Source: Paenibacillus sp. VTT E-133291 (GTDB taxonomy: Bacteria > Bacillota > Bacilli > Paenibacillales > Paenibacillaceae). From it: DNA of 64,000 bases. The stretch covers positions 1-64,000 of the forward strand of contig NZ_NFVA01000023.1 in NCBI RefSeq assembly GCF_002264395.1, in the 5' to 3' direction. The notes below the pieces were generated by a model, which made no database searches, was not told where the DNA came from, and saw nothing but the letters and a program-made list of their open reading frames with translations. The stretch's first letter is position 1. Every line of letters starts with the position of its first letter. This document shows, one piece after another, positions 1 through 64,000 of this stretch. The position numbers and the translations under genes were made by a program.

Positions 1-351
1 GTCGTGGCGCACCTGCAATTCGGCTATCCTTTTAGGCCATGCGGGGAACGTACCGGATTGGATTGTATTCAATTTTCAAAGATCCATTTTAGGGGAACGA
101 ACAAGTCCCTCTACTATTCATTTCATTTTCGAGGTAAAATCGGACCCTGAAATGATAATCTTCTAAAATTATTCAAGTCAAAGGGAGAAAAGGAGAAGGG
201 AAAGGGGAAAGAAGCGCATTGAATCGCTCATATTATGGTTGTAGCTTTGAAATATAGTTTGTGACAGTTCAACAAACGGGCCAGATTGTTGAAAAAACTT
301 TTTTCTCAGAAGAGCCATTATGTGCAACAAATTTTATTTACTGTATGATTG
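1..351. other. unassigned left edge
   Basis: No convincing coding region is visible in this stretch up to the left terminal repeat of the IS1182-type element. It is AT-rich with a purine-rich run around 180-215. No complete gene, RNA or clear terminator could be supported. Confidence 0.4.
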
Positions 352-1901
352 AATCAATTTCATAATTCTAAAGCCTTGATATGATTGGATATTCTAGGCA
401 TAGAAAAAGGAGTACCTCCCCAAATCTCGAATAGGTAAAGTGACCAAACCATACCAAAAGAGACGAGGTGAACTCCCTGTGCCATATATTGGACACGAGA
501 GCTTGTTTACCCTGCAAGAACTTTATGAAATGGAACAAAAAGATCGTTTTCGAGCAATCTTCTCCACCGTCGATATCACTCCTGTTTTGCGTTTGGTTAG
601 AAAGAAATCCCGTTTTGGCGCTCCAATTGAAGTCAACTATAGGGCGATGGTGTATTCATTGATCGTTAGGATCGTTGAACGCATCCCAACCATCAAGGAT
701 TTAATCAAGCGGCTTCAACATGACATCTTGTTTCGGCTTGATTGCGGGTTTATGCTCTCTGAAGCGATTCCCTCGGAAGCTACGTTTTCTCGGTTGGTTC
801 GCAAGATAAGCCAAAGCAATGCAATGGAAGAAATCCAGGAACAACTTCTACAGCAAGCGATGGCGGAAGGATTCATAACCGACGATACGGTTGCGATTGA
901 CGCGACCCATATCGAAGCCCGGGATCAGGCGCCTGCAAAGCAAGAAAAGGAAAAAACTGAGCCGAAAAAGCGCGGCCGCAAATCGAAAGCCGAACGTGAA
1001 GCTTGGCTGAAACGAAAGCAAGAAGAAGAGGAACAAAAGCCAATCTTCGAGAAAGAGATTGCCGCGCAACTCAGCGAGCCATTCAAAGTTTTGCAAGATC
1101 AGATGCCCCTTGACCCGCAGTGGGGGGTCAAGAAAAACAGCGACGGAAAAAACGTCTTTTGGTACGGCTATAAAGGCCACCTTGCAGTAGGGACGCAGAG
1201 CCAATATATTCTTGGAGCGATGCTCTCTTCCGGTAATCTCAATGATGGCAAAGTCGCGATTCCACTATTAAAGGGCCTCGCTCATCGGTATCCCAATTAT
1301 ACATTTAGCTATGCGACGATGGACGCTGGGTATGATTACGAGCCGATATACAAACAAATTCGGAAAGCAAAAGCACACGCTATTATTGCTTACAACCGTC
1401 GACGTGAACCGGAACTGGAAGGGTTCGACGAACACTTTGCTCCAACTTGCGTAAGAGAGCATTCTTATCGTTACGACAGCTACGATCCGAAGTATGAGAC
1501 GCTCAAATACGTTCGGCCGAAAGAATGCGAGAGTTGCCCATTACAGCATGATTCGCTTTGTCAGAAGGTCTACAAGATGAAAATCGCAACCGATCTTAGA
1601 AAGTATACAGCCCCGGCACGCGGCTCGAAGCTTTGGAAAGATATCGCGAAAAAACGGTCTGCAGTCGAAAGGGTTAATGCTTATCTAAAGGAATTCTTCC
1701 AGTTGAACAATGTGAGACATCGTACGGGTCATAAAGCGAAAGTTCACTTTAACTTGGTTGCGTTGGTTTACAATTGTACCAAACTGGTATGTGATCGTCT
1801 GAGCCTTCAATTGCAAGAACAAGCAGCATAAATTTCAAAAAACGTAACCACCTAAATTCGGCTAGTATGCGATTGTGTAACTATGCATTATGAAATTGAT
1901 T
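352..1901 (+). mobile_element. IS1182-family insertion sequence
   Basis: The element is bounded by a perfect 15-bp inverted repeat: AATCAATTTCATAAT at 352-366 and its reverse complement at 1887-1901. It encloses a single intact transposase gene. The implied length of about 1.55 kb fits the IS1182 family. Outside the repeats GATTG lies just left (347-351) and again one base right of the right end (1903-1907), so a short target duplication is possible but not clean. The true tips could lie a few bases further out. Confidence 0.75.
440..1831 (+). CDS. IS1182-family transposase
   Basis: This 463-residue protein has the layout of IS1182 DDE transposases. An N-terminal DUF772-like helical domain covers roughly residues 40-140. 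A catalytic core follows with Asp in 'AIDATHIEA' and in 'YATMDAGYDYE', and Glu in 'RSAVERVNAYLKEFF'. A lysine/glutamate-rich charged insert sits between the first two catalytic residues, and a Cys-rich stretch ('ECESCPLQHDSLC') precedes the last one. Translation starts at GTG 440. The frame is unbroken and lies within a pair of 15-bp inverted repeats, so the element may still be active. Confidence 0.92.
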   Translation: MTKPYQKRRGELPVPYIGHESLFTLQELYEMEQKDRFRAIFSTVDITPVLRLVRKKSRFGAPIEVNYRAMVYSLIVRIVERIPTIKDLIKRLQHDILFRLDCGFMLSEAIPSEATFSRLVRKISQSNAMEEIQEQLLQQAMAEGFITDDTVAIDATHIEARDQAPAKQEKEKTEPKKRGRKSKAEREAWLKRKQEEEEQKPIFEKEIAAQLSEPFKVLQDQMPLDPQWGVKKNSDGKNVFWYGYKGHLAVGTQSQYILGAMLSSGNLNDGKVAIPLLKGLAHRYPNYTFSYATMDAGYDYEPIYKQIRKAKAHAIIAYNRRREPELEGFDEHFAPTCVREHSYRYDSYDPKYETLKYVRPKECESCPLQHDSLCQKVYKMKIATDLRKYTAPARGSKLWKDIAKKRSAVERVNAYLKEFFQLNNVRHRTGHKAKVHFNLVALVYNCTKLVCDRLSLQLQEQAA

Positions 1902-2042
1902 AGATTGACTTTTTATTTTTCAAAGAGGATGATTAACGTTCTATAGGAATTCTAACGAGCAGCATAATTTAAGATCATGCGCGGTGAAAAATAAAGTAAT
2001 GGCGAATTTATCGTGAGAAGTCTCTTGTTGTGTAAGTCTTAT

Positions 2043-3122
2043 TTACTTGATAGCATTGGTCAAAGGCTGAATATTGAGCTCATAATCTACGGTAATCCGC
2101 ATTTGTTCCCAATGGCGTAACCAATCTTCTTCATTGATAAGTTTTGAAAACGGAGTAAGGGTAAGAGTACCGATTTGTAGCGGATCCACTTTCCATTTTT
2201 GTAGGGTTTTAAGTAAATTCGTTGTCTGGTGTTCCAAAAATGATTCGATGTCATCATTTAGAACCAATAATTGATTTCGATCAAGTATATTTTTATTTCC
2301 TTGATATTCTTCAATTCTGCCCTTTAGTTTGACTTTAATTGTTATAGCAGTATGGTCCCGATTCAAATCGATGCGAATCTTGGATCGGACTTTACCAAGA
2401 GTAACCGATAATGACGGAATGGGCAGCACTTCCAGATAATGATTGTTACCAATAAGTTGAAATATTTGATCATTCATGTTCTGGATGGAGGCGATGAACT
2501 TATCGTCATGGAATAAAGCGGTTCCGTCATATGAGAAGTTTTCGCGATTTACTTTGAATACGGGTAGGATGGGATCAGAATAGGGTGAGTACAACATTTT
2601 CTTAAATTGATGAAGATTAACAATCGTTATTTGGCCTTGGTTTTCATAATGTTTAAACATGCGGTATAGAAAATAATCTATATCTTGTTGCTTAATAAGT
2701 TGATTTTTGATGTAATCGTCAACAGGGCCTTCCACTATTACGAGAAACAGACGTTGAGAGATATCAGGATCTATTAATACTGTGTTAATGAGTGATCGGA
2801 TCCCTTTCTTAGCCAGCTTTTCATCGATTAACAACATGCGAAGCTGCCCCGATTTCAATTCACGGTAATAGGATAAATTAAATTTTTTTATGGTCTGCTT
2901 TAGTAAACTTACTTCTTGTATAAGCAGGCGCTTTTGTTCTTTAACAAGCGGAGGTGCCAGGGTACTAATTTTCAATTTTCCTTCTCCAGCTTCTTTTATA
3001 GACCAGAATATTACGGGTGCGAGCTCTTCGATCGTATTGTTTTCGATGAATGGGGAGCATCCGGAGAGCCATATGATGCTGCTTAATGTACCAACTAAAA
3101 AAAACTTGCTTAATCGCTTCAT
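2043..3122 (-). CDS. Ger(x)C family spore germination lipoprotein
   Basis: This is the C subunit of a GerA-type germinant receptor, a lipoprotein on the outer face of the spore inner membrane. The 359-residue protein begins with a lipoprotein signal peptide whose lipobox reads 'LSGC', and has the length and charged mixed alpha/beta body of the GerAC/GerKC family. It is the last gene of a three-gene minus-strand operon, 2 bp after the B subunit gene, in the usual A-B-C order. The germinant cannot be read from sequence, so no paralogue letter is assigned. Confidence 0.92.
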   Translation of the reverse strand: MKRLSKFFLVGTLSSIIWLSGCSPFIENNTIEELAPVIFWSIKEAGEGKLKISTLAPPLVKEQKRLLIQEVSLLKQTIKKFNLSYYRELKSGQLRMLLIDEKLAKKGIRSLINTVLIDPDISQRLFLVIVEGPVDDYIKNQLIKQQDIDYFLYRMFKHYENQGQITIVNLHQFKKMLYSPYSDPILPVFKVNRENFSYDGTALFHDDKFIASIQNMNDQIFQLIGNNHYLEVLPIPSLSVTLGKVRSKIRIDLNRDHTAITIKVKLKGRIEEYQGNKNILDRNQLLVLNDDIESFLEHQTTNLLKTLQKWKVDPLQIGTLTLTPFSKLINEEDWLRHWEQMRITVDYELNIQPLTNAIK

Positions 3123-3124
3123 AC

Positions 3125-4240
3125 CTAGAATTTCTCCTTTAATTTGGTTATCGCGAGAAGAAAGGCCGGAACGAACAAGTACGTGACCGCTCTTGACCAG
3201 ATCTCAAGGTTCAGCCATAGAGTCTGCTCTTCCCCTGATTTCCAGAACCATTCATTTGCAATGACGGAACTTACCAAAATCACAATCCAACATGTCGTAA
3301 AGCCGAATCGAGTTGTCTGTTTATCCCGTGCTCCCAAGACAATTCGGACAGCTCCATAAAAATATAAAATGAAAATGGAGATCACAAAAACAAGGATAAA
3401 CAAATGTATGGAGATCATAATCATATCAAATCGTTCCAAAAGTGGAAATTGCAGGTAACCGATCATATCAACCAGCGGAAATCTGGTTTTACTTAAGTAA
3501 GTGGAACCAAAAAACAACAACGCAGCGACGAACAAGAGCACATATTCTACCACCGAGATCGCATTCGCAATCGTCATATACTTGAGCATATTTTGTTGAG
3601 GTTTGAGCCAAGGAGCCAAAAATACCAAAAATTCGGGACCAGAAAGAGCTGACCAAACGAACAACAATTCCTTCCAAGGGTTGAACGACCCTTCGGTTGG
3701 AATCAAGGGATATAAATTATGCAGAGATGCGGTCTCTGGTAAGAAAAAAGGAAAAAAGACGATCAGCATCCAAATGGAACTTAAAAATACGATGACAACA
3801 AGAGAAACTGTTTTTTCTACTCCTTGGGCAGCTACGTAATAACAGATTAAAAAAATAAAAAGAATAAACCAACTGGAGTTCATCGAAGGAAGTATATATT
3901 GATGTACTACATTTCCAATTCCAAGTGTTAGGACAGTTATTTTGATTAGTATGATAAACAAGCCTAGAAAAGCCAAGAAACGAAGCATTCGTTTCCCAAA
4001 AAGTTGCACAAACCCTTGATAACCTCTTGACGCAGTATTGGAAGAAAACCATTTCGACAACAACAATAAATTGAGTTGCGATAAGATGCCTAAGGCCAAG
4101 ATGCCCAAGATCATATAGGGATGTACTAAAAAGCTGGGCATGATTAATAAAAAGTAGAGTACTTGCACTCGATTTACTATAAAAACTACATAAACACCGC
4201 CAAACGTAGTGTTCTTATCATATAAAGCAAACGACGCCAC
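3125..4240 (-). CDS. GerAB/ArcD/ProY family germination permease
   Basis: This is the B subunit of a GerA-type receptor, an integral membrane protein of the APC superfamily thought to bind the germinant. The 371-residue sequence is almost wholly hydrophobic, with about ten predicted membrane segments, and is close to the usual family length. It lies 4 bp after the A-subunit gene and 2 bp before the C-subunit gene, consistent with one transcript. The first ~25 residues before the first clear membrane segment are weakly family-like, so the start could be slightly further in. Confidence 0.92.
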   Translation of the reverse strand: MASFALYDKNTTFGGVYVVFIVNRVQVLYFLLIMPSFLVHPYMILGILALGILSQLNLLLLSKWFSSNTASRGYQGFVQLFGKRMLRFLAFLGLFIILIKITVLTLGIGNVVHQYILPSMNSSWFILFIFLICYYVAAQGVEKTVSLVVIVFLSSIWMLIVFFPFFLPETASLHNLYPLIPTEGSFNPWKELLFVWSALSGPEFLVFLAPWLKPQQNMLKYMTIANAISVVEYVLLFVAALLFFGSTYLSKTRFPLVDMIGYLQFPLLERFDMIMISIHLFILVFVISIFILYFYGAVRIVLGARDKQTTRFGFTTCWIVILVSSVIANEWFWKSGEEQTLWLNLEIWSRAVTYLFVPAFLLAITKLKEKF

Positions 4241-4244
4241 CCGA

Positions 4245-5732
4245 TCATCTCCCTTTTTTGTATCGAAATTTTTGTAGGGGACGTAAATATTCAGGACGAG
4301 TTTTCGTACTAGTCAGGGGTCCGCGTATGAAGAGATCAAGCCAGTCTCTCCAGTAGAATGGAGCTACAGGTGCAAGGTAAGGTTGTTGGAGTGAAGTAAG
4401 CTTATTTAGATGGGCGAGAATTATAATAACCCCGAGTATAATTCCTACTACCCCAAGAAGAGATGCAAGCACAAGAAAAAGAAATTGAATGAGCACGTTT
4501 GATTTGGTCATTAAATAATTCGGTACCAAAAAGAAGGCGATGGCGGAAACACCCACCAAAACAATTAATATTTTGCTGGCAAAGCCCGCTTCTACGGCAG
4601 CTTGTCCAATCACAATCCCGCCGATGACTCCTAAGGTTTGACTTGTTTTTGTGGGCATTCGCAAACTGGCTTCCTTTATGATTTCCATGATGATCAGCAT
4701 CAATAAGGCTTCCCAGAAAGGAGTAAAGGGCAGTTTGCTTCTAGATTCCAATAGAACATAAAGCAGTTGCAAGGGAATCATCTGGTAATGGTGAACGGTT
4801 AGTGCTACATAAAGAGGGATCAATAATAAGGATATAATAAAGCTGCCATATCGAATTAAACGAAGAAAACTAGCAATCGGCCAGCGGAGAAAGTAATCCT
4901 CAGGGGATTGAAAAAGGTGGAAAAACGTAATGGGTGCAATTAAGGCAAAGGGAGTATTGTTCACTAACATTGTAATTTTACCTTCCCCCAAAGCATTAGC
5001 GCAGGCATCCGGGCGGTCCGTTTGTAGAAACTGTGGAAATACGCTATGCTGGTGATCTTCCATAAAAGCTGCCACTTGTGAGGAATCCAAAAACTGATCA
5101 AAATCAATTGCTGCTAATTTGCTTCTGGCAGTAGAAATAAATTCAGGATTGGTTAATCCTTCAATGTACATAATCACCACCGTTGTTTGACTTAAATAAC
5201 CCACACTAAACTTTTCAGATTTGAGTTCAGTTAGCGGCAGTCGTCTGCGAAGCAGGGTGATATTCTGATCAATTTGTTCAGTAAAGCTGTCCTTGGAGCC
5301 ATAAATGACGGTTTCCGTTCCGGAAGGTTGAACACTTCGGCTCAATGGATTTTCAAGTTGAATGGCCCTCCATTGTTTATTCATAGGATTGTTTAAAAGA
5401 ACGGATCCATGCATCAATTGCTTTTGGGCTTCCTCTAATGTTGTGACATTAGAGATATGAGAGGCCGTAATGCATTCGGCTATTTTGTTAAAAAAACAGT
5501 GCTTTAACGGTTCAATAATCGATTCATTTAAACGCTCCTGATCAATTAACGTTTTTATATAAATGAGTTTAAAGGGTTCAGCTTCAGTGGTGTGGATTTC
5601 AACGATTACTGCATCATTCATGTTTTCCAAATTATATTTAAGAGCATCCAATGATATGGCAGTTTTTTGAGTGTGTTTGGAAGATTTACTTTGCTTAAGA
5701 AGATTTCCACTGTTTCCTTTTTTTTTAAACAT
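4245..5732 (-). CDS. GerA family spore germination protein (A subunit)
   Basis: This is the A subunit of a GerA-type germinant receptor. The first ~290 residues are soluble and match the GerA N-terminal region, including a Lys/Ser/Thr-rich extreme N-terminus. The rest contains several membrane segments, including the GerA stretch 'EIIKEASLRMPTK' (around residue 350). Length 495 residues is typical. It is the first gene of the operon, with a GGTGAGGGG ribosome-binding region just upstream of the ATG, and a sigma-G-type promoter about 50 bp upstream (5782-5811), which places expression in the forespore. Confidence 0.94.
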   Translation of the reverse strand: MFKKKGNSGNLLKQSKSSKHTQKTAISLDALKYNLENMNDAVIVEIHTTEAEPFKLIYIKTLIDQERLNESIIEPLKHCFFNKIAECITASHISNVTTLEEAQKQLMHGSVLLNNPMNKQWRAIQLENPLSRSVQPSGTETVIYGSKDSFTEQIDQNITLLRRRLPLTELKSEKFSVGYLSQTTVVIMYIEGLTNPEFISTARSKLAAIDFDQFLDSSQVAAFMEDHQHSVFPQFLQTDRPDACANALGEGKITMLVNNTPFALIAPITFFHLFQSPEDYFLRWPIASFLRLIRYGSFIISLLLIPLYVALTVHHYQMIPLQLLYVLLESRSKLPFTPFWEALLMLIIMEIIKEASLRMPTKTSQTLGVIGGIVIGQAAVEAGFASKILIVLVGVSAIAFFLVPNYLMTKSNVLIQFLFLVLASLLGVVGIILGVIIILAHLNKLTSLQQPYLAPVAPFYWRDWLDLFIRGPLTSTKTRPEYLRPLQKFRYKKGR

Positions 5733-5781
5733 AATGTCCCCTCACCTAGCGATGTTTAATATGTGTTGAAAAGTGTGCTGT

Positions 5782-5811
5782 TAGTATGCTTTGTTTTCTA
5801 CATTCCATTCA
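5782..5811 (-). promoter_or_regulatory. sigma-G-type promoter of the ger operon
   Basis: On the minus strand TGAATG (5811-5806) is followed after exactly 17 bp by CATACTA (5788-5782). This is nearly the textbook sigma-G consensus (TGAATA, 17-18 bp, CATACTA). It is correctly oriented and about 50 bp upstream of the gerA-type start codon, as expected for forespore-expressed germinant receptors. Confidence 0.85.
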
Positions 5812-6016
5812 AATATTTTATCAATAGCCATTTGAGGGGCTAAGGTAAACAAGTATCACAAATAGTGGTAAAGCGAAGGGGTGTGGATACAATAAGACAA
5901 TAAAAATGACAGCTTGATGAATATTTATTTTCAGCGGAGCCACTGTGATAATTTCGTGAGTTAACGTTCTGCTAACGTATACTTATCTTGAATAAAGTAT
6001 AAGTATTGATCTTCAG

Positions 6017-6032
6017 CAATCGGGCGCGATTG
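6017..6032. repeat. dispersed repeat copy 1 (CAATCGGGCGCGATTG)
   Basis: The core CAATCGGGCGCGAT recurs at 12352-12365. This copy is itself an inverted repeat (CAATCG-GGCG-CGATTG). Both copies lie beside decayed or doubtful genes, as expected of a small dispersed intergenic element. Confidence 0.5.
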
Positions 6033-6050
6033 TTGTATACGGAAGGTGCT

Positions 6051-6488
6051 TTAAGGGGGGGAGTGATTCATATTGCATTTAATTTCAGAAGGTAGAAACT
6101 TCAGTATTTGAGCCTTTGATGCCATACAACTGTGAGTCTCGATTTGATGTTGAAGAGGAGTTAACAACCTATTTCGGAAGGAAAGTCGGAGTAGTATCCC
6201 CGATATATTCCAACCTGTAATAGACACCGATCCAGTCGACATCAAGTAGCTATTCAGGGCCAACAGTATGTGATCACGCCCAAGCACAGGGAAACGACAT
6301 CTGATATCATAAAGACTTTTACTTGTTGACCTTTCTATCAACAAAAGATCAATCACATTAAAGATTTCTACGTCAGTCTTAATCGAACGTATTTCTTCAC
6401 CTGCGGTAGTTTCCTTGAACCTTCTCACATCGCAAGTGCAAGGACTTTCTCGTTTGTAACGGAGAATATCGAGCAATGGATTTATCAT
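6051..6488 (-). CDS. hypothetical protein (doubtful)
   Basis: An open frame of 145 codons with no recognised domain. It is Ser/Leu/Ile-rich, has no convincing ribosome-binding site, and overlaps the start of the plus-strand gene at 6476 head to head. The plus strand in the same interval holds a short fragment (ATG at 6119) ending 'YFGRKVGVVSPI', faintly like a nucleotidyltransferase edge. The interval may therefore be a decayed plus-strand gene rather than a real minus-strand one. Confidence 0.25.
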   Translation of the reverse strand: MINPLLDILRYKRESPCTCDVRRFKETTAGEEIRSIKTDVEIFNVIDLLLIERSTSKSLYDIRCRFPVLGRDHILLALNSYLMSTGSVSITGWNISGILLRLSFRNRLLTPLQHQIETHSCMASKAQILKFLPSEIKCNMNHSPP

Positions 6489-6847
6489 GGTGGGGCAGTT
6501 TCGACGGCGAATACTGGAACGACTTAATATTAGATATAGAGCGGGAGAACCAGTTAGAGAAAGATGAAGAAACGCTAGATAAGCTATTTTGTGATCGAGT
6601 GAACATCCCTATTAATGTCATTGGTATCATGAACGTTCGTAACAGAGATCGAATTGACGAACTGATTAAAACTGCAAATAAGATGTGTAAGCTCGAAAAT
6701 GCCTTGCTAGTATTCAAGACATACTCAACTGGTAAGAAGCAGATTGATGAAGTTCATGCTTACTTGATTAATAAGGATAAAATTGTTGAGTCGAAAAAAG
6801 CATTCGTATCCTCATTTACTTTTAATTGGGAGAACGGTCTACAATAA
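6476..6847 (+). CDS. hypothetical acidic protein
   Basis: This is a 123-residue protein rich in Asp, Glu, Lys and Asn with ordinary Firmicute composition. The N-terminus carries several Trp ('MDLSWWGSFDGEYW'). No known domain was recognised. The frame is open for another 19 codons upstream to a stop at 6416, so the annotated ATG may be internal to a longer decayed gene. It converges on the cardiolipin synthase gene with a 9-bp overlap of the 3' ends. Confidence 0.5.
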   Translation: MDLSWWGSFDGEYWNDLILDIERENQLEKDEETLDKLFCDRVNIPINVIGIMNVRNRDRIDELIKTANKMCKLENALLVFKTYSTGKKQIDEVHAYLINKDKIVESKKAFVSSFTFNWENGLQ

Positions 6848-8359
6848 TGGGGCAAGCAGGCGCGCTGCTTGATCGATTATACGCTGTGAACCGGAACGCT
6901 GCATCAATTCTTCCATGTGCAAAGGTACGGAATTAGTTAGATCATGCTCAAATTGTTCCGTGAGTTCCCGTGCCACATCAGCACTATACAAGATTTCACA
7001 TACCTCGTAATTTAGGCGATAACTTCTTATATCATAGTTTGCGGAACCCACCTCTGAAATCTCCTCATCGATAACCATCAGTTTCGCGTGCAGCATCCCT
7101 TTGTCGTACTTGTAGATATGGACTCCGGCTTCTAGCAGTTCTCCGTAGTAGGTACGGCTTGCAGGTCCTACGATTCTGGGAATTACGTGGCGCGGAACCA
7201 GTAATCTTACACGCACACCACGTGCCACGGCTGTCTTTATTGCCATGATGATATCTGCATCAGGTACAAAGTAAGGGTTGGTAATGTCAATGGTCTGGGT
7301 CGCTTGTGTCAGGCAAATGAAGTAAGCCTCACGGATAACTTGAGTAGGAATTCCAGGATTACCTTCGAACGTTTGCACGTACGCTTCCTGTAACGCCGTT
7401 GATGTGCTCGGTACGTTGTCAGCTCCGGCGCGATCTATTGTGCTAAGTTCAGCACCCCATTCTGCCGACCAATCGGAAATAGTAGTAGCCTTACCGGATG
7501 GAGAAATGTTCTGCGATTCATGCCTTGAACCCTGAATGGATTCTCGCATATCATTTGTTTTAGTGCTTATCTTTGTTTTTTCCGGCGAAGCGATTTTCCA
7601 ATGTTCATTAAAAACAACTTGCAAATCATTTGCAGCTTCACCTACAATTCGCATATGGGTATCGCGCCAGAACCCTATGTTCGGCTTCAATCCAGTATAC
7701 TCATCCCCGATATTAATCCCACCTGTAAAAGCTTCCTTTCCGTCGATCACAACAATCTTACAATGATCCCGGTAAGTCAAAGTGGACAGAATCCAAGGGA
7801 AGCGCAATGGAAATATCGTTCGACATTTAATTCCGGCATCGGTCATCCGATTGATCTGTGATCGCGGAAATTTTCGGCTCCCCCAACCGTCTCTCATAAA
7901 GCGAATCCGTACACCGACATCTGCCTGTTCAATCAGCAAGTCCGTAATGCGCCTTCCAATTTGGTCATCCTTGTATACGTAGTATTCAAGATCAATTGTC
8001 TCTTGGGCGTTACGCAAAGATTCAATGAGTTTTTCGTATGTTTCAATTCCGTTCGTAAGCATTTGGACATGTCCTACCCGTAGCCCCTGCACAGTCAAAT
8101 GCCGCAATGAGTGAGCAATAACCGAGGCAGAACGACTGAATGAATCAGGCAACGTATCTCCCTCATTTTGTGGAGAAGTTAGTCTTCTTCGAGGAATACG
8201 CACTGGATTCGAAGTCATGAGATACAATACGAAACCGATAATAGGTAAAATGAGCCCTATGGCTAACCAATTTAAAGCCTTTGCCGGCAGACGAACCTCA
8301 CGAACCGCTACAATTAACATAAAGACTGTATTCACTATGCACAGCCCAAGAATCCACAT
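6839..8359 (-). CDS. cls: cardiolipin synthase (phospholipase D family)
   Basis: This membrane enzyme condenses two phosphatidylglycerols into cardiolipin. Two hydrophobic segments lie at the N-terminus. Two HxK(x)4D phospholipase-D motifs follow: 'HCKIVVID' near residue 199 and 'HAKLMVID' near residue 424, each followed by the usual Gly-rich/Ser-Asn stretch ('SANYDIRSYRLN'). The frame is open from 8401, but a strong GGAGGGG site lies 9 nt before the ATG at 8359, so that start (506 aa) is chosen. The gene stands alone. Between the two motifs is a Ser/Thr/Lys-rich insert (about residues 260-320) longer than in most homologues. Confidence 0.93.
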   Translation of the reverse strand: MWILGLCIVNTVFMLIVAVREVRLPAKALNWLAIGLILPIIGFVLYLMTSNPVRIPRRRLTSPQNEGDTLPDSFSRSASVIAHSLRHLTVQGLRVGHVQMLTNGIETYEKLIESLRNAQETIDLEYYVYKDDQIGRRITDLLIEQADVGVRIRFMRDGWGSRKFPRSQINRMTDAGIKCRTIFPLRFPWILSTLTYRDHCKIVVIDGKEAFTGGINIGDEYTGLKPNIGFWRDTHMRIVGEAANDLQVVFNEHWKIASPEKTKISTKTNDMRESIQGSRHESQNISPSGKATTISDWSAEWGAELSTIDRAGADNVPSTSTALQEAYVQTFEGNPGIPTQVIREAYFICLTQATQTIDITNPYFVPDADIIMAIKTAVARGVRVRLLVPRHVIPRIVGPASRTYYGELLEAGVHIYKYDKGMLHAKLMVIDEEISEVGSANYDIRSYRLNYEVCEILYSADVARELTEQFEHDLTNSVPLHMEELMQRSGSQRIIDQAARLLAPLL

Positions 8360-8538
8360 AAAAATGAACCCCTCCTTTGTATTATCAGTTAAGATGTGCA
8401 TTCTGATACGTGCTTATTCGCTTCAAAATTCAAGTATTGATTCTTAATGAGAGGAACTCCCCCTAATGTATATCCTTTTATTCATTCTCCCATAATTAAT
8501 AAAAAGACTCGAAAAAGTACGATTGGGAGGGAAATATC

Positions 8539-9225
8539 TTGGAAGATATTCATATTGGTTTACTGACGATCAAAGTCGTTGTAGGTTTTTTTACCTTATT
8601 TTTTATCATTCTAGTAACAGGCAGGACATCCATCTTACAGTTAACCCCATTTCACTTAGTTTTTGTGTTAGTGCTAGGGGATTTATTAGGAAGTACCATT
8701 TATGAAAATCAGATGGGGATTTTTCATTTTTTATATGCTGTCGGATTGTGGACGCTTCTTATGATGGGTGTAGAGTTTCTAACCTTGAAAATGAAATCGA
8801 CACGTTCCCTATTGGTAGGCAATCCTGCGATTATCATTCGCGATGGGATCATTGACCGAAAGACAGCTCAAAAGAACAAATTGGATGTAAATCAAATATT
8901 GAGTATACTACGACAAAGAAATGTTTTTTCAGTACGTGAAGTCAAATACGGTATATTGGAACCTAATGGTCAAATAAGTACATTACTAAAGTCCAAGTAT
9001 CAAAAACCAGCCAAGCAAGATCTCAATCTGCCAGAAAGCCTAGTTGACCTCCCAATTAGCTTGATTATAGATGGCGAAGTCTTGTGGGATAATTTAAACG
9101 AACGTGGGTTTGACCAACAATGGTTAGAAAATGAATTAACTGCTAATGGGTTTAACGATAAAACCGAGATATTCTACGCCGATTGGCAAGACAGTGAAGG
9201 CATTCATATAATCCCTAAACTATAA
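8539..9225 (+). CDS. YetF-like DUF421 membrane protein
   Basis: The 228-residue protein has three N-terminal membrane segments (about residues 8-85) and a soluble C-terminal domain containing the DUF421 signature 'NPAIIIRDGIIDRKTAQKN' and 'EVKYGILEPNGQIS'. Homologues such as YetF, YrbG and YdfS of Bacillus occur in spore formers; their function is not well settled. Translation starts at TTG 8539 after a GGGAGGG site. It stands alone, oriented away from cls. Confidence 0.88.
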   Translation: MEDIHIGLLTIKVVVGFFTLFFIILVTGRTSILQLTPFHLVFVLVLGDLLGSTIYENQMGIFHFLYAVGLWTLLMMGVEFLTLKMKSTRSLLVGNPAIIIRDGIIDRKTAQKNKLDVNQILSILRQRNVFSVREVKYGILEPNGQISTLLKSKYQKPAKQDLNLPESLVDLPISLIIDGEVLWDNLNERGFDQQWLENELTANGFNDKTEIFYADWQDSEGIHIIPKL

Positions 9226-9258
9226 AACTTGATTGTCATTTTACTAATTGAATCATAT

Positions 9259-9768
9259 TTATCGAAAGCTGTGTGTCTTTGATTCTTTAAAATATCTCAA
9301 GATAAACTGAAAGAATTTTAAATGCAGAGTTGTAGCAAATAAGTAAAACGAAAATGAATAAAGCATTGTCCAGCCGTTAAACTTGAAGACATTAAGAATA
9401 ACGGCTAACCATTCAAAGCCAACGGATAGAAGGGACCACATCATTACATAAGCTGTAAAATATAATCCGGTTGGATTGAATTTGTCATATAAATATACGG
9501 ACAATAGAGCGTAAGGGGTGTACATAAAATACGTGATTACATCAAACAATTCATATTTCTTAAGATCATTGATATCATACAAATCCAAGGGCGGGGTTGC
9601 GATGGTATGATCCATCATAATAGCAACAGTAACGGTGAATAAGATAACCAACACAGATATTACATGAGGATATCTTTTGGGGACAAATAATAGCCATGAA
9701 TATCCCAATACACTATTGAGAATGATGAACCACTCGTTTTGATCAAATTTATCAGGTAAAGGCAACAT
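9259..9768 (-). CDS. CBO0543-like integral membrane protein
   Basis: A 169-residue protein with about five membrane segments and few polar loops. It resembles the CBO0543 family of small membrane proteins found in Bacillales and Clostridia, whose role is unknown. It directly follows the gene at 9769-10137 with no spacer, indicating one transcript, and the two proteins share the general architecture of aromatic-rich helices. Family assignment is by general resemblance only. Confidence 0.65.
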   Translation of the reverse strand: MLPLPDKFDQNEWFIILNSVLGYSWLLFVPKRYPHVISVLVILFTVTVAIMMDHTIATPPLDLYDINDLKKYELFDVITYFMYTPYALLSVYLYDKFNPTGLYFTAYVMMWSLLSVGFEWLAVILNVFKFNGWTMLYSFSFYLFATTLHLKFFQFILRYFKESKTHSFR

Positions 9769-10137
9769 TTAGCCCATCTCTTTTCTCAGTAATTTCCGAA
9801 ACCAGAGCCACGAATAATTGACCAGCAAGAAGATGATAAGCCACTCCGCAAAGGACCACCAAAGTTTCCAATGCCTGAAGGTATAGATATTTAGAGCATT
9901 GGCAAGATATTCGATGCCAACAAGAATCGAAATGCCCACTGGTAGCCAAGTCCACTTTTTATATTGATGTCCACCTTCCAAGCTACGATCCATATACCAG
10001 ATAATGAGCACTGGGATTAGGAACACCCTCATAAGTGCCATAGTCCAATAATGAGTTGGATGATCGCCAAAATCAAACATTCCCATATTTAATGCGAAGA
10101 TCGTCATGAAATTATGATGGATAATATTAACAACCAT
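9769..10137 (-). CDS. small integral membrane protein
   Basis: A 122-residue protein with about three to four membrane helices, very rich in Trp and aromatic residues ('HWKLWWSFAEWLIIFLL'). It abuts the CBO0543-like gene and is probably co-transcribed and functionally paired with it. It may be a second member of the same family. No catalytic motif is visible. Confidence 0.6.
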   Translation of the reverse strand: MVVNIIHHNFMTIFALNMGMFDFGDHPTHYWTMALMRVFLIPVLIIWYMDRSLEGGHQYKKWTWLPVGISILVGIEYLANALNIYTFRHWKLWWSFAEWLIIFLLVNYSWLWFRKLLRKEMG

Positions 10138-10442
10138 TCAAATAAAGATCATTTCGAAAAGATGGACATTTTTCTTAGACACCCATAGGAGATATACATT
10201 ACTACAGTTATCGAAAAGAATATTGAGAATGCCATAAGAACCTCCAATAATGCACTTTCTAACTTCAATTATTACCCTAGAAAAAATAAATAAACACTTT
10301 AATGTATCACCGTTATTGATCGAAGAAACGTTTAATAACCAACCGATAACAAACATTATATATAGATATTTTCTTTCAGCACTCTTAACAACGTCTAATA
10401 AAATTCATTATGGAAAAATGAGAATTATGAGGTTGTGTGTAT
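10138..10442. other. intergenic stretch without a supported gene
   Basis: Overlapping small open frames occur on both strands (10138-10356 minus, 10250-10450 plus). Neither has a recognisable domain or a clear ribosome-binding site. The interval separates the two minus-strand membrane genes from the plus-strand cytochrome bd remnant and probably holds the promoters of both. Confidence 0.4.
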
Positions 10443-10538
10443 ATGTATAAAAAACATGAACGAAAATTAATTTGGCTCGCTTTTGTTGTAGCAGCGATTA
10501 TGCTCATTTCTATACTTGACAGAATTTTTGATGGGTAA
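10443..10538 (+). CDS. 31-residue single-span membrane peptide upstream of the cydA remnant
   Basis: The peptide begins 'MYKKHERKLIWLAF' and has one hydrophobic span ('LAFVVAAIMLISIL') followed by Asp-Arg. It ends 19 bp before the TTG start of the cydA remnant and points the same way. This suggests a small accessory subunit or leader of the old bd oxidase operon. It matches neither CydX nor CydS clearly. It is intact while its neighbours are broken. Confidence 0.45.
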   Translation: MYKKHERKLIWLAFVVAAIMLISILDRIFDG

Positions 10539-10556
10539 AAGGGAGGAGAGTCGGAT

Positions 10557-11058
10557 TTGACAAATGAGGACGCATTAATTTATAGCAGGTTTGACAGAGC
10601 TTACTTTTCATTCCATATTATTTACGCTACGCTCGGCGTAGGAGTACCGCTCTTGATTATGATTGCTCAATGGGTTGGAATCAAGAAAAATGATGAACAT
10701 TAGATTTTACTGGCTAAATGTTGGACACGCGGATTTGTCATCACTGTTGCTGTAGGTGTTGTGACTGGAACGGTAATTGGTCTCCAACTTTCATTACTTT
10801 GGCCAAACTTTATGGAGCTTGCTGGAAATGTAATTGCACTTCCACTCTTCATGGAAACGTTCACCTTCTTCTTTGAGGCTATATTTTTTGGAAATATTTA
10901 TATACATGGGATCGTTTTGATAATCCTCGTAAACATTTGTTGCTTTTGGTTCCAGTAGCCATTGGAGCCTCATTTTCTGCTGTATTTATTACAATGGTCA
11001 ATGCGTTTATGAATGTACCACAAGGCTTTGACCTTGTAAACGGAGAGCTTGTGAATGT
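10557..11058 (+). pseudogene. cydA: cytochrome bd quinol oxidase subunit I, 5' fragment
   Basis: Starting from TTG 10557 behind GGGAGGAG, the reading matches the CydA N-terminus: 'TNEDALIYSRF', 'FHIIYATLGVGVPLLIMIA', 'GFVITVAVGVVTGTVIGLQ', 'LPLFMETFTFFFEAIF', 'VPVAIGASFSAVFITMVN', 'GFDLVNGELVNVNPL'. The reading is broken by an in-frame stop after 'KKNDEH' (about 10699) and by a frameshift near 10893-10900. It stops abruptly at 'VNVNPL', where an inverted piece of the same gene begins. CydA is the haem-bearing subunit of the terminal oxidase that reduces O2 with quinol; this copy cannot be functional. Confidence 0.92.
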
Positions 11059-11070
11059 GAATCCACTAAT

Positions 11071-11184
11071 GAATTGATCCAGTCCAATGACCTCTGCTGT
11101 CGGATCACCGTGTGCTAGAATACTTAGTGCATTAGGGATTTTGATTGCATATTTTACATCACCATCTTCAAGCAAACCGTACAT
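11071..11184 (-). pseudogene. cydA: internal cydA segment in inverted orientation
   Basis: Read on the minus strand, this stretch encodes 'GLLEDGDVKYAIKIPNALS' and 'ILAHGDPTAEVIGLDQF', the conserved CydA segment that normally comes just before 'PPLYIHYLFDIM'. Flanking 5' and 3' cydA fragments lie on the plus strand, so this ~114-bp block has been flipped in place. The ~100 codons that normally lie between 'NVNPL' and this segment are missing. Confidence 0.88.
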
Positions 11185-11609
11185 AAGAAGATGAAATACC
11201 TCCGCTTTATATTCATTACTTATTTGACATCATGATCACCATCGGAATGTGGATGATTTTCTTATCCTTTATATTTTGGATAGGAGCAAAATGTAGCTGG
11301 TCTATAGTGAATACAAAAGGATTCCTCTGGCTCATCGTTTTAGGGGGTCTTCTCTCTATCATCGCCATCGAAGCAGGCTGGTGGATGGCTGAAGTTGGTC
11401 GACAACCCTGGGTGCTACGCGGTATTTTGCGAACAGCTGATGCTGCAACTTCCAGTGAGCAAGTGGATGAAATGCTTTTACTTTTTTCGGGGCTATACCT
11501 GATTCTAGGCATCGGAACCATTGTTGTTCTATGCCGGATGTTTAGAAAAAATCCTGTTGAACAAGAGCTTGAAGATCGTGAAGCTGATAAAGGCGGTGAA
11601 ATAACATGA
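11185..11609 (+). pseudogene. cydA: cytochrome bd quinol oxidase subunit I, 3' fragment
   Basis: The plus-strand reading resumes with 'PPLYIHYLFDIMITIGMWM' and runs to the CydA C-terminus, with 'IAIEAGWWMAEVGRQPW' and a charged tail ending in TGA at 11607-11609. The fragment itself is undamaged. Its stop overlaps the ATG of the CydS-like remnant. No cydB is present downstream. Confidence 0.92.
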
Positions 11610-11718
11610 GTTTTGACTAATATTTTTCGCACCTTTCATCATGTTAATTACATCGATAGCCATTGCATTCTGGGTAGCGTTAAAAGATGGACATATGAAA
11701 AAAGATGAAATGGAATGA
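11606..11718 (+). pseudogene. cydS: CydS-like small subunit of bd oxidase, frameshifted
   Basis: After 'MSFD' the frame hits a stop, but with one base removed it continues as a single-span peptide of about 37 residues containing 'APFIMLITSIAIAFWVALKD' and a charged tail. This resembles the 33-residue CydS subunit of the Geobacillus bd oxidase (as I recall it, with a similar AP...AFWVGLKD pattern). It overlaps the cydA stop codon by ATGA. No cydB lies between, so cydB has been lost or the order differed. Confidence 0.6.
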
Positions 11719-11862
11719 TTCAAGTTGCTGGAACAAGCTACAATTTAATAAGTGGTTTTCTTCAGAAGCCATTGCAATTGCTTTCGTTTCATGAATTGTA
11801 CCATTCGGAACTATGCACCATGGTCACACCCATGGTCACAGAATACATCAAAACACAGAAAA

Positions 11863-12038
11863 ACCCGAGTAGGCTTGACAGCAGTAGCTTCTCGGGTAAA
11901 GTTGATCACGTGAGGATACTCGGGCTCCTCCCTGGCAGTGTTGAGGTAAAGGGGGCGATTCCCCTTGCTCCCATAAGAAGTTGGGGGAAAATGGAAGAGG
12001 TGCCGTCAGATTGTTGCCAAAGCCCCGAAAATCGGGGC
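11863..12038 (+). other. structured non-coding stretch with two strong hairpins
   Basis: ACCCGAG (11863-11869) pairs with CTCGGGT (11891-11897). Downstream GCCCCGA-AAA-TCGGGGC (12022-12038) forms a compact 7-bp hairpin with a weak pyrimidine-rich tail. Between them are further G- and C-rich blocks. This could be a remnant leader/terminator of the decayed VOC gene region. No riboswitch class could be matched. Confidence 0.35.
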
Positions 12039-12105
12039 CTTATTCTTCAGTTTATGGAACAACCGCGCAAAAAACTAAACAGATCGCTAAAAGGGGCAGG
12101 AGTTC

Positions 12106-12320
12106 ATGTGTATCGACAGCCATGTTGACCATGAGTTTACGTTTACCCCTTCTTTTTCTATCTATCTTACGTGTAATACCGAAGAGGAAATCGACTTTAT
12201 GATAAAATGATGCAAAATGGCACAGCACTCATGCCTATAGGTAACTATGGATTCAACAAAAAATTCGGATGGCTGGTTGATCAGTTTGGCATATCCTGGA
12301 AGTTGGACTTACCAGAGTAA
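12106..12320 (+). pseudogene. VOC/PhnB-like protein, C-terminal remnant with frameshift
   Basis: The reading 'MCIDSHVDHEFTFTPSFSIY' then 'TEEEIDFM' continues after a one-base shift near 12203 with 'MMQNGTALMPIGNYGFNKKF' and 'WLVDQFGISWKLDLPE'. This is the C-terminal half of the PhnB-like (3-demethylubiquinone-9 3-methyltransferase-like) VOC family. The N-terminal half is absent. The gene is broken by both truncation and frameshift. Confidence 0.85.
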
Positions 12321-12351
12321 TCTGGTTGCAAATGGAGTGTGAGGTACTTCA

Positions 12352-12365
12352 CAATCGGGCGCGAT
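12352..12365. repeat. dispersed repeat copy 2 (CAATCGGGCGCGAT)
   Basis: Fourteen bases are identical to 6017-6030. It lies just after the VOC remnant and just before the terminator that closes the conjugation-module operon. Confidence 0.5.
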
Positions 12366-12425
12366 AATAGAACAACACTAATTAGAAAATGATCAAACTT
12401 TATTTCAGCTATAACGGTCCTGCCC

Positions 12426-12484
12426 AAAAAGCAGCCTTTTAGCGCAGCGCAGTATCCATAATTTTATCTGAAAGGCTACTTTTT
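12426..12484 (-). terminator. terminator of the 12.5-18.3 kb operon
   Basis: AAAAAGCAGCCTTT (12426-12439) and AAAGGCTACTTTTT (12471-12484) form a 14-bp stem with one mismatch and a ~31-nt loop. On the minus strand the stem ends in a T-run, 25 bp after the stop codon of the NlpC/P60 gene. It marks the downstream end of this conjugation-module transcript. Confidence 0.65.
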
Positions 12485-12509
12485 CTGGACAGCCCACCTC
12501 CTTCGAAGA

Positions 12510-14513
12510 TCAGTCAGTGTTCAAAAGATGAGGTCGCCCATACAACACTTGTTTGTCCATATCAAACAAATTCCGATAAACGACTTGCCCACGAGTAGAT
12601 GAGGCATCCACGACTTTTCCATCTCCCGCATAAACACCGACATGGGTAATATCCATGAATCTGCCATTCTGTTCATAACTCCAAAATACAAGGTCGCCCG
12701 GAACAAGATCCGCCGCGTTTACGACTAGCCCGTTTTCTACGCTATACCTGGCTTGCTCTGCTGCGGTTCGTGGCAAGTGGATGCCTAATTGACGATACAC
12801 CCACTGAACGAGATAGCTGCAATCGGTATAATCATCCTGTCCAGCTTTCGGCTGACTGTAGGGGTCGCCCAAACGAGTCAATGCCAACTTGACCGCTTCA
12901 CTTCCGTGTTCGCCAACAGGCAAGTCACGAATAACCAATTCAAGCTGATCGCTTGTTAAACCGATATCGATATTCTTGCCCAATAAAGCGAACATAAGCG
13001 GGCGAAACTCAGCTGATAGCATTTCTTTCATCAAATCGATCTGCTCATCGGTAAAATCGTATTCATTCGCTTGCTGCTCTGCGGTTCTGCTAGTGACAGT
13101 GATATGCAAGATATGCTCATAACGGATTGTTGTCTCCTCGCTAGTATTTCCGTCTTCATGTGTAACTGTCACCGTTTCCTGATGCTCGATCGTCTCTACC
13201 TGAGATTCAACTTGATTCATCTCCCAAAATACGGAGTGGATCATCTCGGTTCTTGTTGCATCGAGCGTGGCAACATCCATGCCGTTCTCCTCATCCAAGA
13301 CAGTCTTGACAGCGAAAATGGCGATCACATCCGCCCAGTTGTCTATACGTGTATTGTCTGCGCTACCGGGGTAATTCAACTCTATCCGGTCAATGACGCC
13401 AGCCGACTGTCGGATATCCTCTAGTCTCATCGCCAATTCCTCATCTAACTCTTTCACGATATGAGATAGCGGTTGCACATCAGTACCCTTATTTTCACCT
13501 GACACAAAAATTCCAAAGGGAGAAGAAGTGATGGCTACTATTGCCATGACCATGCACAACAGAATAATGACCACACTACTGCTTCCTAGTAGCACAGCCA
13601 ATCCTTTCACAAGCAACGCACTAGCTTTCGCGACCATCTGAACGAGGCGAATTTGTAATCTCATAGTCGCGCGTGTCATCTGCACTGACCGGCGCGCCGC
13701 TATCGCCATTTGCGCTGCTTGTTGTGCAGTTTTCACCGCCAATCGTTTCCCTTCGGTTTGAGCATCCGACCGCTCATTCGTCTGTTTGGGTTGCAGCCCT
13801 GTCCGCATCACGCGGGACACTCTTTTGAGCATTTGCCGTTTTTGCTTAATCGCGGGTTTGATCTGTCTGGATGTTGCGGGCACCACGGGCGACTTCCTAC
13901 CTTTGAATGGCTGCGGTTTTAAGCTTGCTGGTGGGATCGTTTGATGGGATTTGCCACGTATATGTTCAGCGGCGGAAGGGGGAGTGGTCTGCATCCCCTT
14001 CTTCCCGGCTGGTACTTGACGATGAATCCCAGAATTCACCCTTCGATTCAACGTTTTATTCGTTGAAGGGGAGTGCGGATGAGTATGCGGTTGAAGCCGG
14101 GCATGAACCCGGCCTTGTATCCAGCGCTGTTTGTCTGATTGCTGAGCCATTGGCAGCCGATATCGACCGTTAATGGGCTTATGTAATCGAAATGAGTGAA
14201 CAACTGCACGAGGTGCAACCGTCCTACCATCTTTTTTCGTCCGCTTGTTTAACTGCCGCCTCAACCATCTTTTTCCGATATATGCGCCTATTTCCATCTG
14301 AGCGCGAACCGTTGTATTTGCTGTTACTATGGAACGCTGTTCGGCATAAGCTGTGGTTGAACTAGCAGTATGCTCATTATCACCACCTTCCCGTTTGTCG
14401 CGAATTGTGGCATGTTTCTTTATTGCTGCATGCTTGGCTCGTTCCAGCACATGCGCAGCACGGTCAAGCTGTTTTATACTTTTTCCCTTCGGCCTCGTTT
14501 TAATTTCTTTCAT
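12510..14513 (-). CDS. membrane-anchored NlpC/P60 conjugation wall hydrolase (CD1108-like)
   Basis: The protein cuts peptidoglycan to let the transfer machinery through the cell wall. The 667 residues comprise a long basic, Arg/Lys/Gln-rich region (1-290), one membrane segment near 295-335, an extracytoplasmic middle domain of the kind annotated as CD1108 mobile-element protein, and a C-terminal NlpC/P60 domain (about 550-665). The catalytic Cys is in 'DYTDCSYLVQWVY' (near 565) and the His in 'DITHVGVYAG' (near 622). In Firmicute elements this gene usually sits next to virB4; here about 14 kb of other genes intervene. Confidence 0.9.
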   Translation of the reverse strand: MKEIKTRPKGKSIKQLDRAAHVLERAKHAAIKKHATIRDKREGGDNEHTASSTTAYAEQRSIVTANTTVRAQMEIGAYIGKRWLRRQLNKRTKKDGRTVAPRAVVHSFRLHKPINGRYRLPMAQQSDKQRWIQGRVHARLQPHTHPHSPSTNKTLNRRVNSGIHRQVPAGKKGMQTTPPSAAEHIRGKSHQTIPPASLKPQPFKGRKSPVVPATSRQIKPAIKQKRQMLKRVSRVMRTGLQPKQTNERSDAQTEGKRLAVKTAQQAAQMAIAARRSVQMTRATMRLQIRLVQMVAKASALLVKGLAVLLGSSSVVIILLCMVMAIVAITSSPFGIFVSGENKGTDVQPLSHIVKELDEELAMRLEDIRQSAGVIDRIELNYPGSADNTRIDNWADVIAIFAVKTVLDEENGMDVATLDATRTEMIHSVFWEMNQVESQVETIEHQETVTVTHEDGNTSEETTIRYEHILHITVTSRTAEQQANEYDFTDEQIDLMKEMLSAEFRPLMFALLGKNIDIGLTSDQLELVIRDLPVGEHGSEAVKLALTRLGDPYSQPKAGQDDYTDCSYLVQWVYRQLGIHLPRTAAEQARYSVENGLVVNAADLVPGDLVFWSYEQNGRFMDITHVGVYAGDGKVVDASSTRGQVVYRNLFDMDKQVLYGRPHLLNTD

Positions 14514-14538
14514 TGTATGATTTCACCCCCAAGAACGG

Positions 14539-14943
14539 CTAACGGATCGATTCTGTCCGCCTAAACACTTGTGCTCGACCGCGACAATACTCTGGGTAGC
14601 GAAGGCGAATTGCTTCAAAGAAATAAGGGGCATAGTTACAGTCAAATAATTCATGAGGCATGGAGTAACGTTCCCCGTTGGGTTCGCTCCAGCCGTTCCA
14701 CAGGTTAAAAGCAAGCCGGCTTACGCGCGCAGAACTACCAGTCTGCCAAGCCGCCGACAATCCCTCGGGTTTTATCCCTCCATTTAAAAAGTCAAACAAG
14801 TCACGGATATGCTTTCTTGTGTCGCTAGCAATGCCCAATGTGTAAAATAATGCGCGATGGTAACTGTCATTACATTTCCTCTCGTTCAACATCTGGTGAT
14901 AGAATTGTTCGTGTTCATTATCACGAAATCGAATCATTTGCAT
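14539..14943 (-). CDS. DUF6075-like mobile-element protein
   Basis: This 134-residue soluble protein begins 'MQMIRFRDNEHEQFYHQML' and matches, by memory of the family, the DUF6075 proteins carried by Firmicute conjugative elements. They have no established function. It has an AGGAG site upstream and lies 25 bp before the NlpC/P60 gene, in the same transcript. Confidence 0.75.
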   Translation of the reverse strand: MQMIRFRDNEHEQFYHQMLNERKCNDSYHRALFYTLGIASDTRKHIRDLFDFLNGGIKPEGLSAAWQTGSSARVSRLAFNLWNGWSEPNGERYSMPHELFDCNYAPYFFEAIRLRYPEYCRGRAQVFRRTESIR

Positions 14944-15058
14944 TGTTCCAACTCCTCTCGTAGAGAACGAGCGGCTGGCATAGCCAACCGCTTATTCTCA
15001 AAGTCTTCTACTATCTGTTCATTTTCGCGAAAAAATCGGACCTTCAGTTAAAAATCTA

Positions 15059-15478
15059 TTACATATTTTTGAGAAACTGTTCCATTTGCTTCAGTCCTTT
15101 GGTAATCGATTTGCGTATGGCTCGTTCGTCTACATGCTCGGCGTGAGCAATCGCGACTTTGCTCATCCCAAGAAAATAATGCGCATAAATACGCTGAGCA
15201 GATTTTTCTGACAACTGGCATAATGCTTCATAAAGCTGTTGCTGAGAGAGTTTACGTTCATAGTATTCCTCCGGAGAAATCGAACGAAAAAGGACATCTT
15301 GCTCAATACCATCATTTCGATCAAGAGAGTAGTACGCCCGATAACGATACGTACGTAATCTGTATGCGTTTTCAATTAAGTCGAATTGATGCATTTCCTC
15401 AGCCACTTCATCCTCTACTTCCACCCATACATCCGTTTTCCAAAAAGGATATATGTCTTTCAAATTGATTTTTTTCAT
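15059..15478 (-). CDS. sigma-70 region-4-like regulator
   Basis: The C-terminal half reads 'LSEKSAQRIYAHYFLGMSKV' and 'HVDERAIRKSITKGLKQMEQ', the helix-turn-helix of sigma-70 region 4. No region 2 is present, so it is more likely a small activator than a full sigma factor. The frame is open from 15568, but the ATG at 15478 has a GGAGGGA site and is preferred (139 aa). A 47-codon ORF upstream ends in an ATGA overlap with this start, and an intrinsic terminator sits within that ORF, so expression is probably attenuated. Confidence 0.8.
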   Translation of the reverse strand: MKKINLKDIYPFWKTDVWVEVEDEVAEEMHQFDLIENAYRLRTYRYRAYYSLDRNDGIEQDVLFRSISPEEYYERKLSQQQLYEALCQLSEKSAQRIYAHYFLGMSKVAIAHAEHVDERAIRKSITKGLKQMEQFLKNM

Positions 15479-15618
15479 ATTCGTCCCTCCATTTTGGTTT
15501 GTTTGATCAACCAAAACAGAGGGGGAGAACGACAACGTACGCTTCCTAATAAGCAAGAAAGACAACAAAAAGGACCTCGCCGCAGAGCGTGCCTACGCTC
15601 AATTACGACCAGGTCCAT
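15475..15618 (-). CDS. putative leader ORF coupled to the sigma-like gene
   Basis: A 47-codon frame starting 'MDLVVIERRHALRRGPF' ends in TGA at 15477-15475, overlapping the ATG of the sigma-like gene (ATGA). Both arms of an intrinsic terminator (15572-15616) lie within its first 16 codons. Arg and Cys codons are abundant. No clear ribosome-binding site was seen for the ATG. A regulatory leader that is translated to control read-through is the best reading; chance is not excluded. Confidence 0.4.
   Translation of the reverse strand: MDLVVIERRHALRRGPFCCLSCLLGSVRCRSPPLFWLIKQTKMEGRI
15565..15616 (-). terminator. intrinsic terminator in the leader of the sigma-like gene
   Basis: GGACCT (15572-15577) pairs with AGGTCC (15611-15616), and an inner GAGCGT/ACGCTC stem lies at 15585-15600. 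On the minus strand the hairpin is followed directly by TTTTTGTTGTC. It lies about 90 bp upstream of the sigma-like start codon, an attenuator position. Confidence 0.65.
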
Positions 15619-15679
15619 TAGTAAGACTTGATTCCGTTTATACCGATGAATCGTTCGCCTCTTGCTGTTACGTGATATA

Positions 15680-15763
15680 GGGACGCATCAACATCAACCT
15701 CATTTCTCACTTGGCAACACCTTGCGAGAATTTATGAGTGCCTGTTGATGGTAGGCGCTGCCC
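15680..15763 (-). other. long inverted repeat in the leader region
   Basis: CATCAACA (15686-15693) pairs with TGTTGATG (15743-15750). Outside it GGGACGC and GGCGCTGCCC can extend the stem imperfectly, and inside it CTCATTTCTC faces GAGAATTTATGAG. Located between the xre terminator and the leader attenuator, it may be a structured 5' leader or small RNA. Confidence 0.4.
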
Positions 15764-15827
15764 TATGTTTAGTCCAACTCCTTTGCTTCTGGAATATAGC
15801 CGACGATTTGTGTATCAGCGACAAAAT

Positions 15828-15878
15828 AAAAAAAACGCCGTGATTCTTTCCCACTGGGTTATCAGGGGAAAAACGGCG
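15828..15878 (-). terminator. terminator downstream of xre
   Basis: CGCCGT (15836-15841) pairs with ACGGCG (15873-15878), and an inner TTTCCC pairs with GGGAAA. On the minus strand the stem is followed by a run of eight T (15835-15828). It isolates the xre/upstream transcript from the sigma-like gene. Confidence 0.75.
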
Positions 15879-15952
15879 CTTGACGATGGGTGATCCAACC
15901 TTCATGATGCTTTAGGCTGCACAGCCTGTTCACACTACTAGCGTAGCATAAA

Positions 15953-16030
15953 ACATGTGCATGTTGCGTGCTAACTTCATGCATATTCAATGCAGATTCA
16001 GTGCGATGTTCAGTGCATGATCGGTGCATA
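15953..16030. repeat. array of ~11-bp iterons (TTCAgTGCA-like)
   Basis: A run of near-repeats with about one helical turn spacing occurs: aacTTCATGCATAT, TTCAATGCAGAT, TTCAGTGCGATG, TTCAGTGCATGA, TCGGTGCATA, with weaker units upstream (GTGCATGTTG, CGTGCTAACT). It lies just downstream of xre and upstream of its terminator. Regular helical spacing suggests a multi-protomer binding site. Confidence 0.6.
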
Positions 16031-16068
16031 TTTACTTTCAATTCCGGCGCTCTCTTCGGGAGGGTTAC

Positions 16069-16410
16069 TTATTTTTGTCTCCATTTCAATAAATGCTCAA
16101 TATGCTGCATAAGAAAATCCAAATCTTCTGCGGAACACTGTTGAAGCATCTGGCTGATCCGAGATGATAGCGCTGGCTTCGCAGCATCCTCGAAAGCGAA
16201 TAACTGCGACATATCCATACGCAATCCAATAGCCATTTTATGAATGTTATCTAATGAAACATTTTTCAGCCCACGTTCAACTTGTCCAATATAATTAGGA
16301 TGAAGGTCTGCGCGCTCTGCCAGTTGCTCCTGTGTCCATCCAAATTGTTCCCGCAGTGTGCGAATCCGCTGACCTAACAATTTCCGAATTGAATTCAATA
16401 ACTCCACCAC
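16069..16410 (-). CDS. XRE-family (Cro/CI) regulator
   Basis: This is a 113-residue DNA-binding protein. The helix-turn-helix spans about residues 13-65, with 'WTQEQLAERADLHPNYIGQV' and 'ERGLKNVSLDNIHKMAIGL' typical of SinR/Xre-type regulators. The C-terminal ~45 residues may mediate dimerisation. It starts at GTG 16410. A TATAAT-T-ATTATA palindrome lies about 80 bp upstream and iteron-like repeats just downstream. In conjugative elements such proteins usually control the transfer operon. Confidence 0.85.
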   Translation of the reverse strand: MVELLNSIRKLLGQRIRTLREQFGWTQEQLAERADLHPNYIGQVERGLKNVSLDNIHKMAIGLRMDMSQLFAFEDAAKPALSSRISQMLQQCSAEDLDFLMQHIEHLLKWRQK

Positions 16411-16485
16411 CTTATTCTTTCAGCATATAAGGTGGCGAAAACCAAATGAACAGTCGGTAGATTCAGTATTAACAGAACCCATGGT

Positions 16486-16511
16486 GTGTGTTATAATTAT
16501 TATAGCTACAC
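16486..16511. promoter_or_regulatory. palindrome upstream of xre
   Basis: TATAAT-T-ATTATA (16492-16504) is a perfect palindrome, flanked by GTGT on the left and TACAC on the right to give a ~26-bp dyad. It contains a -10-like hexamer and lies upstream of xre, so it is a candidate operator/promoter. Confidence 0.4.
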
Positions 16512-16630
16512 CGAACCTGTTGTTGAGACATTAATCGAATTTAATGGAATTAGACAGGTGAAATAAAAATAGATTATCATAAAGCAAAGACAAAAAAAAG
16601 AAGATGCGCAAATGCATCTCCTGAAGTTGA

Positions 16631-17197
16631 TCAGTCTTCGTGAAACGAATCCAAATCCAACAAGATCGTTCTATCTTTGATTTTCGTATAGATTTTGTCC
16701 AAAGATCGCTTCCTAAGATAGAAATATGCGCGGCGAGAAAGGGCTAGGCGGCTCATGGCTTCTGTAGGTGCCATTTGATCTATATAACGCAATTGAATGA
16801 ACATGCCTTCTTCCGGGGTGAGAGCCGAGAAAGCATAGTCAATAAGACCGATTCTAGATAGCAACAACGGGATTTCATGTTCGGTAATTTCGATTCGTCG
16901 TATAACCATACGCAATACCGTTTCCTGTTTTCTACCGTTGTTATGAGCCGCAACTACCTGCAACGTGCGTGTCAACTCGGGGATGTAGGATTGTTCTGAT
17001 TGCACGTACTTCAATCTCGCCTTCCAGTCCTTGTAGGACTTCAGCCATAATTCTACTTTCTCATAAGGAACGGGGATTGGTTCGACGTCTTCATTATCCC
17101 ATTCTTGCTGTACGTGCTGGCTACCGTGCATTCTTCGGCCAGTCTGCTTGTCATTCGTCATTAAAATACACTGTTCACACTCCGTTTCCATCGTCAT
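16631..17197 (-). CDS. sigma-70 region-4/ArpU-like regulator
   Basis: The C-terminal part reads 'ALTPEEGMFIQLRYIDQMAP' and 'EAMSRLALSRRAYFYLRKRS', an ArpU/sigma-region-4-like helix-turn-helix; the N-terminal half is charged and unassigned. The frame is open from 17245, but the ATG at 17197 follows GGAGAAAGGACG, so a 188-residue protein is preferred. It is the second such protein in this module, suggesting phage- or element-style late activators. Confidence 0.75.
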   Translation of the reverse strand: MTMETECEQCILMTNDKQTGRRMHGSQHVQQEWDNEDVEPIPVPYEKVELWLKSYKDWKARLKYVQSEQSYIPELTRTLQVVAAHNNGRKQETVLRMVIRRIEITEHEIPLLLSRIGLIDYAFSALTPEEGMFIQLRYIDQMAPTEAMSRLALSRRAYFYLRKRSLDKIYTKIKDRTILLDLDSFHED

Positions 17198-17433
17198 CGT
17201 CCTTTCTCCTAGAAAAGTATAATCGGCGATGCTTCTAAAATGCACTTTCTACAACTCAACCTCTTCTGTGGTTCCCACCTCCCATACACCAGATAAAATT
17301 CTCCTATCTCCATCCGTCTATATCCACCATTCTACCTATGATGCGACAAAAAAAGGAGGGCGATTTTTTCATCACACCTGAAAAGTTATCAATGTCGAAG
17401 TATCCCGAAATTGCCCGAATTTTCGACACCTTA

Positions 17434-18147
17434 CTAGGTATTAATATTATCCTGCTGATCGTATAAACCTCTATGTTTTGCTTTTTCCGCTGCTTCACGA
17501 ATAGAATGGGTATCGAATTTGCGTATGATGTTACGAACGTGCGTCTTCATTGTGTTAGATGTGATCCCGAGCAACTCTCTGATTATCGACTGTTTATAAC
17601 CCCAACCAATTAACTTTAAGATTTCTTTTTCAGTAGGGGTTAACATTCGTTGCAATTCCTTGCGCTTAACGTGCTCCATTTCATGAAGGATGATGGCAGC
17701 AACGTCGGAATGAAGAGAAGATTGCCCCTGATACGCTTCTCTGACAGCGCTTATGATGTCCCTATAGTTGTTTTTGGTCACATAATTGACCCCCCCGGCC
17801 AGCATTGCGTCCACGACGATCTCAGGTTCATGAAGCGAAGTCAGGATAATAATGGGTAACGGTTTGATCTTCACTACTTCAGTAATGGTGTTCAGCCCAT
17901 CCTGTTGCGATGGAAGTAATGCCAGGTCAAGTATCATGACGTCTACATCCAATTGCAGACAAGCCCGAACAGCCGACTCTTTGTTTGTTGCAACATGGGC
18001 TACATTCATATCCGGTTCTGCATCGATCATCGTCGCCAATCGTTGCTGCCAGACGGGATCACTATCCACCAGCAAGACTTGTATCCTGCCTTCCATCCGA
18101 CCAATTACTCCCACAACCTCCAGAGCATACCTTAAGCGATCCTTCAA
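17434..18147 (-). CDS. NarL/FixJ-type response regulator
   Basis: The receiver domain (about residues 22-140) carries acidic residues in 'LLVDSD', the phospho-acceptor Asp near 74 in 'VDVMILDLALL', Thr near 103 and Lys near 125. A LuxR-type HTH follows ('LTPTEKEILKLIGWGYKQSI', 'SNTMKTHVRNIIRKF'). TTG 18147 follows GAGGTG and is a reasonable start. No histidine kinase gene is adjacent, so its partner is elsewhere or absent. It heads the conjugation-module cluster at 12.5-18.1 kb and may time its expression. Confidence 0.9.
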   Translation of the reverse strand: MKDRLRYALEVVGVIGRMEGRIQVLLVDSDPVWQQRLATMIDAEPDMNVAHVATNKESAVRACLQLDVDVMILDLALLPSQQDGLNTITEVVKIKPLPIIILTSLHEPEIVVDAMLAGGVNYVTKNNYRDIISAVREAYQGQSSLHSDVAAIILHEMEHVKRKELQRMLTPTEKEILKLIGWGYKQSIIRELLGITSNTMKTHVRNIIRKFDTHSIREAAEKAKHRGLYDQQDNINT

Positions 18148-18313
18148 TAGCTTTCACCTCACATTCATCAAGTGACAAAGACAAAAAGACACGCACCCTC
18201 ATCAAGGTCGTGTCTCTTCCTGACAGTAAATTAAAGAGGGTAACCCGGCGGTCATTGCACTCCTGCAGAAGACCCGTGGCTTTGCGTCCCAGTCTTTCGA
18301 TCTGGTTTGCCAT
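18062..18313 (-). CDS. small hypothetical protein overlapping the response regulator
   Basis: An 83-codon frame beginning 'MANQIERLGRKATGLLQEC' lies directly upstream of, and overlaps by 86 bp, the response regulator in another frame. It has an AGGAAA site before the ATG and a plausible helical, charged N-terminal half. Its C-terminal third lies wholly within the other gene. No domain recognised. Confidence 0.35.
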   Translation of the reverse strand: MANQIERLGRKATGLLQECNDRRVTLFNLLSGRDTTLMRVRVFLSLSLDECEVKAIEGSLKVCSGGCGSNWSDGRQDTSLAGG

Positions 18314-18420
18314 TTTCCTATTTTAATAGAGTATTTTTACGCACCTTCCTCCATCAAGCCAATCGCCATATTTCTTTCCTTTAACCTAGCATTATATGAG
18401 GAAAAGTAAGCATCTTTACG

Positions 18421-18512
18421 GACGTTGGTTCCAAATTGAGTACAGCGGACTGTTCTTACCACTTATGCAGTTTTTTGTACCAACCTTTGCATGCAAATGT
18501 ACCAACGTTTGC
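18421..18512. repeat. repeats around GTACCAAC(C/G)TTTGC
   Basis: GTACCAACCTTTGC at 18477-18490 and GTACCAACGTTTGC at 18499-18512 are 22 bp apart (two helical turns). An inverted partial copy, GACGTTGGTTCC, lies at 18420-18432. They fall in the non-coding gap between the conjugation-module operon and the accessory genes, so they could be operators or recombination sites. Confidence 0.5.
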
Positions 18513-18561
18513 GGACGACTTTACCAATAAAGAGTGGGAAAGGCTTTATGATTAATAAGAA

Positions 18562-18582
18562 ACAGCCCTAGGCTAAGGCTGT
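18562..18582 (-). terminator. terminator downstream of the usp gene
   Basis: AACAGCC (18561-18567) pairs with GGCTGTT (18577-18583) around a 9-nt loop. It lies about 25 bp after the stop codon of the universal stress gene and is followed on the minus strand by a T-rich stretch. Confidence 0.6.
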
Positions 18583-18605
18583 TATCTCTTTCGAAAAACT
18601 CAAGG

Positions 18606-19025
18606 TTATTTAACGACAATCACTGGACACTTTACTCTCTTCATAACTTTATGGCTCACACTTCCTAAAACAAACTCCTGAAAAGTATTTAACCCGCGGC
18701 TTCCTATAACCACTAAATCCACTTTTTCACTGTTTGCATATTCGACAATCGTCGGACCTGGATCGCCTGTAAGAAATGTTGTTTTATGATTCACGTTCTT
18801 AGCGGATAGTATTTCCCTATGGGGAATTAACTTTTGGTCTCTCTTTGTCTGTAGTTCTTCATGACTTTGGGAATGAAGAACTTCATTCTTTATTTTAGAC
18901 ATATCCGCAACATAAAGAACTTCTACAACTGATCCTGGAATCAATGAGGCTATGGTTGCAGCTTCCTTAGCAGCACGAATGGAATATTCAGATCCATCTG
19001 CGGCTAGCACAATGCGTTGATACAT
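18606..19025 (-). CDS. universal stress protein (UspA family)
   Basis: A 139-residue single UspA domain: 'RIVLAADGSEYSIRAAKEAA' at the N-terminus and the ATP-binding loop 'VIGSRGLNTFQEFVLGSVSH' at the C-terminus (GxRGx9GSxS). The domain binds ATP and is associated with stress survival. It lies 15 bp downstream of the SulP transporter gene, a pairing often seen in Bacillales, and is probably co-transcribed. Confidence 0.92.
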   Translation of the reverse strand: MYQRIVLAADGSEYSIRAAKEAATIASLIPGSVVEVLYVADMSKIKNEVLHSQSHEELQTKRDQKLIPHREILSAKNVNHKTTFLTGDPGPTIVEYANSEKVDLVVIGSRGLNTFQEFVLGSVSHKVMKRVKCPVIVVK

Positions 19026-19040
19026 GGTTCATCCCTCCTT

Positions 19041-20504
19041 CTAATGAGCTTTTAATGAAGCTTTCTCTTCATTGTAAACAGCTAATTGATCAATGATTTT
19101 TTTACTTGGCCCGTTTAGTCCCCTAATTCTGACCTGATTATCGTTTTCTCGAAACTTCATCACCACTTTATCAACTGCTCCTACACCAGAATCGTCCCAA
19201 ATGTGTGCGTTAGTGAAGTCAATCATGATATGGGTATACGAAACATCGTAGTCAAAGGAAGCAATAAACCCTTCTACAGAAGCGAAAAATAATTGACCAG
19301 AAACCTCATAAGAGTCTCCTTTACTAGTCTTCCGTTTCTTAACGTTCAGTTTTGAAATTTTGGCTACAAAAAATATTGCACTTAGAATAACACCGGCAAT
19401 TACTCCTTTCGAAAGGTCATGCGTGTATACCACAACACCTACTGTAGTCAGCATAACAAGTGAATCAGTCTTCGGGGCTTTACGCAAATAAGAGAAGGAT
19501 GACCAATCAAAGGTTCCAATCGATACCATAATCATAATGCCTACCAGTACAGGCATCGGGATCTGTACAACTACCCCGCCCAAAACAAGAATTAGAAACA
19601 TTAAAAACATTCCAGCAACTAAAGTCGATAGCCTTCCCCGACCTCCCGATTTAACGTTGATGACCGACTGTCCGATCATCGCGCATCCAGCCATTCCACC
19701 AAAAAATCCGGTGATAACATTGGCAATTCCTTGACCTCTAGACTCTCGATTTTTATCACTTTCCGTTTTCGTCATATCATCTACGATTGAAGAAGTGAGT
19801 AGCGACTCCAACAGCCCGACAATAGCCAAGGCAATCGAGTAAGGAAAAATGATCCTTAAAGTTTCAAAGTTAAGAGGTATATCTGGAATAAAGAATGTAG
19901 GAAGCGTTTGTGTGATGGCCCCTAAATCGCCAACGGTTCCTAAATTGAAATCACCCCATATGGCAGCCGCTGTTAGCACAATAATAGCAATAAGGGGTGC
20001 GGGTATAGCCTTGAAAAATCTAGGTAATACATATACAATGATCAAGGTAATCGCTACAAAAACATAGGTCGATGTTGAAATCCCAAAAAAATGCGGAACT
20101 TGTGCCATGAATATCAGAACAGCGAGCGCGTTAACAAAACCGATCATGACAGCTCTGGGGATAAATTTCATGACTTTGGCAATTTTAAATACACCGAAAA
20201 TGAATTGAATGATTCCAGTAAGAATCGTCGCAGCCAATAAATATTGAAGTCCATGTTCTTTAACTAACGGAACCATCAGCAAAGCCATGGCACCGGTAGC
20301 AGCGGAAATCATACCAGGACGTCCACCAACAAATGCAATAATGACTGCAATAGAGAAAGATGCATATAAACCAACCATCGGATCGACCCCGGCAATGATG
20401 GAAAAGGCGATCGCTTCGGGAATGAGTGCCAAGGCGACAACAATGCCTGCCAGTACATCACCCCTTATATTCGAGAACCATTCCCTCTTTATTGTTCCAA
20501 CCAC
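19041..20504 (-). CDS. SulP-family anion transporter with STAS domain
   Basis: A membrane transporter of the SLC26/SulP family (sulfate, bicarbonate or related anions). The N-terminal ~370 residues are strongly hydrophobic with the SulP signature region '[20 protein letters not shown]'. The C-terminus (about 385-480) is a STAS domain ('[20 protein letters not shown]'). Length 487 residues is normal. GTG start at 20504 after GGGAGTGGAG. The substrate cannot be told from sequence. It is transcribed with the Usp gene. Confidence 0.9.
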
Positions 20505-20642
20505 GTGTTACTCCACTCCCACTATAAAGTAATGTTTTCTTCTGTTTCCTCACTCATTCTTAGATTTCCAACATTGACAGCTTGAGGGGTACTGATGGAG
20601 AATGTAGCCCATAGACTGATTTCCTGTAAGAGTGTATGCAGG

Positions 20643-20924
20643 AACAGAGCTTAGGATCGTCTTGCTTCCAAAACTGTGGATATATGGTTATGATCGCACA
20701 GTGGATCTCCACGTCTGCCCTTGGGGTTTACCCTCCCATGTCACGCTGGGTCTATGCCCTTACATTCCTTCGTTCTACCTCTCAAGGGGTGGATGCCGAT
20801 TCTTGCTCCTTTACTGGGTCGTTGCCCTTATGGAATATTAATCTTCGGCTGCTCCGGTGCTTCTGTTGTCATTGTTATCCACTTGTGAATAAGGAGAATC
20901 AGTAGTTGTTCATGCCCTGATTAT
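20643..20924 (-). ncRNA. candidate bridge-RNA region of the IS110-family element
   Basis: No ORF is supported between the transposase stop and the end of the element. IS110-family elements encode a structured bridge RNA in a non-coding end; in IS1111-type elements it lies downstream of the transposase. This 280-nt stretch is the only non-coding end long enough. The sequence is GC-richer than its surroundings with several short complementary blocks (CCCTTGGGG, GACCCAG). The transcript and its loops were not resolved. Confidence 0.45.
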
Positions 20925-22223
20925 TTAAGCAGCACTTTGTTGTAGCTGGACTTTCCGAACCGGGCCCAATACATCGTTTGCGTCATAATCCTTCTGTTTT
21001 GTCCCCAATGTATGGAGGACGCGAATTAGTTTTCCACAAAGCGCAATCAAGGATTGCTTCTTCTTCAACGGATTGTCTTGGCGTGTTGTGAAATATTTAT
21101 GCAGTGCCTTGAACTCCTCGTTATGAGCCACAAGCGGCAGCATACAGCGGAACAGCAACGCCCTTAGACGCGAACGCCCTCGCTTCGTAATTCCGGTCTT
21201 ACCTTTCCGCTTGCCAGAGCTGTTTTCCTTCAGGTTCAGCCCCGCCAGGCGGATGATTTGCTGCCCATGGTCGTAGCCGCTCAGATCGCCTACCTCGGCA
21301 AGAAAACCGGCAATGGTAACAACCCCAACTCCTGGTACCGTCAGCATCTGAGTCGTCCCCGGGATTCGTTCGAGGACGAGCATTGCTTCCCCCATGATCG
21401 TTTCGACTTGTTTGGCATACAGGTCGTACTGCTCCAACAGGGACTCAAGTTCAATGCGGGCTGCTGAGAGCCCCTCGGTAAGCCCGATTGATTCTGTTGC
21501 AGTGGCGTAGAGCTTCTCCGCCCGCTTGATGCCCACTCCGCGCCCGACTTCCGTCTTCCAGTGTGTGAGAATGCCCCTGGCGCCTGTAGAGACGATCTCC
21601 TCTGGCGTTGGAAACTGACGCATTGTCATGAGCGATGCTTTGCCTTCCCAATCCTTGAACACCACTGAGTACTCCGGAAAGTAACGGTCAAACCAATGGC
21701 TAATCCGAGCCTTCACTTGGTTGGAATTCACGACGACCTTTTCTCGAAGATTCATGAGGATGCGCAATTCCGCAAATTCCTTTGTCGGCAGATTCGGTTC
21801 CGAGTACTTCCCGTTGCGAATCAGGTCCGCAATGACCTTAGCGTCCTTGTAATCGCTTTTGGTCGGCGAGTTATCTTCAAGCTCTTTTGTCTTGCTCACG
21901 TGATGCGGATTGACGACGGCGATCGTAATGCCTTGTTCTTTCAGGAATGCAGCTAACGGAAACCAGTAGTGTCCAGTTGGTTCGATGCCGAATACAATTT
22001 CTGTTTTGCCGTGAACCTGCTCAAGCTCCTTCATCCACGATGCCAGTTTCGTTAATCCCTCTTGATCGTTTTGGAACACGCAATCCTTTCCAAGTTCGAT
22101 GCCGCGAAAGTCGACGGCACGGGCTACATGGGTCTTCTTGGCGATATCCGCCCCGACGACTAGTGTTGAATCGGTAATTCGTGTAATTCGTTGATTCTGC
22201 TTTTGTTTCAGCTTATACTTCAT
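20925..22223 (-). CDS. IS110-family transposase (DEDD/serine)
   Basis: The 432-residue protein has the RuvC-like N-terminal DEDD domain ('LVVGADIAKKTHVARAVD', 'IEPTGHYW', 'SDYKDAKVIADL'), a coiled middle region, and the C-terminal Tnp_20 domain with its helix-hairpin-helix ('MLTVPGVGVVTIAGFLAEVG') and Ser-bearing 'LAGLNLKENSSGKRKGKTG'. All expected motifs are present and the frame is intact. It is preceded by an AAGGAGGAC ribosome-binding site. Confidence 0.93.
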   Translation of the reverse strand: MKYKLKQKQNQRITRITDSTLVVGADIAKKTHVARAVDFRGIELGKDCVFQNDQEGLTKLASWMKELEQVHGKTEIVFGIEPTGHYWFPLAAFLKEQGITIAVVNPHHVSKTKELEDNSPTKSDYKDAKVIADLIRNGKYSEPNLPTKEFAELRILMNLREKVVVNSNQVKARISHWFDRYFPEYSVVFKDWEGKASLMTMRQFPTPEEIVSTGARGILTHWKTEVGRGVGIKRAEKLYATATESIGLTEGLSAARIELESLLEQYDLYAKQVETIMGEAMLVLERIPGTTQMLTVPGVGVVTIAGFLAEVGDLSGYDHGQQIIRLAGLNLKENSSGKRKGKTGITKRGRSRLRALLFRCMLPLVAHNEEFKALHKYFTTRQDNPLKKKQSLIALCGKLIRVLHTLGTKQKDYDANDVLGPVRKVQLQQSAA

Positions 22224-22412
22224 GTAGAGCGTCCTCCTTCAATTAGGGCAGTGAATGGCCACCATTCCGAGACCCAGCATACAGGAGGCGCTTTTTCTTT
22301 TCAAAGGGCAAATTACTTCATTACAGGAATGGCTCCTTATCTATATTTTATGATGACTTTTAACTCTCATAAAAGTCAGGTTCCGTATTTAGACGACTTA
22401 CCCATTTTATCA

Positions 22413-22462
22413 CCAAAAGGACCAAAAGGGAACCCTTTTGGTCCTTTTGGATATGTTATAAT
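22413..22462 (+). promoter_or_regulatory. promoter with an 18-bp-arm palindrome ahead of the resolvase-like gene
   Basis: CCAAAAGGACCAAAAGGG (22413-22430) is followed after AA by its exact reverse complement (22433-22450). Each arm is itself a doublet of CCAAAAGG. Right after it, TGTTATAAT (22454-22462) is a perfect extended -10, so the palindrome covers the -35 region and upstream. It is a strong candidate operator for the protein encoded just downstream. Confidence 0.75.
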
Positions 22463-22492
22463 TAAAAAAAGGTTTAGTAAGGAGAAAATATT

Positions 22493-23041
22493 ATGATAAT
22501 CGGCTATGTGAGGCCAAATGAAGAAGATTTAGGTTGTGAAATCCAGTTGGAGATATTAAATAATCTTGGCTATGATCGTCTGTACAGAGAAGAACATTCG
22601 TCACCCAAAAAAAGGATGGCTTTAAAAAAACTATTATCCGAACTTCAACCCAGAGACACTATTGCGGTAGCTAAGTTATTCTCTTTTGCTGACTCCACAC
22701 GCCATCTTGCAGAACTACTGGATCAGCTGCACAAAAAAAAGGCTTATTTACTTTCGATTAGCGAGGGGATCAATACCAATCCGGTATCGGAATGCAATCA
22801 ATCATTCCATGAAATTGTGAGTGTTTTATTGAACTTTCAAAGCGACCTTATTAGCGAAAATACTAAAAAAGGCTTATACGAAGCCATACAAAAAGGAAAA
22901 AAACTAGGTCGCCCACGAAAAGCAGATGAAAACGTAAAACGTGCGATAACCATGTACCAAAGTCAACAATTCAGCCTTGCCCAAATCAAAGAAGAAACCG
23001 GAATTAGCAAAACCACACTATACCGATATTTAGAAAGCTAA
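22493..23041 (+). CDS. serine-recombinase-like protein lacking active-site residues
   Basis: The 182-residue protein has the resolvase/invertase layout: N-terminal domain, long helix, and C-terminal HTH ('GRPRKADENVKRAITMYQSQ', 'IKEETGISKTTLYRYLES'). The catalytic region is altered. Where active enzymes read 'YARVST(D/E)', this reads 'YVRPNEED', so the nucleophilic Ser is replaced. Where they read 'DRLGRS', this reads 'FSFADS', losing both conserved Arg. It is therefore probably a DNA-binding protein only. Its own promoter overlaps a long palindrome (22413-22450). Confidence 0.8.
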   Translation: MIIGYVRPNEEDLGCEIQLEILNNLGYDRLYREEHSSPKKRMALKKLLSELQPRDTIAVAKLFSFADSTRHLAELLDQLHKKKAYLLSISEGINTNPVSECNQSFHEIVSVLLNFQSDLISENTKKGLYEAIQKGKKLGRPRKADENVKRAITMYQSQQFSLAQIKEETGISKTTLYRYLES

Positions 23042-23146
23042 AGATATTTGTCAGCACTTGTAATAGATACTGACATCCATGATCAACATTTGAGTTTACG
23101 AACTATCTAGAAAATTACATCATACCGACCATAACTGTTATAGCGG

Positions 23147-23206
23147 TTGACTTTTTTGTGAAAATAGCCGAAAATCTAGCTTATATAATTAAATAATTAT
23201 ATAAGC
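23147..23206 (+). promoter_or_regulatory. ars operon promoter/operator
   Basis: TTGACT at 23147-23152 is a good -35 with a weak -10 17 bp later. Downstream, GCTTATATAATT (23179-23190) and AATTATATAAGC (23195-23206) form a perfect 12-bp inverted repeat with a 4-nt centre. This AT-rich dyad fits ArsR/SmtB operators and ends 28 bp before the first ars start codon. Confidence 0.75.
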
Positions 23207-23234
23207 ATTAACATATAATAAGGAGGTTGGGAAA

Positions 23235-23645
23235 ATGAATCCTGTGCGCATTTATTTCTTATGTATTCAAAATCGTTGCAGAAGCCAGATTGCTGAAGCA
23301 TTCGCGAAACATTACGGTGGTAATAAAGTAATAGTCGAAAGCGCTGGTCTTGAAGAATCCGATATTCACCCGTTAACCATTCAGGTCATGCGTGAGATTG
23401 GCATTGATGTGTCAACTCATTATTCCAAAAAGTTAGACATGAAAACATTCATGAATTCCAACATCGTTGTCAAGCTTTGCGAACAACTTAATGAACGTTG
23501 TCCTATCGTGCCCTTCGGTATCAGGAATGTGGAATGGAACATCTCCGATCCTTTAAGTGAAGATTTGATTGAGTCTGTTAGAGCGGCAAGGGATGAAATT
23601 GAAGAGAAGGTCAAAGAATTATTGGAAAACTTATCGTATGCGTAA
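23235..23645 (+). CDS. arsC: arsenate reductase, low-molecular-weight phosphatase type
   Basis: A thioredoxin-coupled ArsC that reduces arsenate to arsenite for export. The 136-residue protein keeps the P-loop 'CIQNRCRS' (Cys10, Cys15) and the redox pair Cys82 and Cys89 ('KLCEQLNERCP'), matching the numbering of Bacillus/Staphylococcus ArsC. The usual 'TGNSCR' is changed to 'IQNRCR', and the 'HWGFDDP' region reads 'EWNISDP', so it is the more divergent of the two copies here. AAGGAGG site upstream. First gene of the operon. Confidence 0.88.
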   Translation: MNPVRIYFLCIQNRCRSQIAEAFAKHYGGNKVIVESAGLEESDIHPLTIQVMREIGIDVSTHYSKKLDMKTFMNSNIVVKLCEQLNERCPIVPFGIRNVEWNISDPLSEDLIESVRAARDEIEEKVKELLENLSYA

Positions 23646-23669
23646 ATGAAATGAAAGGAGTACCGAATA

Positions 23670-23984
23670 GTGGAACAAATCGAAGCATTTGCCGATTTAT
23701 TTAAGTTGCTGGGAGATAAGAATAGACTATCTATCGTGGCTAGTTTGAAAGAAAGGGAGCTTTGTGTGTGTGAGCTTGTTGAGCTTGTGCAAACGAGTCA
23801 ACCTAACATTAGTCAACATCTTCGCAAGCTGAAGGATGCGGGGTTACTAAAAGAGACAAAAAAAGGGCAATGGAATTATTATTCGTTAAATATCGATGAT
23901 AAGCCTTCTGTACAATCAATTCTAACTTTACTTCCATCACAAAAGAAAAAGCTATTAACATTAACCCCGGTAAATTGTAACTAA
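23670..23984 (+). CDS. arsR: ArsR/SmtB-family arsenic-responsive repressor
   Basis: A 104-residue winged-helix repressor that leaves DNA on binding arsenite. The metal site '[12 protein letters not shown]' is intact (CVC in the alpha3 helix), followed by the recognition helix '[19 protein letters not shown]'. It starts at GTG 23670 behind AAAGGAG. Its likely operator is the 12-bp inverted repeat at 23179-23206. The gene is second in the operon, between arsC and arsB. Confidence 0.93.
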
Positions 23985-23995
23985 TGGAGGTCTTT

Positions 23996-25288
23996 ATGAT
24001 CTGGATTGCATCAGCTATTTTTATTCTAACTTTAATTTTTGTGATTTGGCAGCCGAAAGGCTTAAATATTGGTTGGTCTGCGAGCGCAGGAGCCGTTTTA
24101 GCCCTTGTTTTTCAAGTCGTCAGCTTAAATGATGTCGTAGCAGTAACGGATATCGTTTGGAATGCGACCTTGGCCTTTGTCGCCATTATCTTGATTTCGT
24201 TGATCTTGGATGACATCGGCTTCTTTGAGTGGTCTGCTCTGCACATGGCTCGCTTTGCCAAAGGTAACGGAAAATTGATGTTTGTTTACGTGGTGCTACT
24301 TGGCGCAGCCGTAGCCGCATTCTTCGCAAATGACGGAGCTGCTTTAATCTTAACACCCATTGTTCTAGCCATGGTCAGGGCGTTAAAACTTCCTGATGCC
24401 ATGATTCTACCGTTTATCATGGCAAGTGGATTTATTGCGGACACGGCATCTTTACCGCTTATAGTGAGTAACTTGGTGAATATCGTATCGGCTGATTACT
24501 TTGGCATTAACTTTCTTGAATATGCAAGCCGCATGATTGTGCCGAGCCTATTCTCTCTGGGTGCAAGCTTGCTAGTGCTTTACTTGTACTTTAGGAAAAA
24601 CATCCCTGCCACATACGATATGGGTGAGCTGAAAAAACCTGCGGATGCGATTAAGGATAAAAGAATGTTTAAGCTGTCTTGGTATTTGCTAACCATATTA
24701 TTGGTAGCGTACATCGTCAGCGGTATCATTCATATCCCTGTCTCGATTATTGCTGGAGCTATAGCGATTATTTTTATTCTCTTTGCTCAACAAAGCAAAG
24801 CCATCGAAACAAAAAAAATTATCAAAGGTGCCCCTTGGAATGTGGTCGTGTTCTCCATTGGGATGTATGTGGTGGTGTATGGACTCCGTAACGTGGGATT
24901 GACAGATATGTTGGGAGATCTAATCCAAACGATGGCGGATCAAGGATTGTTCGTTGCCACTGTCGGTATGGGGTTCTTAGCGGCAATTCTTTCATCTATA
25001 ATGAACAATATGCCGACCGTCATGATTGATGCCCTTGCTATCGATGGTACTCAGACGACTGGGGTCATCCGCGAAGCTCTAATCTATGCTAATGTGATCG
25101 GTTCTGATTTAGGACCGAAAATCACGCCGATTGGTTCTCTCGCCACGTTATTGTGGCTTCATGTGTTAGCGCAAAAAAACGTGAAAATCACTTGGGGGTA
25201 CTACTTTAAGGTCGGTATTGTCTTAACGATACCTACGCTGTTTATTACCCTTGTTGGTTTGTATGTATGGCTTATGATTATTACTTAA
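23996..25288 (+). CDS. arsB: ArsB arsenite efflux transporter
   Basis: An integral membrane arsenite/antimonite exporter of the ArsB/NhaD superfamily. About 12 hydrophobic segments and conserved stretches such as '[20 protein letters not shown]' and '[17 protein letters not shown]' are visible. The frame opens at 23984, but a GGAGG site sits 6 nt before the ATG at 23996, which gives a 430-residue protein. It belongs to the ArsB rather than the ACR3 family. Confidence 0.93.
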
Positions 25289-25301
25289 GGAGAGAGATGA
25301 A

Positions 25302-26183
25302 ATGGATAAAAAATTAGTGTACTTTCTTTGCACAGGAAATTCATGCCGCAGTCAGATTGCAGATGGGTTCTTAAAAGCGCTTGGCGGAGATCAATATGAA
25401 GTGAAAAGCGCTGGACTTGAGGCACACGGACTAAACCCTCGTGCCGTTACAGTGATGAACGAAGCAGGGGTGGATATCTCCAACCATACTTCTGATGTTA
25501 TTGATCAAGACACACTAAGCAAAGCAGATTATATCATCACCCTTTGCGGTCACGCCAATGACAACTGTCCTATTGTTCAAAATGACAAGGCTGAAAGATG
25601 GCATTGGGGATTCGATGATCCTGCACAGGCTACGGGAACTGAAGAAGAAATTATGAAGAAGTTCCGAGAAGTGCGCGATGCCATTAAAAATCGTATCGAG
25701 CAATTTGTTAAACAAGGAAAATATAGCTCTGGAAACGAGGAGAAGTCAACTGTGGAAAAGAAGTATCACTCCCTATTAGATAATAAAATTTTTATGGGCG
25801 GCGCTTCCGATGTGGAACAAATGGTCAAGAACGAACAGGTTGAAGTTGTGGTGGATTTGCGTGAAGAAGCCACAGAGTGTGCCTATCCAAATGAAAATGT
25901 GAAATGGATTAAAGTACCTATTGGTGATAATACCGAGAAGACCAACGAGGAATTATTTCAACAAGCGATAGACCACGTAGTAAATGCCTACAAAGATAGA
26001 AAAAAAGTAGCTTTCCATTGTGGTGGTGGGAAAGGTCGCACAGGAGCCGTTGCCATTGGAACCCTCATCGCCTTAGCAAAGTACAACACCATTGAAGAAG
26101 CTGAACGAGCAGCCAAAGAAATCCGTCCTGTTATAAACATAAGAGAGCCGCAACGAAAAGCACTCGAAATGCTATATAAATAA
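25302..26183 (+). CDS. arsC: arsenate reductase fused to a dual-specificity-phosphatase-like domain
   Basis: Residues 1-140 are a complete thioredoxin-type ArsC: P-loop 'CTGNSCRS' (Cys10, Cys15), redox pair Cys82/Cys89 ('[11 protein letters not shown]') and '[16 protein letters not shown]'. After a short Ser/Glu/Lys linker (141-153), residues ~155-293 form a second phosphatase-fold domain with an HC(X)5R loop '[10 protein letters not shown]' (Cys240, Arg246) and an upstream Asp in '[11 protein letters not shown]'. Typical ArsC ends near residue 140, so this is a true fusion. It closes the operon, 13 bp after arsB. The second domain's substrate is unknown. Confidence 0.9.
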
Positions 26184-26537
26184 CTAACACGGTAGACTCG
26201 AATTCTTTTTGGACGTGAGGGCTAACATCATTTCATATCATTGTGGAATTGTGATAAAAAACTTAGGTAGGCTTAATCAGAATATACACCTGTTTCGGAC
26301 AGAGATTGACAATATTATTTATGTTTCAAGTCACAGGGACGCGAGCAATCACGTCCCCAATTCGTAATTACCCTTTGTACTTAAGCCAAACCCTTGTAAA
26401 TAAAGGAACAAACGGATTTCCAGATGTGTGTCGAGTACCCCGTAACCTAAGACCAGCCTGTAAATTCAGCATCGTGGCTTCAACAATCTGGCCCTATTGT
26501 GGAAGACTGATCCTATTGGAAATCAATCAAATTTGTA
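26184..26537. other. non-coding gap between the ars operon and the IS4 element
   Basis: Small open frames occur but none has a family match or ribosome-binding site. GGGACG (26336-26341) and CGTCCC (26353-26358) could form a short hairpin. Nothing else could be supported. Confidence 0.4.
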
Positions 26538-26546
26538 TAACAAGTC
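26538..26546. repeat. target-site duplication of the IS4 element, left copy
   Basis: ATAACAAGT immediately precedes the left terminal repeat, and the identical nine bases follow the right terminal repeat at 27992-28000. Confidence 0.9.
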
Positions 26547-27991
26547 ACTAGCGTTGCATAAATGTTCTTTGAATTTTCAAAATTATCTGTAATTCTATAT
26601 TCCAAACAAAAAAAGATCCTTTACAATGGAATGGCAGGTAGTACCTGTCCATAATCCACTAAAAAGGACCAATCACATGGACAAGGATACCCTATTTTCT
26701 TCATTTGGTAAATGGATTTCGCCTATTATTACGAAAACGTTCACGGATTCGGTCGAGGAAAGCGGCCAAGACAAATACGTTAAAAAGCTCACTACAATGG
26801 CTTACTGCAAGCTCTTTCTACATGCTCAGCTACAAAATCGGGAGAGTCTCCGCGACATAGCTGACGATGTCAATAACGATGAGTTCCAGCGGGAACTTGG
26901 ATTTTCATCGATCTCTGCAGCTCAACTTTGTCGCAAACATAACCAAGTTAATCCCGATCTGCTTCAGAATGTATTCGAGCGACTGGCTAGTAGGATCTTG
27001 TCACACAGCACTTCTCCCGCAGAACGGACCGCGATGAAAGTGATCGACTCGACCACCGTTTCGCTTTGTCTTCAGCAATTCAAGTGGGCAACCTTCCGCA
27101 AGAGTAAAGCCGGCATCAAGCTTCATTTGCGCCTTGCTTTTGTAGATGCAGAAGGCGTTGTGCCGGAGCGAGCAACGATTACAGAAGCCAAGAAAAATGA
27201 TCGTACCCAGATGGATTCGCTCATTAATGAGGAAGGTGTCACCTACGTCTTTGACCGCGGATATGTGGATTATGGCGCATTTGACTCCTACTCCGAACGC
27301 GGAATTCACTTCGTCACGCGTCTGAAGAACAACGCGGTTATTGAGCCTTTGGAGAGCTTCGAGATCCCAATAGGCAGTAAGGTAAGCATGGACGAAAAGA
27401 TACGAATCGGCTCTCCTCAGAAACGTACCAAACATGCGTTTCGGATGGTCGAAACCGCAGATTCAGAAGGAAACCTGCTCATTCTCGTGACGAATCGCTT
27501 TGATCTGACATGTGATGAAATCTCGGATATGTACCGCAGTCGCTGGGCGATTGAGACGTTTTTCAAATGGATGAAACAGCATCTGCGAGTCAAACGTTTC
27601 TACGGAACAAGCGAGCAAGCCGTTCGTAACCAAGTCTGGATCGCGCTCATTGCTTTTTGCTTGCTTGTATTGACTAAACAGGAAGCACAAGTCCCACACT
27701 CACTGCTGCAACTAATCCGCTGGCTCAAAGCGCTGTTATGGAAGCCTTATGGGCAATGGCTGAAGCGGATGAAACGACCACCGAGTCGCAAGTCGATTGG
27801 GAGAAGACGCAAGGATTCCTCGTGAGGACGAAGGCTTAAGGGCAGATGGACGACACTTAGAGTTATATACATAAACTACCAAATGGACAGAGCTACCTTT
27901 AAGGGCTGATCGACCTTTTGGATTTTGAAGCGAGAAATTAATTTCTGAATATTCTGACCCAATCCCTTTGAAGGTTTATGCAACACTAGTG
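26547..27991 (+). mobile_element. IS4-family insertion sequence (1,445 bp)
   Basis: The left end CACTAGCGTTGCATAAA and the right end, read inward, CACTAGTGTTGCATAAA match in 16 of 17 bases and remain similar for a few more. A perfect 9-bp duplication ATAACAAGT flanks the element (26538-26546 and 27992-28000). Exact ends, an intact transposase and identical duplications point to a recent insertion. Confidence 0.92.
26677..27825 (+). CDS. IS4-family transposase
   Basis: A DDE transposase: Asp in 'KVIDSTTVSL', Asp in 'YVFDRGYVDY', and the IS4 signature Y-(2)-R-(3)-E-(6)-K in 'YRSRWAIETFFKWMKQHLRV'. The N-terminal DUF4372-like domain ('REMSLRDIAD'-type, here 'NRESLRDIADDVNNDEFQ') is present. The frame opens at 26626, but the ATG at 26677 follows AAAAAGGACC and fits the family N-terminus, giving 382 residues. 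Intact. Confidence 0.93.
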   Translation: MDKDTLFSSFGKWISPIITKTFTDSVEESGQDKYVKKLTTMAYCKLFLHAQLQNRESLRDIADDVNNDEFQRELGFSSISAAQLCRKHNQVNPDLLQNVFERLASRILSHSTSPAERTAMKVIDSTTVSLCLQQFKWATFRKSKAGIKLHLRLAFVDAEGVVPERATITEAKKNDRTQMDSLINEEGVTYVFDRGYVDYGAFDSYSERGIHFVTRLKNNAVIEPLESFEIPIGSKVSMDEKIRIGSPQKRTKHAFRMVETADSEGNLLILVTNRFDLTCDEISDMYRSRWAIETFFKWMKQHLRVKRFYGTSEQAVRNQVWIALIAFCLLVLTKQEAQVPHSLLQLIRWLKALLWKPYGQWLKRMKRPPSRKSIGRRRKDSS

Positions 27992-28000
27992 ATAACAAGT
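27992..28000. repeat. target-site duplication of the IS4 element, right copy
   Basis: ATAACAAGT directly follows the right terminal repeat and is identical to 26538-26546. Confidence 0.9.
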
Positions 28001-28111
28001 ATAACATTTTTGATTCAAAAAACTATTTTTTTATCATTGATTTGAGAATTATGAAGGTAACAGTCTATCACTCAGTTGTGTAAGTTATTTCAAGGATGAT
28101 ATATTTCATTG

Positions 28112-28345
28112 ACTGTTAATTTTATCCCAAATTTCATCATGACGCTTCTTCAATCGAATCACCATCCCTATTATAAGGATAACTTAATTAATCGTTCAGC
28201 TTCAATATCATCAATAATCACAATCCGACCAATCAAATCATAGCATCCCTATCTCTTCCATCCCAACACTCAGTATCAGTCTTGGTGTCTCCACTCGGGT
28301 GACAACGATAATCACTTGTCCCGCATAGCTGGAAAGTTGAATCTA
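28112..28345 (-). pseudogene. decayed coding fragment, unrecognised
   Basis: Minus-strand frames give protein-like pieces interrupted by shifts and stops: 'YAGQVIIVVTRVETPRLIL' followed by 'SVGMEEIGM' near 28260-28330, 'GCYDLIGRIVIIDDIEAERL' near 28180-28240, and 'MVIRLKKRHDEIWDKINSQ' near 28112-28168. The first piece faintly recalls a P-loop kinase edge, but no family could be fixed. It sits between the IS4 element and virB4, at the border of the accessory insertion. Confidence 0.35.
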
Positions 28346-28452
28346 TGATTCTTGATAATACAAGCCCTTTAGAGTAAGGAAGATCGAAGGCCCGATCATT
28401 CGCTGCTCCGAACTCCTAACCGATATGATACTAGTTGTGTTCCGGACAATAA

Positions 28453-28496
28453 GTAATAAGCGGCTGGTTCTTGTTGTGACCAGCCGCTTATTACTG
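28453..28496 (-). terminator. terminator after virB4
   Basis: A perfect 17-bp stem (28453-28469 and 28480-28496; AGTAATAAGCGGCTGGT and its complement) with a 10-nt loop begins 5 bp after the virB4 stop codon. It marks the present downstream end of the conjugation-core transcript. Confidence 0.85.
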
Positions 28497-28501
28497 TTTG
28501 G

Positions 28502-30847
28502 CTATGACTCTCCAGGTTTTGTCGTCATCAAGCCATATAGTTTCGTATTACGCGGAAACTTGTCCGTAAACGGTACGAGGGAACTACCTACTTTGAGCAA
28601 TCCGTTTCCAGCGTCTACATTGGTCATGTAGGACAGCTGCAAATCCGAAATATTGAGCAACTCTGCCAATTCCTTGCGGTCGGTACTGGCTTGGTTCAAC
28701 ATCACAATAAATTCGCTGTTGGCGAGCATCGTGCGAGCGGTGTGGCTTTGCAGCAAATCATCCACATTTTGCGTAATCCCCGTACAGAAAGCACCATATT
28801 TTCGAACCCGCTTCCACAGCGTGAACAGAAAATTGGCGCTATATTCGTGTTGGAACAACAAGTAAATTTCGTCAATGAAAATAAACGTATTTTTACCTTT
28901 TGCGCGGTTTTGTGTAATCCGATTAAGAATACTGTCTAGTACGACCAACATGCCAATAGGGAGGAGTTGCTTACCCAAATCGAGAATATCGTAGCAAATG
29001 AGCCGGTTATCAACATTCACGTTGGTAGGTTTGGCAAACGTGTTTAAACTGCCGGAAGTAAACAATTCAATGGCCAGCGCAATGTCCTGCGCTTCCGGCT
29101 CGGGTTGCTTTAACAGCTCAGCATGAAAGTCTTGCAGGGTAGGCGGTTGCCCCTTGTAATTGCTTTGTAAATAATTGCGGTACACACTTGCCGTGCAGCG
29201 GTCGATCAATGACTTTTCCTTCGCCCCAAGCGGATAGCCGCCCATTAATTGCTCACATAATGAAAGCACAAATTCTGATTTGAGGATGATCGGGTTAGCT
29301 CCATCCGCATATTGTCGGTTGATGTCCATAGCATTGATATGATTCGTCGAAGTTGAAGAGATATGAATCGTTTCCCCACCAAGTGCAGCGACTAAAGCGG
29401 AATACTCGCGCTCAGGGTCGATCAGGATGATATCATCATCTCCAGATAGTACAAGATTGACAATCTCACGCTTCGCCGTAAAGCTTTTGCCTGACCCGGA
29501 CACGCCTAGTATGAAGCTATTTCCGTTTAATAATTGCTTGCGATTAGCAATAATCAGATTTTTACTGATGACATTTTGCCCATAGTAAATACCGCCTGGA
29601 TGAATCACCTCTTGTGCCCGGAAAGGAATAAAGACAGCGGTGCTTTCCGTGGTCAAGGTTCGTAGCGCATGCACCTTGCGAAGACCAAATGGAAGCACGG
29701 TATTTAACCCGTCCATTTGTTGAAAGGTCAGCGGAGCGAATTGACATAAATGCTTGCGTGCCGTTGTCAGTAAGGCTTCTGTATCGTTATCCAGTTGTTC
29801 TTTGCTCTCCGCAATATGCACCATGGTCAAAAGCCCGAACATCATCCGCTGGTCGCGAGTCGTGAGATCGTCCAGAAATTCCTTGCTTTCTTTGCGCTGC
29901 TGTTCCATATCGTAAGGGACAACGGCCGAAAAGTTATTATGCTTGTTTTGCCGCCGCTGCCAGTTGGTAATGTTCGTCTCCACGCCAAGTAAACGGTTTT
30001 CGACTTCGCGCACCGCTTCATCTGTTGGAATTGGAATGACGTCAAGAGACAGCAGCAGATTCCGATTCAAGTCACACAGTTCCGCTACCATGCTGTCTTT
30101 AATATAGCTGGCATACTCTCGAAGAAAGATGACTCTCCCATAATACTTGCCCATCCGAAAATGATCTCGCTCGAACTCAAACGTATCCGGGCAAATATAA
30201 TCCTTAAAACTATGTCCTTTTTGAATCATCGCGGACAAGTCCAAATGAAAATCGGCTTCCTCGCCAATACGATAAAAGTCATGCAATATGCGTAGTCGAT
30301 CTATCGCATCCAGTTCTTCACAAGATGAACCAAGACGGGAGAAATGCGCCATCAACTCCGACCCAATTCTGGTAAAGTATTGACGAGCTTCTTCCACGTT
30401 TTTTTTGAAAATGGATACCGTAATATATTTCTCCTGAAATGTTCCGTTTGCCCCAACGGATTTATCCAGAAGCATCTGATTATATTCCTCACGATATAAA
30501 TCCAGATCATCCTGACGTGACGGAATCAAGACAGAACCTTCAAATTGGGTTCGGTTAAGTCGCCGATTGTGAATCGTAATCTTTGTCGTTGCTCCGCTAT
30601 CAAACGAATTAAGCAACTCGCCATACCCAAGAAACATTGCCTCCTTATCCTCTCTGGAAGCAGCGGCATAGTTTATATCTTCAAAACGAAACGATTTAGA
30701 AAACTTGTTCCCAACAAAAAAAATCCCGTCCGGCCAAATGGCTCGAATCGGGATGACTTGTTGTACGCTCTTTGGAATAACCCACCGTTCCTTGTCCTGT
30801 TTTAATGTTCTTTTAAGTGTTTTCAAAAACTCACTCCCCTTGCTCAT
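28502..30847 (-). CDS. virB4: VirB4-like conjugation ATPase
   Basis: The cytoplasmic motor ATPase of the type IV secretion system (TraE/VirB4 family). Length 781 residues is usual. The N-terminal CagE/TrbE-like region (1-400) precedes the P-loop domain with Walker A 'GVSGSGKS' (residues 448-455) and Walker B 'NTFIFIDEIYLLF' (about 650). It overlaps the PrgI gene by 17 bp, the canonical Firmicute order PrgI-VirB4. In related elements the NlpC/P60 gene follows directly; here accessory DNA follows. Confidence 0.95.
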   Translation of the reverse strand: MSKGSEFLKTLKRTLKQDKERWVIPKSVQQVIPIRAIWPDGIFFVGNKFSKSFRFEDINYAAASREDKEAMFLGYGELLNSFDSGATTKITIHNRRLNRTQFEGSVLIPSRQDDLDLYREEYNQMLLDKSVGANGTFQEKYITVSIFKKNVEEARQYFTRIGSELMAHFSRLGSSCEELDAIDRLRILHDFYRIGEEADFHLDLSAMIQKGHSFKDYICPDTFEFERDHFRMGKYYGRVIFLREYASYIKDSMVAELCDLNRNLLLSLDVIPIPTDEAVREVENRLLGVETNITNWQRRQNKHNNFSAVVPYDMEQQRKESKEFLDDLTTRDQRMMFGLLTMVHIAESKEQLDNDTEALLTTARKHLCQFAPLTFQQMDGLNTVLPFGLRKVHALRTLTTESTAVFIPFRAQEVIHPGGIYYGQNVISKNLIIANRKQLLNGNSFILGVSGSGKSFTAKREIVNLVLSGDDDIILIDPEREYSALVAALGGETIHISSTSTNHINAMDINRQYADGANPIILKSEFVLSLCEQLMGGYPLGAKEKSLIDRCTASVYRNYLQSNYKGQPPTLQDFHAELLKQPEPEAQDIALAIELFTSGSLNTFAKPTNVNVDNRLICYDILDLGKQLLPIGMLVVLDSILNRITQNRAKGKNTFIFIDEIYLLFQHEYSANFLFTLWKRVRKYGAFCTGITQNVDDLLQSHTARTMLANSEFIVMLNQASTDRKELAELLNISDLQLSYMTNVDAGNGLLKVGSSLVPFTDKFPRNTKLYGLMTTKPGES

Positions 30848-31181
30848 GACGCTGAATGTTTTGTTTCAGCACTTTGTAATAAAGGTTAGTAGAACGAAAA
30901 GTTAGACGCTTCGGCATTAAAAATTCAGATTTAATATATGTCCATAATAGTTGCTCTGCTGTCATGCCATGATATCGAATGAAGCCAAGTGCAGCACAAG
31001 GGGCAGCACCTAGTATGCACATCCAACTTAGCGTCTCCACACCAAACCGTCCTCGCAATCCAAAATACAGACCAATCGCCAAAATGATGGCCAAAACAGA
31101 AAAAAAGAACTGTCGAAAAGACAGTCCAAAAAATAAACTTTCGGTATATTCCCGGATTTCCCGGTTGATCTTTACTTCCAT
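30831..31181 (-). CDS. prgI: PrgI-family conjugation membrane protein
   Basis: A 116-residue protein with two adjacent membrane segments (about residues 24-45 and 50-68) and the family N-terminus 'MEVKINREIREYTESLFFG' found in PrgI (VirB3-like) proteins. VirB3 homologues work closely with VirB4, and the two genes overlap here. It forms part of the inner-membrane transfer channel. Confidence 0.9.
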   Translation of the reverse strand: MEVKINREIREYTESLFFGLSFRQFFFSVLAIILAIGLYFGLRGRFGVETLSWMCILGAAPCAALGFIRYHGMTAEQLLWTYIKSEFLMPKRLTFRSTNLYYKVLKQNIQRHEQGE

Positions 31182-31185
31182 CTGA

Positions 31186-31536
31186 CTAACCTCCCGAATC
31201 CTTTCTATGTACAGCAGGTTTACGATGATTTGTATTCACACTGCCTAGTCCTTCAAATGCATGCGGGTGATCTGCTAACGAAGTGGCAAGCTGCATGCCG
31301 TCCTTCAACCTTTGCAAGTATAGCCGTTCGTTCATGAGCGCCTGCTTCAAATACTGGTGGTCTTCCCAATCTGCAAATTCTGGCATTCGTCCAATGTCCA
31401 GGCACGCAAATAAACGTTCAAACGCTTTCCTTTCCTTGTCACCAATGCGGTTCAGATCAGGATGATGCTCAATATGAGCAGAAATGTCATCTAATCGCTT
31501 TTGAATCGCTTGTCTAAACCAAGACGGAAACTCCAT
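31186..31536 (-). CDS. hypothetical conjugation-operon protein
   Basis: A soluble, mostly helical protein of 116 residues with no recognised domain. The frame opens at 31554, but the ATG at 31536 follows GGAAGGGGAG and is preferred ('MEFPSWFRQAIQKRLDDI'). It ends 4 bp before prgI and is clearly co-transcribed. Conserved placement next to PrgI suggests an element-specific accessory part. Confidence 0.7.
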   Translation of the reverse strand: MEFPSWFRQAIQKRLDDISAHIEHHPDLNRIGDKERKAFERLFACLDIGRMPEFADWEDHQYLKQALMNERLYLQRLKDGMQLATSLADHPHAFEGLGSVNTNHRKPAVHRKDSGG

Positions 31537-31571
31537 CGGCTCCCCTTCCTTCATTTAAAATATCCCTGAAG

Positions 31572-31733
31572 TCACCTGCGCTTCATGTATTGCGTAATCA
31601 ATTGATCCACCTTTTTGCTTTGCCTCTTTAATTTTTTGTTATCCGATAAGGGGGCGTTGTTCTTCAACGATTGCTCGCCAAGCTCATTCATTTTTCGCCT
31701 TTCCCTTTCCAGCTTTTTCAATAGCCCATCCAT
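31572..31733 (-). CDS. Spo0E-like aspartyl-phosphate phosphatase
   Basis: A 53-residue protein: two helices with the Spo0E-family pattern 'ERERRKMNELGEQSL' and the hallmark C-terminal 'SKKVDQLITQYMKR' (S-x-x-x-D-x-L-I). Spo0E proteins dephosphorylate Spo0A~P and delay sporulation. The ATG at 31733 follows AGGCAGGTG. It heads the prgI-virB4 part of the operon, divergent from the XRE gene. A mobile element that delays host sporulation would gain time for transfer; that role is inferred. Confidence 0.72.
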   Translation of the reverse strand: MDGLLKKLERERRKMNELGEQSLKNNAPLSDNKKLKRQSKKVDQLITQYMKRR

Positions 31734-31888
31734 CTGTACACCTGCCTTTTCATAAACTATGAAGCAATGAAATAGATTTGGAATTTATAAACCATATATA
31801 GGGTATGTTCAAAACTCATTTTAGTCAATTGTGTACTCACCCATAATAGGAGTTATAAAATCCAAAAACCTATTTGAAAGTGAGGATC

Positions 31889-32224
31889 ATGAATGTGTAC
31901 GATAAAAAGAAGGTAGGGCAACGCATTCGGAAACAAAGAGAAGCATTGCAACTTTCCCGAGAGAACGTAGCTGAGCAGATTGGGCGTGTCCCAAGGTTTT
32001 GCGCCGACATTGAACGTGGGAAAGTAGGCATGTCAATTGAGACGATGCTAGCCCTATGCTATTTACTCAAACTGTCTCCCAATGATTTATTGCTATCGCA
32101 TGACCAACATGCCGAACCTAATACGGACACAGAACTGATTCTAGCCGCGCTCAACCAATGCACAGATCGACAGCGTCAAGATGCGCTGGCACTATTAAGG
32201 TTGTTTTTGAAAGCCATACAATAA
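31889..32224 (+). CDS. XRE-family regulator, opposite strand
   Basis: An 111-residue Cro/CI-type protein: HTH at about residues 12-60 ('REALQLSRENVAEQIGRVPR', 'FCADIERGKVGMSIETMLAL'). The frame opens at TTG 31874, but the ATG at 31889 follows GTGAGG and is preferred. It is the only plus-strand gene in the conjugation core, divergent from the Spo0E-like gene and convergent with the TrbL gene, so it has its own promoter and probably regulates the prgI-virB4 operon. Confidence 0.85.
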   Translation: MNVYDKKKVGQRIRKQREALQLSRENVAEQIGRVPRFCADIERGKVGMSIETMLALCYLLKLSPNDLLLSHDQHAEPNTDTELILAALNQCTDRQRQDALALLRLFLKAIQ

Positions 32225-32242
32225 TTCAATGCCATACGATTT

Positions 32243-33082
32243 TTACAATCCAAGCATCTCTCTGACAACGCGGTCCGCCATCTTCACCGTCCCCACGAGG
32301 ATGAGCATGTTAAAAATCAGTTCTCCGATATACGTCCACACCATCGTGACTGCGCCAGTATCTGCTTCTATGGCAGGGGGAGCCGTAGCAAAAGCAGAAT
32401 AAATGATGCAAGCCAGCACGATGATCGCCCCTTCCATGCAGGCAGCCGCATACCCTTTCAAGAATGATTTTCCAATACTCTGACTTGGCTCCCCCGCAAA
32501 AGAGGACAGCGGAACAGGAGCGATAGCGGTATAGAGGTAAATCCGAAAGAAACGTGCATACACAGAAAGAATCATGATGAAGGAAAGAACCGTTATAAAC
32601 AAGCTCCCCAGCAAAGACACGATCCATAGCGGTATGCTATGCCAAAACCCGACATCATCAATGGCTTGGGTAATGATATCGGGTAAAAACATGCCATCCA
32701 CCCCGCCAAATCCCGAACGGGTCATCATGGTCGCGATCATGCCTTGTACAATCGTAAACAAGGCAATCATGAGTTCCAGCCCGTAGGTGACAACTGCCTT
32801 GGCCAACACAAACCGAACGAATAACTTGACCGCCAGTTCTGGCCGCTTCAGTTCAGCAAAATTGCCTGCTGTTTTCATGACGCCGATGACAAAAAACAAG
32901 ACCAGCAACGCCAGTCCCGTAGCTTGTAAAGCACCGTGAATATCCGTAATGATTTGCCATACAGCGCCTCCTTTAAATTCGGCAGGCGATTGCGTAACAA
33001 GTTGCCAGATTTCATTCATTTTTTCGTTCCAAGTGTCCAATGCATTTTCCAGATTGTCTGCAACCCAACTGTTTTTCGACAT
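32243..33082 (-). CDS. TrbL/VirB6-like channel protein
   Basis: A 279-residue polytopic protein with about six membrane segments after a soluble N-terminus of ~45 residues. Conserved features include 'GALQATGLALLVLFFVIGVM' and 'VYARFFRIYLYTAIAPVPLS', typical of the VirB6/TrbL-like proteins of Firmicute conjugative elements. It is the inner-membrane translocation channel component. It follows the VirB2-like peptide gene by 64 bp. Confidence 0.88.
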   Translation of the reverse strand: MSKNSWVADNLENALDTWNEKMNEIWQLVTQSPAEFKGGAVWQIITDIHGALQATGLALLVLFFVIGVMKTAGNFAELKRPELAVKLFVRFVLAKAVVTYGLELMIALFTIVQGMIATMMTRSGFGGVDGMFLPDIITQAIDDVGFWHSIPLWIVSLLGSLFITVLSFIMILSVYARFFRIYLYTAIAPVPLSSFAGEPSQSIGKSFLKGYAAACMEGAIIVLACIIYSAFATAPPAIEADTGAVTMVWTYIGELIFNMLILVGTVKMADRVVREMLGL

Positions 33083-33146
33083 ACACTCACCCTTTAATCG
33101 GGGGGAGGAACAGTCATCATCGCACTATTCCTCGCTACCCGTTCCT

Positions 33147-33446
33147 TTAACCTGCGATCAGGTTTAATATTTCTTTGGTAAAGGTAATGATGACGCCTCC
33201 TGCCAGCGTTAAGAATCCATTAGCGCGCTGTGAAGGATCGTGCGATTTGAGCGATAAGCCGATTTGAACGATGCCGAAGCCCAATATAATCATGCCTACC
33301 GCGCGAATCAATCCAAAAATAAAATCGGATAAATTATTGACCGTTGTCATCGGATCACCCTGTGCGTAGACAGTGGATACCAGCATCGTTCCGAACAGTG
33401 TCATCATCATATAGACCGTCATCAGCCATTTGATTGCACGTTTCAA
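33147..33446 (-). CDS. VirB2-like/Maff2-like small membrane protein
   Basis: A 99-residue protein with a signal-peptide-like N-terminus cleavable after 'STVYAQG' and two membrane segments ('LIRAVGMIILGFGIVQIGLS', 'GFLTLAGGVIITFTKEILN'). This fits VirB2-like pilin or Maff2-type proteins between VirD4 and VirB6. It begins at TTG 33446 within a TTGA overlap with the VirD4 stop, indicating translational coupling. Confidence 0.82.
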   Translation of the reverse strand: MKRAIKWLMTVYMMMTLFGTMLVSTVYAQGDPMTTVNNLSDFIFGLIRAVGMIILGFGIVQIGLSLKSHDPSQRANGFLTLAGGVIITFTKEILNLIAG

Positions 33447-35260
33447 ACCTCATCCATCCTTTCGTGTAAAAGTAATGCTTCCAATTCTTCCTCAGATAAA
33501 AGCTCATATTCGCCATCCTCATCCAACTGCACGGTACGCCAATCGAGCGCATGCTCTGTACCACCGTGCTGATAGATCTGACCTTCGCCATCTGTCGTCA
33601 ACGAGACATGAGGATGGCGCAATACATCGTATTTCTCATCCATCACCGGCAGTTCGCCGCGAATAAAGAGCAGGGCATAGCGATTGTCGAGCAACCGCAC
33701 TTCATCAGGCGTAAGCAGTTCCCGGCCGGACTGTTGATAGTTGATCGAATAGCTGCCGCTGCGACCTTTGCTTTGGCCATAAGTGTTTGTATCAATCGTT
33801 TCTTTTCCAAGCAATTCCGACACATATTTGTGCGTAGACTGTTCATTGCCACCTAAATATAAAAACTCATCACAGTTGCCTACAATGCTTTCCCAGGAAT
33901 CTTTGTACAGCGCTTTGAGCTGTGCCAGATTTTGCAGAATGATCGAGACGGAAATCTCACGACTGCGCATCGTTGAAAGCAACTTATCGAACTCATCGGG
34001 TAAGGCAACATTAGCGAATTCATCCATCACAAAATGCACATGGATCGGCAGGCGTCCGCCATGCCGATAGTCGGCCTCATACATTAAACATTGAAAAAGT
34101 TGCGTGTAGAGCATGCCAACGATGAAATTGAAGCTGCTATCGTTGTCAGGAATAACGGCGAATAGCGCTGTTTTCTTTTCACCCATCATGGGCAGTTCCA
34201 TTTCATCGACTTGGCTCATGCCGGCGATAGTATGCAAGTTGAATTTCTCCAGCCGCACGCCAAGTCCAATCAGAATGGATTTTGCTGTTTTCCCCGCTGC
34301 CAGCTTAAAAATGTTATATTGCTTCACCGCAAGATGTTCCGGGTCGCGCATCGCCAGCCGCTCAAACAGTTCGTCAAGCGGGCTTTGATACGTTTCATCT
34401 TCCTCCCGAACTTCGGCGGCAGCGATCATTTCCATCACCATCGGAAAATTCTGCTCCTCCTGCGGCGCTTCATATAAGAGATACAGGACGAGCGCTTCGA
34501 GCAAAGCAGTCTCGGAACGCTCCCAAAAGGGATCATTTGTGTTGCTGCCCTTCGGCGTTGTGTTGCGAACCAGATTGGTGACCAATTTGAGGACGTCTTT
34601 GTCGTCTTGCAAGTAGGCAAAGGAATTATAGCCATGCGAACGGTGTGGATTGATTAAATCCAGCACTTTAATGTCATAGCCTTTGGACTCGAGCAAGTGA
34701 CCGGTATCGCGTAAGATTTCACCTTTGGGGTCAAGCACGACAAAAGAGGTATGCACCTGCATCACATTCGGTTTGGCGTAAAATCGCGTCTTACCGGAAC
34801 CGGAACCGCCGACGACCAGCACATTCAAATTTCGACGATGTTTACGACCATCCAGCCCGATCCGAACACGCTGTGTCAAAATTTTGTTTTGTTCCGGTTG
34901 CTTGCTTCGATATTTGGCATTCATCGGTTTCGCTTTCCCCCATTTCGCACTGCCATGTTCCTCGCGGCGACGATAATTGCGCGGCGATGCCAGATATGCG
35001 CCGACCGCTAACCCGTAAGCCACTGTAAAAACCAGTAAGCTTCGGGGGGTATCAGCTACCCAGCGAATGTCGAAGGGACGATCCATCGCCTCGCCAAGAT
35101 AAAGCAAAAGTGCGGGCAATCCCCCGGATAATGCCGGAGCAACGAGCAGCGCCAACCAAACGACAGGGATGAAAAAAGCTGCAAGGAGTAACAAATGACT
35201 CCTTGCAGCTTCAGCGCGCTTCACGGTTTCCCCTGCGTTTATTTTTTTGGTAGGGGGCAT
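33443..35260 (-). CDS. virD4: VirD4-like type IV coupling protein
   Basis: The coupling ATPase that brings the relaxase-DNA complex to the transfer channel (TraG/VirD4 family). Two N-terminal membrane segments (about 22-45 and 75-92) precede Walker A 'GGSGSGKT' (residues 151-158) and Walker B 'HFVMDEFANVA' (about 370). 'SIILQNLAQLKALY' and 'YLGGNEQSTHKYVSELLG' are family hallmarks. 605 residues is a normal length. Confidence 0.95.
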   Translation of the reverse strand: MPPTKKINAGETVKRAEAARSHLLLLAAFFIPVVWLALLVAPALSGGLPALLLYLGEAMDRPFDIRWVADTPRSLLVFTVAYGLAVGAYLASPRNYRRREEHGSAKWGKAKPMNAKYRSKQPEQNKILTQRVRIGLDGRKHRRNLNVLVVGGSGSGKTRFYAKPNVMQVHTSFVVLDPKGEILRDTGHLLESKGYDIKVLDLINPHRSHGYNSFAYLQDDKDVLKLVTNLVRNTTPKGSNTNDPFWERSETALLEALVLYLLYEAPQEEQNFPMVMEMIAAAEVREEDETYQSPLDELFERLAMRDPEHLAVKQYNIFKLAAGKTAKSILIGLGVRLEKFNLHTIAGMSQVDEMELPMMGEKKTALFAVIPDNDSSFNFIVGMLYTQLFQCLMYEADYRHGGRLPIHVHFVMDEFANVALPDEFDKLLSTMRSREISVSIILQNLAQLKALYKDSWESIVGNCDEFLYLGGNEQSTHKYVSELLGKETIDTNTYGQSKGRSGSYSINYQQSGRELLTPDEVRLLDNRYALLFIRGELPVMDEKYDVLRHPHVSLTTDGEGQIYQHGGTEHALDWRTVQLDEDGEYELLSEEELEALLLHERMDEV

Positions 35261-35402
35261 CCATCGTTTTCAACAACAGATCGTCCACAGCATCCGTCGG
35301 TCGCTGTTCTCCAATCAGGTCGTTGCGGAGTATATTTAACGCATGGATGACAATGCCATACTCGTAATTATCGAGATTAAGAATACGTTCCTCTATTTTC
35401 AT
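35211..35402 (-). CDS. small conjugation-operon protein overlapping virD4
   Basis: A 63-residue soluble protein ('MKIEERILNLDNYEYGIVIH') ending in a basic tail. It overlaps the virD4 start by 50 bp and follows the ArdC-like gene by 15 bp. Small proteins at this position are common in Firmicute elements. No function can be assigned. Confidence 0.65.
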   Translation of the reverse strand: MKIEERILNLDNYEYGIVIHALNILRNDLIGEQRPTDAVDDLLLKTMDAPYQKNKRRGNREAR

Positions 35403-35417
35403 GACTGTTCACACTCC

Positions 35418-36314
35418 TTAACGAATTGAATCGGTTCGATTCGCTTGCGGCGCTTGCCGCTGCGGGATCAGCACACGGTGCATGCGTCGGGAAATCGTAT
35501 GGGCTGCTTCTTTCATCGTCGTTAACTCTGCACGAATGGTCTGTGATTCCATGTCCTTGAAGCGCTCGTTGATCCGCTCGAACTGGAATGGCTTTGTATC
35601 AACACCCGCTTGTTTGCAAAGGATGTAGGCTGCGCTGAACGCGTGAATCTGATATTCGGAGCGGCTGTATCGACCATCGCCACGATCCATTTCCGCATGT
35701 GCCAGTTCTTGCGCCAATGCGCGGAAAATATCTCCTGCGCTCAGCCCACGGCGGATCACAATATTGCGTACATCCGGCTGATAGATGGCATGCACATCCG
35801 TAGGCAGCGTTTCACTAATGGCTATAGGAACAGGCGCACGATCCATAAGCGCCTTGATGCGAGTGCGATCATCAGGTGAAATAGGTTGTTCTAATTTCTT
35901 TGCAGTGGTTTGGACAATATCGAACATTTTCTTGGGATTATAGCTGATTGCGGTACTCCCATCCTCCCGTTTGTATTCGTCTCCGGGCTCCAGAATATAA
36001 AACCCAGTTTCCTTGCGGCGGATGGATACGCCTTGTTCCTTCCAACTATCAAAATCAGCGATACGTGTCGCTTCTGGACGTTGCGCCAGAATCAATAGCG
36101 CATTGGAAACACTATACCTGTCAAAGACCGCCTGCACATCCAGATACCCTTGATACCGTTCTCCCTTTTGCGTAACCGTCGTTGTCATCGTGTCAATTGT
36201 TTCATACGTCCATTGCCGCAATTCCTGTTTTTTTTGCACCCAAGCTTCCTTGTCAAACGGTTGCTCGGCAGGAGAAGAGGTAGCTTGATGAAATAGTTCG
36301 TCTAATTGGCTCAT
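35418..36314 (-). CDS. ArdC/LtrC-like protein
   Basis: The N-terminal half resembles ArdC-type ssDNA-binding regions ('FDRYSVSNALLILAQRPEAT', 'WKEQGVSIRRKETGFYILEP'). The C-terminal half resembles the linked zincin domain, but the metal motif reads 'QELAHAE' instead of HELAH, so the first His is missing and peptidase activity is doubtful. Related proteins protect incoming single-stranded DNA or counter restriction. The start overlaps the PcfB stop (ATGA). The same N-terminal pattern recurs in the 2,430-residue protein at 40951-48243. Confidence 0.75.
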   Translation of the reverse strand: MSQLDELFHQATSSPAEQPFDKEAWVQKKQELRQWTYETIDTMTTTVTQKGERYQGYLDVQAVFDRYSVSNALLILAQRPEATRIADFDSWKEQGVSIRRKETGFYILEPGDEYKREDGSTAISYNPKKMFDIVQTTAKKLEQPISPDDRTRIKALMDRAPVPIAISETLPTDVHAIYQPDVRNIVIRRGLSAGDIFRALAQELAHAEMDRGDGRYSRSEYQIHAFSAAYILCKQAGVDTKPFQFERINERFKDMESQTIRAELTTMKEAAHTISRRMHRVLIPQRQAPQANRTDSIR

Positions 36315-37252
36315 TTTGATCTCCCTTTCTTTCGATTGTTTGTCGGCATCTTTTTGCCAGATGTCAGTTTCCCCCGGTCCTTTCGTTTTGGCAATGGAGG
36401 ATCGTGTTCTAGTTGCTGACGATTTTTCTCCGCTGCCCGGTTTTCTTCCCGAATTTCACGCAGTAGTTCTCGGATCGACACTTTTTCCTGCGGTTGATGT
36501 TCAGTCGAACCCTTTCCGCTGTCGGCGCTGCTGGCGAAGGTAGGCTCGAACGGAGGGGTTTGTTCCGTCGCTCTCTCGTCCTGTGTAGGGAGAGTATGCG
36601 TCCGCATCTGCTGTTCCGTTTGTTCGTTGACCGGGGGTTGGGGTTCCGGTTGGAATGTTCCCGGTTGAACGTTTGTTTGTTCTTCTTCCCCCAGCGGTTC
36701 GCTCTTTCCCAGCAGTTCGTCCAAAAAATCTTCTCGGACTTCCTCCTCTACAGGAGACGGAGGGTTAGCTTCGCGTTCAGAATCTTCGACAGTTTGCTCC
36801 GGTATTTGTACCCCCTGGTTCTCGTCTGGTTGTTTTTCGCTGCGGGCATTCACAATTTCTTGCTTAATGCTGGCCGTATCTACCGTTGCCAGCTTGAAAC
36901 GTTCGACGATCCGATTGATCTTGGACGCATCCTCAGCTCGTACCATCACATCGCAAAGACCATCCACGTTCTTTTTGTCGCGCAGCGCGCAATAGAGTAC
37001 GCCATACCTCTTCGCTTCCTTACAAAAGGTCGGCAAATCTTCATTTTTAACGGCGAACACTTTCAACTCCTTGCCACTGCGAAGCAGGCTCTCCAAACGA
37101 ATGCGTCCTTTCGTTTTTTTCTGCCCTTGCAAGGCAGCGAATAAATATACCGCCAAATGCTTAGCGCCTTCTCCGGAAATCTTCGCCATGACCTCGATTC
37201 CTCGCAGGCTCATGTTGACGACCTGATCGGCCGCTTCGTTTCCGCTGCTCAT
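36311..37252 (-). CDS. PcfB/DUF3801-family conjugation protein
   Basis: The first ~155 residues match DUF3801 ('HLAVYLFAALQGQKKTKGRI', 'KRYGVLYCALRDKKNVDGLC'), as in PcfB of pCF10, which helps dock the relaxosome. The remaining half is Glu/Pro/Gln-rich and low complexity. The gene starts inside the 3' end of the relaxase gene (92-bp overlap) and ends overlapping the ArdC-like start. Confidence 0.88.
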   Translation of the reverse strand: MSSGNEAADQVVNMSLRGIEVMAKISGEGAKHLAVYLFAALQGQKKTKGRIRLESLLRSGKELKVFAVKNEDLPTFCKEAKRYGVLYCALRDKKNVDGLCDVMVRAEDASKINRIVERFKLATVDTASIKQEIVNARSEKQPDENQGVQIPEQTVEDSEREANPPSPVEEEVREDFLDELLGKSEPLGEEEQTNVQPGTFQPEPQPPVNEQTEQQMRTHTLPTQDERATEQTPPFEPTFASSADSGKGSTEHQPQEKVSIRELLREIREENRAAEKNRQQLEHDPPLPKRKDRGKLTSGKKMPTNNRKKGRSK

Positions 37253-38585
37253 TGGTATTCATCTCCTCTCGTATGGGACGTTCCGATTCGCATGCCTTTA
37301 ACAAATGGGTCATTCCCTCTGACCGGGTAAGGATACCCGTACAAAGTTTCACTTCTTTCCGCAGCTTGGCAAGCTGGCGGGATAATTCAGTAATTTCCGC
37401 TTTGTAAACTGCAACCTGATCTTCCTGCTTACAGCGGCGTAGCCGGTTATACAAGGTTTTGCGTGCGCCGTAATGTCGTTTCATATCCGCCTGAAGCTGG
37501 CCGTGGTAAGCGAGCAACTCATCTTCCGTGGAAATGTGACGGCGACACAAAAGCCTCGTCTGATCGATGATAAGCGTCAAGTGTCGTAAATCCTGACGCA
37601 ACAAAAAATGCGTCCTCTTCGGGGACGCACGATGCTTGGGCAGGATGCCCATCTGATAAAGATAGCGCAAGTATAATGCCTGTAAGCCGCTAAATTTACG
37701 CGAGCTTCTAAAGCCGCCACTCACCTTGACTACTCGCTTGCGTCGCCGCTGCGGAAGAGGCGTCTGGCGTTTCGGCATACGATTCTGTAAGATACGTTCC
37801 TTTAACGCTTCCTCGGTATAATGGTCTCCCAGACTACGCAAGCGGACGAATCGCTCCTTGCCGGGCGGACGTAAAGCCAGATGTTTTACATTCGTTTTGA
37901 TTTCATACCCCTGTTTCTGTAAAGCGGCAAAAAACTGAGTCATCGTCATGGAAGCGGCAATGGCCGTGTCGATATCTTCCCGAATCAGCCCCCGCCAAGT
38001 TGGTCTGTTTTCACGCTCCGCTTGCCACTCCCCGTAGTGCTTGGCTTTGCCTGTTTCGGGACGTTCAATGACCGACAGCTCATATTCCCGGCATAGCCGG
38101 TCGGACGTTTGCCGCATAAGGGCATAAGAAGCTTTGTTGTCGTAATAACGTTTGCCGTCTAGGAATGAGACGGAATTAAGGACGAAATGATTGTGCAAAT
38201 GATCTTTGTCCAGATGGGTCGCTACTACAACTTCAAAGCGTTCCCCCCAAAGCTCCTGCGCAAGCTTGACACCGATGGCATGTGCAACTTCTGGTGTCGC
38301 TTCACCAGGCGCGAACGACTGGTATCCGTGAAACGCAACAATGCCATCCGTTTTTTGATATTGCCGCTTGGTACGCTGCATTTGCTCATATGCAGTAAGC
38401 GAATCGCAGTTCACCCCACTGACGTAAAGCTGTTTTTCCGTTTTCACATCTGCTGTCGTGTAGTTCAGCGCCTGCTGCAAGTTGTTAGGCTCTAAACGAT
38501 CTTGTGCCGTTTTGTCAGGATTCCGGGCGTAATCCAATACGCGCTTCAAGCGGTCGGTTACATCCCATATTGCGGTGGTCGCCAT
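37161..38585 (-). CDS. relaxase (MobP-type, VirD2-like domain)
   Basis: The enzyme that nicks oriT and leads the strand into the recipient. The N-terminal domain has the 'YVSGVNC' pattern (about residue 54), and the metal-binding His cluster 'HLDKDHLHNHF' (His124, His129, His131, His133). The C-terminal half is basic and helical. Length 474 residues is usual. It lies 13 bp after mobC and its 3' end overlaps the PcfB gene by 92 bp. The probable oriT lies just upstream of mobC. Confidence 0.93.
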   Translation of the reverse strand: MATTAIWDVTDRLKRVLDYARNPDKTAQDRLEPNNLQQALNYTTADVKTEKQLYVSGVNCDSLTAYEQMQRTKRQYQKTDGIVAFHGYQSFAPGEATPEVAHAIGVKLAQELWGERFEVVVATHLDKDHLHNHFVLNSVSFLDGKRYYDNKASYALMRQTSDRLCREYELSVIERPETGKAKHYGEWQAERENRPTWRGLIREDIDTAIAASMTMTQFFAALQKQGYEIKTNVKHLALRPPGKERFVRLRSLGDHYTEEALKERILQNRMPKRQTPLPQRRRKRVVKVSGGFRSSRKFSGLQALYLRYLYQMGILPKHRASPKRTHFLLRQDLRHLTLIIDQTRLLCRRHISTEDELLAYHGQLQADMKRHYGARKTLYNRLRRCKQEDQVAVYKAEITELSRQLAKLRKEVKLCTGILTRSEGMTHLLKACESERPIREEMNTNEQRKRSGRSGRQHEPARNRGHGEDFRRRR

Positions 38586-38598
38586 TTGTCACGCCCCT

Positions 38599-38964
38599 TT
38601 ACGGTGGTTGCTCGCTTCTATGCGCCGTGGGTGTTTCGCCTCTTCGTTCTGGTTCCGTCACCGCCTGTTGAATCTGCTGGACAACAAGACGCAAACGATC
38701 AGCCTCCTCCTGAAAGACAGCCTGTGCCAAATGCCCGGTAGCATGTGCTCGCATGGCTATTTGATTCAAATTGTTGCCGATGGCATTCAGCTCGCGCATC
38801 ATGGCGTAATAATCCGGCGACGGCAACGGTTTCGGTACAACCCCATTGATAAGCGCCCGGATGTACGATTCCCGCGAAAGACTTGTCCGTTTCACTTCTC
38901 TCATGAGACGAGCATGCTCGCTTTCGTTGAGGCGAAGCAGAAATGAGATCGAACGTTTCCTCAC
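38599..38964 (-). CDS. mobC: MobC-family relaxosome protein
   Basis: A 121-residue protein: ribbon-helix-helix N-terminus ('ISFLLRLNESEHARLMREVK', 'LSRESYIRALI') followed by the MobC helix 'MMRELNAIGNNLNQIAMRAH'. MobC proteins bind oriT and help the relaxase open DNA. It starts at GTG 38964 behind GGGGTG, directly beside the oriT-like repeats. Confidence 0.9.
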   Translation of the reverse strand: MRKRSISFLLRLNESEHARLMREVKRTSLSRESYIRALINGVVPKPLPSPDYYAMMRELNAIGNNLNQIAMRAHATGHLAQAVFQEEADRLRLVVQQIQQAVTEPERRGETPTAHRSEQPP

Positions 38965-39026
38965 CGAATATCACCCCTTTCAAAACAACTCGAACATAAA
39001 ATCAACAGCGGCGCGATAATGGGGTC

Positions 39027-39106
39027 TTAGGGGCTTAGCCCCTAACAAGCGAATTTGGATATCCAAATTCAGTGCTTGCTGCAACACGAGACATTCGTCT
39101 CGCGTT
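39027..39106. other. probable origin of transfer (oriT)
   Basis: Three perfect or near-perfect dyads lie in 80 bp: TTAGGGGCT-T-AGCCCCTAA (39027-39045), GAATTTGGATATCCAAATTC (39051-39070) and AACACGAGAC-ATTC-GTCTCGCGTT (39083-39106, one mismatch pair). The stretch is non-coding, between the TOPRIM gene and mobC-relaxase, the standard oriT position for these elements. The nic site was not determined. Confidence 0.75.
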
Positions 39107-39181
39107 GCCCTCATGCACCTGCCGGGAAAAAGAGAGGGAAGCCAGTAAGCGCAAAAGCGTCTAACTGCTCAGCACCTCCCA

Positions 39182-40132
39182 TTATCGGAAATATTCACCT
39201 CGTCTCCCCCGATATGCCATCAAATGTTCGTTCATATCTTTGCCCCAGTGAGGAGGCTTATCAGAAATCGAAAGCGTAGGGGAGAGCAGATGCTGAATTG
39301 TTGCTGAAGCTATCCGCCCCGGTTCATCGTTATCCAAATGCAGTATCAGCCGTTTTACTTGCGGAAAACTCTGTAAAAATTGCGTGAGAGCGGCAGGCGG
39401 ATCGCCTTGCTCTTGACCCGCCTTCGGCCTATAAATACCAGCTAACGACAACTTATGAACTTGTCGCCAATCCCGACCGGCAAGATGCTCCAGCGTACAA
39501 TAAGATAAAAGATCAATGGCACTCTCAAACAGGTGCAGTTCGGGACTGTCGTTTACTGCTGGAATCGAAAACGAATATCGTTTGTCACTGCCAACGGCCT
39601 CCCCCATGAAACGAGTACTTGTTGTACCACGAATCGCCGCATAACGAGGCGTTCCTTTTTGATCGAAACCAACGAATATAGCATTGTGATAGCGACTGCT
39701 TTCATAAAGCCTTCCCGTTTCAAGACAGTAATCAATGACCTTGCGGTTGATACCGCGTTTTCCCAAGTAGTCAATGACGCGATTGGAAGTGATACATGGC
39801 TCGGGAAGCTCAAGTTTCGCTGGTGATGAACCTTGTTGCAAAGATTGTGGTGCTTGGGGAATATGTTCAAGATCAATACCTTCAATCTGCCGCACCGCAT
39901 CCGGAAAAGACATCCCTCGCACTTTAATGAGATAGTCGAGTGCCGAACGCCCACCAATCCCTCTCGACCACCAATACCATTTGCCATTGGAAATTTTCAA
40001 ACTGTCGTGCGTGCGAGTGGTATAGACATTGCGAGAGCAACGTACCAGTTCCGCAGGCTCGTACACTTGTAAATACGTGAACAGATCCAGTTGTTTTGCC
40101 CGTTGGATTTGCTCTTTGCTTACGTAACTCAT
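39182..40132 (-). CDS. DUF3991/TOPRIM-domain protein
   Basis: The N-terminal part ('YVSKEQIQRAKQLDLFTYLQ', 'HDSLKISNGKWYWWSRGIGG') is the CHC2-like/DUF3991 domain of mobile-element primase-like proteins. The C-terminal part carries a TOPRIM domain ('LHLFESAIDLLSYC' and 'LILHLDNDEPGRIASATIQH'). It may prime or process transferred strands. The ATG at 40132 overlaps the TGA of the previous gene; a GTG one codon earlier is also possible. Confidence 0.88.
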   Translation of the reverse strand: MSYVSKEQIQRAKQLDLFTYLQVYEPAELVRCSRNVYTTRTHDSLKISNGKWYWWSRGIGGRSALDYLIKVRGMSFPDAVRQIEGIDLEHIPQAPQSLQQGSSPAKLELPEPCITSNRVIDYLGKRGINRKVIDYCLETGRLYESSRYHNAIFVGFDQKGTPRYAAIRGTTSTRFMGEAVGSDKRYSFSIPAVNDSPELHLFESAIDLLSYCTLEHLAGRDWRQVHKLSLAGIYRPKAGQEQGDPPAALTQFLQSFPQVKRLILHLDNDEPGRIASATIQHLLSPTLSISDKPPHWGKDMNEHLMAYRGRRGEYFR

Positions 40133-40419
40133 CACCGTGCCATCCGCTTCTTTTTGGGATACATATAGGCTTTTCCCTTCTGTAACTCCGTAACGCCATT
40201 CTTTTTCATAAATGCGTCTAAATCACCTTCATAAACCTTGCTGGTTACCCCATTCGAATGACGAATAAAATAAAACGTATCGCCAAATCCATCCTTTTCT
40301 TTGGATACCAACTCTAAAATCGACACGGTTTCCCCCTCCTTATTAGTCAGGTCAACTCCGTAACAAATAAGCGGTTGAATTGGACAAAAACATCCGCCGC
40401 GTGGTATGGAATACAACAT
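40132..40419 (-). CDS. hypothetical small protein
   Basis: A 95-residue protein with a GGAGGG site upstream of the ATG. The N-terminus is Cys-rich ('RGGCFCPIQPLICYG') and the C-terminus basic ('KAYMYPKKKRMAR'). It is coupled to the TOPRIM gene through overlapping stop and start codons. No domain recognised. Confidence 0.6.
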   Translation of the reverse strand: MLYSIPRGGCFCPIQPLICYGVDLTNKEGETVSILELVSKEKDGFGDTFYFIRHSNGVTSKVYEGDLDAFMKKNGVTELQKGKAYMYPKKKRMAR

Positions 40420-40439
40420 GTGCTTCCCTCCGGAAATGC

Positions 40440-40469
40440 GAAAAGGACCCCAAAGTCGGAGTCCTTTTC
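40440..40469 (-). terminator. hairpin upstream of the TOPRIM operon
   Basis: GAAAAGGAC (40440-40448) pairs perfectly with GTCCTTTTC (40461-40469) around a 12-nt loop. T-rich arms make it terminator-like on either strand. It lies about 20 bp before the 40132-40419 start codon, so it could act as an attenuator. Confidence 0.55.
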
Positions 40470-40537
40470 AACATGTGATTGATAACTTTAATAAGCGGGC
40501 TTTCTTCCATCCGTGAAATGCTATGCACCGTAAACAA

Positions 40538-40568
40538 CAGGGAAACGCTAGTCATAGGTGTTTCCCTG
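40538..40568 (-). terminator. terminator after the 40577-40888 gene
   Basis: CAGGGAAAC (40538-40546) pairs with GTTTCCCTG (40560-40568). It starts 9 bp after the stop codon of the upstream gene and is followed on the minus strand by TTGTTT. Confidence 0.55.
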
Positions 40569-40576
40569 CTAGTCTG

Positions 40577-40888
40577 CTATAATGCACCAATCTTACGCAA
40601 ATACGCATAACAATCCGCATGACCTTGAAAATAAAGTGCCATCCTCTCCATACGCTCCGTTTCGTCATACGTTTGTTTTACGTCCAGCCAGGCGCGGTGT
40701 TCGTTGTCGCTGGAAAATATCCCTGCATTTCCTTCAAAAATCGACTGGATAAAAGGATATTGCGTCTTGATTTCACTTCGCTTGTGAACCAATGCGAGAT
40801 AAGATTCTCTATTACGTAGTAACCGAGTGACTTCGTTTTCGATCTCATCAAATATAGTCTCCAATTGTGGTTTCACTGGTAACGCCAT
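40577..40888 (-). CDS. hypothetical helical protein
   Basis: A ~103-residue charged helical protein ('LETIFDEIENEVTRLLRNRE', 'ERMERMALYFQGHADCYAYL'). Two ATGs compete: the GGAGGG site abuts the ATG at 40894, so 40888 is the better spaced start. It follows the giant polyvalent gene by about 60 bp. No family could be named with confidence. Confidence 0.65.
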   Translation of the reverse strand: MALPVKPQLETIFDEIENEVTRLLRNRESYLALVHKRSEIKTQYPFIQSIFEGNAGIFSSDNEHRAWLDVKQTYDETERMERMALYFQGHADCYAYLRKIGAL

Positions 40889-40950
40889 CAGCATCCCTCC
40901 TCGTAAATAGCATACAAGTGGCGGAAACAGGATGCGAATGTGTGAAGGGC

Positions 40951-43900
40951 TCAGCGTTCCCGGTAGGTTGTTTTCCGTTCCGGCGATGCCGTTTCTTCGT
41001 CCGGCACGCTGTCAACACCTTCATTTTCCCGTTTGTCCATGTTGAGCAGGGCATTCAATTCCGCGAGCCGCGCCGTTTTCGTCTGCAACTCCTGCTCCTT
41101 CTCGAATGGCGTCTCAATTTGCTCTTTCGCCGTACCCATCTGCTTCTGCAACGTAACAAGTTGTTCACGAGCGTGTTCCAATTTCGCAGGCAAGTCGGAT
41201 AACGTGTTGTTGATTCGGGTAATATTGCCGCCTGCATCCGCTCCGAGCGTTGCCGTATGACTCAGTGCACCACGCAACATGGCCTTGTATTCCTTATGGA
41301 AGCTGTCAAAGGACAGCCACAAGGAAAAACCAAGATAACTGCCCACTGCTTGCGGATCGGGTGATGTCATACCCTTGCATGCATCGAGCAAAGCTTCACC
41401 TGCTGCCGTCCGCTCCGAATAAGTAAAATCCTTGATGACCATGCCTGGAAAATTCGATTCATCCGCATTCCCCTGCACAGTCGTTTTGGAACGCACGTAC
41501 ATGGCGACATCCTGTTCATATCCCTCGATTCGTTCTGCCGTAGACTTGATCTGTTGCGGCAGCAGCTTAAGCAGCCGGTCTTCCAGCGCATAACGCTGAC
41601 TCAAATGATTGGCTTTGAGCAACTTCAGCTTGGATACTTGGATATCTAAGTCCATTTTCTCCTTGATGTACGGATTTCCGGTCGCCAGCGCTTTCACTTC
41701 GGCGTAAGAAAGGGCAGTTTCGTCAATATCTTCGGCTGATCGCACTGGCGATTTACTGGTCATAATCTGTGAGATGAACCGTTGCTTGTTCTCTAGTGTT
41801 TGATAGAGGTAAGCATCAAACGTGTTCTCCGTAACATAACGGAAAATGTGTACCTCACTGTTCTGATTCCCTTGACGGACAATGCGCCCGCTGCGCTGCT
41901 CCAAATCGCGCGGACGCCACGGACAATCCAGATCATGCAGTGCAATCAGCTTCGTTTGCACGTTCGTGCCAGCCCCCATTTTGAACGTTGATCCAAGCAA
42001 TACCCGAACTTGACCGTTACGCATTTTAGCGAATAATTCCTTTTTCTTCGTTTCGGTGTTGGCATCGTGAATATAGGCAATCTCTTCAGCCGTGACCCCT
42101 TTTTCCACCAACTTGCGCCGTAGTTCGTCGTATACGTTAAAGGTCCCGTCCGCCTTTGGAGTGGACAAATCGCAAAATACCAATTGCGTAAGGCGTTGTT
42201 CTTGCCCCTTCAACCAATACCGATATACATTATCTGCGCAGGCACTCACCTTACTGCCTTCATCATCTGGAAGCATCGGATTTGCCAACCGCTGATCGAG
42301 CGCCAGCTTGCGCCCGTCATTGGTGATCGTGAGCATGTTGTCTTCGTGCGGTTCTACTTTTTTTGCCCGCACCTGTTCAGCGCGGCGGGCGAGATCGGCA
42401 ACCATGTCGCGTTGAAACTCACTCGGAGGTACAGCCACATTGTGAAAATGTGCTTTCGGCACGGGAAGCTGGAGCATGTCTGCCGTCTGGATGTCGGCCA
42501 CTTCCTTGAACACATTCATCAGCTCGGGTAAATTGTAAAAACGGGCAAACCGGGTTTTCGCCCGATAGCCCGTTCCTTCCGGTGCAAGCTCTATCGCTGT
42601 GACCGTTTCGCCAAACGTAGACGCCCACGCATCGAAATGCTGTAAGCCTTGCCGCTTGATCCGCTCATATTGCAAGTAACGCTGCATCGTATACATCTCG
42701 GTGATGGAGTTGGAGATTGGCGTACCCGTCGCAAAAATGATGCCTCGGCCTTCGGTCAGCTCGTCCATATACCGGCACTTGGCAAACATGTCGGACGACT
42801 TTTGTGCTTCGGTTTGTGACAATCCGGCCACATTGCGCATTTTGGTATACAAAAATAAGTTTTTATACGAATCGGCTTCATCCACGAACAGCCGATCTAC
42901 GCCCAATTCCTCGAACGTCACGACATCGTCTTTACGACTGGTATCGTTTAGTTTTTCTAATCTGGTTTGCAATGTCTTCTTCGTTTTTTCAAGCTGCTTG
43001 ATCGCATAGCGTTCACCCCTAGCTTCCTTGAGTTCCCGGATGCCATCTGTAATTTCCGAAATTTGTTCAAATAATTGCTGCCGCTGGCGTTCCGTCGAAA
43101 TCGGTATTTTTTCGAACTGCGAATGTCCAATGATGATGGCATCATAATCGCCAGTGGCAATCCGTGCGCAAAACGTTTTGCGGTTCTTCGTTTCAAAATC
43201 CTTTTTGGTTGTCACCAAAATATTTGCCGATGGATAAAGCTGCAAAAACTCCGCCGCCCACTGCTCGGTCAGATGGTTCGGAACGACTAGCATGCTCTTG
43301 TTGCACAGCCCCACGTGCTTGCTCTCCATTGCTGCGGCGGTCATGGCAAATGTTTTCCCTGCGCCGACACAATGAGCGTATAGGGAGTTGCCACCGTACA
43401 GCGCACGAGCCACCGCATTGACCTGATGCTGGCGCAGCTGGATTTCCGGGTTTATCCCGGTGAATCGGATATGACTGCCGTCATATTCACGAGGACGAAT
43501 CGCGTTGAACCGGTCATTGTACAGCCGCGTGAGTCGTTCGCGCCGCTGTGGATCTCGCCATATCCATTCCCGAAACGCTTCCTTCATCATCTCCTGCTTT
43601 TGTTGGGCGATGGCCGTTTCCTGCTTGTTCAGCACGCGCTTTTCCACACCATCTTCATAAACCGTGTCAAATACACGCACGTCACGCAAATTGAGCGTAT
43701 CTTCCAGAATCTTGTACGCATTCATGCGGGTTGTACCATACGCAACGTTCGCTTTAATATTATTGCTGCGGTCATCGCTTTTGCCTTTCACGTTCCAAGC
43801 AGCCGTATACTCGGAATACATCACATCGATGTAAGTCTGGTACATCGGCGGCGTATCCACAAGTTCAAACAAAAATTGTCGAATGTCTTGTGGCGGCAAC

Positions 43901-46900
43901 CAAGTGGCACCCAAACGGACATCAATTTCGGAGGCATCCAGGTCTTTGGGCTGCACAGCTTCAAGTGCTTTGACGTTCTCACTATAGCGTTTATCATATG
44001 CAGCGAACTGTTTCGCCACACGCAACTTCTCCCGAACATGACCAGACAAATATGCATCCGCTGTTTCAAAGACAGGTTGGTCGGTTTCATCTTGCATTTC
44101 TGGATTCGGAAAGATAATGCCACGTAATTCCTCTATGAGTTTTTCTTCCGTCAAGCCGGTTAACTGCGACATATACGGCAGATCAACACGGGCTTTTGCA
44201 CCGATGGAAACAGCAAGCGCCTCCGAAGCCGTATCCACTTGCTCCACGTTGATGCGTTGCCGAATCGTACGCTTAGTGAACATATCCGCTTTACGAAGTA
44301 GTCGTCCTTCCTCGTCGATAATTTCTAGTGAGCAAAGGAGGAAGTACGCACTGTCATCCGAAAAAGCAAGGCTGTTGGCACGGCTGTTAATCAGTCCGTA
44401 CTGCGCAGTAAATCGATCATACAGCGCGTTCAGCTTGCGCTGTTGCTCCTGAATTGCTTCATCACTGTAGTCCTCGGTTTGGTACTCAATCAGTTCGCGC
44501 ACCGTGTCCCGCAGACCGATCATGCCCTTGATGCGACCCGTTGCTGTCGCCGATGTTTCAACGCGCCGCATCCGGCTGTTTTCCCGATAGTAGATATGAC
44601 CCTCCACCAACGCAAAGCTGAAATTACGGACAGACGGGTCGGCGGGGAGAGAAAGGTCTTCTTCCTCCGGCTGGTCTTCCCGTTCCTGCTCCACCCATTC
44701 GGCATGAATGTTAGATAATGCTTCACGCAACAACTCATCCAGATTCGTATCCGGGTACGGCTGGCATGTCGTTTCTTGTCGATTGCCATACATGCGATCA
44801 TCAAAAGCCATCGTGCCCAGCACCATATCGGGATGGTCAACGAAATAACTATTGATCGGCACACCACCCATTGTCTCACCAAGTGAAAGCCACGCTTCTG
44901 TTTGCTCGCTGACCGCAACCATCCGATCCCGTTTTTGTAAAAATAAAATATCGGCGGTTACTTCTGTGCCTGCATTGGCTTGAAAGGCCGTGTTCGGGAG
45001 ACGCACAGCTCCGAGTAGTTCAGCGCGCTCTGCAATATATTTGCGCACCACAGGATTTTTCTTATCCATCGTCCCTTTGGACGTAATGAAAGCAATGATG
45101 CCGCCTGGGCGCACTTTGTCCAGTGTCTTGGCGAAGAAATAATCGTGAATAAGAAACTTGTGCTTGTCGTATCGCTTATCCGCCACGCCGTAACCGCCAA
45201 ATGGTACGTTCCCTACAGCAAGGTCGAAGAAACTGTCTGGCAAATTCGTCTGTTCAAAGCCGCTGACCGCAATCGATGCCTGTGGGTATAGTTGCTTGGC
45301 AATTTTCCCAGTAACGCTGTCCAATTCCACGCCAAACAGCCGCGAGTCTTTTAACGACTCCGGCACTAAACCGAAAAAATGGCCGATGCCACAAGATGGC
45401 TCTAAAACATTACCATTACGAAAGCCCATATTTTCCAGACAGTCGTACATCGCCTTGATGACAGTTGGAGACGTATAGTGGGCATTCAGTGTTGACGCGC
45501 GAGCGGACGCGTATTCCTCTGGCGCGAGCAAATATTGCAGTTCCGCATATTCGGCTGCCCACCCAGTGTTCGCATCATCGAATGCTTGCGGTATGCCGCC
45601 CCATCCGACATAGCGCGCTAATACCGCCTGCTCATCCGCTGTCGCTTGCCGTTGCTCCTGCTCTAACCCGTTCAACAGTTGAATCGCTTCTATATTCCAT
45701 TTGAACTTCGTTTTTGCACCGCCATGTCCCAGCTCATCGTCGATGATACGGTAATTGACTGCCGGAGCGGATGGAGGGACTGGCACAAGATGGCGGGTAA
45801 CAAGAGTAGGGGAAAGATCAGGAACATCGGCAGGTTCCGTCGCTGGCTCTAGCTCGTTTATTGCAGACTCATCCGGTAAATGTGCATCTTCCGCTTCTTC
45901 CCATGCCGCTTCGTTTGCAAGCTCCAGTTCCTGTTCCCCGATAATCAGATGATCGTTCAACGGATTTTCACGCAGTATTCGTTCGAAATCTCGGATATCC
46001 CATTCTTTAATAAACAGTGGAAACTGCCGATCTTGCAGCACCGCCATTTGAGGTGTTAGTTGCACAATTTCATATTCGTCTGCACCGATCCAGACGATAC
46101 TGCCCACATCATAACCGTATCGCGCTCGCTCCCGGTTCAGAGGTATTTGTTTCGGTTCAGATGGCTCATCCAAGTCAGGATGCTCCTCCGATGGCGGCTC
46201 ATCCGCCTCTGTTTGATTCCTTCTTGCTGTCTCGGCTGCACGCTGTAATCGTTCTTCTTCCTGCTTCTCCGCGTAGGCGGGCAATCGCTCCGTTTCCTGT
46301 CGATTCAAATAACGTCCTGCTTCCAACAGTTCACCGATACGTTTCTGCACCTTCATCCACGGTAGTACTACCCGAGCGTCCGGGTTCATGATCGAGCCGC
46401 GCGTTAGCGTGATGCCTTTACTATCATGATTTTCATGAATATCTGTGCCGGTCAACGCCGGGAGGCGGCCTCCAATCCCATATTCCCGTTTTAGGAAATC
46501 AGCATTCTCCTGTGCGGACAATGATTGTTGGAAATGTAGTGCAATCCGATACTTACCATGCTCAAATCCGCTACCGTTTTGCAATACAGCGTCGATAACC
46601 GCTTGCGGCATTAAAAAAGCGGAAGCTTTATCAGCTCCCGCTTGCTCCATCCATAGCGTTTGCTGCTGGATAGAAGGTTCCAATCCTCTTGATATGTCAA
46701 ATTCGTTTAATAGTATCATGCTCGCGATATGCCCGGTAATAACGCCCCAATCGTAAAAGCTTTGCACTGTGCGCTCATCCGCTGTACCCGTCCATAGATG
46801 AAGTACATTACGGTACGGTTCAAACCCAGCCTGCACGTCCTCATCAAGGTTCAGTTCGGTGATGCCTGCCTGAAAAAGACCGCGCACATATAACAGGCGC

Positions 46901-48243
46901 TCACGCTCGTCCTCATGGTCATTAAAATACGTTGCGATGTCCGACTTACTCTCCCGTAGCGGCGCAGCTCGAAGCATATCATTAATGATCGCTTGGTCAT
47001 GAAAAAACGGAAGACTTTTATCCTCCGTTTTCCGGTCGTACCATTTTAGTGATAAATCAGTTCCGTAAGAATCAGTTCCTCCGCTTGTAGTTTCAGATGG
47101 TTCATGTGTTCCATCCAAGCCAGCGGATCGCTCGCCTTGTCCGGTGCTGGATTCAGTCGAAGCAGCTCTTGCATCGTCTGTTCGATCTGTTCCCGCGCTG
47201 TCCGGTCGATGTCTGTCAGATGGTGGTTTAGCTGTTCCGTCAACATCAGATGAGCGTACATCCCTTTGCGTTCGGTTTTCAGAAATGTCTTGCGCATCAT
47301 GCCGTACTTCCCGATCCGCATCGCTACCTTGCTCAATGTCAGGTCGGGCAGCAGGTAATCCCCTTGCGGCGTGTAGGTCAGTTCCATGTTCATCGTTCCT
47401 TTCTTGTAAGGTAGCTTCATTGTGCGATAAGGAATCGGGTCTTGCAAGGGTATGAGACGAATGGCTCTTATCTACTCGCTGAGCTTCTCGGCGTAACGCC
47501 CGGACGGTTGATTCCACTTCCCGTAACATCATCTCGGACACATCACTGATCGCTGCGCCCATATGTGACAGGGTGGGAAGCGTATTAAAATATCCGATCC
47601 CGGATAAATCCTCGATGCTGATGTAATGTGTCGGGTTCAACCCGCAACGGGCCAACACCATATAAGCGACAGACATTTCGGTTGTTTGCTTGAACAATAG
47701 TTCCACATGTTGTACATCCAAGTCGTCAAGCAAGCTGAGTTCCCGTTCTTTCATCAACTGCGCCACATAATCCGCACTATTGTCCTCTACTGCATTCCGC
47801 GCAGCAGCAATGAACGCAGCAGGCAGATCCGAACGTGTCTCGATTTCATCCGATACTCCGAATGCATTTTCCATTGTTTCGATCACAGCATCTGTGTCAT
47901 TATCCTGCAAATGCCATAGCAATATGGGCTGTCGTGTTCTACTCTGGGTATCCGACACATCGAACACATGACGCAGACTGAAGTGATTGCCCCGATCTTC
48001 GACCAAAGCAATCCCTTTTGCACCGCGTTTAACCCAGCGATCCAGCCGTTTGTTCCAAACATCTATCGGCGCGCAAGCCGTCGCGTCAGAACGTTGGGCG
48101 TAGATCAACAGTTGATCTTGAAACGGATATTTGTAGTTCCATGCTGCTGTTTGCAAAAAACTCGCCCATTCCTGAGGTTGATCGGTCACCGCACGAGCTG
48201 TGCTAGTCGCCAGTTCGACGATGCGTTGCAACTTGGCTGTCAC
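40951..48243 (-). CDS. polyvalent protein: ArdC-like, N6-methylase and SNF2-type helicase
   Basis: A 2,430-residue protein. Residues 1-110 resemble an ArdC-type N-terminal domain ('YPFQDQLLIYAQRSDATACA'). Residues ~250-420 are low-complexity, Asp/Arg/Ser-rich. A DNA N6-adenine methylase core follows with motif I 'VLEPSCGIGHFFG' (about 947) and catalytic 'AVGNVPFGGYG' (about 1009; NVPF for NPPF). A helicase core follows: Walker A 'AHCVGAGKTFAM' (about 1620), 'FVDEADSYKN' (about 1780), and C-terminal 'RSGRIVRQGNQ' (about 2120). Long coiled coils end the protein. Such multi-domain proteins are delivered by conjugative elements and phages and are thought to protect or process incoming DNA. GTG start behind GGAGGTG. 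Confidence 0.9.
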   Translation of the reverse strand: MTAKLQRIVELATSTARAVTDQPQEWASFLQTAAWNYKYPFQDQLLIYAQRSDATACAPIDVWNKRLDRWVKRGAKGIALVEDRGNHFSLRHVFDVSDTQSRTRQPILLWHLQDNDTDAVIETMENAFGVSDEIETRSDLPAAFIAAARNAVEDNSADYVAQLMKERELSLLDDLDVQHVELLFKQTTEMSVAYMVLARCGLNPTHYISIEDLSGIGYFNTLPTLSHMGAAISDVSEMMLREVESTVRALRREAQRVDKSHSSHTLARPDSLSHNEATLQERNDEHGTDLHAARGLPAARPDIEQGSDADREVRHDAQDISENRTQRDVRSSDVDGTAKPPSDRHRPDSAGTDRTDDARAASTESSTGQGERSAGLDGTHEPSETTSGGTDSYGTDLSLKWYDRKTEDKSLPFFHDQAIINDMLRAAPLRESKSDIATYFNDHEDERERLLYVRGLFQAGITELNLDEDVQAGFEPYRNVLHLWTGTADERTVQSFYDWGVITGHIASMILLNEFDISRGLEPSIQQQTLWMEQAGADKASAFLMPQAVIDAVLQNGSGFEHGKYRIALHFQQSLSAQENADFLKREYGIGGRLPALTGTDIHENHDSKGITLTRGSIMNPDARVVLPWMKVQKRIGELLEAGRYLNRQETERLPAYAEKQEEERLQRAAETARRNQTEADEPPSEEHPDLDEPSEPKQIPLNRERARYGYDVGSIVWIGADEYEIVQLTPQMAVLQDRQFPLFIKEWDIRDFERILRENPLNDHLIIGEQELELANEAAWEEAEDAHLPDESAINELEPATEPADVPDLSPTLVTRHLVPVPPSAPAVNYRIIDDELGHGGAKTKFKWNIEAIQLLNGLEQEQRQATADEQAVLARYVGWGGIPQAFDDANTGWAAEYAELQYLLAPEEYASARASTLNAHYTSPTVIKAMYDCLENMGFRNGNVLEPSCGIGHFFGLVPESLKDSRLFGVELDSVTGKIAKQLYPQASIAVSGFEQTNLPDSFFDLAVGNVPFGGYGVADKRYDKHKFLIHDYFFAKTLDKVRPGGIIAFITSKGTMDKKNPVVRKYIAERAELLGAVRLPNTAFQANAGTEVTADILFLQKRDRMVAVSEQTEAWLSLGETMGGVPINSYFVDHPDMVLGTMAFDDRMYGNRQETTCQPYPDTNLDELLREALSNIHAEWVEQEREDQPEEEDLSLPADPSVRNFSFALVEGHIYYRENSRMRRVETSATATGRIKGMIGLRDTVRELIEYQTEDYSDEAIQEQQRKLNALYDRFTAQYGLINSRANSLAFSDDSAYFLLCSLEIIDEEGRLLRKADMFTKRTIRQRINVEQVDTASEALAVSIGAKARVDLPYMSQLTGLTEEKLIEELRGIIFPNPEMQDETDQPVFETADAYLSGHVREKLRVAKQFAAYDKRYSENVKALEAVQPKDLDASEIDVRLGATWLPPQDIRQFLFELVDTPPMYQTYIDVMYSEYTAAWNVKGKSDDRSNNIKANVAYGTTRMNAYKILEDTLNLRDVRVFDTVYEDGVEKRVLNKQETAIAQQKQEMMKEAFREWIWRDPQRRERLTRLYNDRFNAIRPREYDGSHIRFTGINPEIQLRQHQVNAVARALYGGNSLYAHCVGAGKTFAMTAAAMESKHVGLCNKSMLVVPNHLTEQWAAEFLQLYPSANILVTTKKDFETKNRKTFCARIATGDYDAIIIGHSQFEKIPISTERQRQQLFEQISEITDGIRELKEARGERYAIKQLEKTKKTLQTRLEKLNDTSRKDDVVTFEELGVDRLFVDEADSYKNLFLYTKMRNVAGLSQTEAQKSSDMFAKCRYMDELTEGRGIIFATGTPISNSITEMYTMQRYLQYERIKRQGLQHFDAWASTFGETVTAIELAPEGTGYRAKTRFARFYNLPELMNVFKEVADIQTADMLQLPVPKAHFHNVAVPPSEFQRDMVADLARRAEQVRAKKVEPHEDNMLTITNDGRKLALDQRLANPMLPDDEGSKVSACADNVYRYWLKGQEQRLTQLVFCDLSTPKADGTFNVYDELRRKLVEKGVTAEEIAYIHDANTETKKKELFAKMRNGQVRVLLGSTFKMGAGTNVQTKLIALHDLDCPWRPRDLEQRSGRIVRQGNQNSEVHIFRYVTENTFDAYLYQTLENKQRFISQIMTSKSPVRSAEDIDETALSYAEVKALATGNPYIKEKMDLDIQVSKLKLLKANHLSQRYALEDRLLKLLPQQIKSTAERIEGYEQDVAMYVRSKTTVQGNADESNFPGMVIKDFTYSERTAAGEALLDACKGMTSPDPQAVGSYLGFSLWLSFDSFHKEYKAMLRGALSHTATLGADAGGNITRINNTLSDLPAKLEHAREQLVTLQKQMGTAKEQIETPFEKEQELQTKTARLAELNALLNMDKRENEGVDSVPDEETASPERKTTYRER

Positions 48244-48256
48244 GAGAGCACCTCCT

Positions 48257-48523
48257 TTACAAAAGCGTAATTTGATTAGTCAGGCGAATACCTTCCTCCG
48301 AGTATCGAGCTGTCAGTTGAATAAGACCGTTTTGTTGCAGACGGTGCAAATTACGACGCACCGCGGAAGAAGATAAACCCACTTCCGCCGCGAGCCGCCT
48401 TGCCGAAAGTAAAACGACACCATTCCTTCGGCCGGCGCAATCCAGCAAATAGCTGTACAACAACTTTGCGGCAGGCGGAACGGCGGCCCCAGCCAACAGC
48501 CGATAGCGGGCAAGATCGTTCAT
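48257..48523 (-). CDS. winged-helix DNA-binding protein
   Basis: The region 'AAVPPAAKLLYSYLLDCAGR' and 'RRLAAEVGLSSSAVRRNLHR' forms a winged helix like those of replication-initiator or GntR-type regulators. The ATG at 48523 has GGAGG 9 nt upstream, giving 88 residues. The frame also extends to an ATG at 48673 behind GAGG (138 residues), with a Cys-free N-terminal extension. It lies 13 bp before the giant polyvalent gene and may regulate it. Confidence 0.7.
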   Translation of the reverse strand: MNDLARYRLLAGAAVPPAAKLLYSYLLDCAGRRNGVVLLSARRLAAEVGLSSSAVRRNLHRLQQNGLIQLTARYSEEGIRLTNQITLL

Positions 48524-48697
48524 CGGCATTCTCCTCCTATCTTTCCATATTGGTTTTTTTCTTTGGTGCAGTCCGATTTGAAGATACTTACGAACAGTAG
48601 CATTCTCCTCAGCAGAACCGGAATAAAAATAGGCCGCATCCCCGAATGCGGCACTTTGATGCTTATCCAACATGTCTATTCCTCTCGGCTGTTGATT

Positions 48698-51600
48698 TTA
48701 ATGTGTACCGCCCGTTCCAAAATCATCATAACTGGACAAGTCGGCATGATAGAGTAGAACATCTCCATCCATCAGAGCAAATGTGCTGCCCAACGGATCG
48801 ACAAAGCTACGTTTAAACCCTTCTATTTGCCACTGGTTATTAAGCGGCGCATGAATATACTGCAAATGCGGATTACTCATTTCTCGGTTACGGATCGTTT
48901 CGATCTTGAAATTGACGATGATATATCCGTCCTTCAAAAAAATAGGCGACTTGTCATCCAGCCGATTTTTGCGACCATATTCAGCAAGATTAAATCCTTT
49001 CGGCACGGCATAGGGCGCAGCAGGCAAACTGTATTCTCCGTACCACTTCTGAACGGCAGCATCGGCACGAGCAGCATTAACGCCGGAAGGCACATTCATA
49101 CTTCCGACAAAGGTACGAAGTTGCGGCGGAAGCAATAGACCATCGTAACCACCGATTAAGATTTTCTTTTGAGCTGCATCTTTTAGATATTGTTGTACGT
49201 ATGTTGCTTGGTTGCCAACAGAACCCGTCAAACTCCATTGCGTTCGTGCTGTATTCGTTAGTTCTTGTTGCGGCACATTACGCAGTCGAGCATCCATTGT
49301 GACCAAGCGTTGCTCGCTATCTTCCGTAGAACCAATCCGAATAAACCGCTTATTGCCCGAATGATAGTACAAGTCCACTTGTTGCCGGTTTTTGCCCTGT
49401 TTGTCTACGAAATAAAAGGTAGGTGTAATCTTCACACCATCGCCCGCGCCAAACATGTTTCCGAGCGTTTTGACTTCAAATTTAAAGTGATAGCCCGTTT
49501 TAACCGCTACATTTTTCTTGCCGCTATCGGGGTGACTGCCCGGTCGAATCGGCAACATATAAGGGGCCGAATTGCCGCGCTGTGCGCCGTCTATGCCATT
49601 CGTACCAACCCAAAAAGCGTTTCCTGTCGGCGTAGCACTACCTGTTTGTGTACGAAATACAGTTTCCCACTGGTAATCGGCAATATCAGTGACACGGAAG
49701 TCGTACAAACGACCAATGACCTCGACGGGTATAACATGTGTAGCGACATGATGGGACAAGTCGAGATTGGCATTGGGCTGCGAGGTAAAAGATGCCGGAC
49801 TGTTCTCGGCAATCGTGCGAAACAGTACATCATAATTCCCCTCGTCCACCCAGACGGGCAAATAAAAAGTTGCCTGCGTCTGGTTGACCGCAACAGATAC
49901 CCATGTGTCTTTCGGAATAAGTGTGGTTCGATCTGCTCGATATACATCAAACGGAAACCGGACTTCCTTATCTTTCATATATTTGGCATAATCCCGATTT
50001 CCATATCCCTTGATGCTCTTGTGAAGACCGTTGGTCGGAATCGTGATCGTAAATGGCCGATTGAGTATGAATGCCGACCGTCCGGCAGTAGGCTGTGTTT
50101 TCTGGTTATGCGCCCGATCATCGGATACGGATGCCTGATTCACCACAGGCGTATGCACCGTCACCGGATTGATGCCACTTATCGTAAAGCTTTGATTTTG
50201 TCCTCCTCCGATACCTTTGATGAGTGAATAGTAGATCGTACCGGTACTGGATTGACTCGCTTTGTTGCTTTTTGCTGAATCAATCATATAACCACTACCG
50301 TATAGAACATTTTGACCGATGGTTGGTGGGGCTGGAATCGTCCCTGGAGCCGGGGCGGTTTCCTCCACCGTCCGATTGTCCATAATCGTCTGCCCATTAA
50401 AAATCAGCGAATCGTTCTTCACTTTGATCTTGCCAATTGCTTTTTCGGCCTCGTTCTTCCAATTTTCATTCGGAACGGATGGGCGACTTGATCCGCCTTG
50501 AATCGTTTGACCGGGAAGCGTGACGTTAGCATAAATTGGATCAACAATATGAGCGCCGATGGACGCATCGTGTGTAGCGGTAACGGATGGTGGCGTGTAG
50601 CCATTCGGCTCTAACGTCACCGTTCCTGACGGCAAGGCATAATTGTTGAAACTTGCTCTTTGAATGCCATATACCTCTAAATTTTGAATCGTCCAATAGT
50701 TATACTTGCGCTCAATCATGTAACTTTGCGTCACGGTCTGCGTATCCGAACGCGAAATTGGAACGGTTGTCGGATTTCCATCAGCGTCTGGTGGGCCGGA
50801 AACATAATCAGTCCAGCGAAGCGTATACGTTCTACTAACCGTAATCGGGTACGTTTTTATACCTTTTACTTCCGTAAACTTGTTACGGAACAAGTAGGAT
50901 TTAGCTGTCGCATTCACATATAAACTCTCGGAAGTAGGGATACCTTGTTGCACATCAAATCGTTCAGCCCCTCGTATGTCAGCCTGAATGACGGCAGACG
51001 CACCAGCATCCATCATTGCCGACTCCTGAGATCCGCCCGGCAATGTTTCTCCGCCGTTACCGCCTCCCTTATTCACCGTATGAACAGCCGTTGAATCCCC
51101 TGACTGATCGCCTGCATCTTTCACGACAACCGTGATTTTGACGGTAACATTAGAGCCGGAAGCAAACGGAATTTTAATGGGAAGCGACTTTTGAGCGGAA
51201 CGCCCACTGAGTGTACCCGACTTGTCACTAGATGTAGCTAGAGTCGCATTCTCGATTTTCGTTATTTCATAAGATTTCAATGGTTGCTGTGATTCAGCTT
51301 CAAAAATAAAAGTCCCATCTACCATTGTGACCGAAGATTCCACTGAACTATGCGCGTCGATTCGAGACGTTACTGTAACCGGGGAAGGAATTTTATAGAT
51401 ACCGACAAAGTTAGAACCGCCCGACCCTACCAAAATAGAACGCTCCCGCAGTTTCGCGTCACCTTTTTCCTGAACGAACATTTTTTCATCCGGTTTATTG
51501 TTGTTTGTGATGTAGGAGCGGATGATTTCATACGTCTGCCCGGCATTTGTAAGGGTCGCTTCAAAGGTATGATTGGCCTCATCTCCGGTTGAAAAAACAC

Positions 51601-52531
51601 CTTTGTCCAGTTCCTTGAGCTTCGTACCATCTTCTTTCATATAAATTGCCTTCACCGGGTTATGCTCCGCGTACTCCGCAATGGCATCTGACCCACCGAG
51701 TGCGACGGTAAAACTACGAATGCGTACTTTATCGTTTGTTTCCGGGTTTTCCTGCAACCATTTCTTTTGTGTTAAATCCTGCTTGGGAGATAAATAAGAA
51801 CGGACAATCGAATAGGTTTTGCCTCCGTCCTCAATCGTTGCGGGAAATTCATGATCGATGGTTTCGCCAATTTTATAGTTTCCTTTATGATAGGTCACAT
51901 CTGTTTGATTGATTACCCGTCCACTCACCGTCTTGGCAATCACATCGACAGGAAAGTTTGCGCTTCGGTAAGGGATGTGTAAGCCAAAGTAATCATCCAG
52001 ATCATCTGGAACTCTCCATCCTTCAGCTTGCTTTATACCAGATAAGGTGTAAAAGGGACCTTTCCGAACGGAACCATCTCCATTAATCGAAACCATCACA
52101 GCGTAAAAGTAAAGATTATCGTTATCTTGAATGCCGTCCATGCCAGCCTGCCATAGTCGCTGCGTGACAACCTCCTCAGATATCTCATAGTAAGAAGTCA
52201 CTGGCTGCCCTGGTATTGATGGATTCGGATATTGACCTGTATGTTGCACTTCTTGATTCATAAATAAGGCGTGTGGCTTGTTTCTAGGATCACTGCATTG
52301 TTTAGGGGAAGTCACCGTACAAACTTGATCCTTGGTAACGACCCAACCCACGGTTCGATAACGAATGGAGGTACTTGCCGCCGTACTTGTAATTTCGAAT
52401 TGGATCATGCCATCGCGTATGACAATTTGCGGTGCAGCGGCATTGGCTTGTTGCACCCCGATAAAGGGCATAAAAAAAGTGCATGCCAGCAGCATGCACA
52501 AAACACGTTTATAAAGCTTTATCTTGTTCAT
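48698..52531 (-). CDS. large secreted surface protein (DUF5704-like)
   Basis: A 1,277-residue protein with a Sec signal peptide (cleavage near 'GVQQANAAAPQ'). Repeated beta-rich modules lie at about 190-400, each with an 'IIRSY(I/L)' core ('KTYSIVRSYLSP', 'QTYEIIRSYITN') resembling MucBP-type repeats. The C-terminal half matches, by recollection, the DUF5704 architecture of Paenibacillus proteins. No LPXTG or clear transmembrane anchor is seen, so it is secreted or bound to a partner. It follows the copper-amine-oxidase-N protein by 3 bp, so the two are co-expressed. A mating-surface role is inferred. Confidence 0.7.
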   Translation of the reverse strand: MNKIKLYKRVLCMLLACTFFMPFIGVQQANAAAPQIVIRDGMIQFEITSTAASTSIRYRTVGWVVTKDQVCTVTSPKQCSDPRNKPHALFMNQEVQHTGQYPNPSIPGQPVTSYYEISEEVVTQRLWQAGMDGIQDNDNLYFYAVMVSINGDGSVRKGPFYTLSGIKQAEGWRVPDDLDDYFGLHIPYRSANFPVDVIAKTVSGRVINQTDVTYHKGNYKIGETIDHEFPATIEDGGKTYSIVRSYLSPKQDLTQKKWLQENPETNDKVRIRSFTVALGGSDAIAEYAEHNPVKAIYMKEDGTKLKELDKGVFSTGDEANHTFEATLTNAGQTYEIIRSYITNNNKPDEKMFVQEKGDAKLRERSILVGSGGSNFVGIYKIPSPVTVTSRIDAHSSVESSVTMVDGTFIFEAESQQPLKSYEITKIENATLATSSDKSGTLSGRSAQKSLPIKIPFASGSNVTVKITVVVKDAGDQSGDSTAVHTVNKGGGNGGETLPGGSQESAMMDAGASAVIQADIRGAERFDVQQGIPTSESLYVNATAKSYLFRNKFTEVKGIKTYPITVSRTYTLRWTDYVSGPPDADGNPTTVPISRSDTQTVTQSYMIERKYNYWTIQNLEVYGIQRASFNNYALPSGTVTLEPNGYTPPSVTATHDASIGAHIVDPIYANVTLPGQTIQGGSSRPSVPNENWKNEAEKAIGKIKVKNDSLIFNGQTIMDNRTVEETAPAPGTIPAPPTIGQNVLYGSGYMIDSAKSNKASQSSTGTIYYSLIKGIGGGQNQSFTISGINPVTVHTPVVNQASVSDDRAHNQKTQPTAGRSAFILNRPFTITIPTNGLHKSIKGYGNRDYAKYMKDKEVRFPFDVYRADRTTLIPKDTWVSVAVNQTQATFYLPVWVDEGNYDVLFRTIAENSPASFTSQPNANLDLSHHVATHVIPVEVIGRLYDFRVTDIADYQWETVFRTQTGSATPTGNAFWVGTNGIDGAQRGNSAPYMLPIRPGSHPDSGKKNVAVKTGYHFKFEVKTLGNMFGAGDGVKITPTFYFVDKQGKNRQQVDLYYHSGNKRFIRIGSTEDSEQRLVTMDARLRNVPQQELTNTARTQWSLTGSVGNQATYVQQYLKDAAQKKILIGGYDGLLLPPQLRTFVGSMNVPSGVNAARADAAVQKWYGEYSLPAAPYAVPKGFNLAEYGRKNRLDDKSPIFLKDGYIIVNFKIETIRNREMSNPHLQYIHAPLNNQWQIEGFKRSFVDPLGSTFALMDGDVLLYHADLSSYDDFGTGGTH

Positions 52532-52534
52532 TCC

Positions 52535-53641
52535 TCATTCCACCTTCGAAATGGTATGATTAAAAAATAGACTGGCAGTAGGGGAAACTTTTAATGTGCT
52601 TCCCCAATCTCCCCCAACATTCGTTGTCATCTTAATGTCCGTGTATCCTTCATACCACACCTGTTTTTCAAAATCAGCATTCTGCGGAAACCATTCGTCA
52701 TAAATTAAGCGTTCAGGTTCTTGAAAAGAAATAAATTGTATCCGAAACTTGGTACGAATATAGTCTGCTCCGAATCCATCATGGAAAATCATAGACGGCT
52801 CTGGGTCTAAGTAGCCGATGACTTGAATTTGATTTTTCTTGACCCAATCCACGTATTCGCGAAGATATTTTAGTTCTGCATCGGAATTTCTCATCTTCGT
52901 ATCCAATATAGCTTTAGCCCACGTATCATCGATCGTTTTGTAATCAATGTTCAGCCATAGCGCGCCGAAAGTTTTCAAACGCTTCATCCATATGTCTATA
53001 TTGCCCTTATTGTATTCCGGTTCGTTAGTGTACAGTTCAGCAGCCACTTTGCTTCGACCAGGTCTGGAATATGGATAACCTATTTCATACATTTCATTTG
53101 ATACATCTGCCAAGATATAAGGATAGTCTTTCGCGTTCTTCGGCAGATTGTCCGTGCGAATCAGACGACCCCATTCATCATACCCGCTATTGGCATCTTC
53201 TTTTGTAAAGATGAATACTGTCGATGTGGAATTGTCCCATTCTACTGTTGCTCCCAGCACTTCGCTCACAAATCGGAGTGGAACAAACGTCCGACCGCCG
53301 TTCAAAATCGCTTTCGTATCAAATGCGACTTCCTTGCCATTTACCGTTGCCAAGTTACTGCCAATTGTCAAGATGATGGACTGATCGCTTCGCTCAATCG
53401 GGATCGTCTGGCTCTTGGATTCCCATCCGACCTTTGCGCCGAGCGATTCGGCAATAAAGCGCACGGGCACAAGCGTCCGCCCATTTTCATCTATAAATGC
53501 TTGTGCATCGGGAAACCAGAATTTTTGTCCGTCCATCACGACACTGACATACGATGGAGGACGGCTTGCAGCGCTTGCGGTTATGCTAAATACGCTAAAG
53601 ATCAGCAGCGTAATAAGTCCTGCACCTACCCATCTTTTCAT
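52535..53641 (-). CDS. secreted protein with copper-amine-oxidase-N stalk domain
   Basis: Signal peptide 'VGAGLITLLIFSVFSITASA', then two stalk repeats ('ENGRTLVPVRFIAESLGAKV' and 'NGGRTFVPLRFVSEVLGATV') of the Cu-amine-oxidase N1 family at about residues 30-150. The C-terminal ~220 residues are unassigned and Trp/Tyr/Asp-rich ('RLKTFGALWLNIDYKTI'). The frame opens at 53746, but the ATG at 53641 follows AAAGGAGC and starts the signal peptide. It lies in the transcript between the pilin-like genes and the large surface protein. Confidence 0.85.
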   Translation of the reverse strand: MKRWVGAGLITLLIFSVFSITASAASRPPSYVSVVMDGQKFWFPDAQAFIDENGRTLVPVRFIAESLGAKVGWESKSQTIPIERSDQSIILTIGSNLATVNGKEVAFDTKAILNGGRTFVPLRFVSEVLGATVEWDNSTSTVFIFTKEDANSGYDEWGRLIRTDNLPKNAKDYPYILADVSNEMYEIGYPYSRPGRSKVAAELYTNEPEYNKGNIDIWMKRLKTFGALWLNIDYKTIDDTWAKAILDTKMRNSDAELKYLREYVDWVKKNQIQVIGYLDPEPSMIFHDGFGADYIRTKFRIQFISFQEPERLIYDEWFPQNADFEKQVWYEGYTDIKMTTNVGGDWGSTLKVSPTASLFFNHTISKVE

Positions 53642-53768
53642 ACTCTTTGCTCCTTTCAATTCAAGAAATATCTTTGGAAGATTTAACCTATCGTTGTCAA
53701 CATCATAAAACTGATTCGGCAATATGTCCACTGTCTCAACAAGCATCCTACTTTAGCTATGAGTTCGC

Positions 53769-54743
53769 TCATGGGGGACAATCAAGTGGCATATAGCCTC
53801 TTTGGGCAGCCGCTTTTGCACTGACAAACGTTTCTTCAATTAGATACGAGTACCCACATGAACTCCGGTAATATACTTTCATATTTCCTTTTTTAGCCCC
53901 GATAATGTCATCACGTTTTATGACGCGACTTCCACCAAGCGCATAACTGTTATAGACTTTCGTCCCCATCGGAATCCCTTGTAAAAAAGCCAACACACCT
54001 ACGTCATCAACGGTATTGTGCCACTCTTCATCTGAAATGAATGGCAGGGTAAATGTATAGGACAAACCGCTCTTCGCGACTGTTTCATTATATTGATTGA
54101 TACGATAGGCTAGTTCATCCTGAATCGCTTGGACAATCGTGCTTCGGCGCACCTGTTCAAAGAGCATCGGGTCCTGTAAAAGCGGGATAGATGTTTGATG
54201 CTGGATGTCCTGCCGCAAGCCTTCATGCCAACTGCGGTTTGACGCATCATAAGCTAACACCTCTTGATCGAGCGTGAAAGATAGACTGTTGCCTCCTGAA
54301 TCGGTATAGGCATAAGGTTTCTTCGTTCCCCAAACCGATTTCAGAATGCTCTTTCCGTCTGTTCCTGTCCATTCATCCTCAGCATAGATGTAAAAACCGT
54401 CATAACCCACAATGACAATGGCGGGAATATATCGGTGTAACACGCCTGCGGCTATCGGATCGCCAGCTACGCCAAATCCCGCATCCAGCGTCCGAAAAAA
54501 AGTTTCCAGTGCTTCCTCTTTGTCGAGTGCTACACGCTTGGCAGATGCGTACTCTGCTTCCTGCCTCTGTGCGGCATTCATAATTAGCATACTCGCGGCA
54601 TCATCTACCGCCGCATTCAACACAGCATCGTAACGTAATTCAGTAAGCTGTACTTGTCGAAGTGTCTCGGTATCAATACGGTTGACGGTCACAAAGGGCA
54701 GAAACAGCAGGACACCGACGATCGCCCACTCAATCCATTTCAT
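53769..54743 (-). CDS. pilin-operon membrane-anchored protein
   Basis: A ~324-residue protein with one N-terminal membrane segment ('WIEWAIVGVLLFLPFVTV') and a large soluble domain, the layout of a minor pilin or assembly factor. The frame opens at 54902, but the ATG at 54743 follows GGGGTGG and overlaps the previous gene by 14 bp. No family was recognised. It is the last of the pilin-like genes before the two secreted proteins. Confidence 0.7.
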   Translation of the reverse strand: MKWIEWAIVGVLLFLPFVTVNRIDTETLRQVQLTELRYDAVLNAAVDDAASMLIMNAAQRQEAEYASAKRVALDKEEALETFFRTLDAGFGVAGDPIAAGVLHRYIPAIVIVGYDGFYIYAEDEWTGTDGKSILKSVWGTKKPYAYTDSGGNSLSFTLDQEVLAYDASNRSWHEGLRQDIQHQTSIPLLQDPMLFEQVRRSTIVQAIQDELAYRINQYNETVAKSGLSYTFTLPFISDEEWHNTVDDVGVLAFLQGIPMGTKVYNSYALGGSRVIKRDDIIGAKKGNMKVYYRSSCGYSYLIEETFVSAKAAAQRGYMPLDCPP

Positions 54744-55281
54744 TGCGCACCACCCCGCCATAAGGAATAACAATTTTTTCGGTTGGACTGATCGTATTAG
54801 CCAGAAAATCAAAATACAATGTACCTGCTGTTCGATTGAGATTCCGAACGACAACCGAAAAGTAATCGCCCGTATGCATCCTGTATCGACGACTGGGATC
54901 ATCCTTTGCTAGGGAATTACCGGGAAACAGTACCGATAAAATTTGCGCTTGATAGTAGGAATCATAGTGGATTTCATACGTGTTTTGAAATGTTTCCGGC
55001 CTTGTTGGATCAAGATAGACCGGTACGTACTTCTTGCTGCCATGTTCCATCTCCACTACGAATGTATTGCCAGTCGCCGAAAGTGCGGACATCAAGTCAT
55101 TGTACATCGTCGGCGTTATACCACCTTTATCCCTCACTGCATCCACAAATTGCGTTGTTGCGCGTAAAGCGACTAATTCTGAAATATCGTCTTGCTGCTC
55201 GAATGCAGCCGAGATGGGGTAGAGGTAGAGCAACAGCACAGCGATCAATACAGCGAATATTTTCAAAAAGCTGTTCATCAT
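54730..55281 (-). CDS. pilin-like membrane protein
   Basis: A 183-residue protein: N-terminal membrane segment ('LKIFAVLIAVLLLYLYPIS') and an extracytoplasmic domain containing 'YNDLMSALSATGNTFVVEME', a pattern I associate with Tad-like loci of Gram-positive mobile elements. It overlaps its upstream neighbour by 4 bp and its downstream neighbour by 14 bp, so translation is coupled. Probably a minor pilin or pseudopilin. Confidence 0.7.
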   Translation of the reverse strand: MMNSFLKIFAVLIAVLLLYLYPISAAFEQQDDISELVALRATTQFVDAVRDKGGITPTMYNDLMSALSATGNTFVVEMEHGSKKYVPVYLDPTRPETFQNTYEIHYDSYYQAQILSVLFPGNSLAKDDPSRRYRMHTGDYFSVVVRNLNRTAGTLYFDFLANTISPTEKIVIPYGGVVRNEMD

Positions 55282-55670
55282 GGCAAGCTCCTCACCAACA
55301 CCCGTTGCAAGCGACCATCTGTATCCCGTTCATATATGGGTACATAGCGAGCTTGCAGATTCACATTCGCCGCTTGAAGCGATTCCCTAGGAAAGGACGG
55401 CGCATACCGAACACCGTCTACGATTATTTCCGCATCACCTTCTTCAAGCCGAGCCAGAGTATGCAACACTTCCGAACCAGATAATGTGCCATCACCTGCA
55501 AGTGGTGAATACGTCTGATGCAAGCTGCGATCTTGATCGCGACCGGATAGATAGGTGAGCGAATTAAGACTAGAACCAGTGTGAAATAAAATGAATCCAC
55601 TTGTTGCGGCCATCAGAAAAATGAGCAAAGCCACGCTCATTTCAATCATTTGTTTTGGTGCATAATCCAT
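55278..55670 (-). CDS. pilin-like membrane protein
   Basis: A 130-residue protein with a hydrophobic N-terminal helix ('MIEMSVALLIFLMAATSGFI') preceded by a short basic head, as in pseudopilins. Its 'GTLSGSEVLHTLARLEEG' matches 'TTLSGSQVVNALRKFRDQ' in the 55741-56220 protein, so the two are paralogues. A stem-loop separates them. No prepilin peptidase gene is seen in the window. Confidence 0.7.
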   Translation of the reverse strand: MDYAPKQMIEMSVALLIFLMAATSGFILFHTGSSLNSLTYLSGRDQDRSLHQTYSPLAGDGTLSGSEVLHTLARLEEGDAEIIVDGVRYAPSFPRESLQAANVNLQARYVPIYERDTDGRLQRVLVRSLP

Positions 55671-55686
55671 AACATCCTCCCCTTGC

Positions 55687-55724
55687 TATACAAGGCATCT
55701 AGCATAGCGCCGGATGCCTGTATA
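55687..55724 (-). terminator. hairpin downstream of the major pilin-like gene
   Basis: TATACAAGGCATC (55687-55699) pairs with GATGCCTGTATA (55713-55724), a 12-bp stem with one bulge, between the pilin-like stop codon and the next gene. It has no long T-run, so it may be an mRNA-stabilising or partial terminator. Confidence 0.5.
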
Positions 55725-55740
55725 ACGGTCACTTATTCAA

Positions 55741-56220
55741 TTACTGCTGACGGAAGATAATACCGCGAATGACATTACTGCTGTCGAGCACCAATGATGC
55801 GCGGAACTTGCCGCTTGGATTGACATAGTTAATATCTGCCTCGTCTACCGTTTGACTGATTTGACCAGGAGCGGTTCCCTCAATCATGCCATACGTGACA
55901 CTATCTAGCGGAACACTCGTATTCACCACCTTGCCATACCATTGGCCAGTCGGATTTTTTCCTGTCACGATTTGAATACCGAATTGATCTTGGTCACGGA
56001 ACTTACGCAAAGCGTTGACCACTTGGCTACCTGAAAGTGTTGTGTTGTCATACACGGTAAATGCCGTTTGCGACAATTCAGTTTGGATGTTGCTAAAATT
56101 GCTTTGCGCCGCTTTCGTGGAATCCTGTGCGGAAGTAAACAGAACTACCGCGAGTGTAATGAGGGCAATGGCAAGAAAAATACCTGCGGCCATCACCAGT
56201 GCTTTTTGTGCGTTGGACAT
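55741..56220 (-). CDS. candidate major pilin-like protein
   Basis: A 159-residue protein with one N-terminal helix ('LVMAAGIFLAIALITLAVVL') after a short basic head, then a soluble domain with the 'LSGSQVVNALRKF' paralogue motif and a C-terminal beta-like stretch 'SGKFRASLVLDSSNVIRGII'. It follows a strong terminator hairpin (56256-56278) and precedes another hairpin, so it probably has its own transcript level. It resembles Tad/Flp-type pilins in layout only; the Flp sequence motif is absent. Confidence 0.7.
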   Translation of the reverse strand: MSNAQKALVMAAGIFLAIALITLAVVLFTSAQDSTKAAQSNFSNIQTELSQTAFTVYDNTTLSGSQVVNALRKFRDQDQFGIQIVTGKNPTGQWYGKVVNTSVPLDSVTYGMIEGTAPGQISQTVDEADINYVNPSGKFRASLVLDSSNVIRGIIFRQQ

Positions 56221-56255
56221 GTGTCAATCTCTCCTTTTATTTTGGGAATAAAAAA

Positions 56256-56278
56256 ACGCCTTCCGTTTTGGAAAGCGT
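56256..56278 (-). terminator. terminator upstream of the pilin-like gene
   Basis: ACGCCTTCC (56256-56264) pairs with GGAAAGCGT (56270-56278, one mismatch pair). On the minus strand the stem is followed by TTTTTTT. It lies in the gap between the TadC-like gene and the pilin-like gene, so the pilin gene probably has its own promoter or is transcribed by limited read-through. Confidence 0.75.
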
Positions 56279-56287
56279 CTGTGCTGA

Positions 56288-58357
56288 TTACTGGATACGT
56301 TGAAGCTGATCATAGTACATCGTCATCTGATGTAGACTCACAACTACAAGCGGGATGACTAAATAACCAAAGATTAGCGACATGAGGGGCGCAAACCCGA
56401 TCAGACGACCCCAGCCAGCTTTTTGCTCAATTAACTGCTCATATTCTTGTTTGCGCTGTTCTCTGGCAAAAGCCTGTTCCGATTCAAGATCATCAAACGC
56501 CTGTTTGATCGGTAAATGCTGCATCGCAAGTTCCAGCTTTTCAATGGTTCGGATGAACGGCAAAAAAGGCGCATCCTCCTTGAGTTGCGTGAGCGATTGC
56601 TCCGCACCATGTTCAAAATGAAGCAAACACGTTTGCAACGGTTCGCGAAAGATACGGGCGAACTGCTCCATCCACATCAAGAGCTGTTCGACCGACATGC
56701 GTTCCATGCCAACCAGCATACCAATCACAACTTGTAACTGGTCTACTTCATGCTTCATCTCCATTTGCCGCATATGCCGTCTAAACCAACGTATGCCGAC
56801 AGGCATCACATAACCGCCCCAACCAGCCCCGATGGCCAACAGCCCTTCCCACCAGGCAAATAGCGGTTTTTCCAGTTTTGCTAGCTTGCCCAAAATACGC
56901 CTCGCCGCTGGACGAAGCTGCTCATCCTGATCTTGAACATTCATTTCCTTGCGTAACAGACCCATCACCGTATTTTCGTTGCGCGGCCTCACCTCCTTCA
57001 ATTGTGAAAGTATGCGTCGATCTAGTAGAGCGATCTCATGCGCTTTTGCTTCTTCCACTGGTGTCAGTTGGCCAAACATCGTCCCCGGTTTTACCGGTTC
57101 GTACAAGATTTGATGCCGGTCTGTCACCGTCAAGGCAACAAATAGACTTAGTGCGATAAAAAAAGCAATACACCCGGCTGTAATGCGCTGCACATAAAAC
57201 CATTCCAGTCGTAGTGGAGAGGCGGTATCTTTAAGCAGTTTGGTCACGCGCTCCGCTTCCGCTGATCCCGGCATCGGCCCAAGTCGATGGACAAGTGAGC
57301 GTATCCACGGCCAGTTATACGCCCGTTGTTCCCATCTTCTTCGGCTGGTAGGGCGATGCGTCATATCCAGTTCTGAGATATTACGCAGCAAAACGTAAGA
57401 AATCCATACGATGGCAAGCACGGCGATTTTAATGGCCCAACCCCAAGCACTCCCATAAAACGTATCCATTGCTGGAAAATAACGACTTGCCCAAGCTTCA
57501 ATCGGATGTGTGGCGAGTAGAGGAAGCAGAGCAATGATCGACAATCCTTGCAGAAGGTAGCCAAGCCGCTCCCTGCGCAACAATTCCAAATTGAGTTCGC
57601 CTGTCAATTTTTCCAATCCCTTAAGGTACACGGAACCCGTGTCGCTTTTGGGATCACCGTGTTCTTTTACCAAGTGGGATAATCCCGCCATGCCTTGCAA
57701 ATAGCGATTGGGTGCAAGTTCCACATATTGAGCCAGCTTTTCTTCGCTATCGCTAGCGGATAACGTTTCATAGAGTGCCTGCCCATGAAGTGTCATCTCA
57801 TATGGAGCACCGTCCGCCGCGTCATAAATCGCTTCTTCAACCATCCCATGCCGATGATATTGATGCCGAACATCTCCCATAAAGTTTCGGAGTTGCCGTA
57901 ACAGCCGTACTTCGAGCCGATGAACCCCCATATCCGACAGTATTCCATGTCCAACCCATAGCCCAATGCCAAGCATGCCCCATGTAAAAAGGTCTCGCAC
58001 CATAAGCACAATGGGAATGGCAATCAGCAGCAATAATCCCCAGATGAATAACACAGATTTCATGGTTTCTAACCGCAGCTTCCATTCATCGCTCAAACTC
58101 AAAATCGCTAGTCGTCTACGGACATGAACCAAATACGTCCGTAAGATGGGCACTTGCTCACAGAAGCTATATAGCCACTGCAACCTGCTATACAGGATTT
58201 GTCTGCGCGATGTTTTTCCCGGCTGGCGCAGCGCTTCGTATCGGCGCGCCGCTGCCACTTCCGTATTGCGGCGAGACAACCACATAAATGCGGCGAGAGC
58301 AATTAGAAACAACACGGTTGCCATACCTAGCAGCAGGGATAACCCATCACGATCCAT
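56288..58357 (-). CDS. TadC/type-II-secretion-F-like membrane protein
   Basis: A ~690-residue membrane protein, longer than single TadB or TadC proteins (about 300), suggesting a TadB-TadC fusion or duplicated architecture. Membrane segments lie near the N-terminus, at ~110-150, ~270-330, ~410, ~540 and at the C-terminus ('LIGFAPLMSLIFGYLVIPLV'). It is the platform protein for pilus assembly. The ATG at 58357 (after GGGGGG) overlaps the ATPase gene's 3' end; an ATG two codons earlier is also possible. Confidence 0.78.
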   Translation of the reverse strand: MDRDGLSLLLGMATVLFLIALAAFMWLSRRNTEVAAARRYEALRQPGKTSRRQILYSRLQWLYSFCEQVPILRTYLVHVRRRLAILSLSDEWKLRLETMKSVLFIWGLLLLIAIPIVLMVRDLFTWGMLGIGLWVGHGILSDMGVHRLEVRLLRQLRNFMGDVRHQYHRHGMVEEAIYDAADGAPYEMTLHGQALYETLSASDSEEKLAQYVELAPNRYLQGMAGLSHLVKEHGDPKSDTGSVYLKGLEKLTGELNLELLRRERLGYLLQGLSIIALLPLLATHPIEAWASRYFPAMDTFYGSAWGWAIKIAVLAIVWISYVLLRNISELDMTHRPTSRRRWEQRAYNWPWIRSLVHRLGPMPGSAEAERVTKLLKDTASPLRLEWFYVQRITAGCIAFFIALSLFVALTVTDRHQILYEPVKPGTMFGQLTPVEEAKAHEIALLDRRILSQLKEVRPRNENTVMGLLRKEMNVQDQDEQLRPAARRILGKLAKLEKPLFAWWEGLLAIGAGWGGYVMPVGIRWFRRHMRQMEMKHEVDQLQVVIGMLVGMERMSVEQLLMWMEQFARIFREPLQTCLLHFEHGAEQSLTQLKEDAPFLPFIRTIEKLELAMQHLPIKQAFDDLESEQAFAREQRKQEYEQLIEQKAGWGRLIGFAPLMSLIFGYLVIPLVVVSLHQMTMYYDQLQRIQ

Positions 58358-60215
58358 GCTCATCCCCCCAATACACTGCGAGAAACGCATCAAAGGCCGC
58401 TTGATCAGGACCACTCAGATGTTCTGCCATTTCTCTCCGATTTTGGTCAGATAGCGGATGAACGGCAACATATCGACCGTCTTGGTACTCGATGATATTG
58501 CGAGCTGCATACAACGGACGATCCGTGGTGCGCCGAAAATATTCAAGTACGGTTTCCATAAAAGCCGTTAATCGATCGTCCGTTGTCATGTTTCCGCGAA
58601 AGGCTTCCGGGTACGCCGTTTCCTGCGATATCGGAACGCACTCTGTAATACGCTCAATGTAACGCCGTCCGTCCACATCGCGGCGCAGGTGGATGTCGAA
58701 GTTGACCACACTGACTACCTGCTGCTCCGCGATACGTTCGTTTGTAAACACACCTGTTTTAAGCAACGAGTTGCGCAGCGATAAAACCAAGTCACGAAAC
58801 GTTTTCGCATGATGGGTAAACAGCGTAAAAAGGGAAGCGACTTGCGCCATCTGCACCATCCAAGCTGCGACTGGATCAGTCGCAACTTCGCCCAAAATAT
58901 TTACAGAACCATCCGTTTTCTTTTGGATATCCAGCCCTTCCTGGCCTGAAATCGTCTCTGTTTCGCGCAGACTGACAATATTGCGATGCGGATAAATTTT
59001 GCGCAATTGCAGTTCAAAGCTCATTTCCTGCACTCGGATCGGCAACACGGCGGAAATATGACGAACCATCGCCATCAACAACGTTGTTTTCCCGCTGCCC
59101 TGTGCGCCTGTAATCGCTGTAATGCGCGCACCTGATACCAAATAACGAATAAGGCTGATCGGAAGCTCCGCTCCTTCATCTTGGATCAACTGCTCCAACG
59201 TGGCGCTCTGCACATCAAATTTGCGCACAAAAAAAGCCCACGATTCACTGAACCGAGGGCGCAACACGACGACGCGAGAGCCGTCTGCCATTTCATTGAC
59301 CTTATATCCGGTTGCTTCCGAAAGCTGACCGGGAAAATTATGCTTGTAGATGTTTTGGCAGACACGCCGCAGTTCCTGTTCCGAACCAAAGGATAGAAAC
59401 CGGAGCTGAATCGACTTTCCTTTGTAAAACAGCCATACACTTTCGTGCGAGCGAGGCAGCGCCTGCGTTTGCATCTCTTCATCATACGTCCAATCCCCTT
59501 CCCACATGAGCGGGGGCAGACCGGACACGCCGCCGGAAACACCATCAATTCGCATATCGCGAATCTCGTCAATGACACTGTACCCTTTGTAGTGCTGATA
59601 AATCCGCTGTACAATGATTTGGATTTTATCATCTGTTGTCAGACGAGGTGCTTCCTCGGCGTAGATACTTTGAACATCCTCTGCTGTCATGCAGTACGAT
59701 TCTAATTGCCCATCCTCATCCCATTTCGGCTTATCCAGTTCATATGTTTGAATCAACTTATCCAGTGCATGCAGTCGTTCTCGCTTCTTATATAGATAAA
59801 GCAAGATATCAAACTGATCTTGCGGGGTTAACCGCTCCGGTTTATGAAATGGCAATAGTAAATTCAGATTTGCGTCATCCCATTCATAGTGTTGTGCGAG
59901 TACATCTGCAATGACTTGCTTTACATATTCCTTATCCCTTATATCCCCGGAAGTACAACCGCGCAATGCCTTCTTTAGTTCCGCACGTTTATTTTTACGA
60001 CGGCGAAAATCTTCTGCTGATAATCCGTAATCATTCAAATGGCTGCTGGTCAGTTCATGCAATGTCCCCTTAATGAATGCTGTCATAGCTTCAAACGTAT
60101 AAAGCGGCGCAGCAGGCTCTTGTTCCGGTAGGCGGCGACTCATCCGCATATAGAGGAAAAAGCACACGAGTAACAGCAGCATTCCTAAGATAAAGACATT
60201 CAACCAGATCATCAT
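58347..60215 (-). CDS. TadA/CpaF-like secretion ATPase
   Basis: The hexameric ATPase that powers Tad-type pilus assembly. The 622 residues begin with a membrane segment ('NVFILGMLLLLVCFFLY'), unusual for TadA. Walker A 'GAQGSGKTTLL' lies near residue 370, and the Walker B-like region 'GSVNILGEVATDPVAAWMVQ' near 435. 'HHAKTFRDLVLSLRNSLL' fits the His box region. It overlaps the TadZ-like gene by 4 bp. Confidence 0.87.
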   Translation of the reverse strand: MMIWLNVFILGMLLLLVCFFLYMRMSRRLPEQEPAAPLYTFEAMTAFIKGTLHELTSSHLNDYGLSAEDFRRRKNKRAELKKALRGCTSGDIRDKEYVKQVIADVLAQHYEWDDANLNLLLPFHKPERLTPQDQFDILLYLYKKRERLHALDKLIQTYELDKPKWDEDGQLESYCMTAEDVQSIYAEEAPRLTTDDKIQIIVQRIYQHYKGYSVIDEIRDMRIDGVSGGVSGLPPLMWEGDWTYDEEMQTQALPRSHESVWLFYKGKSIQLRFLSFGSEQELRRVCQNIYKHNFPGQLSEATGYKVNEMADGSRVVVLRPRFSESWAFFVRKFDVQSATLEQLIQDEGAELPISLIRYLVSGARITAITGAQGSGKTTLLMAMVRHISAVLPIRVQEMSFELQLRKIYPHRNIVSLRETETISGQEGLDIQKKTDGSVNILGEVATDPVAAWMVQMAQVASLFTLFTHHAKTFRDLVLSLRNSLLKTGVFTNERIAEQQVVSVVNFDIHLRRDVDGRRYIERITECVPISQETAYPEAFRGNMTTDDRLTAFMETVLEYFRRTTDRPLYAARNIIEYQDGRYVAVHPLSDQNRREMAEHLSGPDQAAFDAFLAVYWGDEHGS

Positions 60216-61048
60216 CGTGTACCATCCTCCTGCCTGCCAAAGAAAGGACGGTCTGCCCCTGCACGTTTCGTCAATGCATGTGCCAGCTGTCGTATTTGAT
60301 GCACGAAAAGATAGTTTTCGTGCGTTCGCGTAAGTCGTTGGTTATGAAACCAATAGCTGGTCGCACCGCCATATTGTACAGCATCTAGCCATCCCGTATT
60401 ATGAACTACAGGATGTGCATGTGGCAGATCAGGAAATTGACGCATCAGATTTTTGGCAGACAATCGCGAACGAAGGTCATATTGACCGATAACAAACAGG
60501 GTCTTTCTTTCTCGCAGTAACGCAAATTCGGATGACCGAAAGAAACGTTCGAGCAACAGTCGATTTTGTGGTAAACAAATAACCAGCACGTCTGCTGCCT
60601 CCCATAATCTATTTGCTCCTTTACCACTGCCGCCGTCAATGAGAATCAGATCATACGCACGTTTTGCCATATCGAGAAGCGGTATAATCCTCGTTTGTGA
60701 GTCGTCTTGAAATAAATCATCCGACTTCAAGGAACCGGGCAATAGGTCGAGACGATCTTGCAACAACGGCATGGCATAGTCTCGCAACATGCCATACTCT
60801 AGTTTTCGATTTTGCAAGAGCCGAAGCAATGCATCGATGCCCACATCTCGCGTATGCCTTTCACCCATTACTGATAACGTAAAGAACGCACGAGCAACAG
60901 CAGCATATTCGCTTTGTACATGCCCGAGCAGCAATACGCGGGCGGAATATTCCATACCCAGACACGATGCAATGGCAATTAAATTAGTCGTTGTTCCAGC
61001 TTGTCCCGCAACAGGACTCCAGAACACAACGGTCGTCCCCATAGACAC
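60212..61048 (-). CDS. CpaE/TadZ-like ParA-family ATPase
   Basis: A 278-residue protein with the deviant Walker A 'VAGQAGTTTNLIAIASCLG' and 'AYDLILIDGGSGKGANRLWE' as Walker B region, followed by 'DVLVICLPQNRLLLERFF'. The glycine-rich loop lacks the usual Lys of 'GGVGKTT'. In Tad loci such proteins position the pilus machinery. GTG start behind AAAGGAG. Coupled to the ATPase gene by a 4-bp overlap. Confidence 0.82.
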   Translation of the reverse strand: MSMGTTVVFWSPVAGQAGTTTNLIAIASCLGMEYSARVLLLGHVQSEYAAVARAFFTLSVMGERHTRDVGIDALLRLLQNRKLEYGMLRDYAMPLLQDRLDLLPGSLKSDDLFQDDSQTRIIPLLDMAKRAYDLILIDGGSGKGANRLWEAADVLVICLPQNRLLLERFFRSSEFALLRERKTLFVIGQYDLRSRLSAKNLMRQFPDLPHAHPVVHNTGWLDAVQYGGATSYWFHNQRLTRTHENYLFVHQIRQLAHALTKRAGADRPFFGRQEDGTR

Positions 61049-61060
61049 TCAGTCTCCTTT

Positions 61061-61768
61061 CTACCACATTCGGTTGCGTTTCCGAACGCTCGACCAGGCC
61101 TTTCTAGCTGCTTTGCTGTCACATTCGCAAAGCTGTTGCAACATCGTCAGTAGGTTTTGTTTATACGCTCCCGACAGCCCCCGAAGCTGGATACGGCTAT
61201 GATGCTGATTATCCAGATCGACAGCGGCATCACGCTCATCAAGCGGAAATTGAAATTCCGTTTCCTCCCATTGCAGTTGGCGCGTGCGCGTATCTAATCG
61301 CCATTCGGATAAGGTACCCATCAGGGCAGGGGAGAGCATCCGGTAAAACAAAAGTGGTGTCGCCGCTTCGTGCAGACACAAACGAAGCAATAAATCTTCA
61401 TTACGGTGTAGGGAAGTTCTCCTTCCATCCCAACACCATACTCGTTTCTCATAGCTGGAAATTTCCTTCCCTGCAACAAACTGTGTATGATCGGTATCTA
61501 GCAGCATGATGTCATAATCTGTTTCAATAAGCGGCTGCGTCAGTCCGCGTTCCAGTTGCATCCCATTGATATAACCATAGGCTACATCCATTCCCTCAAA
61601 TTCCTGTATGCCACTACCCGATGTAGCATACGGCAAATAGCCCTGTACAGATTGAGCCATTGTCGAGTCAATCAACAACACCTTGTGATTTAGTTCCGTC
61701 AGCAAGCGACCTAGTACCAAGAGCACATGGCTCTTGTCCGCCGCACCGAAAAAAACAATCTTTTTCAT
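61061..61768 (-). CDS. degenerate ParA-like partner protein
   Basis: A 235-residue protein that begins 'MKKIVFFGAADKSHVLLVLG' with a ParA-like fold pattern ('HKVLLIDSTMAQ', 'TDYDIMLLDTDHTQF') but without a Walker A lysine loop. It lies between the CpaB-like and TadZ-like genes, 12 bp from each neighbour. It is probably a non-catalytic paralogue or partner of the TadZ-like ATPase. Confidence 0.7.
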   Translation of the reverse strand: MKKIVFFGAADKSHVLLVLGRLLTELNHKVLLIDSTMAQSVQGYLPYATSGSGIQEFEGMDVAYGYINGMQLERGLTQPLIETDYDIMLLDTDHTQFVAGKEISSYEKRVWCWDGRRTSLHRNEDLLLRLCLHEAATPLLFYRMLSPALMGTLSEWRLDTRTRQLQWEETEFQFPLDERDAAVDLDNQHHSRIQLRGLSGAYKQNLLTMLQQLCECDSKAARKAWSSVRKRNRMW

Positions 61769-61780
61769 GTGTGCTCTCCT

Positions 61781-62881
61781 TTACTGATTAAAGATATCAT
61801 TCCATTTCTCCTCATCTGATTGGTTCTCATCATCCGGTACAACGCTTGGCTGCGTATCCGCCGGTGGCGATGGCGGTACTATAGGGTCATCCTCTACTAC
61901 ATCAGTCGGTGCTGGTGTTGGAATTGGTTGCTGCTCATCTATAGCAGGTAATGTTAGCGGCAATTCAGTTACGGACTGCATTTCGTATATGGCGTTGCCT
62001 TGCTGCGTAGTCGTGCGTTCGTTTTGCAACTGTTGCTGCACCGTGACACTGCCGCTTGTTGTACGCAATTTATCCGACTCACTCATCGCCTTGAGATTGT
62101 CATCCAATGTTTCTCGCAATGTACGCGCAAGCTCTGTCTTTGCAACTTCCAGTAGATTCGGATCATTTTCCATTAGATCGAGTACCAGCGGATTAGCCGG
62201 ATAATTAACAATCGCGGCTTCCTGCAACCCTGGCTCAATATAGGGCAGCGCATACAGGCGAGCGCCTTGCAAATACGCATCAATGATGGCACTGGATGTT
62301 TGCAAAATATCCAATTCGTTCATCTCCAACCAAACGACCGTCCCGGATAGCTCACGCACCCTCTTTTTAGACAACAACACGAAGTCCTCACCGGTAGGAA
62401 AACCAATTCGCACATCAATAAACTGTGCAGGTTTAAGGTTTGAAGGAAGTTGGATGACCTGAAATTCTTTAATTCTCAAGTCCTTCGGAACCGGCTGACC
62501 CTCATAGAGGAGGGAAGATAACAGCGGTGTCCCCGGCAACAGTTCGATTTTGGCGCTCTTTCCAATAATGGCTTCCCGGTCGGTAATTACGCCGGGTGGA
62601 ACGATGGTGACTGGCATGGGCACTGCCTTTAGATCATCAGCAGTCAACATACTGCCCGCCTGAACGGTTTTAACCGTAGTCCATACGCTCCTTTGATCCT
62701 GCTTCTCTTGCATTTTGAACTGCTCGATTTGTTGTTCATATGCTGCTTGCATCTTTTGGTGCTGTTGCTGCTGTTCGATGTGCTGAATCATCAGATACAC
62801 GGATGCGGCAATCAACAGGCAAACGCTAATTGCGATTGTTCCGATCACCAACGCTTTACGGTGACGATAGCTCCATAACAT
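61781..62881 (-). CDS. CpaB/RcpC-like SAF-domain protein
   Basis: A 366-residue protein with one N-terminal membrane segment ('ALVIGTIAISVCLLIAASVY'), a Gln-rich coiled coil (50-85), then a SAF domain ('VKTVQAGSMLTADDLKAVPM', 'PPGVITDREAIIGKSAKIEL') typical of CpaB/RcpC pilus-assembly proteins. The C-terminus is Pro/Thr/Asp-rich. It is the first recognisable Tad gene in transcription order. Confidence 0.82.
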   Translation of the reverse strand: MLWSYRHRKALVIGTIAISVCLLIAASVYLMIQHIEQQQQHQKMQAAYEQQIEQFKMQEKQDQRSVWTTVKTVQAGSMLTADDLKAVPMPVTIVPPGVITDREAIIGKSAKIELLPGTPLLSSLLYEGQPVPKDLRIKEFQVIQLPSNLKPAQFIDVRIGFPTGEDFVLLSKKRVRELSGTVVWLEMNELDILQTSSAIIDAYLQGARLYALPYIEPGLQEAAIVNYPANPLVLDLMENDPNLLEVAKTELARTLRETLDDNLKAMSESDKLRTTSGSVTVQQQLQNERTTTQQGNAIYEMQSVTELPLTLPAIDEQQPIPTPAPTDVVEDDPIVPPSPPADTQPSVVPDDENQSDEEKWNDIFNQ

Positions 62882-62927
62882 AGTTCACTTCTCCTTTCAT
62901 TTATATAGAAAAAAGTCCGCACTTCTT

Positions 62928-63539
62928 TCAACGCGCGTCATCCCGTGATCGCGGCTTCGGTGGCGCTTGCTCCGATTGTCGTTGTGCCAGCTTCTCGGTA
63001 GCCCACGCTGGAGTATGCTCCGACTTGAGAAAGCCCATCAGATCTTCACGGTTATATCGGTATTCATCGCCGGAATAGAGCGTTTCTGCATAGACTGCTC
63101 GTCCGCGGGAGTTTCCCGAAGCCCCGAAACCTCCCATTACCCAAATCAACTGATGGTCTGCCGTACGAAATGCTGGCCGCAGCCATTCCGGACGAACGAC
63201 GACAATCTTGCCCATGAGATCATCCTCACCCTTGATCGGGATGCAATGGGTCGGTTGAATGGGAGGCATCGGCTCCGCGATCGCAGCGCGCTCGGTCTGG
63301 AGTTTCTCGATTTCCCATTGCAACAGCTGTGCAAATTCCTGCATGGCGACCAAGTAATCCTCATATCCCTCCGCACCATAATACTGATCGATGCCAAACA
63401 AATTGTTCTTGTCGCAATAGCAAACTAGATAGGGCTTCTCGGTATTCATCGTGTCGATACCCAAAATCACCTCGACCCTCCCAATGGGCAACGCTTGATA
63501 GACTTCGTATTCGCCAGCCATTCGCTTTTCCTGTTCCAT
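62928..63539 (-). CDS. hypothetical element protein
   Basis: A 203-residue soluble protein ('YEVYQALPIGRVEVILGIDT', 'KPYLVCYCDKNNLFGIDQYY') with a disordered basic tail. It resembles small accessory proteins of Firmicute conjugative elements that come between ParB-like and structural genes, but no family could be named. Its ATG lies 3 bp after the stop of the small upstream gene, whose 3' end carries its GAGG site. Confidence 0.65.
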   Translation of the reverse strand: MEQEKRMAGEYEVYQALPIGRVEVILGIDTMNTEKPYLVCYCDKNNLFGIDQYYGAEGYEDYLVAMQEFAQLLQWEIEKLQTERAAIAEPMPPIQPTHCIPIKGEDDLMGKIVVVRPEWLRPAFRTADHQLIWVMGGFGASGNSRGRAVYAETLYSGDEYRYNREDLMGFLKSEHTPAWATEKLAQRQSEQAPPKPRSRDDAR

Positions 63540-63541
63540 CG

Positions 63542-63715
63542 CTATCCCTCCAACTGCCGTTTGCGGGTTCGTTTCTTGCGACTGCCATCGGCTTGCTTGT
63601 CCCTGTCTTGTAACAACGTCTCTCCTTCATCCAAGTTTTCAGGATGCCGGGAAAAGCCCGGTTTTTCTTTCATCAGACGTTCATATTGACGGCGTTTTCC
63701 TCTCGTAAAATCCAT
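63542..63715 (-). CDS. small basic protein
   Basis: A 57-residue protein starting 'MDFTRGKRRQYERLMKEKPG' and ending with a highly basic tail ('SRKKRTRKRQLEG'). The ATG at 63715 follows AAAGGAG. The stop lies 3 bp before the next start codon, so the two genes are coupled. It may bind nucleic acid. No family recognised. Confidence 0.65.
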   Translation of the reverse strand: MDFTRGKRRQYERLMKEKPGFSRHPENLDEGETLLQDRDKQADGSRKKRTRKRQLEG

Positions 63716-63748
63716 TGAATTTTCTCCTTTCCGAATTTAGGCATAAAA

Positions 63749-63770
63749 AAACTCCCCCTTGTGGAGAGTT
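63749..63770 (-). terminator. terminator downstream of the ParB-like gene
   Basis: AACTCCCC (63750-63757) pairs with GGAGAGTT (63763-63770) with one mismatch and a short loop, followed on the minus strand by a run of T. It lies about 20 bp after the ParB-like stop, so the Tad operon probably starts after it. Confidence 0.65.
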
Positions 63771-63791
63771 GGCGTGTAGCTTTGTAATGTC

Positions 63792-64000
63792 TTATCGTTC
63801 CTGATCCCGTTGCCGTCTTCGATACCAAGATTCGAGTAGTTGAACAATGAGGTCTTCCTTTTGTTTCACGGTGAAGTCCCGTGGGAAGAAACGGTCGATC
63901 CGCTCTCCCTTGATCGTAAGCTTTTCTTTCTGATTCGGCTTCTCCTCTGTGAGAATCGAGAAGATGACATCCACGTTAAGTCGTCCATCTTGGCTCAGTT
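63792..64000 (-). CDS. ParB-like partition protein, C-terminal part (truncated by window)
   Basis: The last ~69 residues of a longer frame: 'LSQDGRLNVDVIFSILTEEK', 'PNQKEKLTIKGERIDRFFP', 'FTVKQKEDLIVQLLESWYRR'. This matches the C-terminal end of ParB/Spo0J-type proteins of Firmicute conjugative elements, where 'SEEKPNQKE' is a familiar stretch. The N-terminal ParB domain lies beyond the window. An internal GTG at 63974 is not a real start. Confidence 0.75.
   Translation of the reverse strand, partial: LSQDGRLNVDVIFSILTEEKPNQKEKLTIKGERIDRFFPRDFTVKQKEDLIVQLLESWYRRRQRDQER

Follow-up and report, generated by a model that had tools for sequence, protein, structure and literature searches.

The window, a 64,000-nucleotide stretch of DNA from Paenibacillus sp. 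VTT E-133291 (assembly GCF_002264395.1, contig NZ_NFVA01000023.1, positions 1–64,000, forward strand), carries a Tad-like gene block that had been proposed, on a sequence-only reading, to be a complete pilus assembly locus embedded in a conjugative element (Table 1). An open reading frame check bore out the block at positions 53,769–62,881, with all of its named genes intact and on the minus strand. It encodes a SAF/CpaB protein, two degenerate ParA-like proteins, a TadA/CpaF ATPase, a fused TadB–TadC platform and four small membrane proteins, with a secreted “stalk” protein and then a DUF5704 protein encoded 3′ of these four; intergenic distances from cpaB to the DUF5704 gene range from −14 to +70 nt. 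No transposase match came from the proteins scanned in the 28.5–64 kb part of the window (a few short ORFs were left out), and the insertion elements identified closest to the type IV secretion system (T4SS) lie at 20.9 and 26.6 kb.

Table 1 Features of the Tad-like block and the adjoining conjugation region, in window coordinates
Feature	Coordinates	Strand	Basis or remark
NlpC/P60 cell-wall hydrolase, end of T4SS region	12510..14513	−	PF00877, E 3.9e-16
VirB4-like ATPase, CD1110 type	28502..30847	−	PF19044, E 3.9e-18
PrgI-family protein	30831..31181	−	PF12666, E 1e-30
VirD4 coupling ATPase	33443..35260	−	PF02534, E 5.4e-56
Relaxase, MobA/VirD2 type	37161..38585	−	PF03432, E 2.1e-41
Polyvalent protein, 2430 aa, N6-methylase and SNF2/helicase	40951..48243	−	domain matches
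Secreted DUF5704 surface protein, 1277 aa	48698..52531	−	PF18964, E 2.3e-77
Secreted stalk protein, copper-amine-oxidase N-terminal domain	52535..53746	−	PF07833, E 1.1e-38
PilD, larger membrane-anchored protein, possible tip-forming minor pilin	53769..54743	−	conserved family, start from alignment
PilC, small membrane protein, minor-pilin candidate	54730..55281	−	conserved family
PilB, small membrane protein, minor-pilin candidate	55278..55670	−	position conserved in plasmid relatives
PilA, candidate major pilin	55741..56220	−	model pLDDT 82: N-terminal helix 2–55 and alpha/beta head
Fused TadB–TadC platform, two GspF-like domains	56288..58357	−	AlphaFold model pLDDT 80
TadA/CpaF-type assembly ATPase	58347..60215	−	profile A1 vs CpaF 8rkd, E 3.8e-16
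ParA-like protein 2, CpaE/TadZ position, degenerate P-loop	60212..61048	−	AAA_31, E 0.072
ParA/MinD-like protein 1, degenerate P-loop	61061..61768	−	best solved match of profile A10 is MinD 4v03, E 4.9e-4
CpaB/RcpC-like SAF-domain membrane protein	61781..62881	−	Pfam SAF, E 6.8e-10
203-aa backbone gene	62928..63539	−	relatives also in clostridial sister elements
ParB end	63792..63998	−	remainder of parB and parA outside the window

Several parts by which Tad/Flp (type IVc) systems are recognized are present. The CpaB/RcpC SAF protein matches TIGR03177 at E 4.6e-10, under NCBI's cut-off, and the CpaF/TadA-type ATPase, with its Walker A at residue 370, scores below NCBI's equivalog cut-off; its profile also matches CpaF 9e24 (E 5.9e-16). 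Candidates for TadZ/CpaE are the two ParA-like proteins, whose profile matches are weak and whose P-loops are degenerate: the first has no Pfam match and no Walker A lysine pattern in the listed N-termini, and the best solved match of the second (profile A9) is 2oze (E 0.0097). The TadB/TadC platform of GspF fold appears, from its predicted structure, to be supplied by one fused protein. In that model, VIA-align superposed residues 144–270 on SpoIIIAB (Z 11.1, rmsd 2.9, 118 residues aligned) and residues 532–635 on the N-domain of PilC in 2whn (Z 8.0, rmsd 3.3, 100 residues aligned); Pfam and profile searches returned no trusted sequence match for the protein, and Foldseek no match for its model.

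The four small proteins had been read as pilin-like. A pilin-like layout is indeed seen in the model of the first, PilA, but fold searches with it, pilins included, gave no significant match, and a family alignment moved the start of the last, PilD, from 54,902 to near 54,743. The prepilin-peptidase motif G/A-x4-E (G/xxxxE) was found in 0 of 40 PilA family rows and 0 of 15 PilC rows; one of 15 PilB rows and one of 15 PilD rows match, the latter being the window row with codons before the likely start. The same scan detects the motif in the host's own Flp pilin at contig C233. The block has no Flp pilin with this motif and no TadV prepilin peptidase, the genome's Peptidase_A24 matches lying at contigs C233 and C226 only; a prepilin peptidase can be encoded away from its Tad locus (PMC6668835). 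The locus is complete, then, as a conserved cassette but not as a classical Tad set, the genome's prepilin peptidases being on other contigs.

By eye, the N-termini of the stalk and DUF5704 proteins resemble ordinary export signals, and in some other elements the place of the stalk gene is occupied by SLH-domain proteins. In a sample of 148 genomes of the family, DUF5704 occurs in 76 of the 80 Tad-positive genomes and in 0 of the 68 Tad-negative ones, all 76 DUF5704-positive genomes being Tad-positive. A literature search on this Pfam family found no paper; its strict co-occurrence with the filament family provides a first functional lead for DUF5704.

The conjugation genes predicted next to the block were confirmed (relaxase, DUF3801, VirD4, PrgI, VirB4-like ATPase and NlpC/P60 protein), and they include the relaxase, coupling ATPase, VirB4-like ATPase and cell-wall hydrolase by which an integrative and conjugative element (ICE) is recognized. 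A Cohnella plasmid protein with a CD1110-family annotation shares 86% identity with the VirB4-like ATPase. Comparison with three genomes that lack the element at that site places the insertion point at the 3′ end of a rumA-like gene; a RumA relative stands beside the cassette at 10 loci, 8 of them, counting the window's own locus, with at least 61% identity to the query and the other 2 with 43–44%. No repeat of at least 13 bp was found, and no integrase was identified among the proteins scanned in the window's contig. Heavy-metal genes are found after VirB4 (22.5–26.2 kb of the window; likewise, by eye, in genome G096) or, by eye, beside rumA.

Block order is the same in all 19 elements compared, with parA and parB upstream of cpaB and the relaxase, VirD4, PrgI and VirB4 genes downstream on the same strand. 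Distances among the Tad genes correlate with those among the T4SS genes (Mantel r 0.846; 0 of 9,999 permutations as high). Of 22 genomes picked by TadA similarity, 12 have TadA and VirD4 on a common contig, at 15 loci in all and with a spacing of 12–36 kb. Across the 148 genomes, 9 of 23 VirD4 loci have a TadA at most 40 kb away (0.37 expected). The nine Tad genes are under purifying selection between close relatives, with dN/dS of 0.036–0.206 against the nearest relative. In line with the earlier proposal, this supports the block as a conserved and co-inherited part of an integrative element family. In the TadA tree, CD1110-type elements (21 tips, support 1.0) are nested within elements whose T4SS, in those examined, is of Tcp type, as though one T4SS had been swapped for another while the Tad block was kept. 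The right part of the interval is a place of insertion: G002, G005C24 and G010 have additional DNA either inside the polyvalent gene or between it and the relaxase, G009C17 has some between the DUF5704 and polyvalent genes, and G009C45 has lost both of the latter genes.

The same backbone is present in one Monoglobus and two Subdoligranulum records (VirB4 77, 61 and 60% identical). In these three clostridial records, the interval from parB to the polyvalent gene holds a ~1,400-aa protein with an LPXTG-like tail at its end, split in two by another ORF in one of them; the Monoglobus protein, the one of the three scanned, has a thioester domain and ten SpaA domains. The sister adhesin lies on the other side of the 203-aa gene and thus shares the interval, not the junction. 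An attachment role for the Tad-like block, as first suggested from the window, is supported by the fact that related elements use this interval for a large surface protein, in one case a thioester/SpaA adhesin.

The cassette also occurs away from conjugation genes. The Tad-like family is present in 80 of the 148 genomes at 96 loci, 73 of which have none of the three tested translocation markers nearby. At 11 loci, C130 of the same genome and 10 further ones in the sample, the cassette stands beside type VII secretion system (T7SS) genes, a pairing seen at three places of the TadA tree. Six of 10 cassette contexts opened are one recurrent chromosomal site, where no transfer marker of the set used matched except NlpC-like hits. 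In genome G102 the block is intact and the relaxase short, and VirD4, PrgI and VirB4 were not found in the 80 kb read. Among plasmid records, 317 have a related VirB4 (E 1e-30) against 25 with a TadC relative (E 1e-5), so that most of the former show none, and many plasmids with a same-class T4SS show no Tad-like block. The sequence-only reading had named the block in related genomes without conjugation genes as evidence against itself; going by these loci, plasmids and G102, this was found in part. The module is not conjugation-specific, since members of the family also adjoin T7SS loci or occupy the recurrent site on the chromosome. To call it a pilus dedicated to conjugation goes too far, and the idea that it “feeds” the T4SS is not supported.

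Taken as a whole, these data lead us to favor, with moderate confidence, an attachment module of a Paenibacillaceae ICE family, a divergent Tad-like filament that would hold donor and recipient for transfer by the T4SS. The CpaF-type ATPase and the fused TadB–TadC platform would build the filament from the PilA-like protein, with PilB–PilD as putative minor or tip subunits and the secreted stalk and DUF5704 proteins as possible surface partners or adhesins. Production of the filament, its binding to cells and a gain for transfer are inferred: it would most likely keep donor and recipient together, and perhaps draw them together, so that the neighboring T4SS could transfer DNA. An unusual hair-like surface filament, encoded by a mobile element in a soil-type bacterium, would probably help the donor to grip its partner. 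Weighing against this reading are the cassettes with no tested marker nearby, the VirB4-bearing plasmids without a TadC relative, G102, the insertions in the right part of the interval, the different junction of the sister adhesin and the lack of a pilin match by fold. Surface adhesins, not type IV family pili, are the usual explanation for how Gram-positive donors grip recipients; elements that keep a whole Tad-like machine and the clostridial sister with a thioester/SpaA adhesin in the same interval form a natural comparison for mating-attachment needs.

Three other explanations were weighed. It is rather unlikely that the block is cargo of benefit to the host, an organelle for adhesion or biofilms that serves the host cell and is linked to the T4SS only because it resides stably on the element. 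Chromosomal loci of the family that apparently stand alone are common, most of its loci have no tested transfer neighbor, and the block is intact in G102, where VirD4 and VirB4 were not found; yet in 19 of 19 elements the block sits between parAB and the relaxase and tracks the history of the T4SS, whereas the heavy-metal genes seen sit elsewhere (after VirB4 or beside rumA), and sister elements hold a different surface protein in the same interval. Quite improbable, in our estimate, is a short pseudopilus or secretion device akin to a type II secretion system (T2SS), with no long pilus, whose task would be the export or display of the stalk and DUF5704 proteins or the opening of a wider path through the wall for the T4SS. 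The confinement of DUF5704 to Tad-positive genomes, the missing Flp-type pilin and prepilin motif, and the label “putative T2SS” given to Sulfobacillus relatives (PMC6803676) point that way. Against it, both secreted proteins start, by eye, with what look like ordinary export signals, and a monoderm has no need of a further secretion step. Moreover, when 14 products were compared with those of two relatives, PilA proved the most conserved (99% and 90% identical), as would suit a filament subunit. A pilus that binds DNA or acts in its uptake is very improbable. A Flp locus is reported to act in Micrococcus luteus transformation (cited in PMC5696575 and PMC8370563), but none of the block's genes was recognized as a known uptake gene, and the occurrence beside T7SS loci would go unexplained.

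Beyond the favored attachment module, we tentatively entertain a wider possibility: that one divergent type IV filament family, with pilins free of the classical prepilin-peptidase motif and with DUF5704 partners, serves Bacillota as a portable contact organelle that has been coupled with unrelated translocation machines (two or more kinds of T4SS, and T7SS at the three TadA-tree places) wherever delivery needs a held neighbor cell.

Among known systems, canonical Flp/Tad loci (the host's own at C233; PMC6668835) share TadA, TadB/TadC, CpaB and ParA-like parts with the window block, which differs in its fused TadB–TadC, in lacking the prepilin motif and TadV, and in a 159-aa pilin candidate against the 62-aa Flp of C233; the two TadA proteins are 26% identical over the matched part. 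CD1110/CD1115-type systems of Bacillota plasmids have relaxase, VirD4, PrgI and VirB4 in the same order as the window, but most of those listed show no Tad block. Further comparisons come from Gram-negative hosts, Myxococcus among them; the pili of PAPI-1 and TP114/R64 are of type IVb, not Tad-type, and have outer-membrane parts, and type IVb conjugative pili (PAPI-1, R64) have a PilV-type tip and a PilQ-type ATPase of that subclass. The pili of PAPI-1 (PMC5297154), where the element's type IV pilus aids transfer, and of TP114/R64 (PMC9045228) resemble our proposal as element-encoded type IV filaments that recognize or stabilize the recipient, and the PAPI-1/R64 pili may be taken as functional analogues only. 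The Kil Tad of Myxococcus, as described, likewise sets a Tad-like pilus with minor-pilin tips at cell contact beside a separate translocation machine, a needleless T3SS, but serves predation (PMC12075869). Tad loci beside T7SSg/T7SSh (PMC11217815) are matched by the C130 cassette, which is made of the same gene families as the window block and adjoins EssC-like, WXG100 and small genes in the T7SSh layout; their neighbor is a T7SS and not a T4SS, and the accessible text makes no mention of T4SS-linked copies. In Sulfobacillus thermotolerans, the plasmids pL15 and pY0017 and an integrated 83-kb region of strain Kr1 have a backbone in which MinD-like, CpaF/TadA and TadB/TadC-like genes accompany a MOBP relaxase, TraG, primase and VirB4; heavy-metal genes and an integrated form are further points in common, and so is the overall idea. 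The likeness is by description, and the text available does not mention stalk or DUF5704 proteins or co-inheritance (PMC6803676). A linear plasmid of Cutibacterium acnes, an actinomycetotal Gram-positive, is likened by description too: its tad locus, with a prepilin-type motif (TadE1), lies beside VirB4/FtsK/TcpC-like genes on a putatively conjugative replicon, the link to transfer being left open by its authors, and a TadE-type product was detected by mass spectrometry in sheared surface fractions (PMC5696575). Pairings of a T4SS with Tad genes similar to the one described here are thus already in print for Sulfobacillus and Cutibacterium plasmids.

The contig holding the window is 74,895 bases long and belongs to a 7.1-Mb genome. 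The Tad-like block that the sequence-only reading claimed was borne out at its claimed position: its genes are all intact open frames on the minus strand. Transcription runs through cpaB/SAF, two parA-like genes, tadA, a fused tadB–tadC, the four genes for the small membrane proteins PilA–D, a secreted stalk protein whose N-terminal domain is of the copper-amine-oxidase type, and a 1277-residue DUF5704 protein; intergenic gaps from cpaB to DUF5704 range from −14 to +70 nt. Signal peptides were judged by eye from translations. Terminator-like sites numbered 28 against 17.7 ± 4.1 in shuffles, several of them lying within genes, and promoter-like sites occurred at roughly the shuffled frequency; no operon claim was therefore built on either.

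The identity of TadA is secure at the level of sequence, its profile matching solved CpaF (E 3.8e-16). For the platform protein, the sequence search gave no trusted match and Foldseek alone returned nothing; structural matches came only from VIA re-alignment. Its AlphaFold model (pLDDT 80) comprises two GspF-like halves, residues 144–270 aligning with SpoIIIAB (Z 11.1, rmsd 2.9, 118 residues) and residues 532–635 with the N-terminal domain in the PilC structure 2whn (Z 8.0, rmsd 3.3, 100 residues). The model of PilA, the candidate major pilin (pLDDT 82), has a single long N-terminal helix (residues 2–55) and an alpha/beta head, the predicted layout of a pilin; no fold-search match of PilA reached significance, so the case for a pilin is made by its layout and the position of its gene. 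No significant match came from solved-structure profile searches with PilA, PilC and PilD or from a search with DUF5704.

The block would work like a Tad system, yet two defining features, a prepilin motif and a peptidase within the block, are lacking. The G/A-x4-E motif ahead of a hydrophobic stretch was found in none of 40 PilA rows, while the same scan was positive for the host's Flp pilin, encoded at its ordinary Tad locus on contig C233. Among the minor-pilin candidates the motif occurred in 1/15 PilB, 0/15 PilC and 1/15 PilD rows, the sole PilD match spanning that row's likely start. In the genome, matches to prepilin peptidases turned up on contigs C233 and C226 only. The P-loops of the ParA-like proteins are degenerate and their profile matches weak.

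A TadA-alignment scan of the species-genome collection returned at least 453 relatives and 80 loci. The order CpaB-ParA1-ParA2-TadA-TadC on a single strand recurs in 77 of these 80 loci from other genomes, which rules out a chance grouping of Tad genes; the three loci without the full order (L058, L072, L102) start at contig ends. VirD4 lies 12–36 kb from TadA on the same contig at 15 TadA loci, in 12 of 22 genomes selected by TadA similarity, a count made without L073. Viral contigs yielded no relative. An origin from pXO1-type plasmids, a lead from the literature only, was set aside, no Bacillus cereus group plasmid being named among the best 40 plasmid matches for TadA or in the whole TadC list.

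Gene by gene, we compared 19 elements including the window (G014, with broken frames, was excluded). In all 19, parA and parB come first, then the block, then relaxase, VirD4, PrgI and VirB4. In 18 of them the block is followed by DUF5704, a helix-turn-helix gene and the polyvalent gene, the DUF5704 gene of G019 having been observed in the family search (there as G167); in element G009C45 neither DUF5704 nor the polyvalent gene is present. Three elements (G002, G005C24 and G010) have extra DNA inside the polyvalent gene or behind it, and G009C17 has some between that gene and DUF5704. The region ahead of the relaxase is thus open to insertions; these leave the part from parB to DUF5704 untouched, no insertion being seen there among the 19 elements. 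By eye, several ORFs split the polyvalent gene of G010 (L203, contig C6). Tad and T4SS protein distances are correlated across the 19 elements (r 0.846; 0 of 9999 permutations as high), and the nine Tad genes show dN/dS of 0.036 to 0.206 against the closest relative. A Cohnella plasmid keeps the same order, with an annotated TnpV gene between block and relaxase. In two plasmids, giant surface proteins occupy the stalk/DUF5704 place after PilD.

Downstream of the block in the window lie the helix-turn-helix gene, the 2430-residue methylase/helicase, DUF3991/Toprim, relaxase, DUF3801, an ArdC-like gene and VirD4, then PrgI, VirB4 and, farther along, an NlpC/P60 hydrolase; ParA sits immediately past the window end, beyond which the contig continues into a rumA-like gene. 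Three genomes without the element there share homology only as far as that gene's 3' end, which makes integration of the element probable. Among the loci read, ten have a RumA relative adjoining the cassette, two of the ten at only 43–44% identity. An att repeat was looked for and not found, and no integrase was identified among the scanned proteins of the window contig. Names of chromosomal neighbours, a tRNA and integrase in G096 and the recombinase of G005C24 are by-eye readings of translations, as are copper and mercury genes in the G096 region.

In a TadA tree of 79 tips, part of the available loci, the 21 CD1110-type elements group together with support 1.0. Their clade is nested in a larger one, the rest of which has a Tcp-type T4SS where examined; T7SS-linked copies fall in three places. 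The T4SS class, on plasmid counts, does not need the block: 317 plasmid records contain a VirB4 relative (E 1e-30) and only 25 a TadC relative (E 1e-5), a Paenibacillus urinalis plasmid being one example of the class absent from the TadC list. The closest VirB4 outside the family (77% identical) is in a Monoglobus record, labelled plasmid, that may be a chromosome, since it carries aspS, hisS and lon. It retains parA, parB, the 203-residue backbone gene, the polyvalent protein, DUF3991, relaxase, VirD4, PrgI and VirB4, with a sortase after VirB4; between parB and the polyvalent gene it encodes a 1416-residue protein that combines a thioester domain and ten SpaA domains with a below-threshold match to the LPXTG anchor. 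In each of two Subdoligranulum records the same interval codes for a protein of comparable length ending in an LPXTG-like tail, in one record interrupted by another ORF; of these three adhesins the Monoglobus one was scanned against Pfam, while for the two from Subdoligranulum length and tail were the criteria. The 203-residue gene follows the adhesin in the sister records and precedes the Tad block in the window; the interval is thus the same and the junction different. We infer from this that an attachment module has been exchanged.

The block is not confined to conjugative elements. In 148 genomes, taken to be Paenibacillaceae from named relatives, we scored the best eight candidates per genome for TadA and the best four for EssC, so that these counts are lower bounds; the second half of a split TadA in G036 was removed (97 table rows to 96 loci), and a TadA–VirD4 pair 62 kb apart in G117 was excluded from linked counts. 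TadA of this kind occurs in at least 80 genomes (at least 96 loci), VirD4 in 21 (23 loci) and EssC in at least 50 (at least 57 loci). Of the VirD4 loci, 9/23 lie within 40 kb of TadA against 0.37 expected; within 20 kb there is only one, which is not significant. These counts are not independent of those from the 22 genomes, as the sets overlap (e.g. G003/G038, G006/G054 and G019/G167, with the same coordinates). EssC loci lie within 20 kb of TadA in 11/57 cases against 0.40 expected. Three genomes have a Tcp-type VirB4 with 86% or more identity to the query, each time within 14 kb of TadA; of five more distant relatives (27–29%), one lies 20 kb from an already counted TadA.

The remaining 73 of 96 TadA loci are near none of these three markers. 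Among ten contexts opened, at least six share one recurrent chromosomal neighbourhood; three others differ, G102 being an element, G134 a different site and G048 an EssC locus. In G102 the block occupies the same rumA site and the relaxase is short; VirD4, PrgI and VirB4 were not detected in the 80 kb read, and the genome is without a PF02534 match. The window's own genome holds a second cassette, on contig C130, adjoining EssC-like and WXG100 genes in the T7SSh arrangement described in PMC11217815, whose authors regard the significance of the Tad link as unclear. A 486-residue gene at the TshM position there, at L018 and at similar loci, equated with TshM from its order, size and C-terminal helix, has a homologue directly upstream of cpaB in T7SS-free Tad cassettes (hhalign 98.6%, E 1e-15); it is perhaps a component of the Tad machine and not of the T7SS.

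DUF5704 occurs in 76 of the 148 genomes, all 76 Tad-positive; it is absent from four Tad-positive genomes and from all 68 Tad-negative ones, and many copies do not adjoin a Tad locus. This distribution, inflated by shared ancestry, points to DUF5704 as a partner of the filament. Some family genomes have up to six to eight matches (G067, eight, two apparently pieces of one gene; G157, seven; G088, six), several copies lying near a Tad plus EssC locus.

Coordinates of the Tad block and of side features (L, locus record; G, genome; C, contig; G000, C130 and C152 are the window's own genome)
Feature	Location	Strand	Remark
Tad block, cpaB to PilD	window 53769-62881	minus	
Heavy-metal genes, arsenic pump	window 23984-26183		
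Second VirD4 of own genome	G000:C152:43691-44980		on a different contig
Gene at TshM position	L005:5660-7120		C130
Gene at TshM position	L018:15611-17047		
MerA/MerR-like genes	L004:1856-3916		adjoining rumA; by eye
ORF splitting Subdoligranulum surface protein	L190:15046-16989		about 650 aa; looks intron-encoded, by eye
Recombinase-like ORF	L198:8353-10323		G005 C24, after polyvalent gene; by eye
Giant surface protein	L024:26471-37573		3700 aa, leucine-rich repeats
Giant surface protein	L023:27341-36124		about 2927 aa, SLH annotation

Taken together, the proposal that the Tad pilus serves conjugation as an adhesion apparatus stands in part: co-inheritance with the T4SS in 19 elements and an adhesin in the same interval of a sister element speak for it, while the 73 loci near none of the three markers, the T7SS-linked copies and the G102 block, where VirD4 and VirB4 were not detected, speak against it. 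On balance, we lean slightly towards the block being the attachment module of the element. A search of open-licence papers found nothing on this element family or on DUF5704. Tad-like and conjugation genes are already paired in Sulfobacillus plasmids (PMC6803676) and a Cutibacterium acnes plasmid (PMC5696575); the pairing itself is therefore known, and this family, for which we found no report, is a variant of it.
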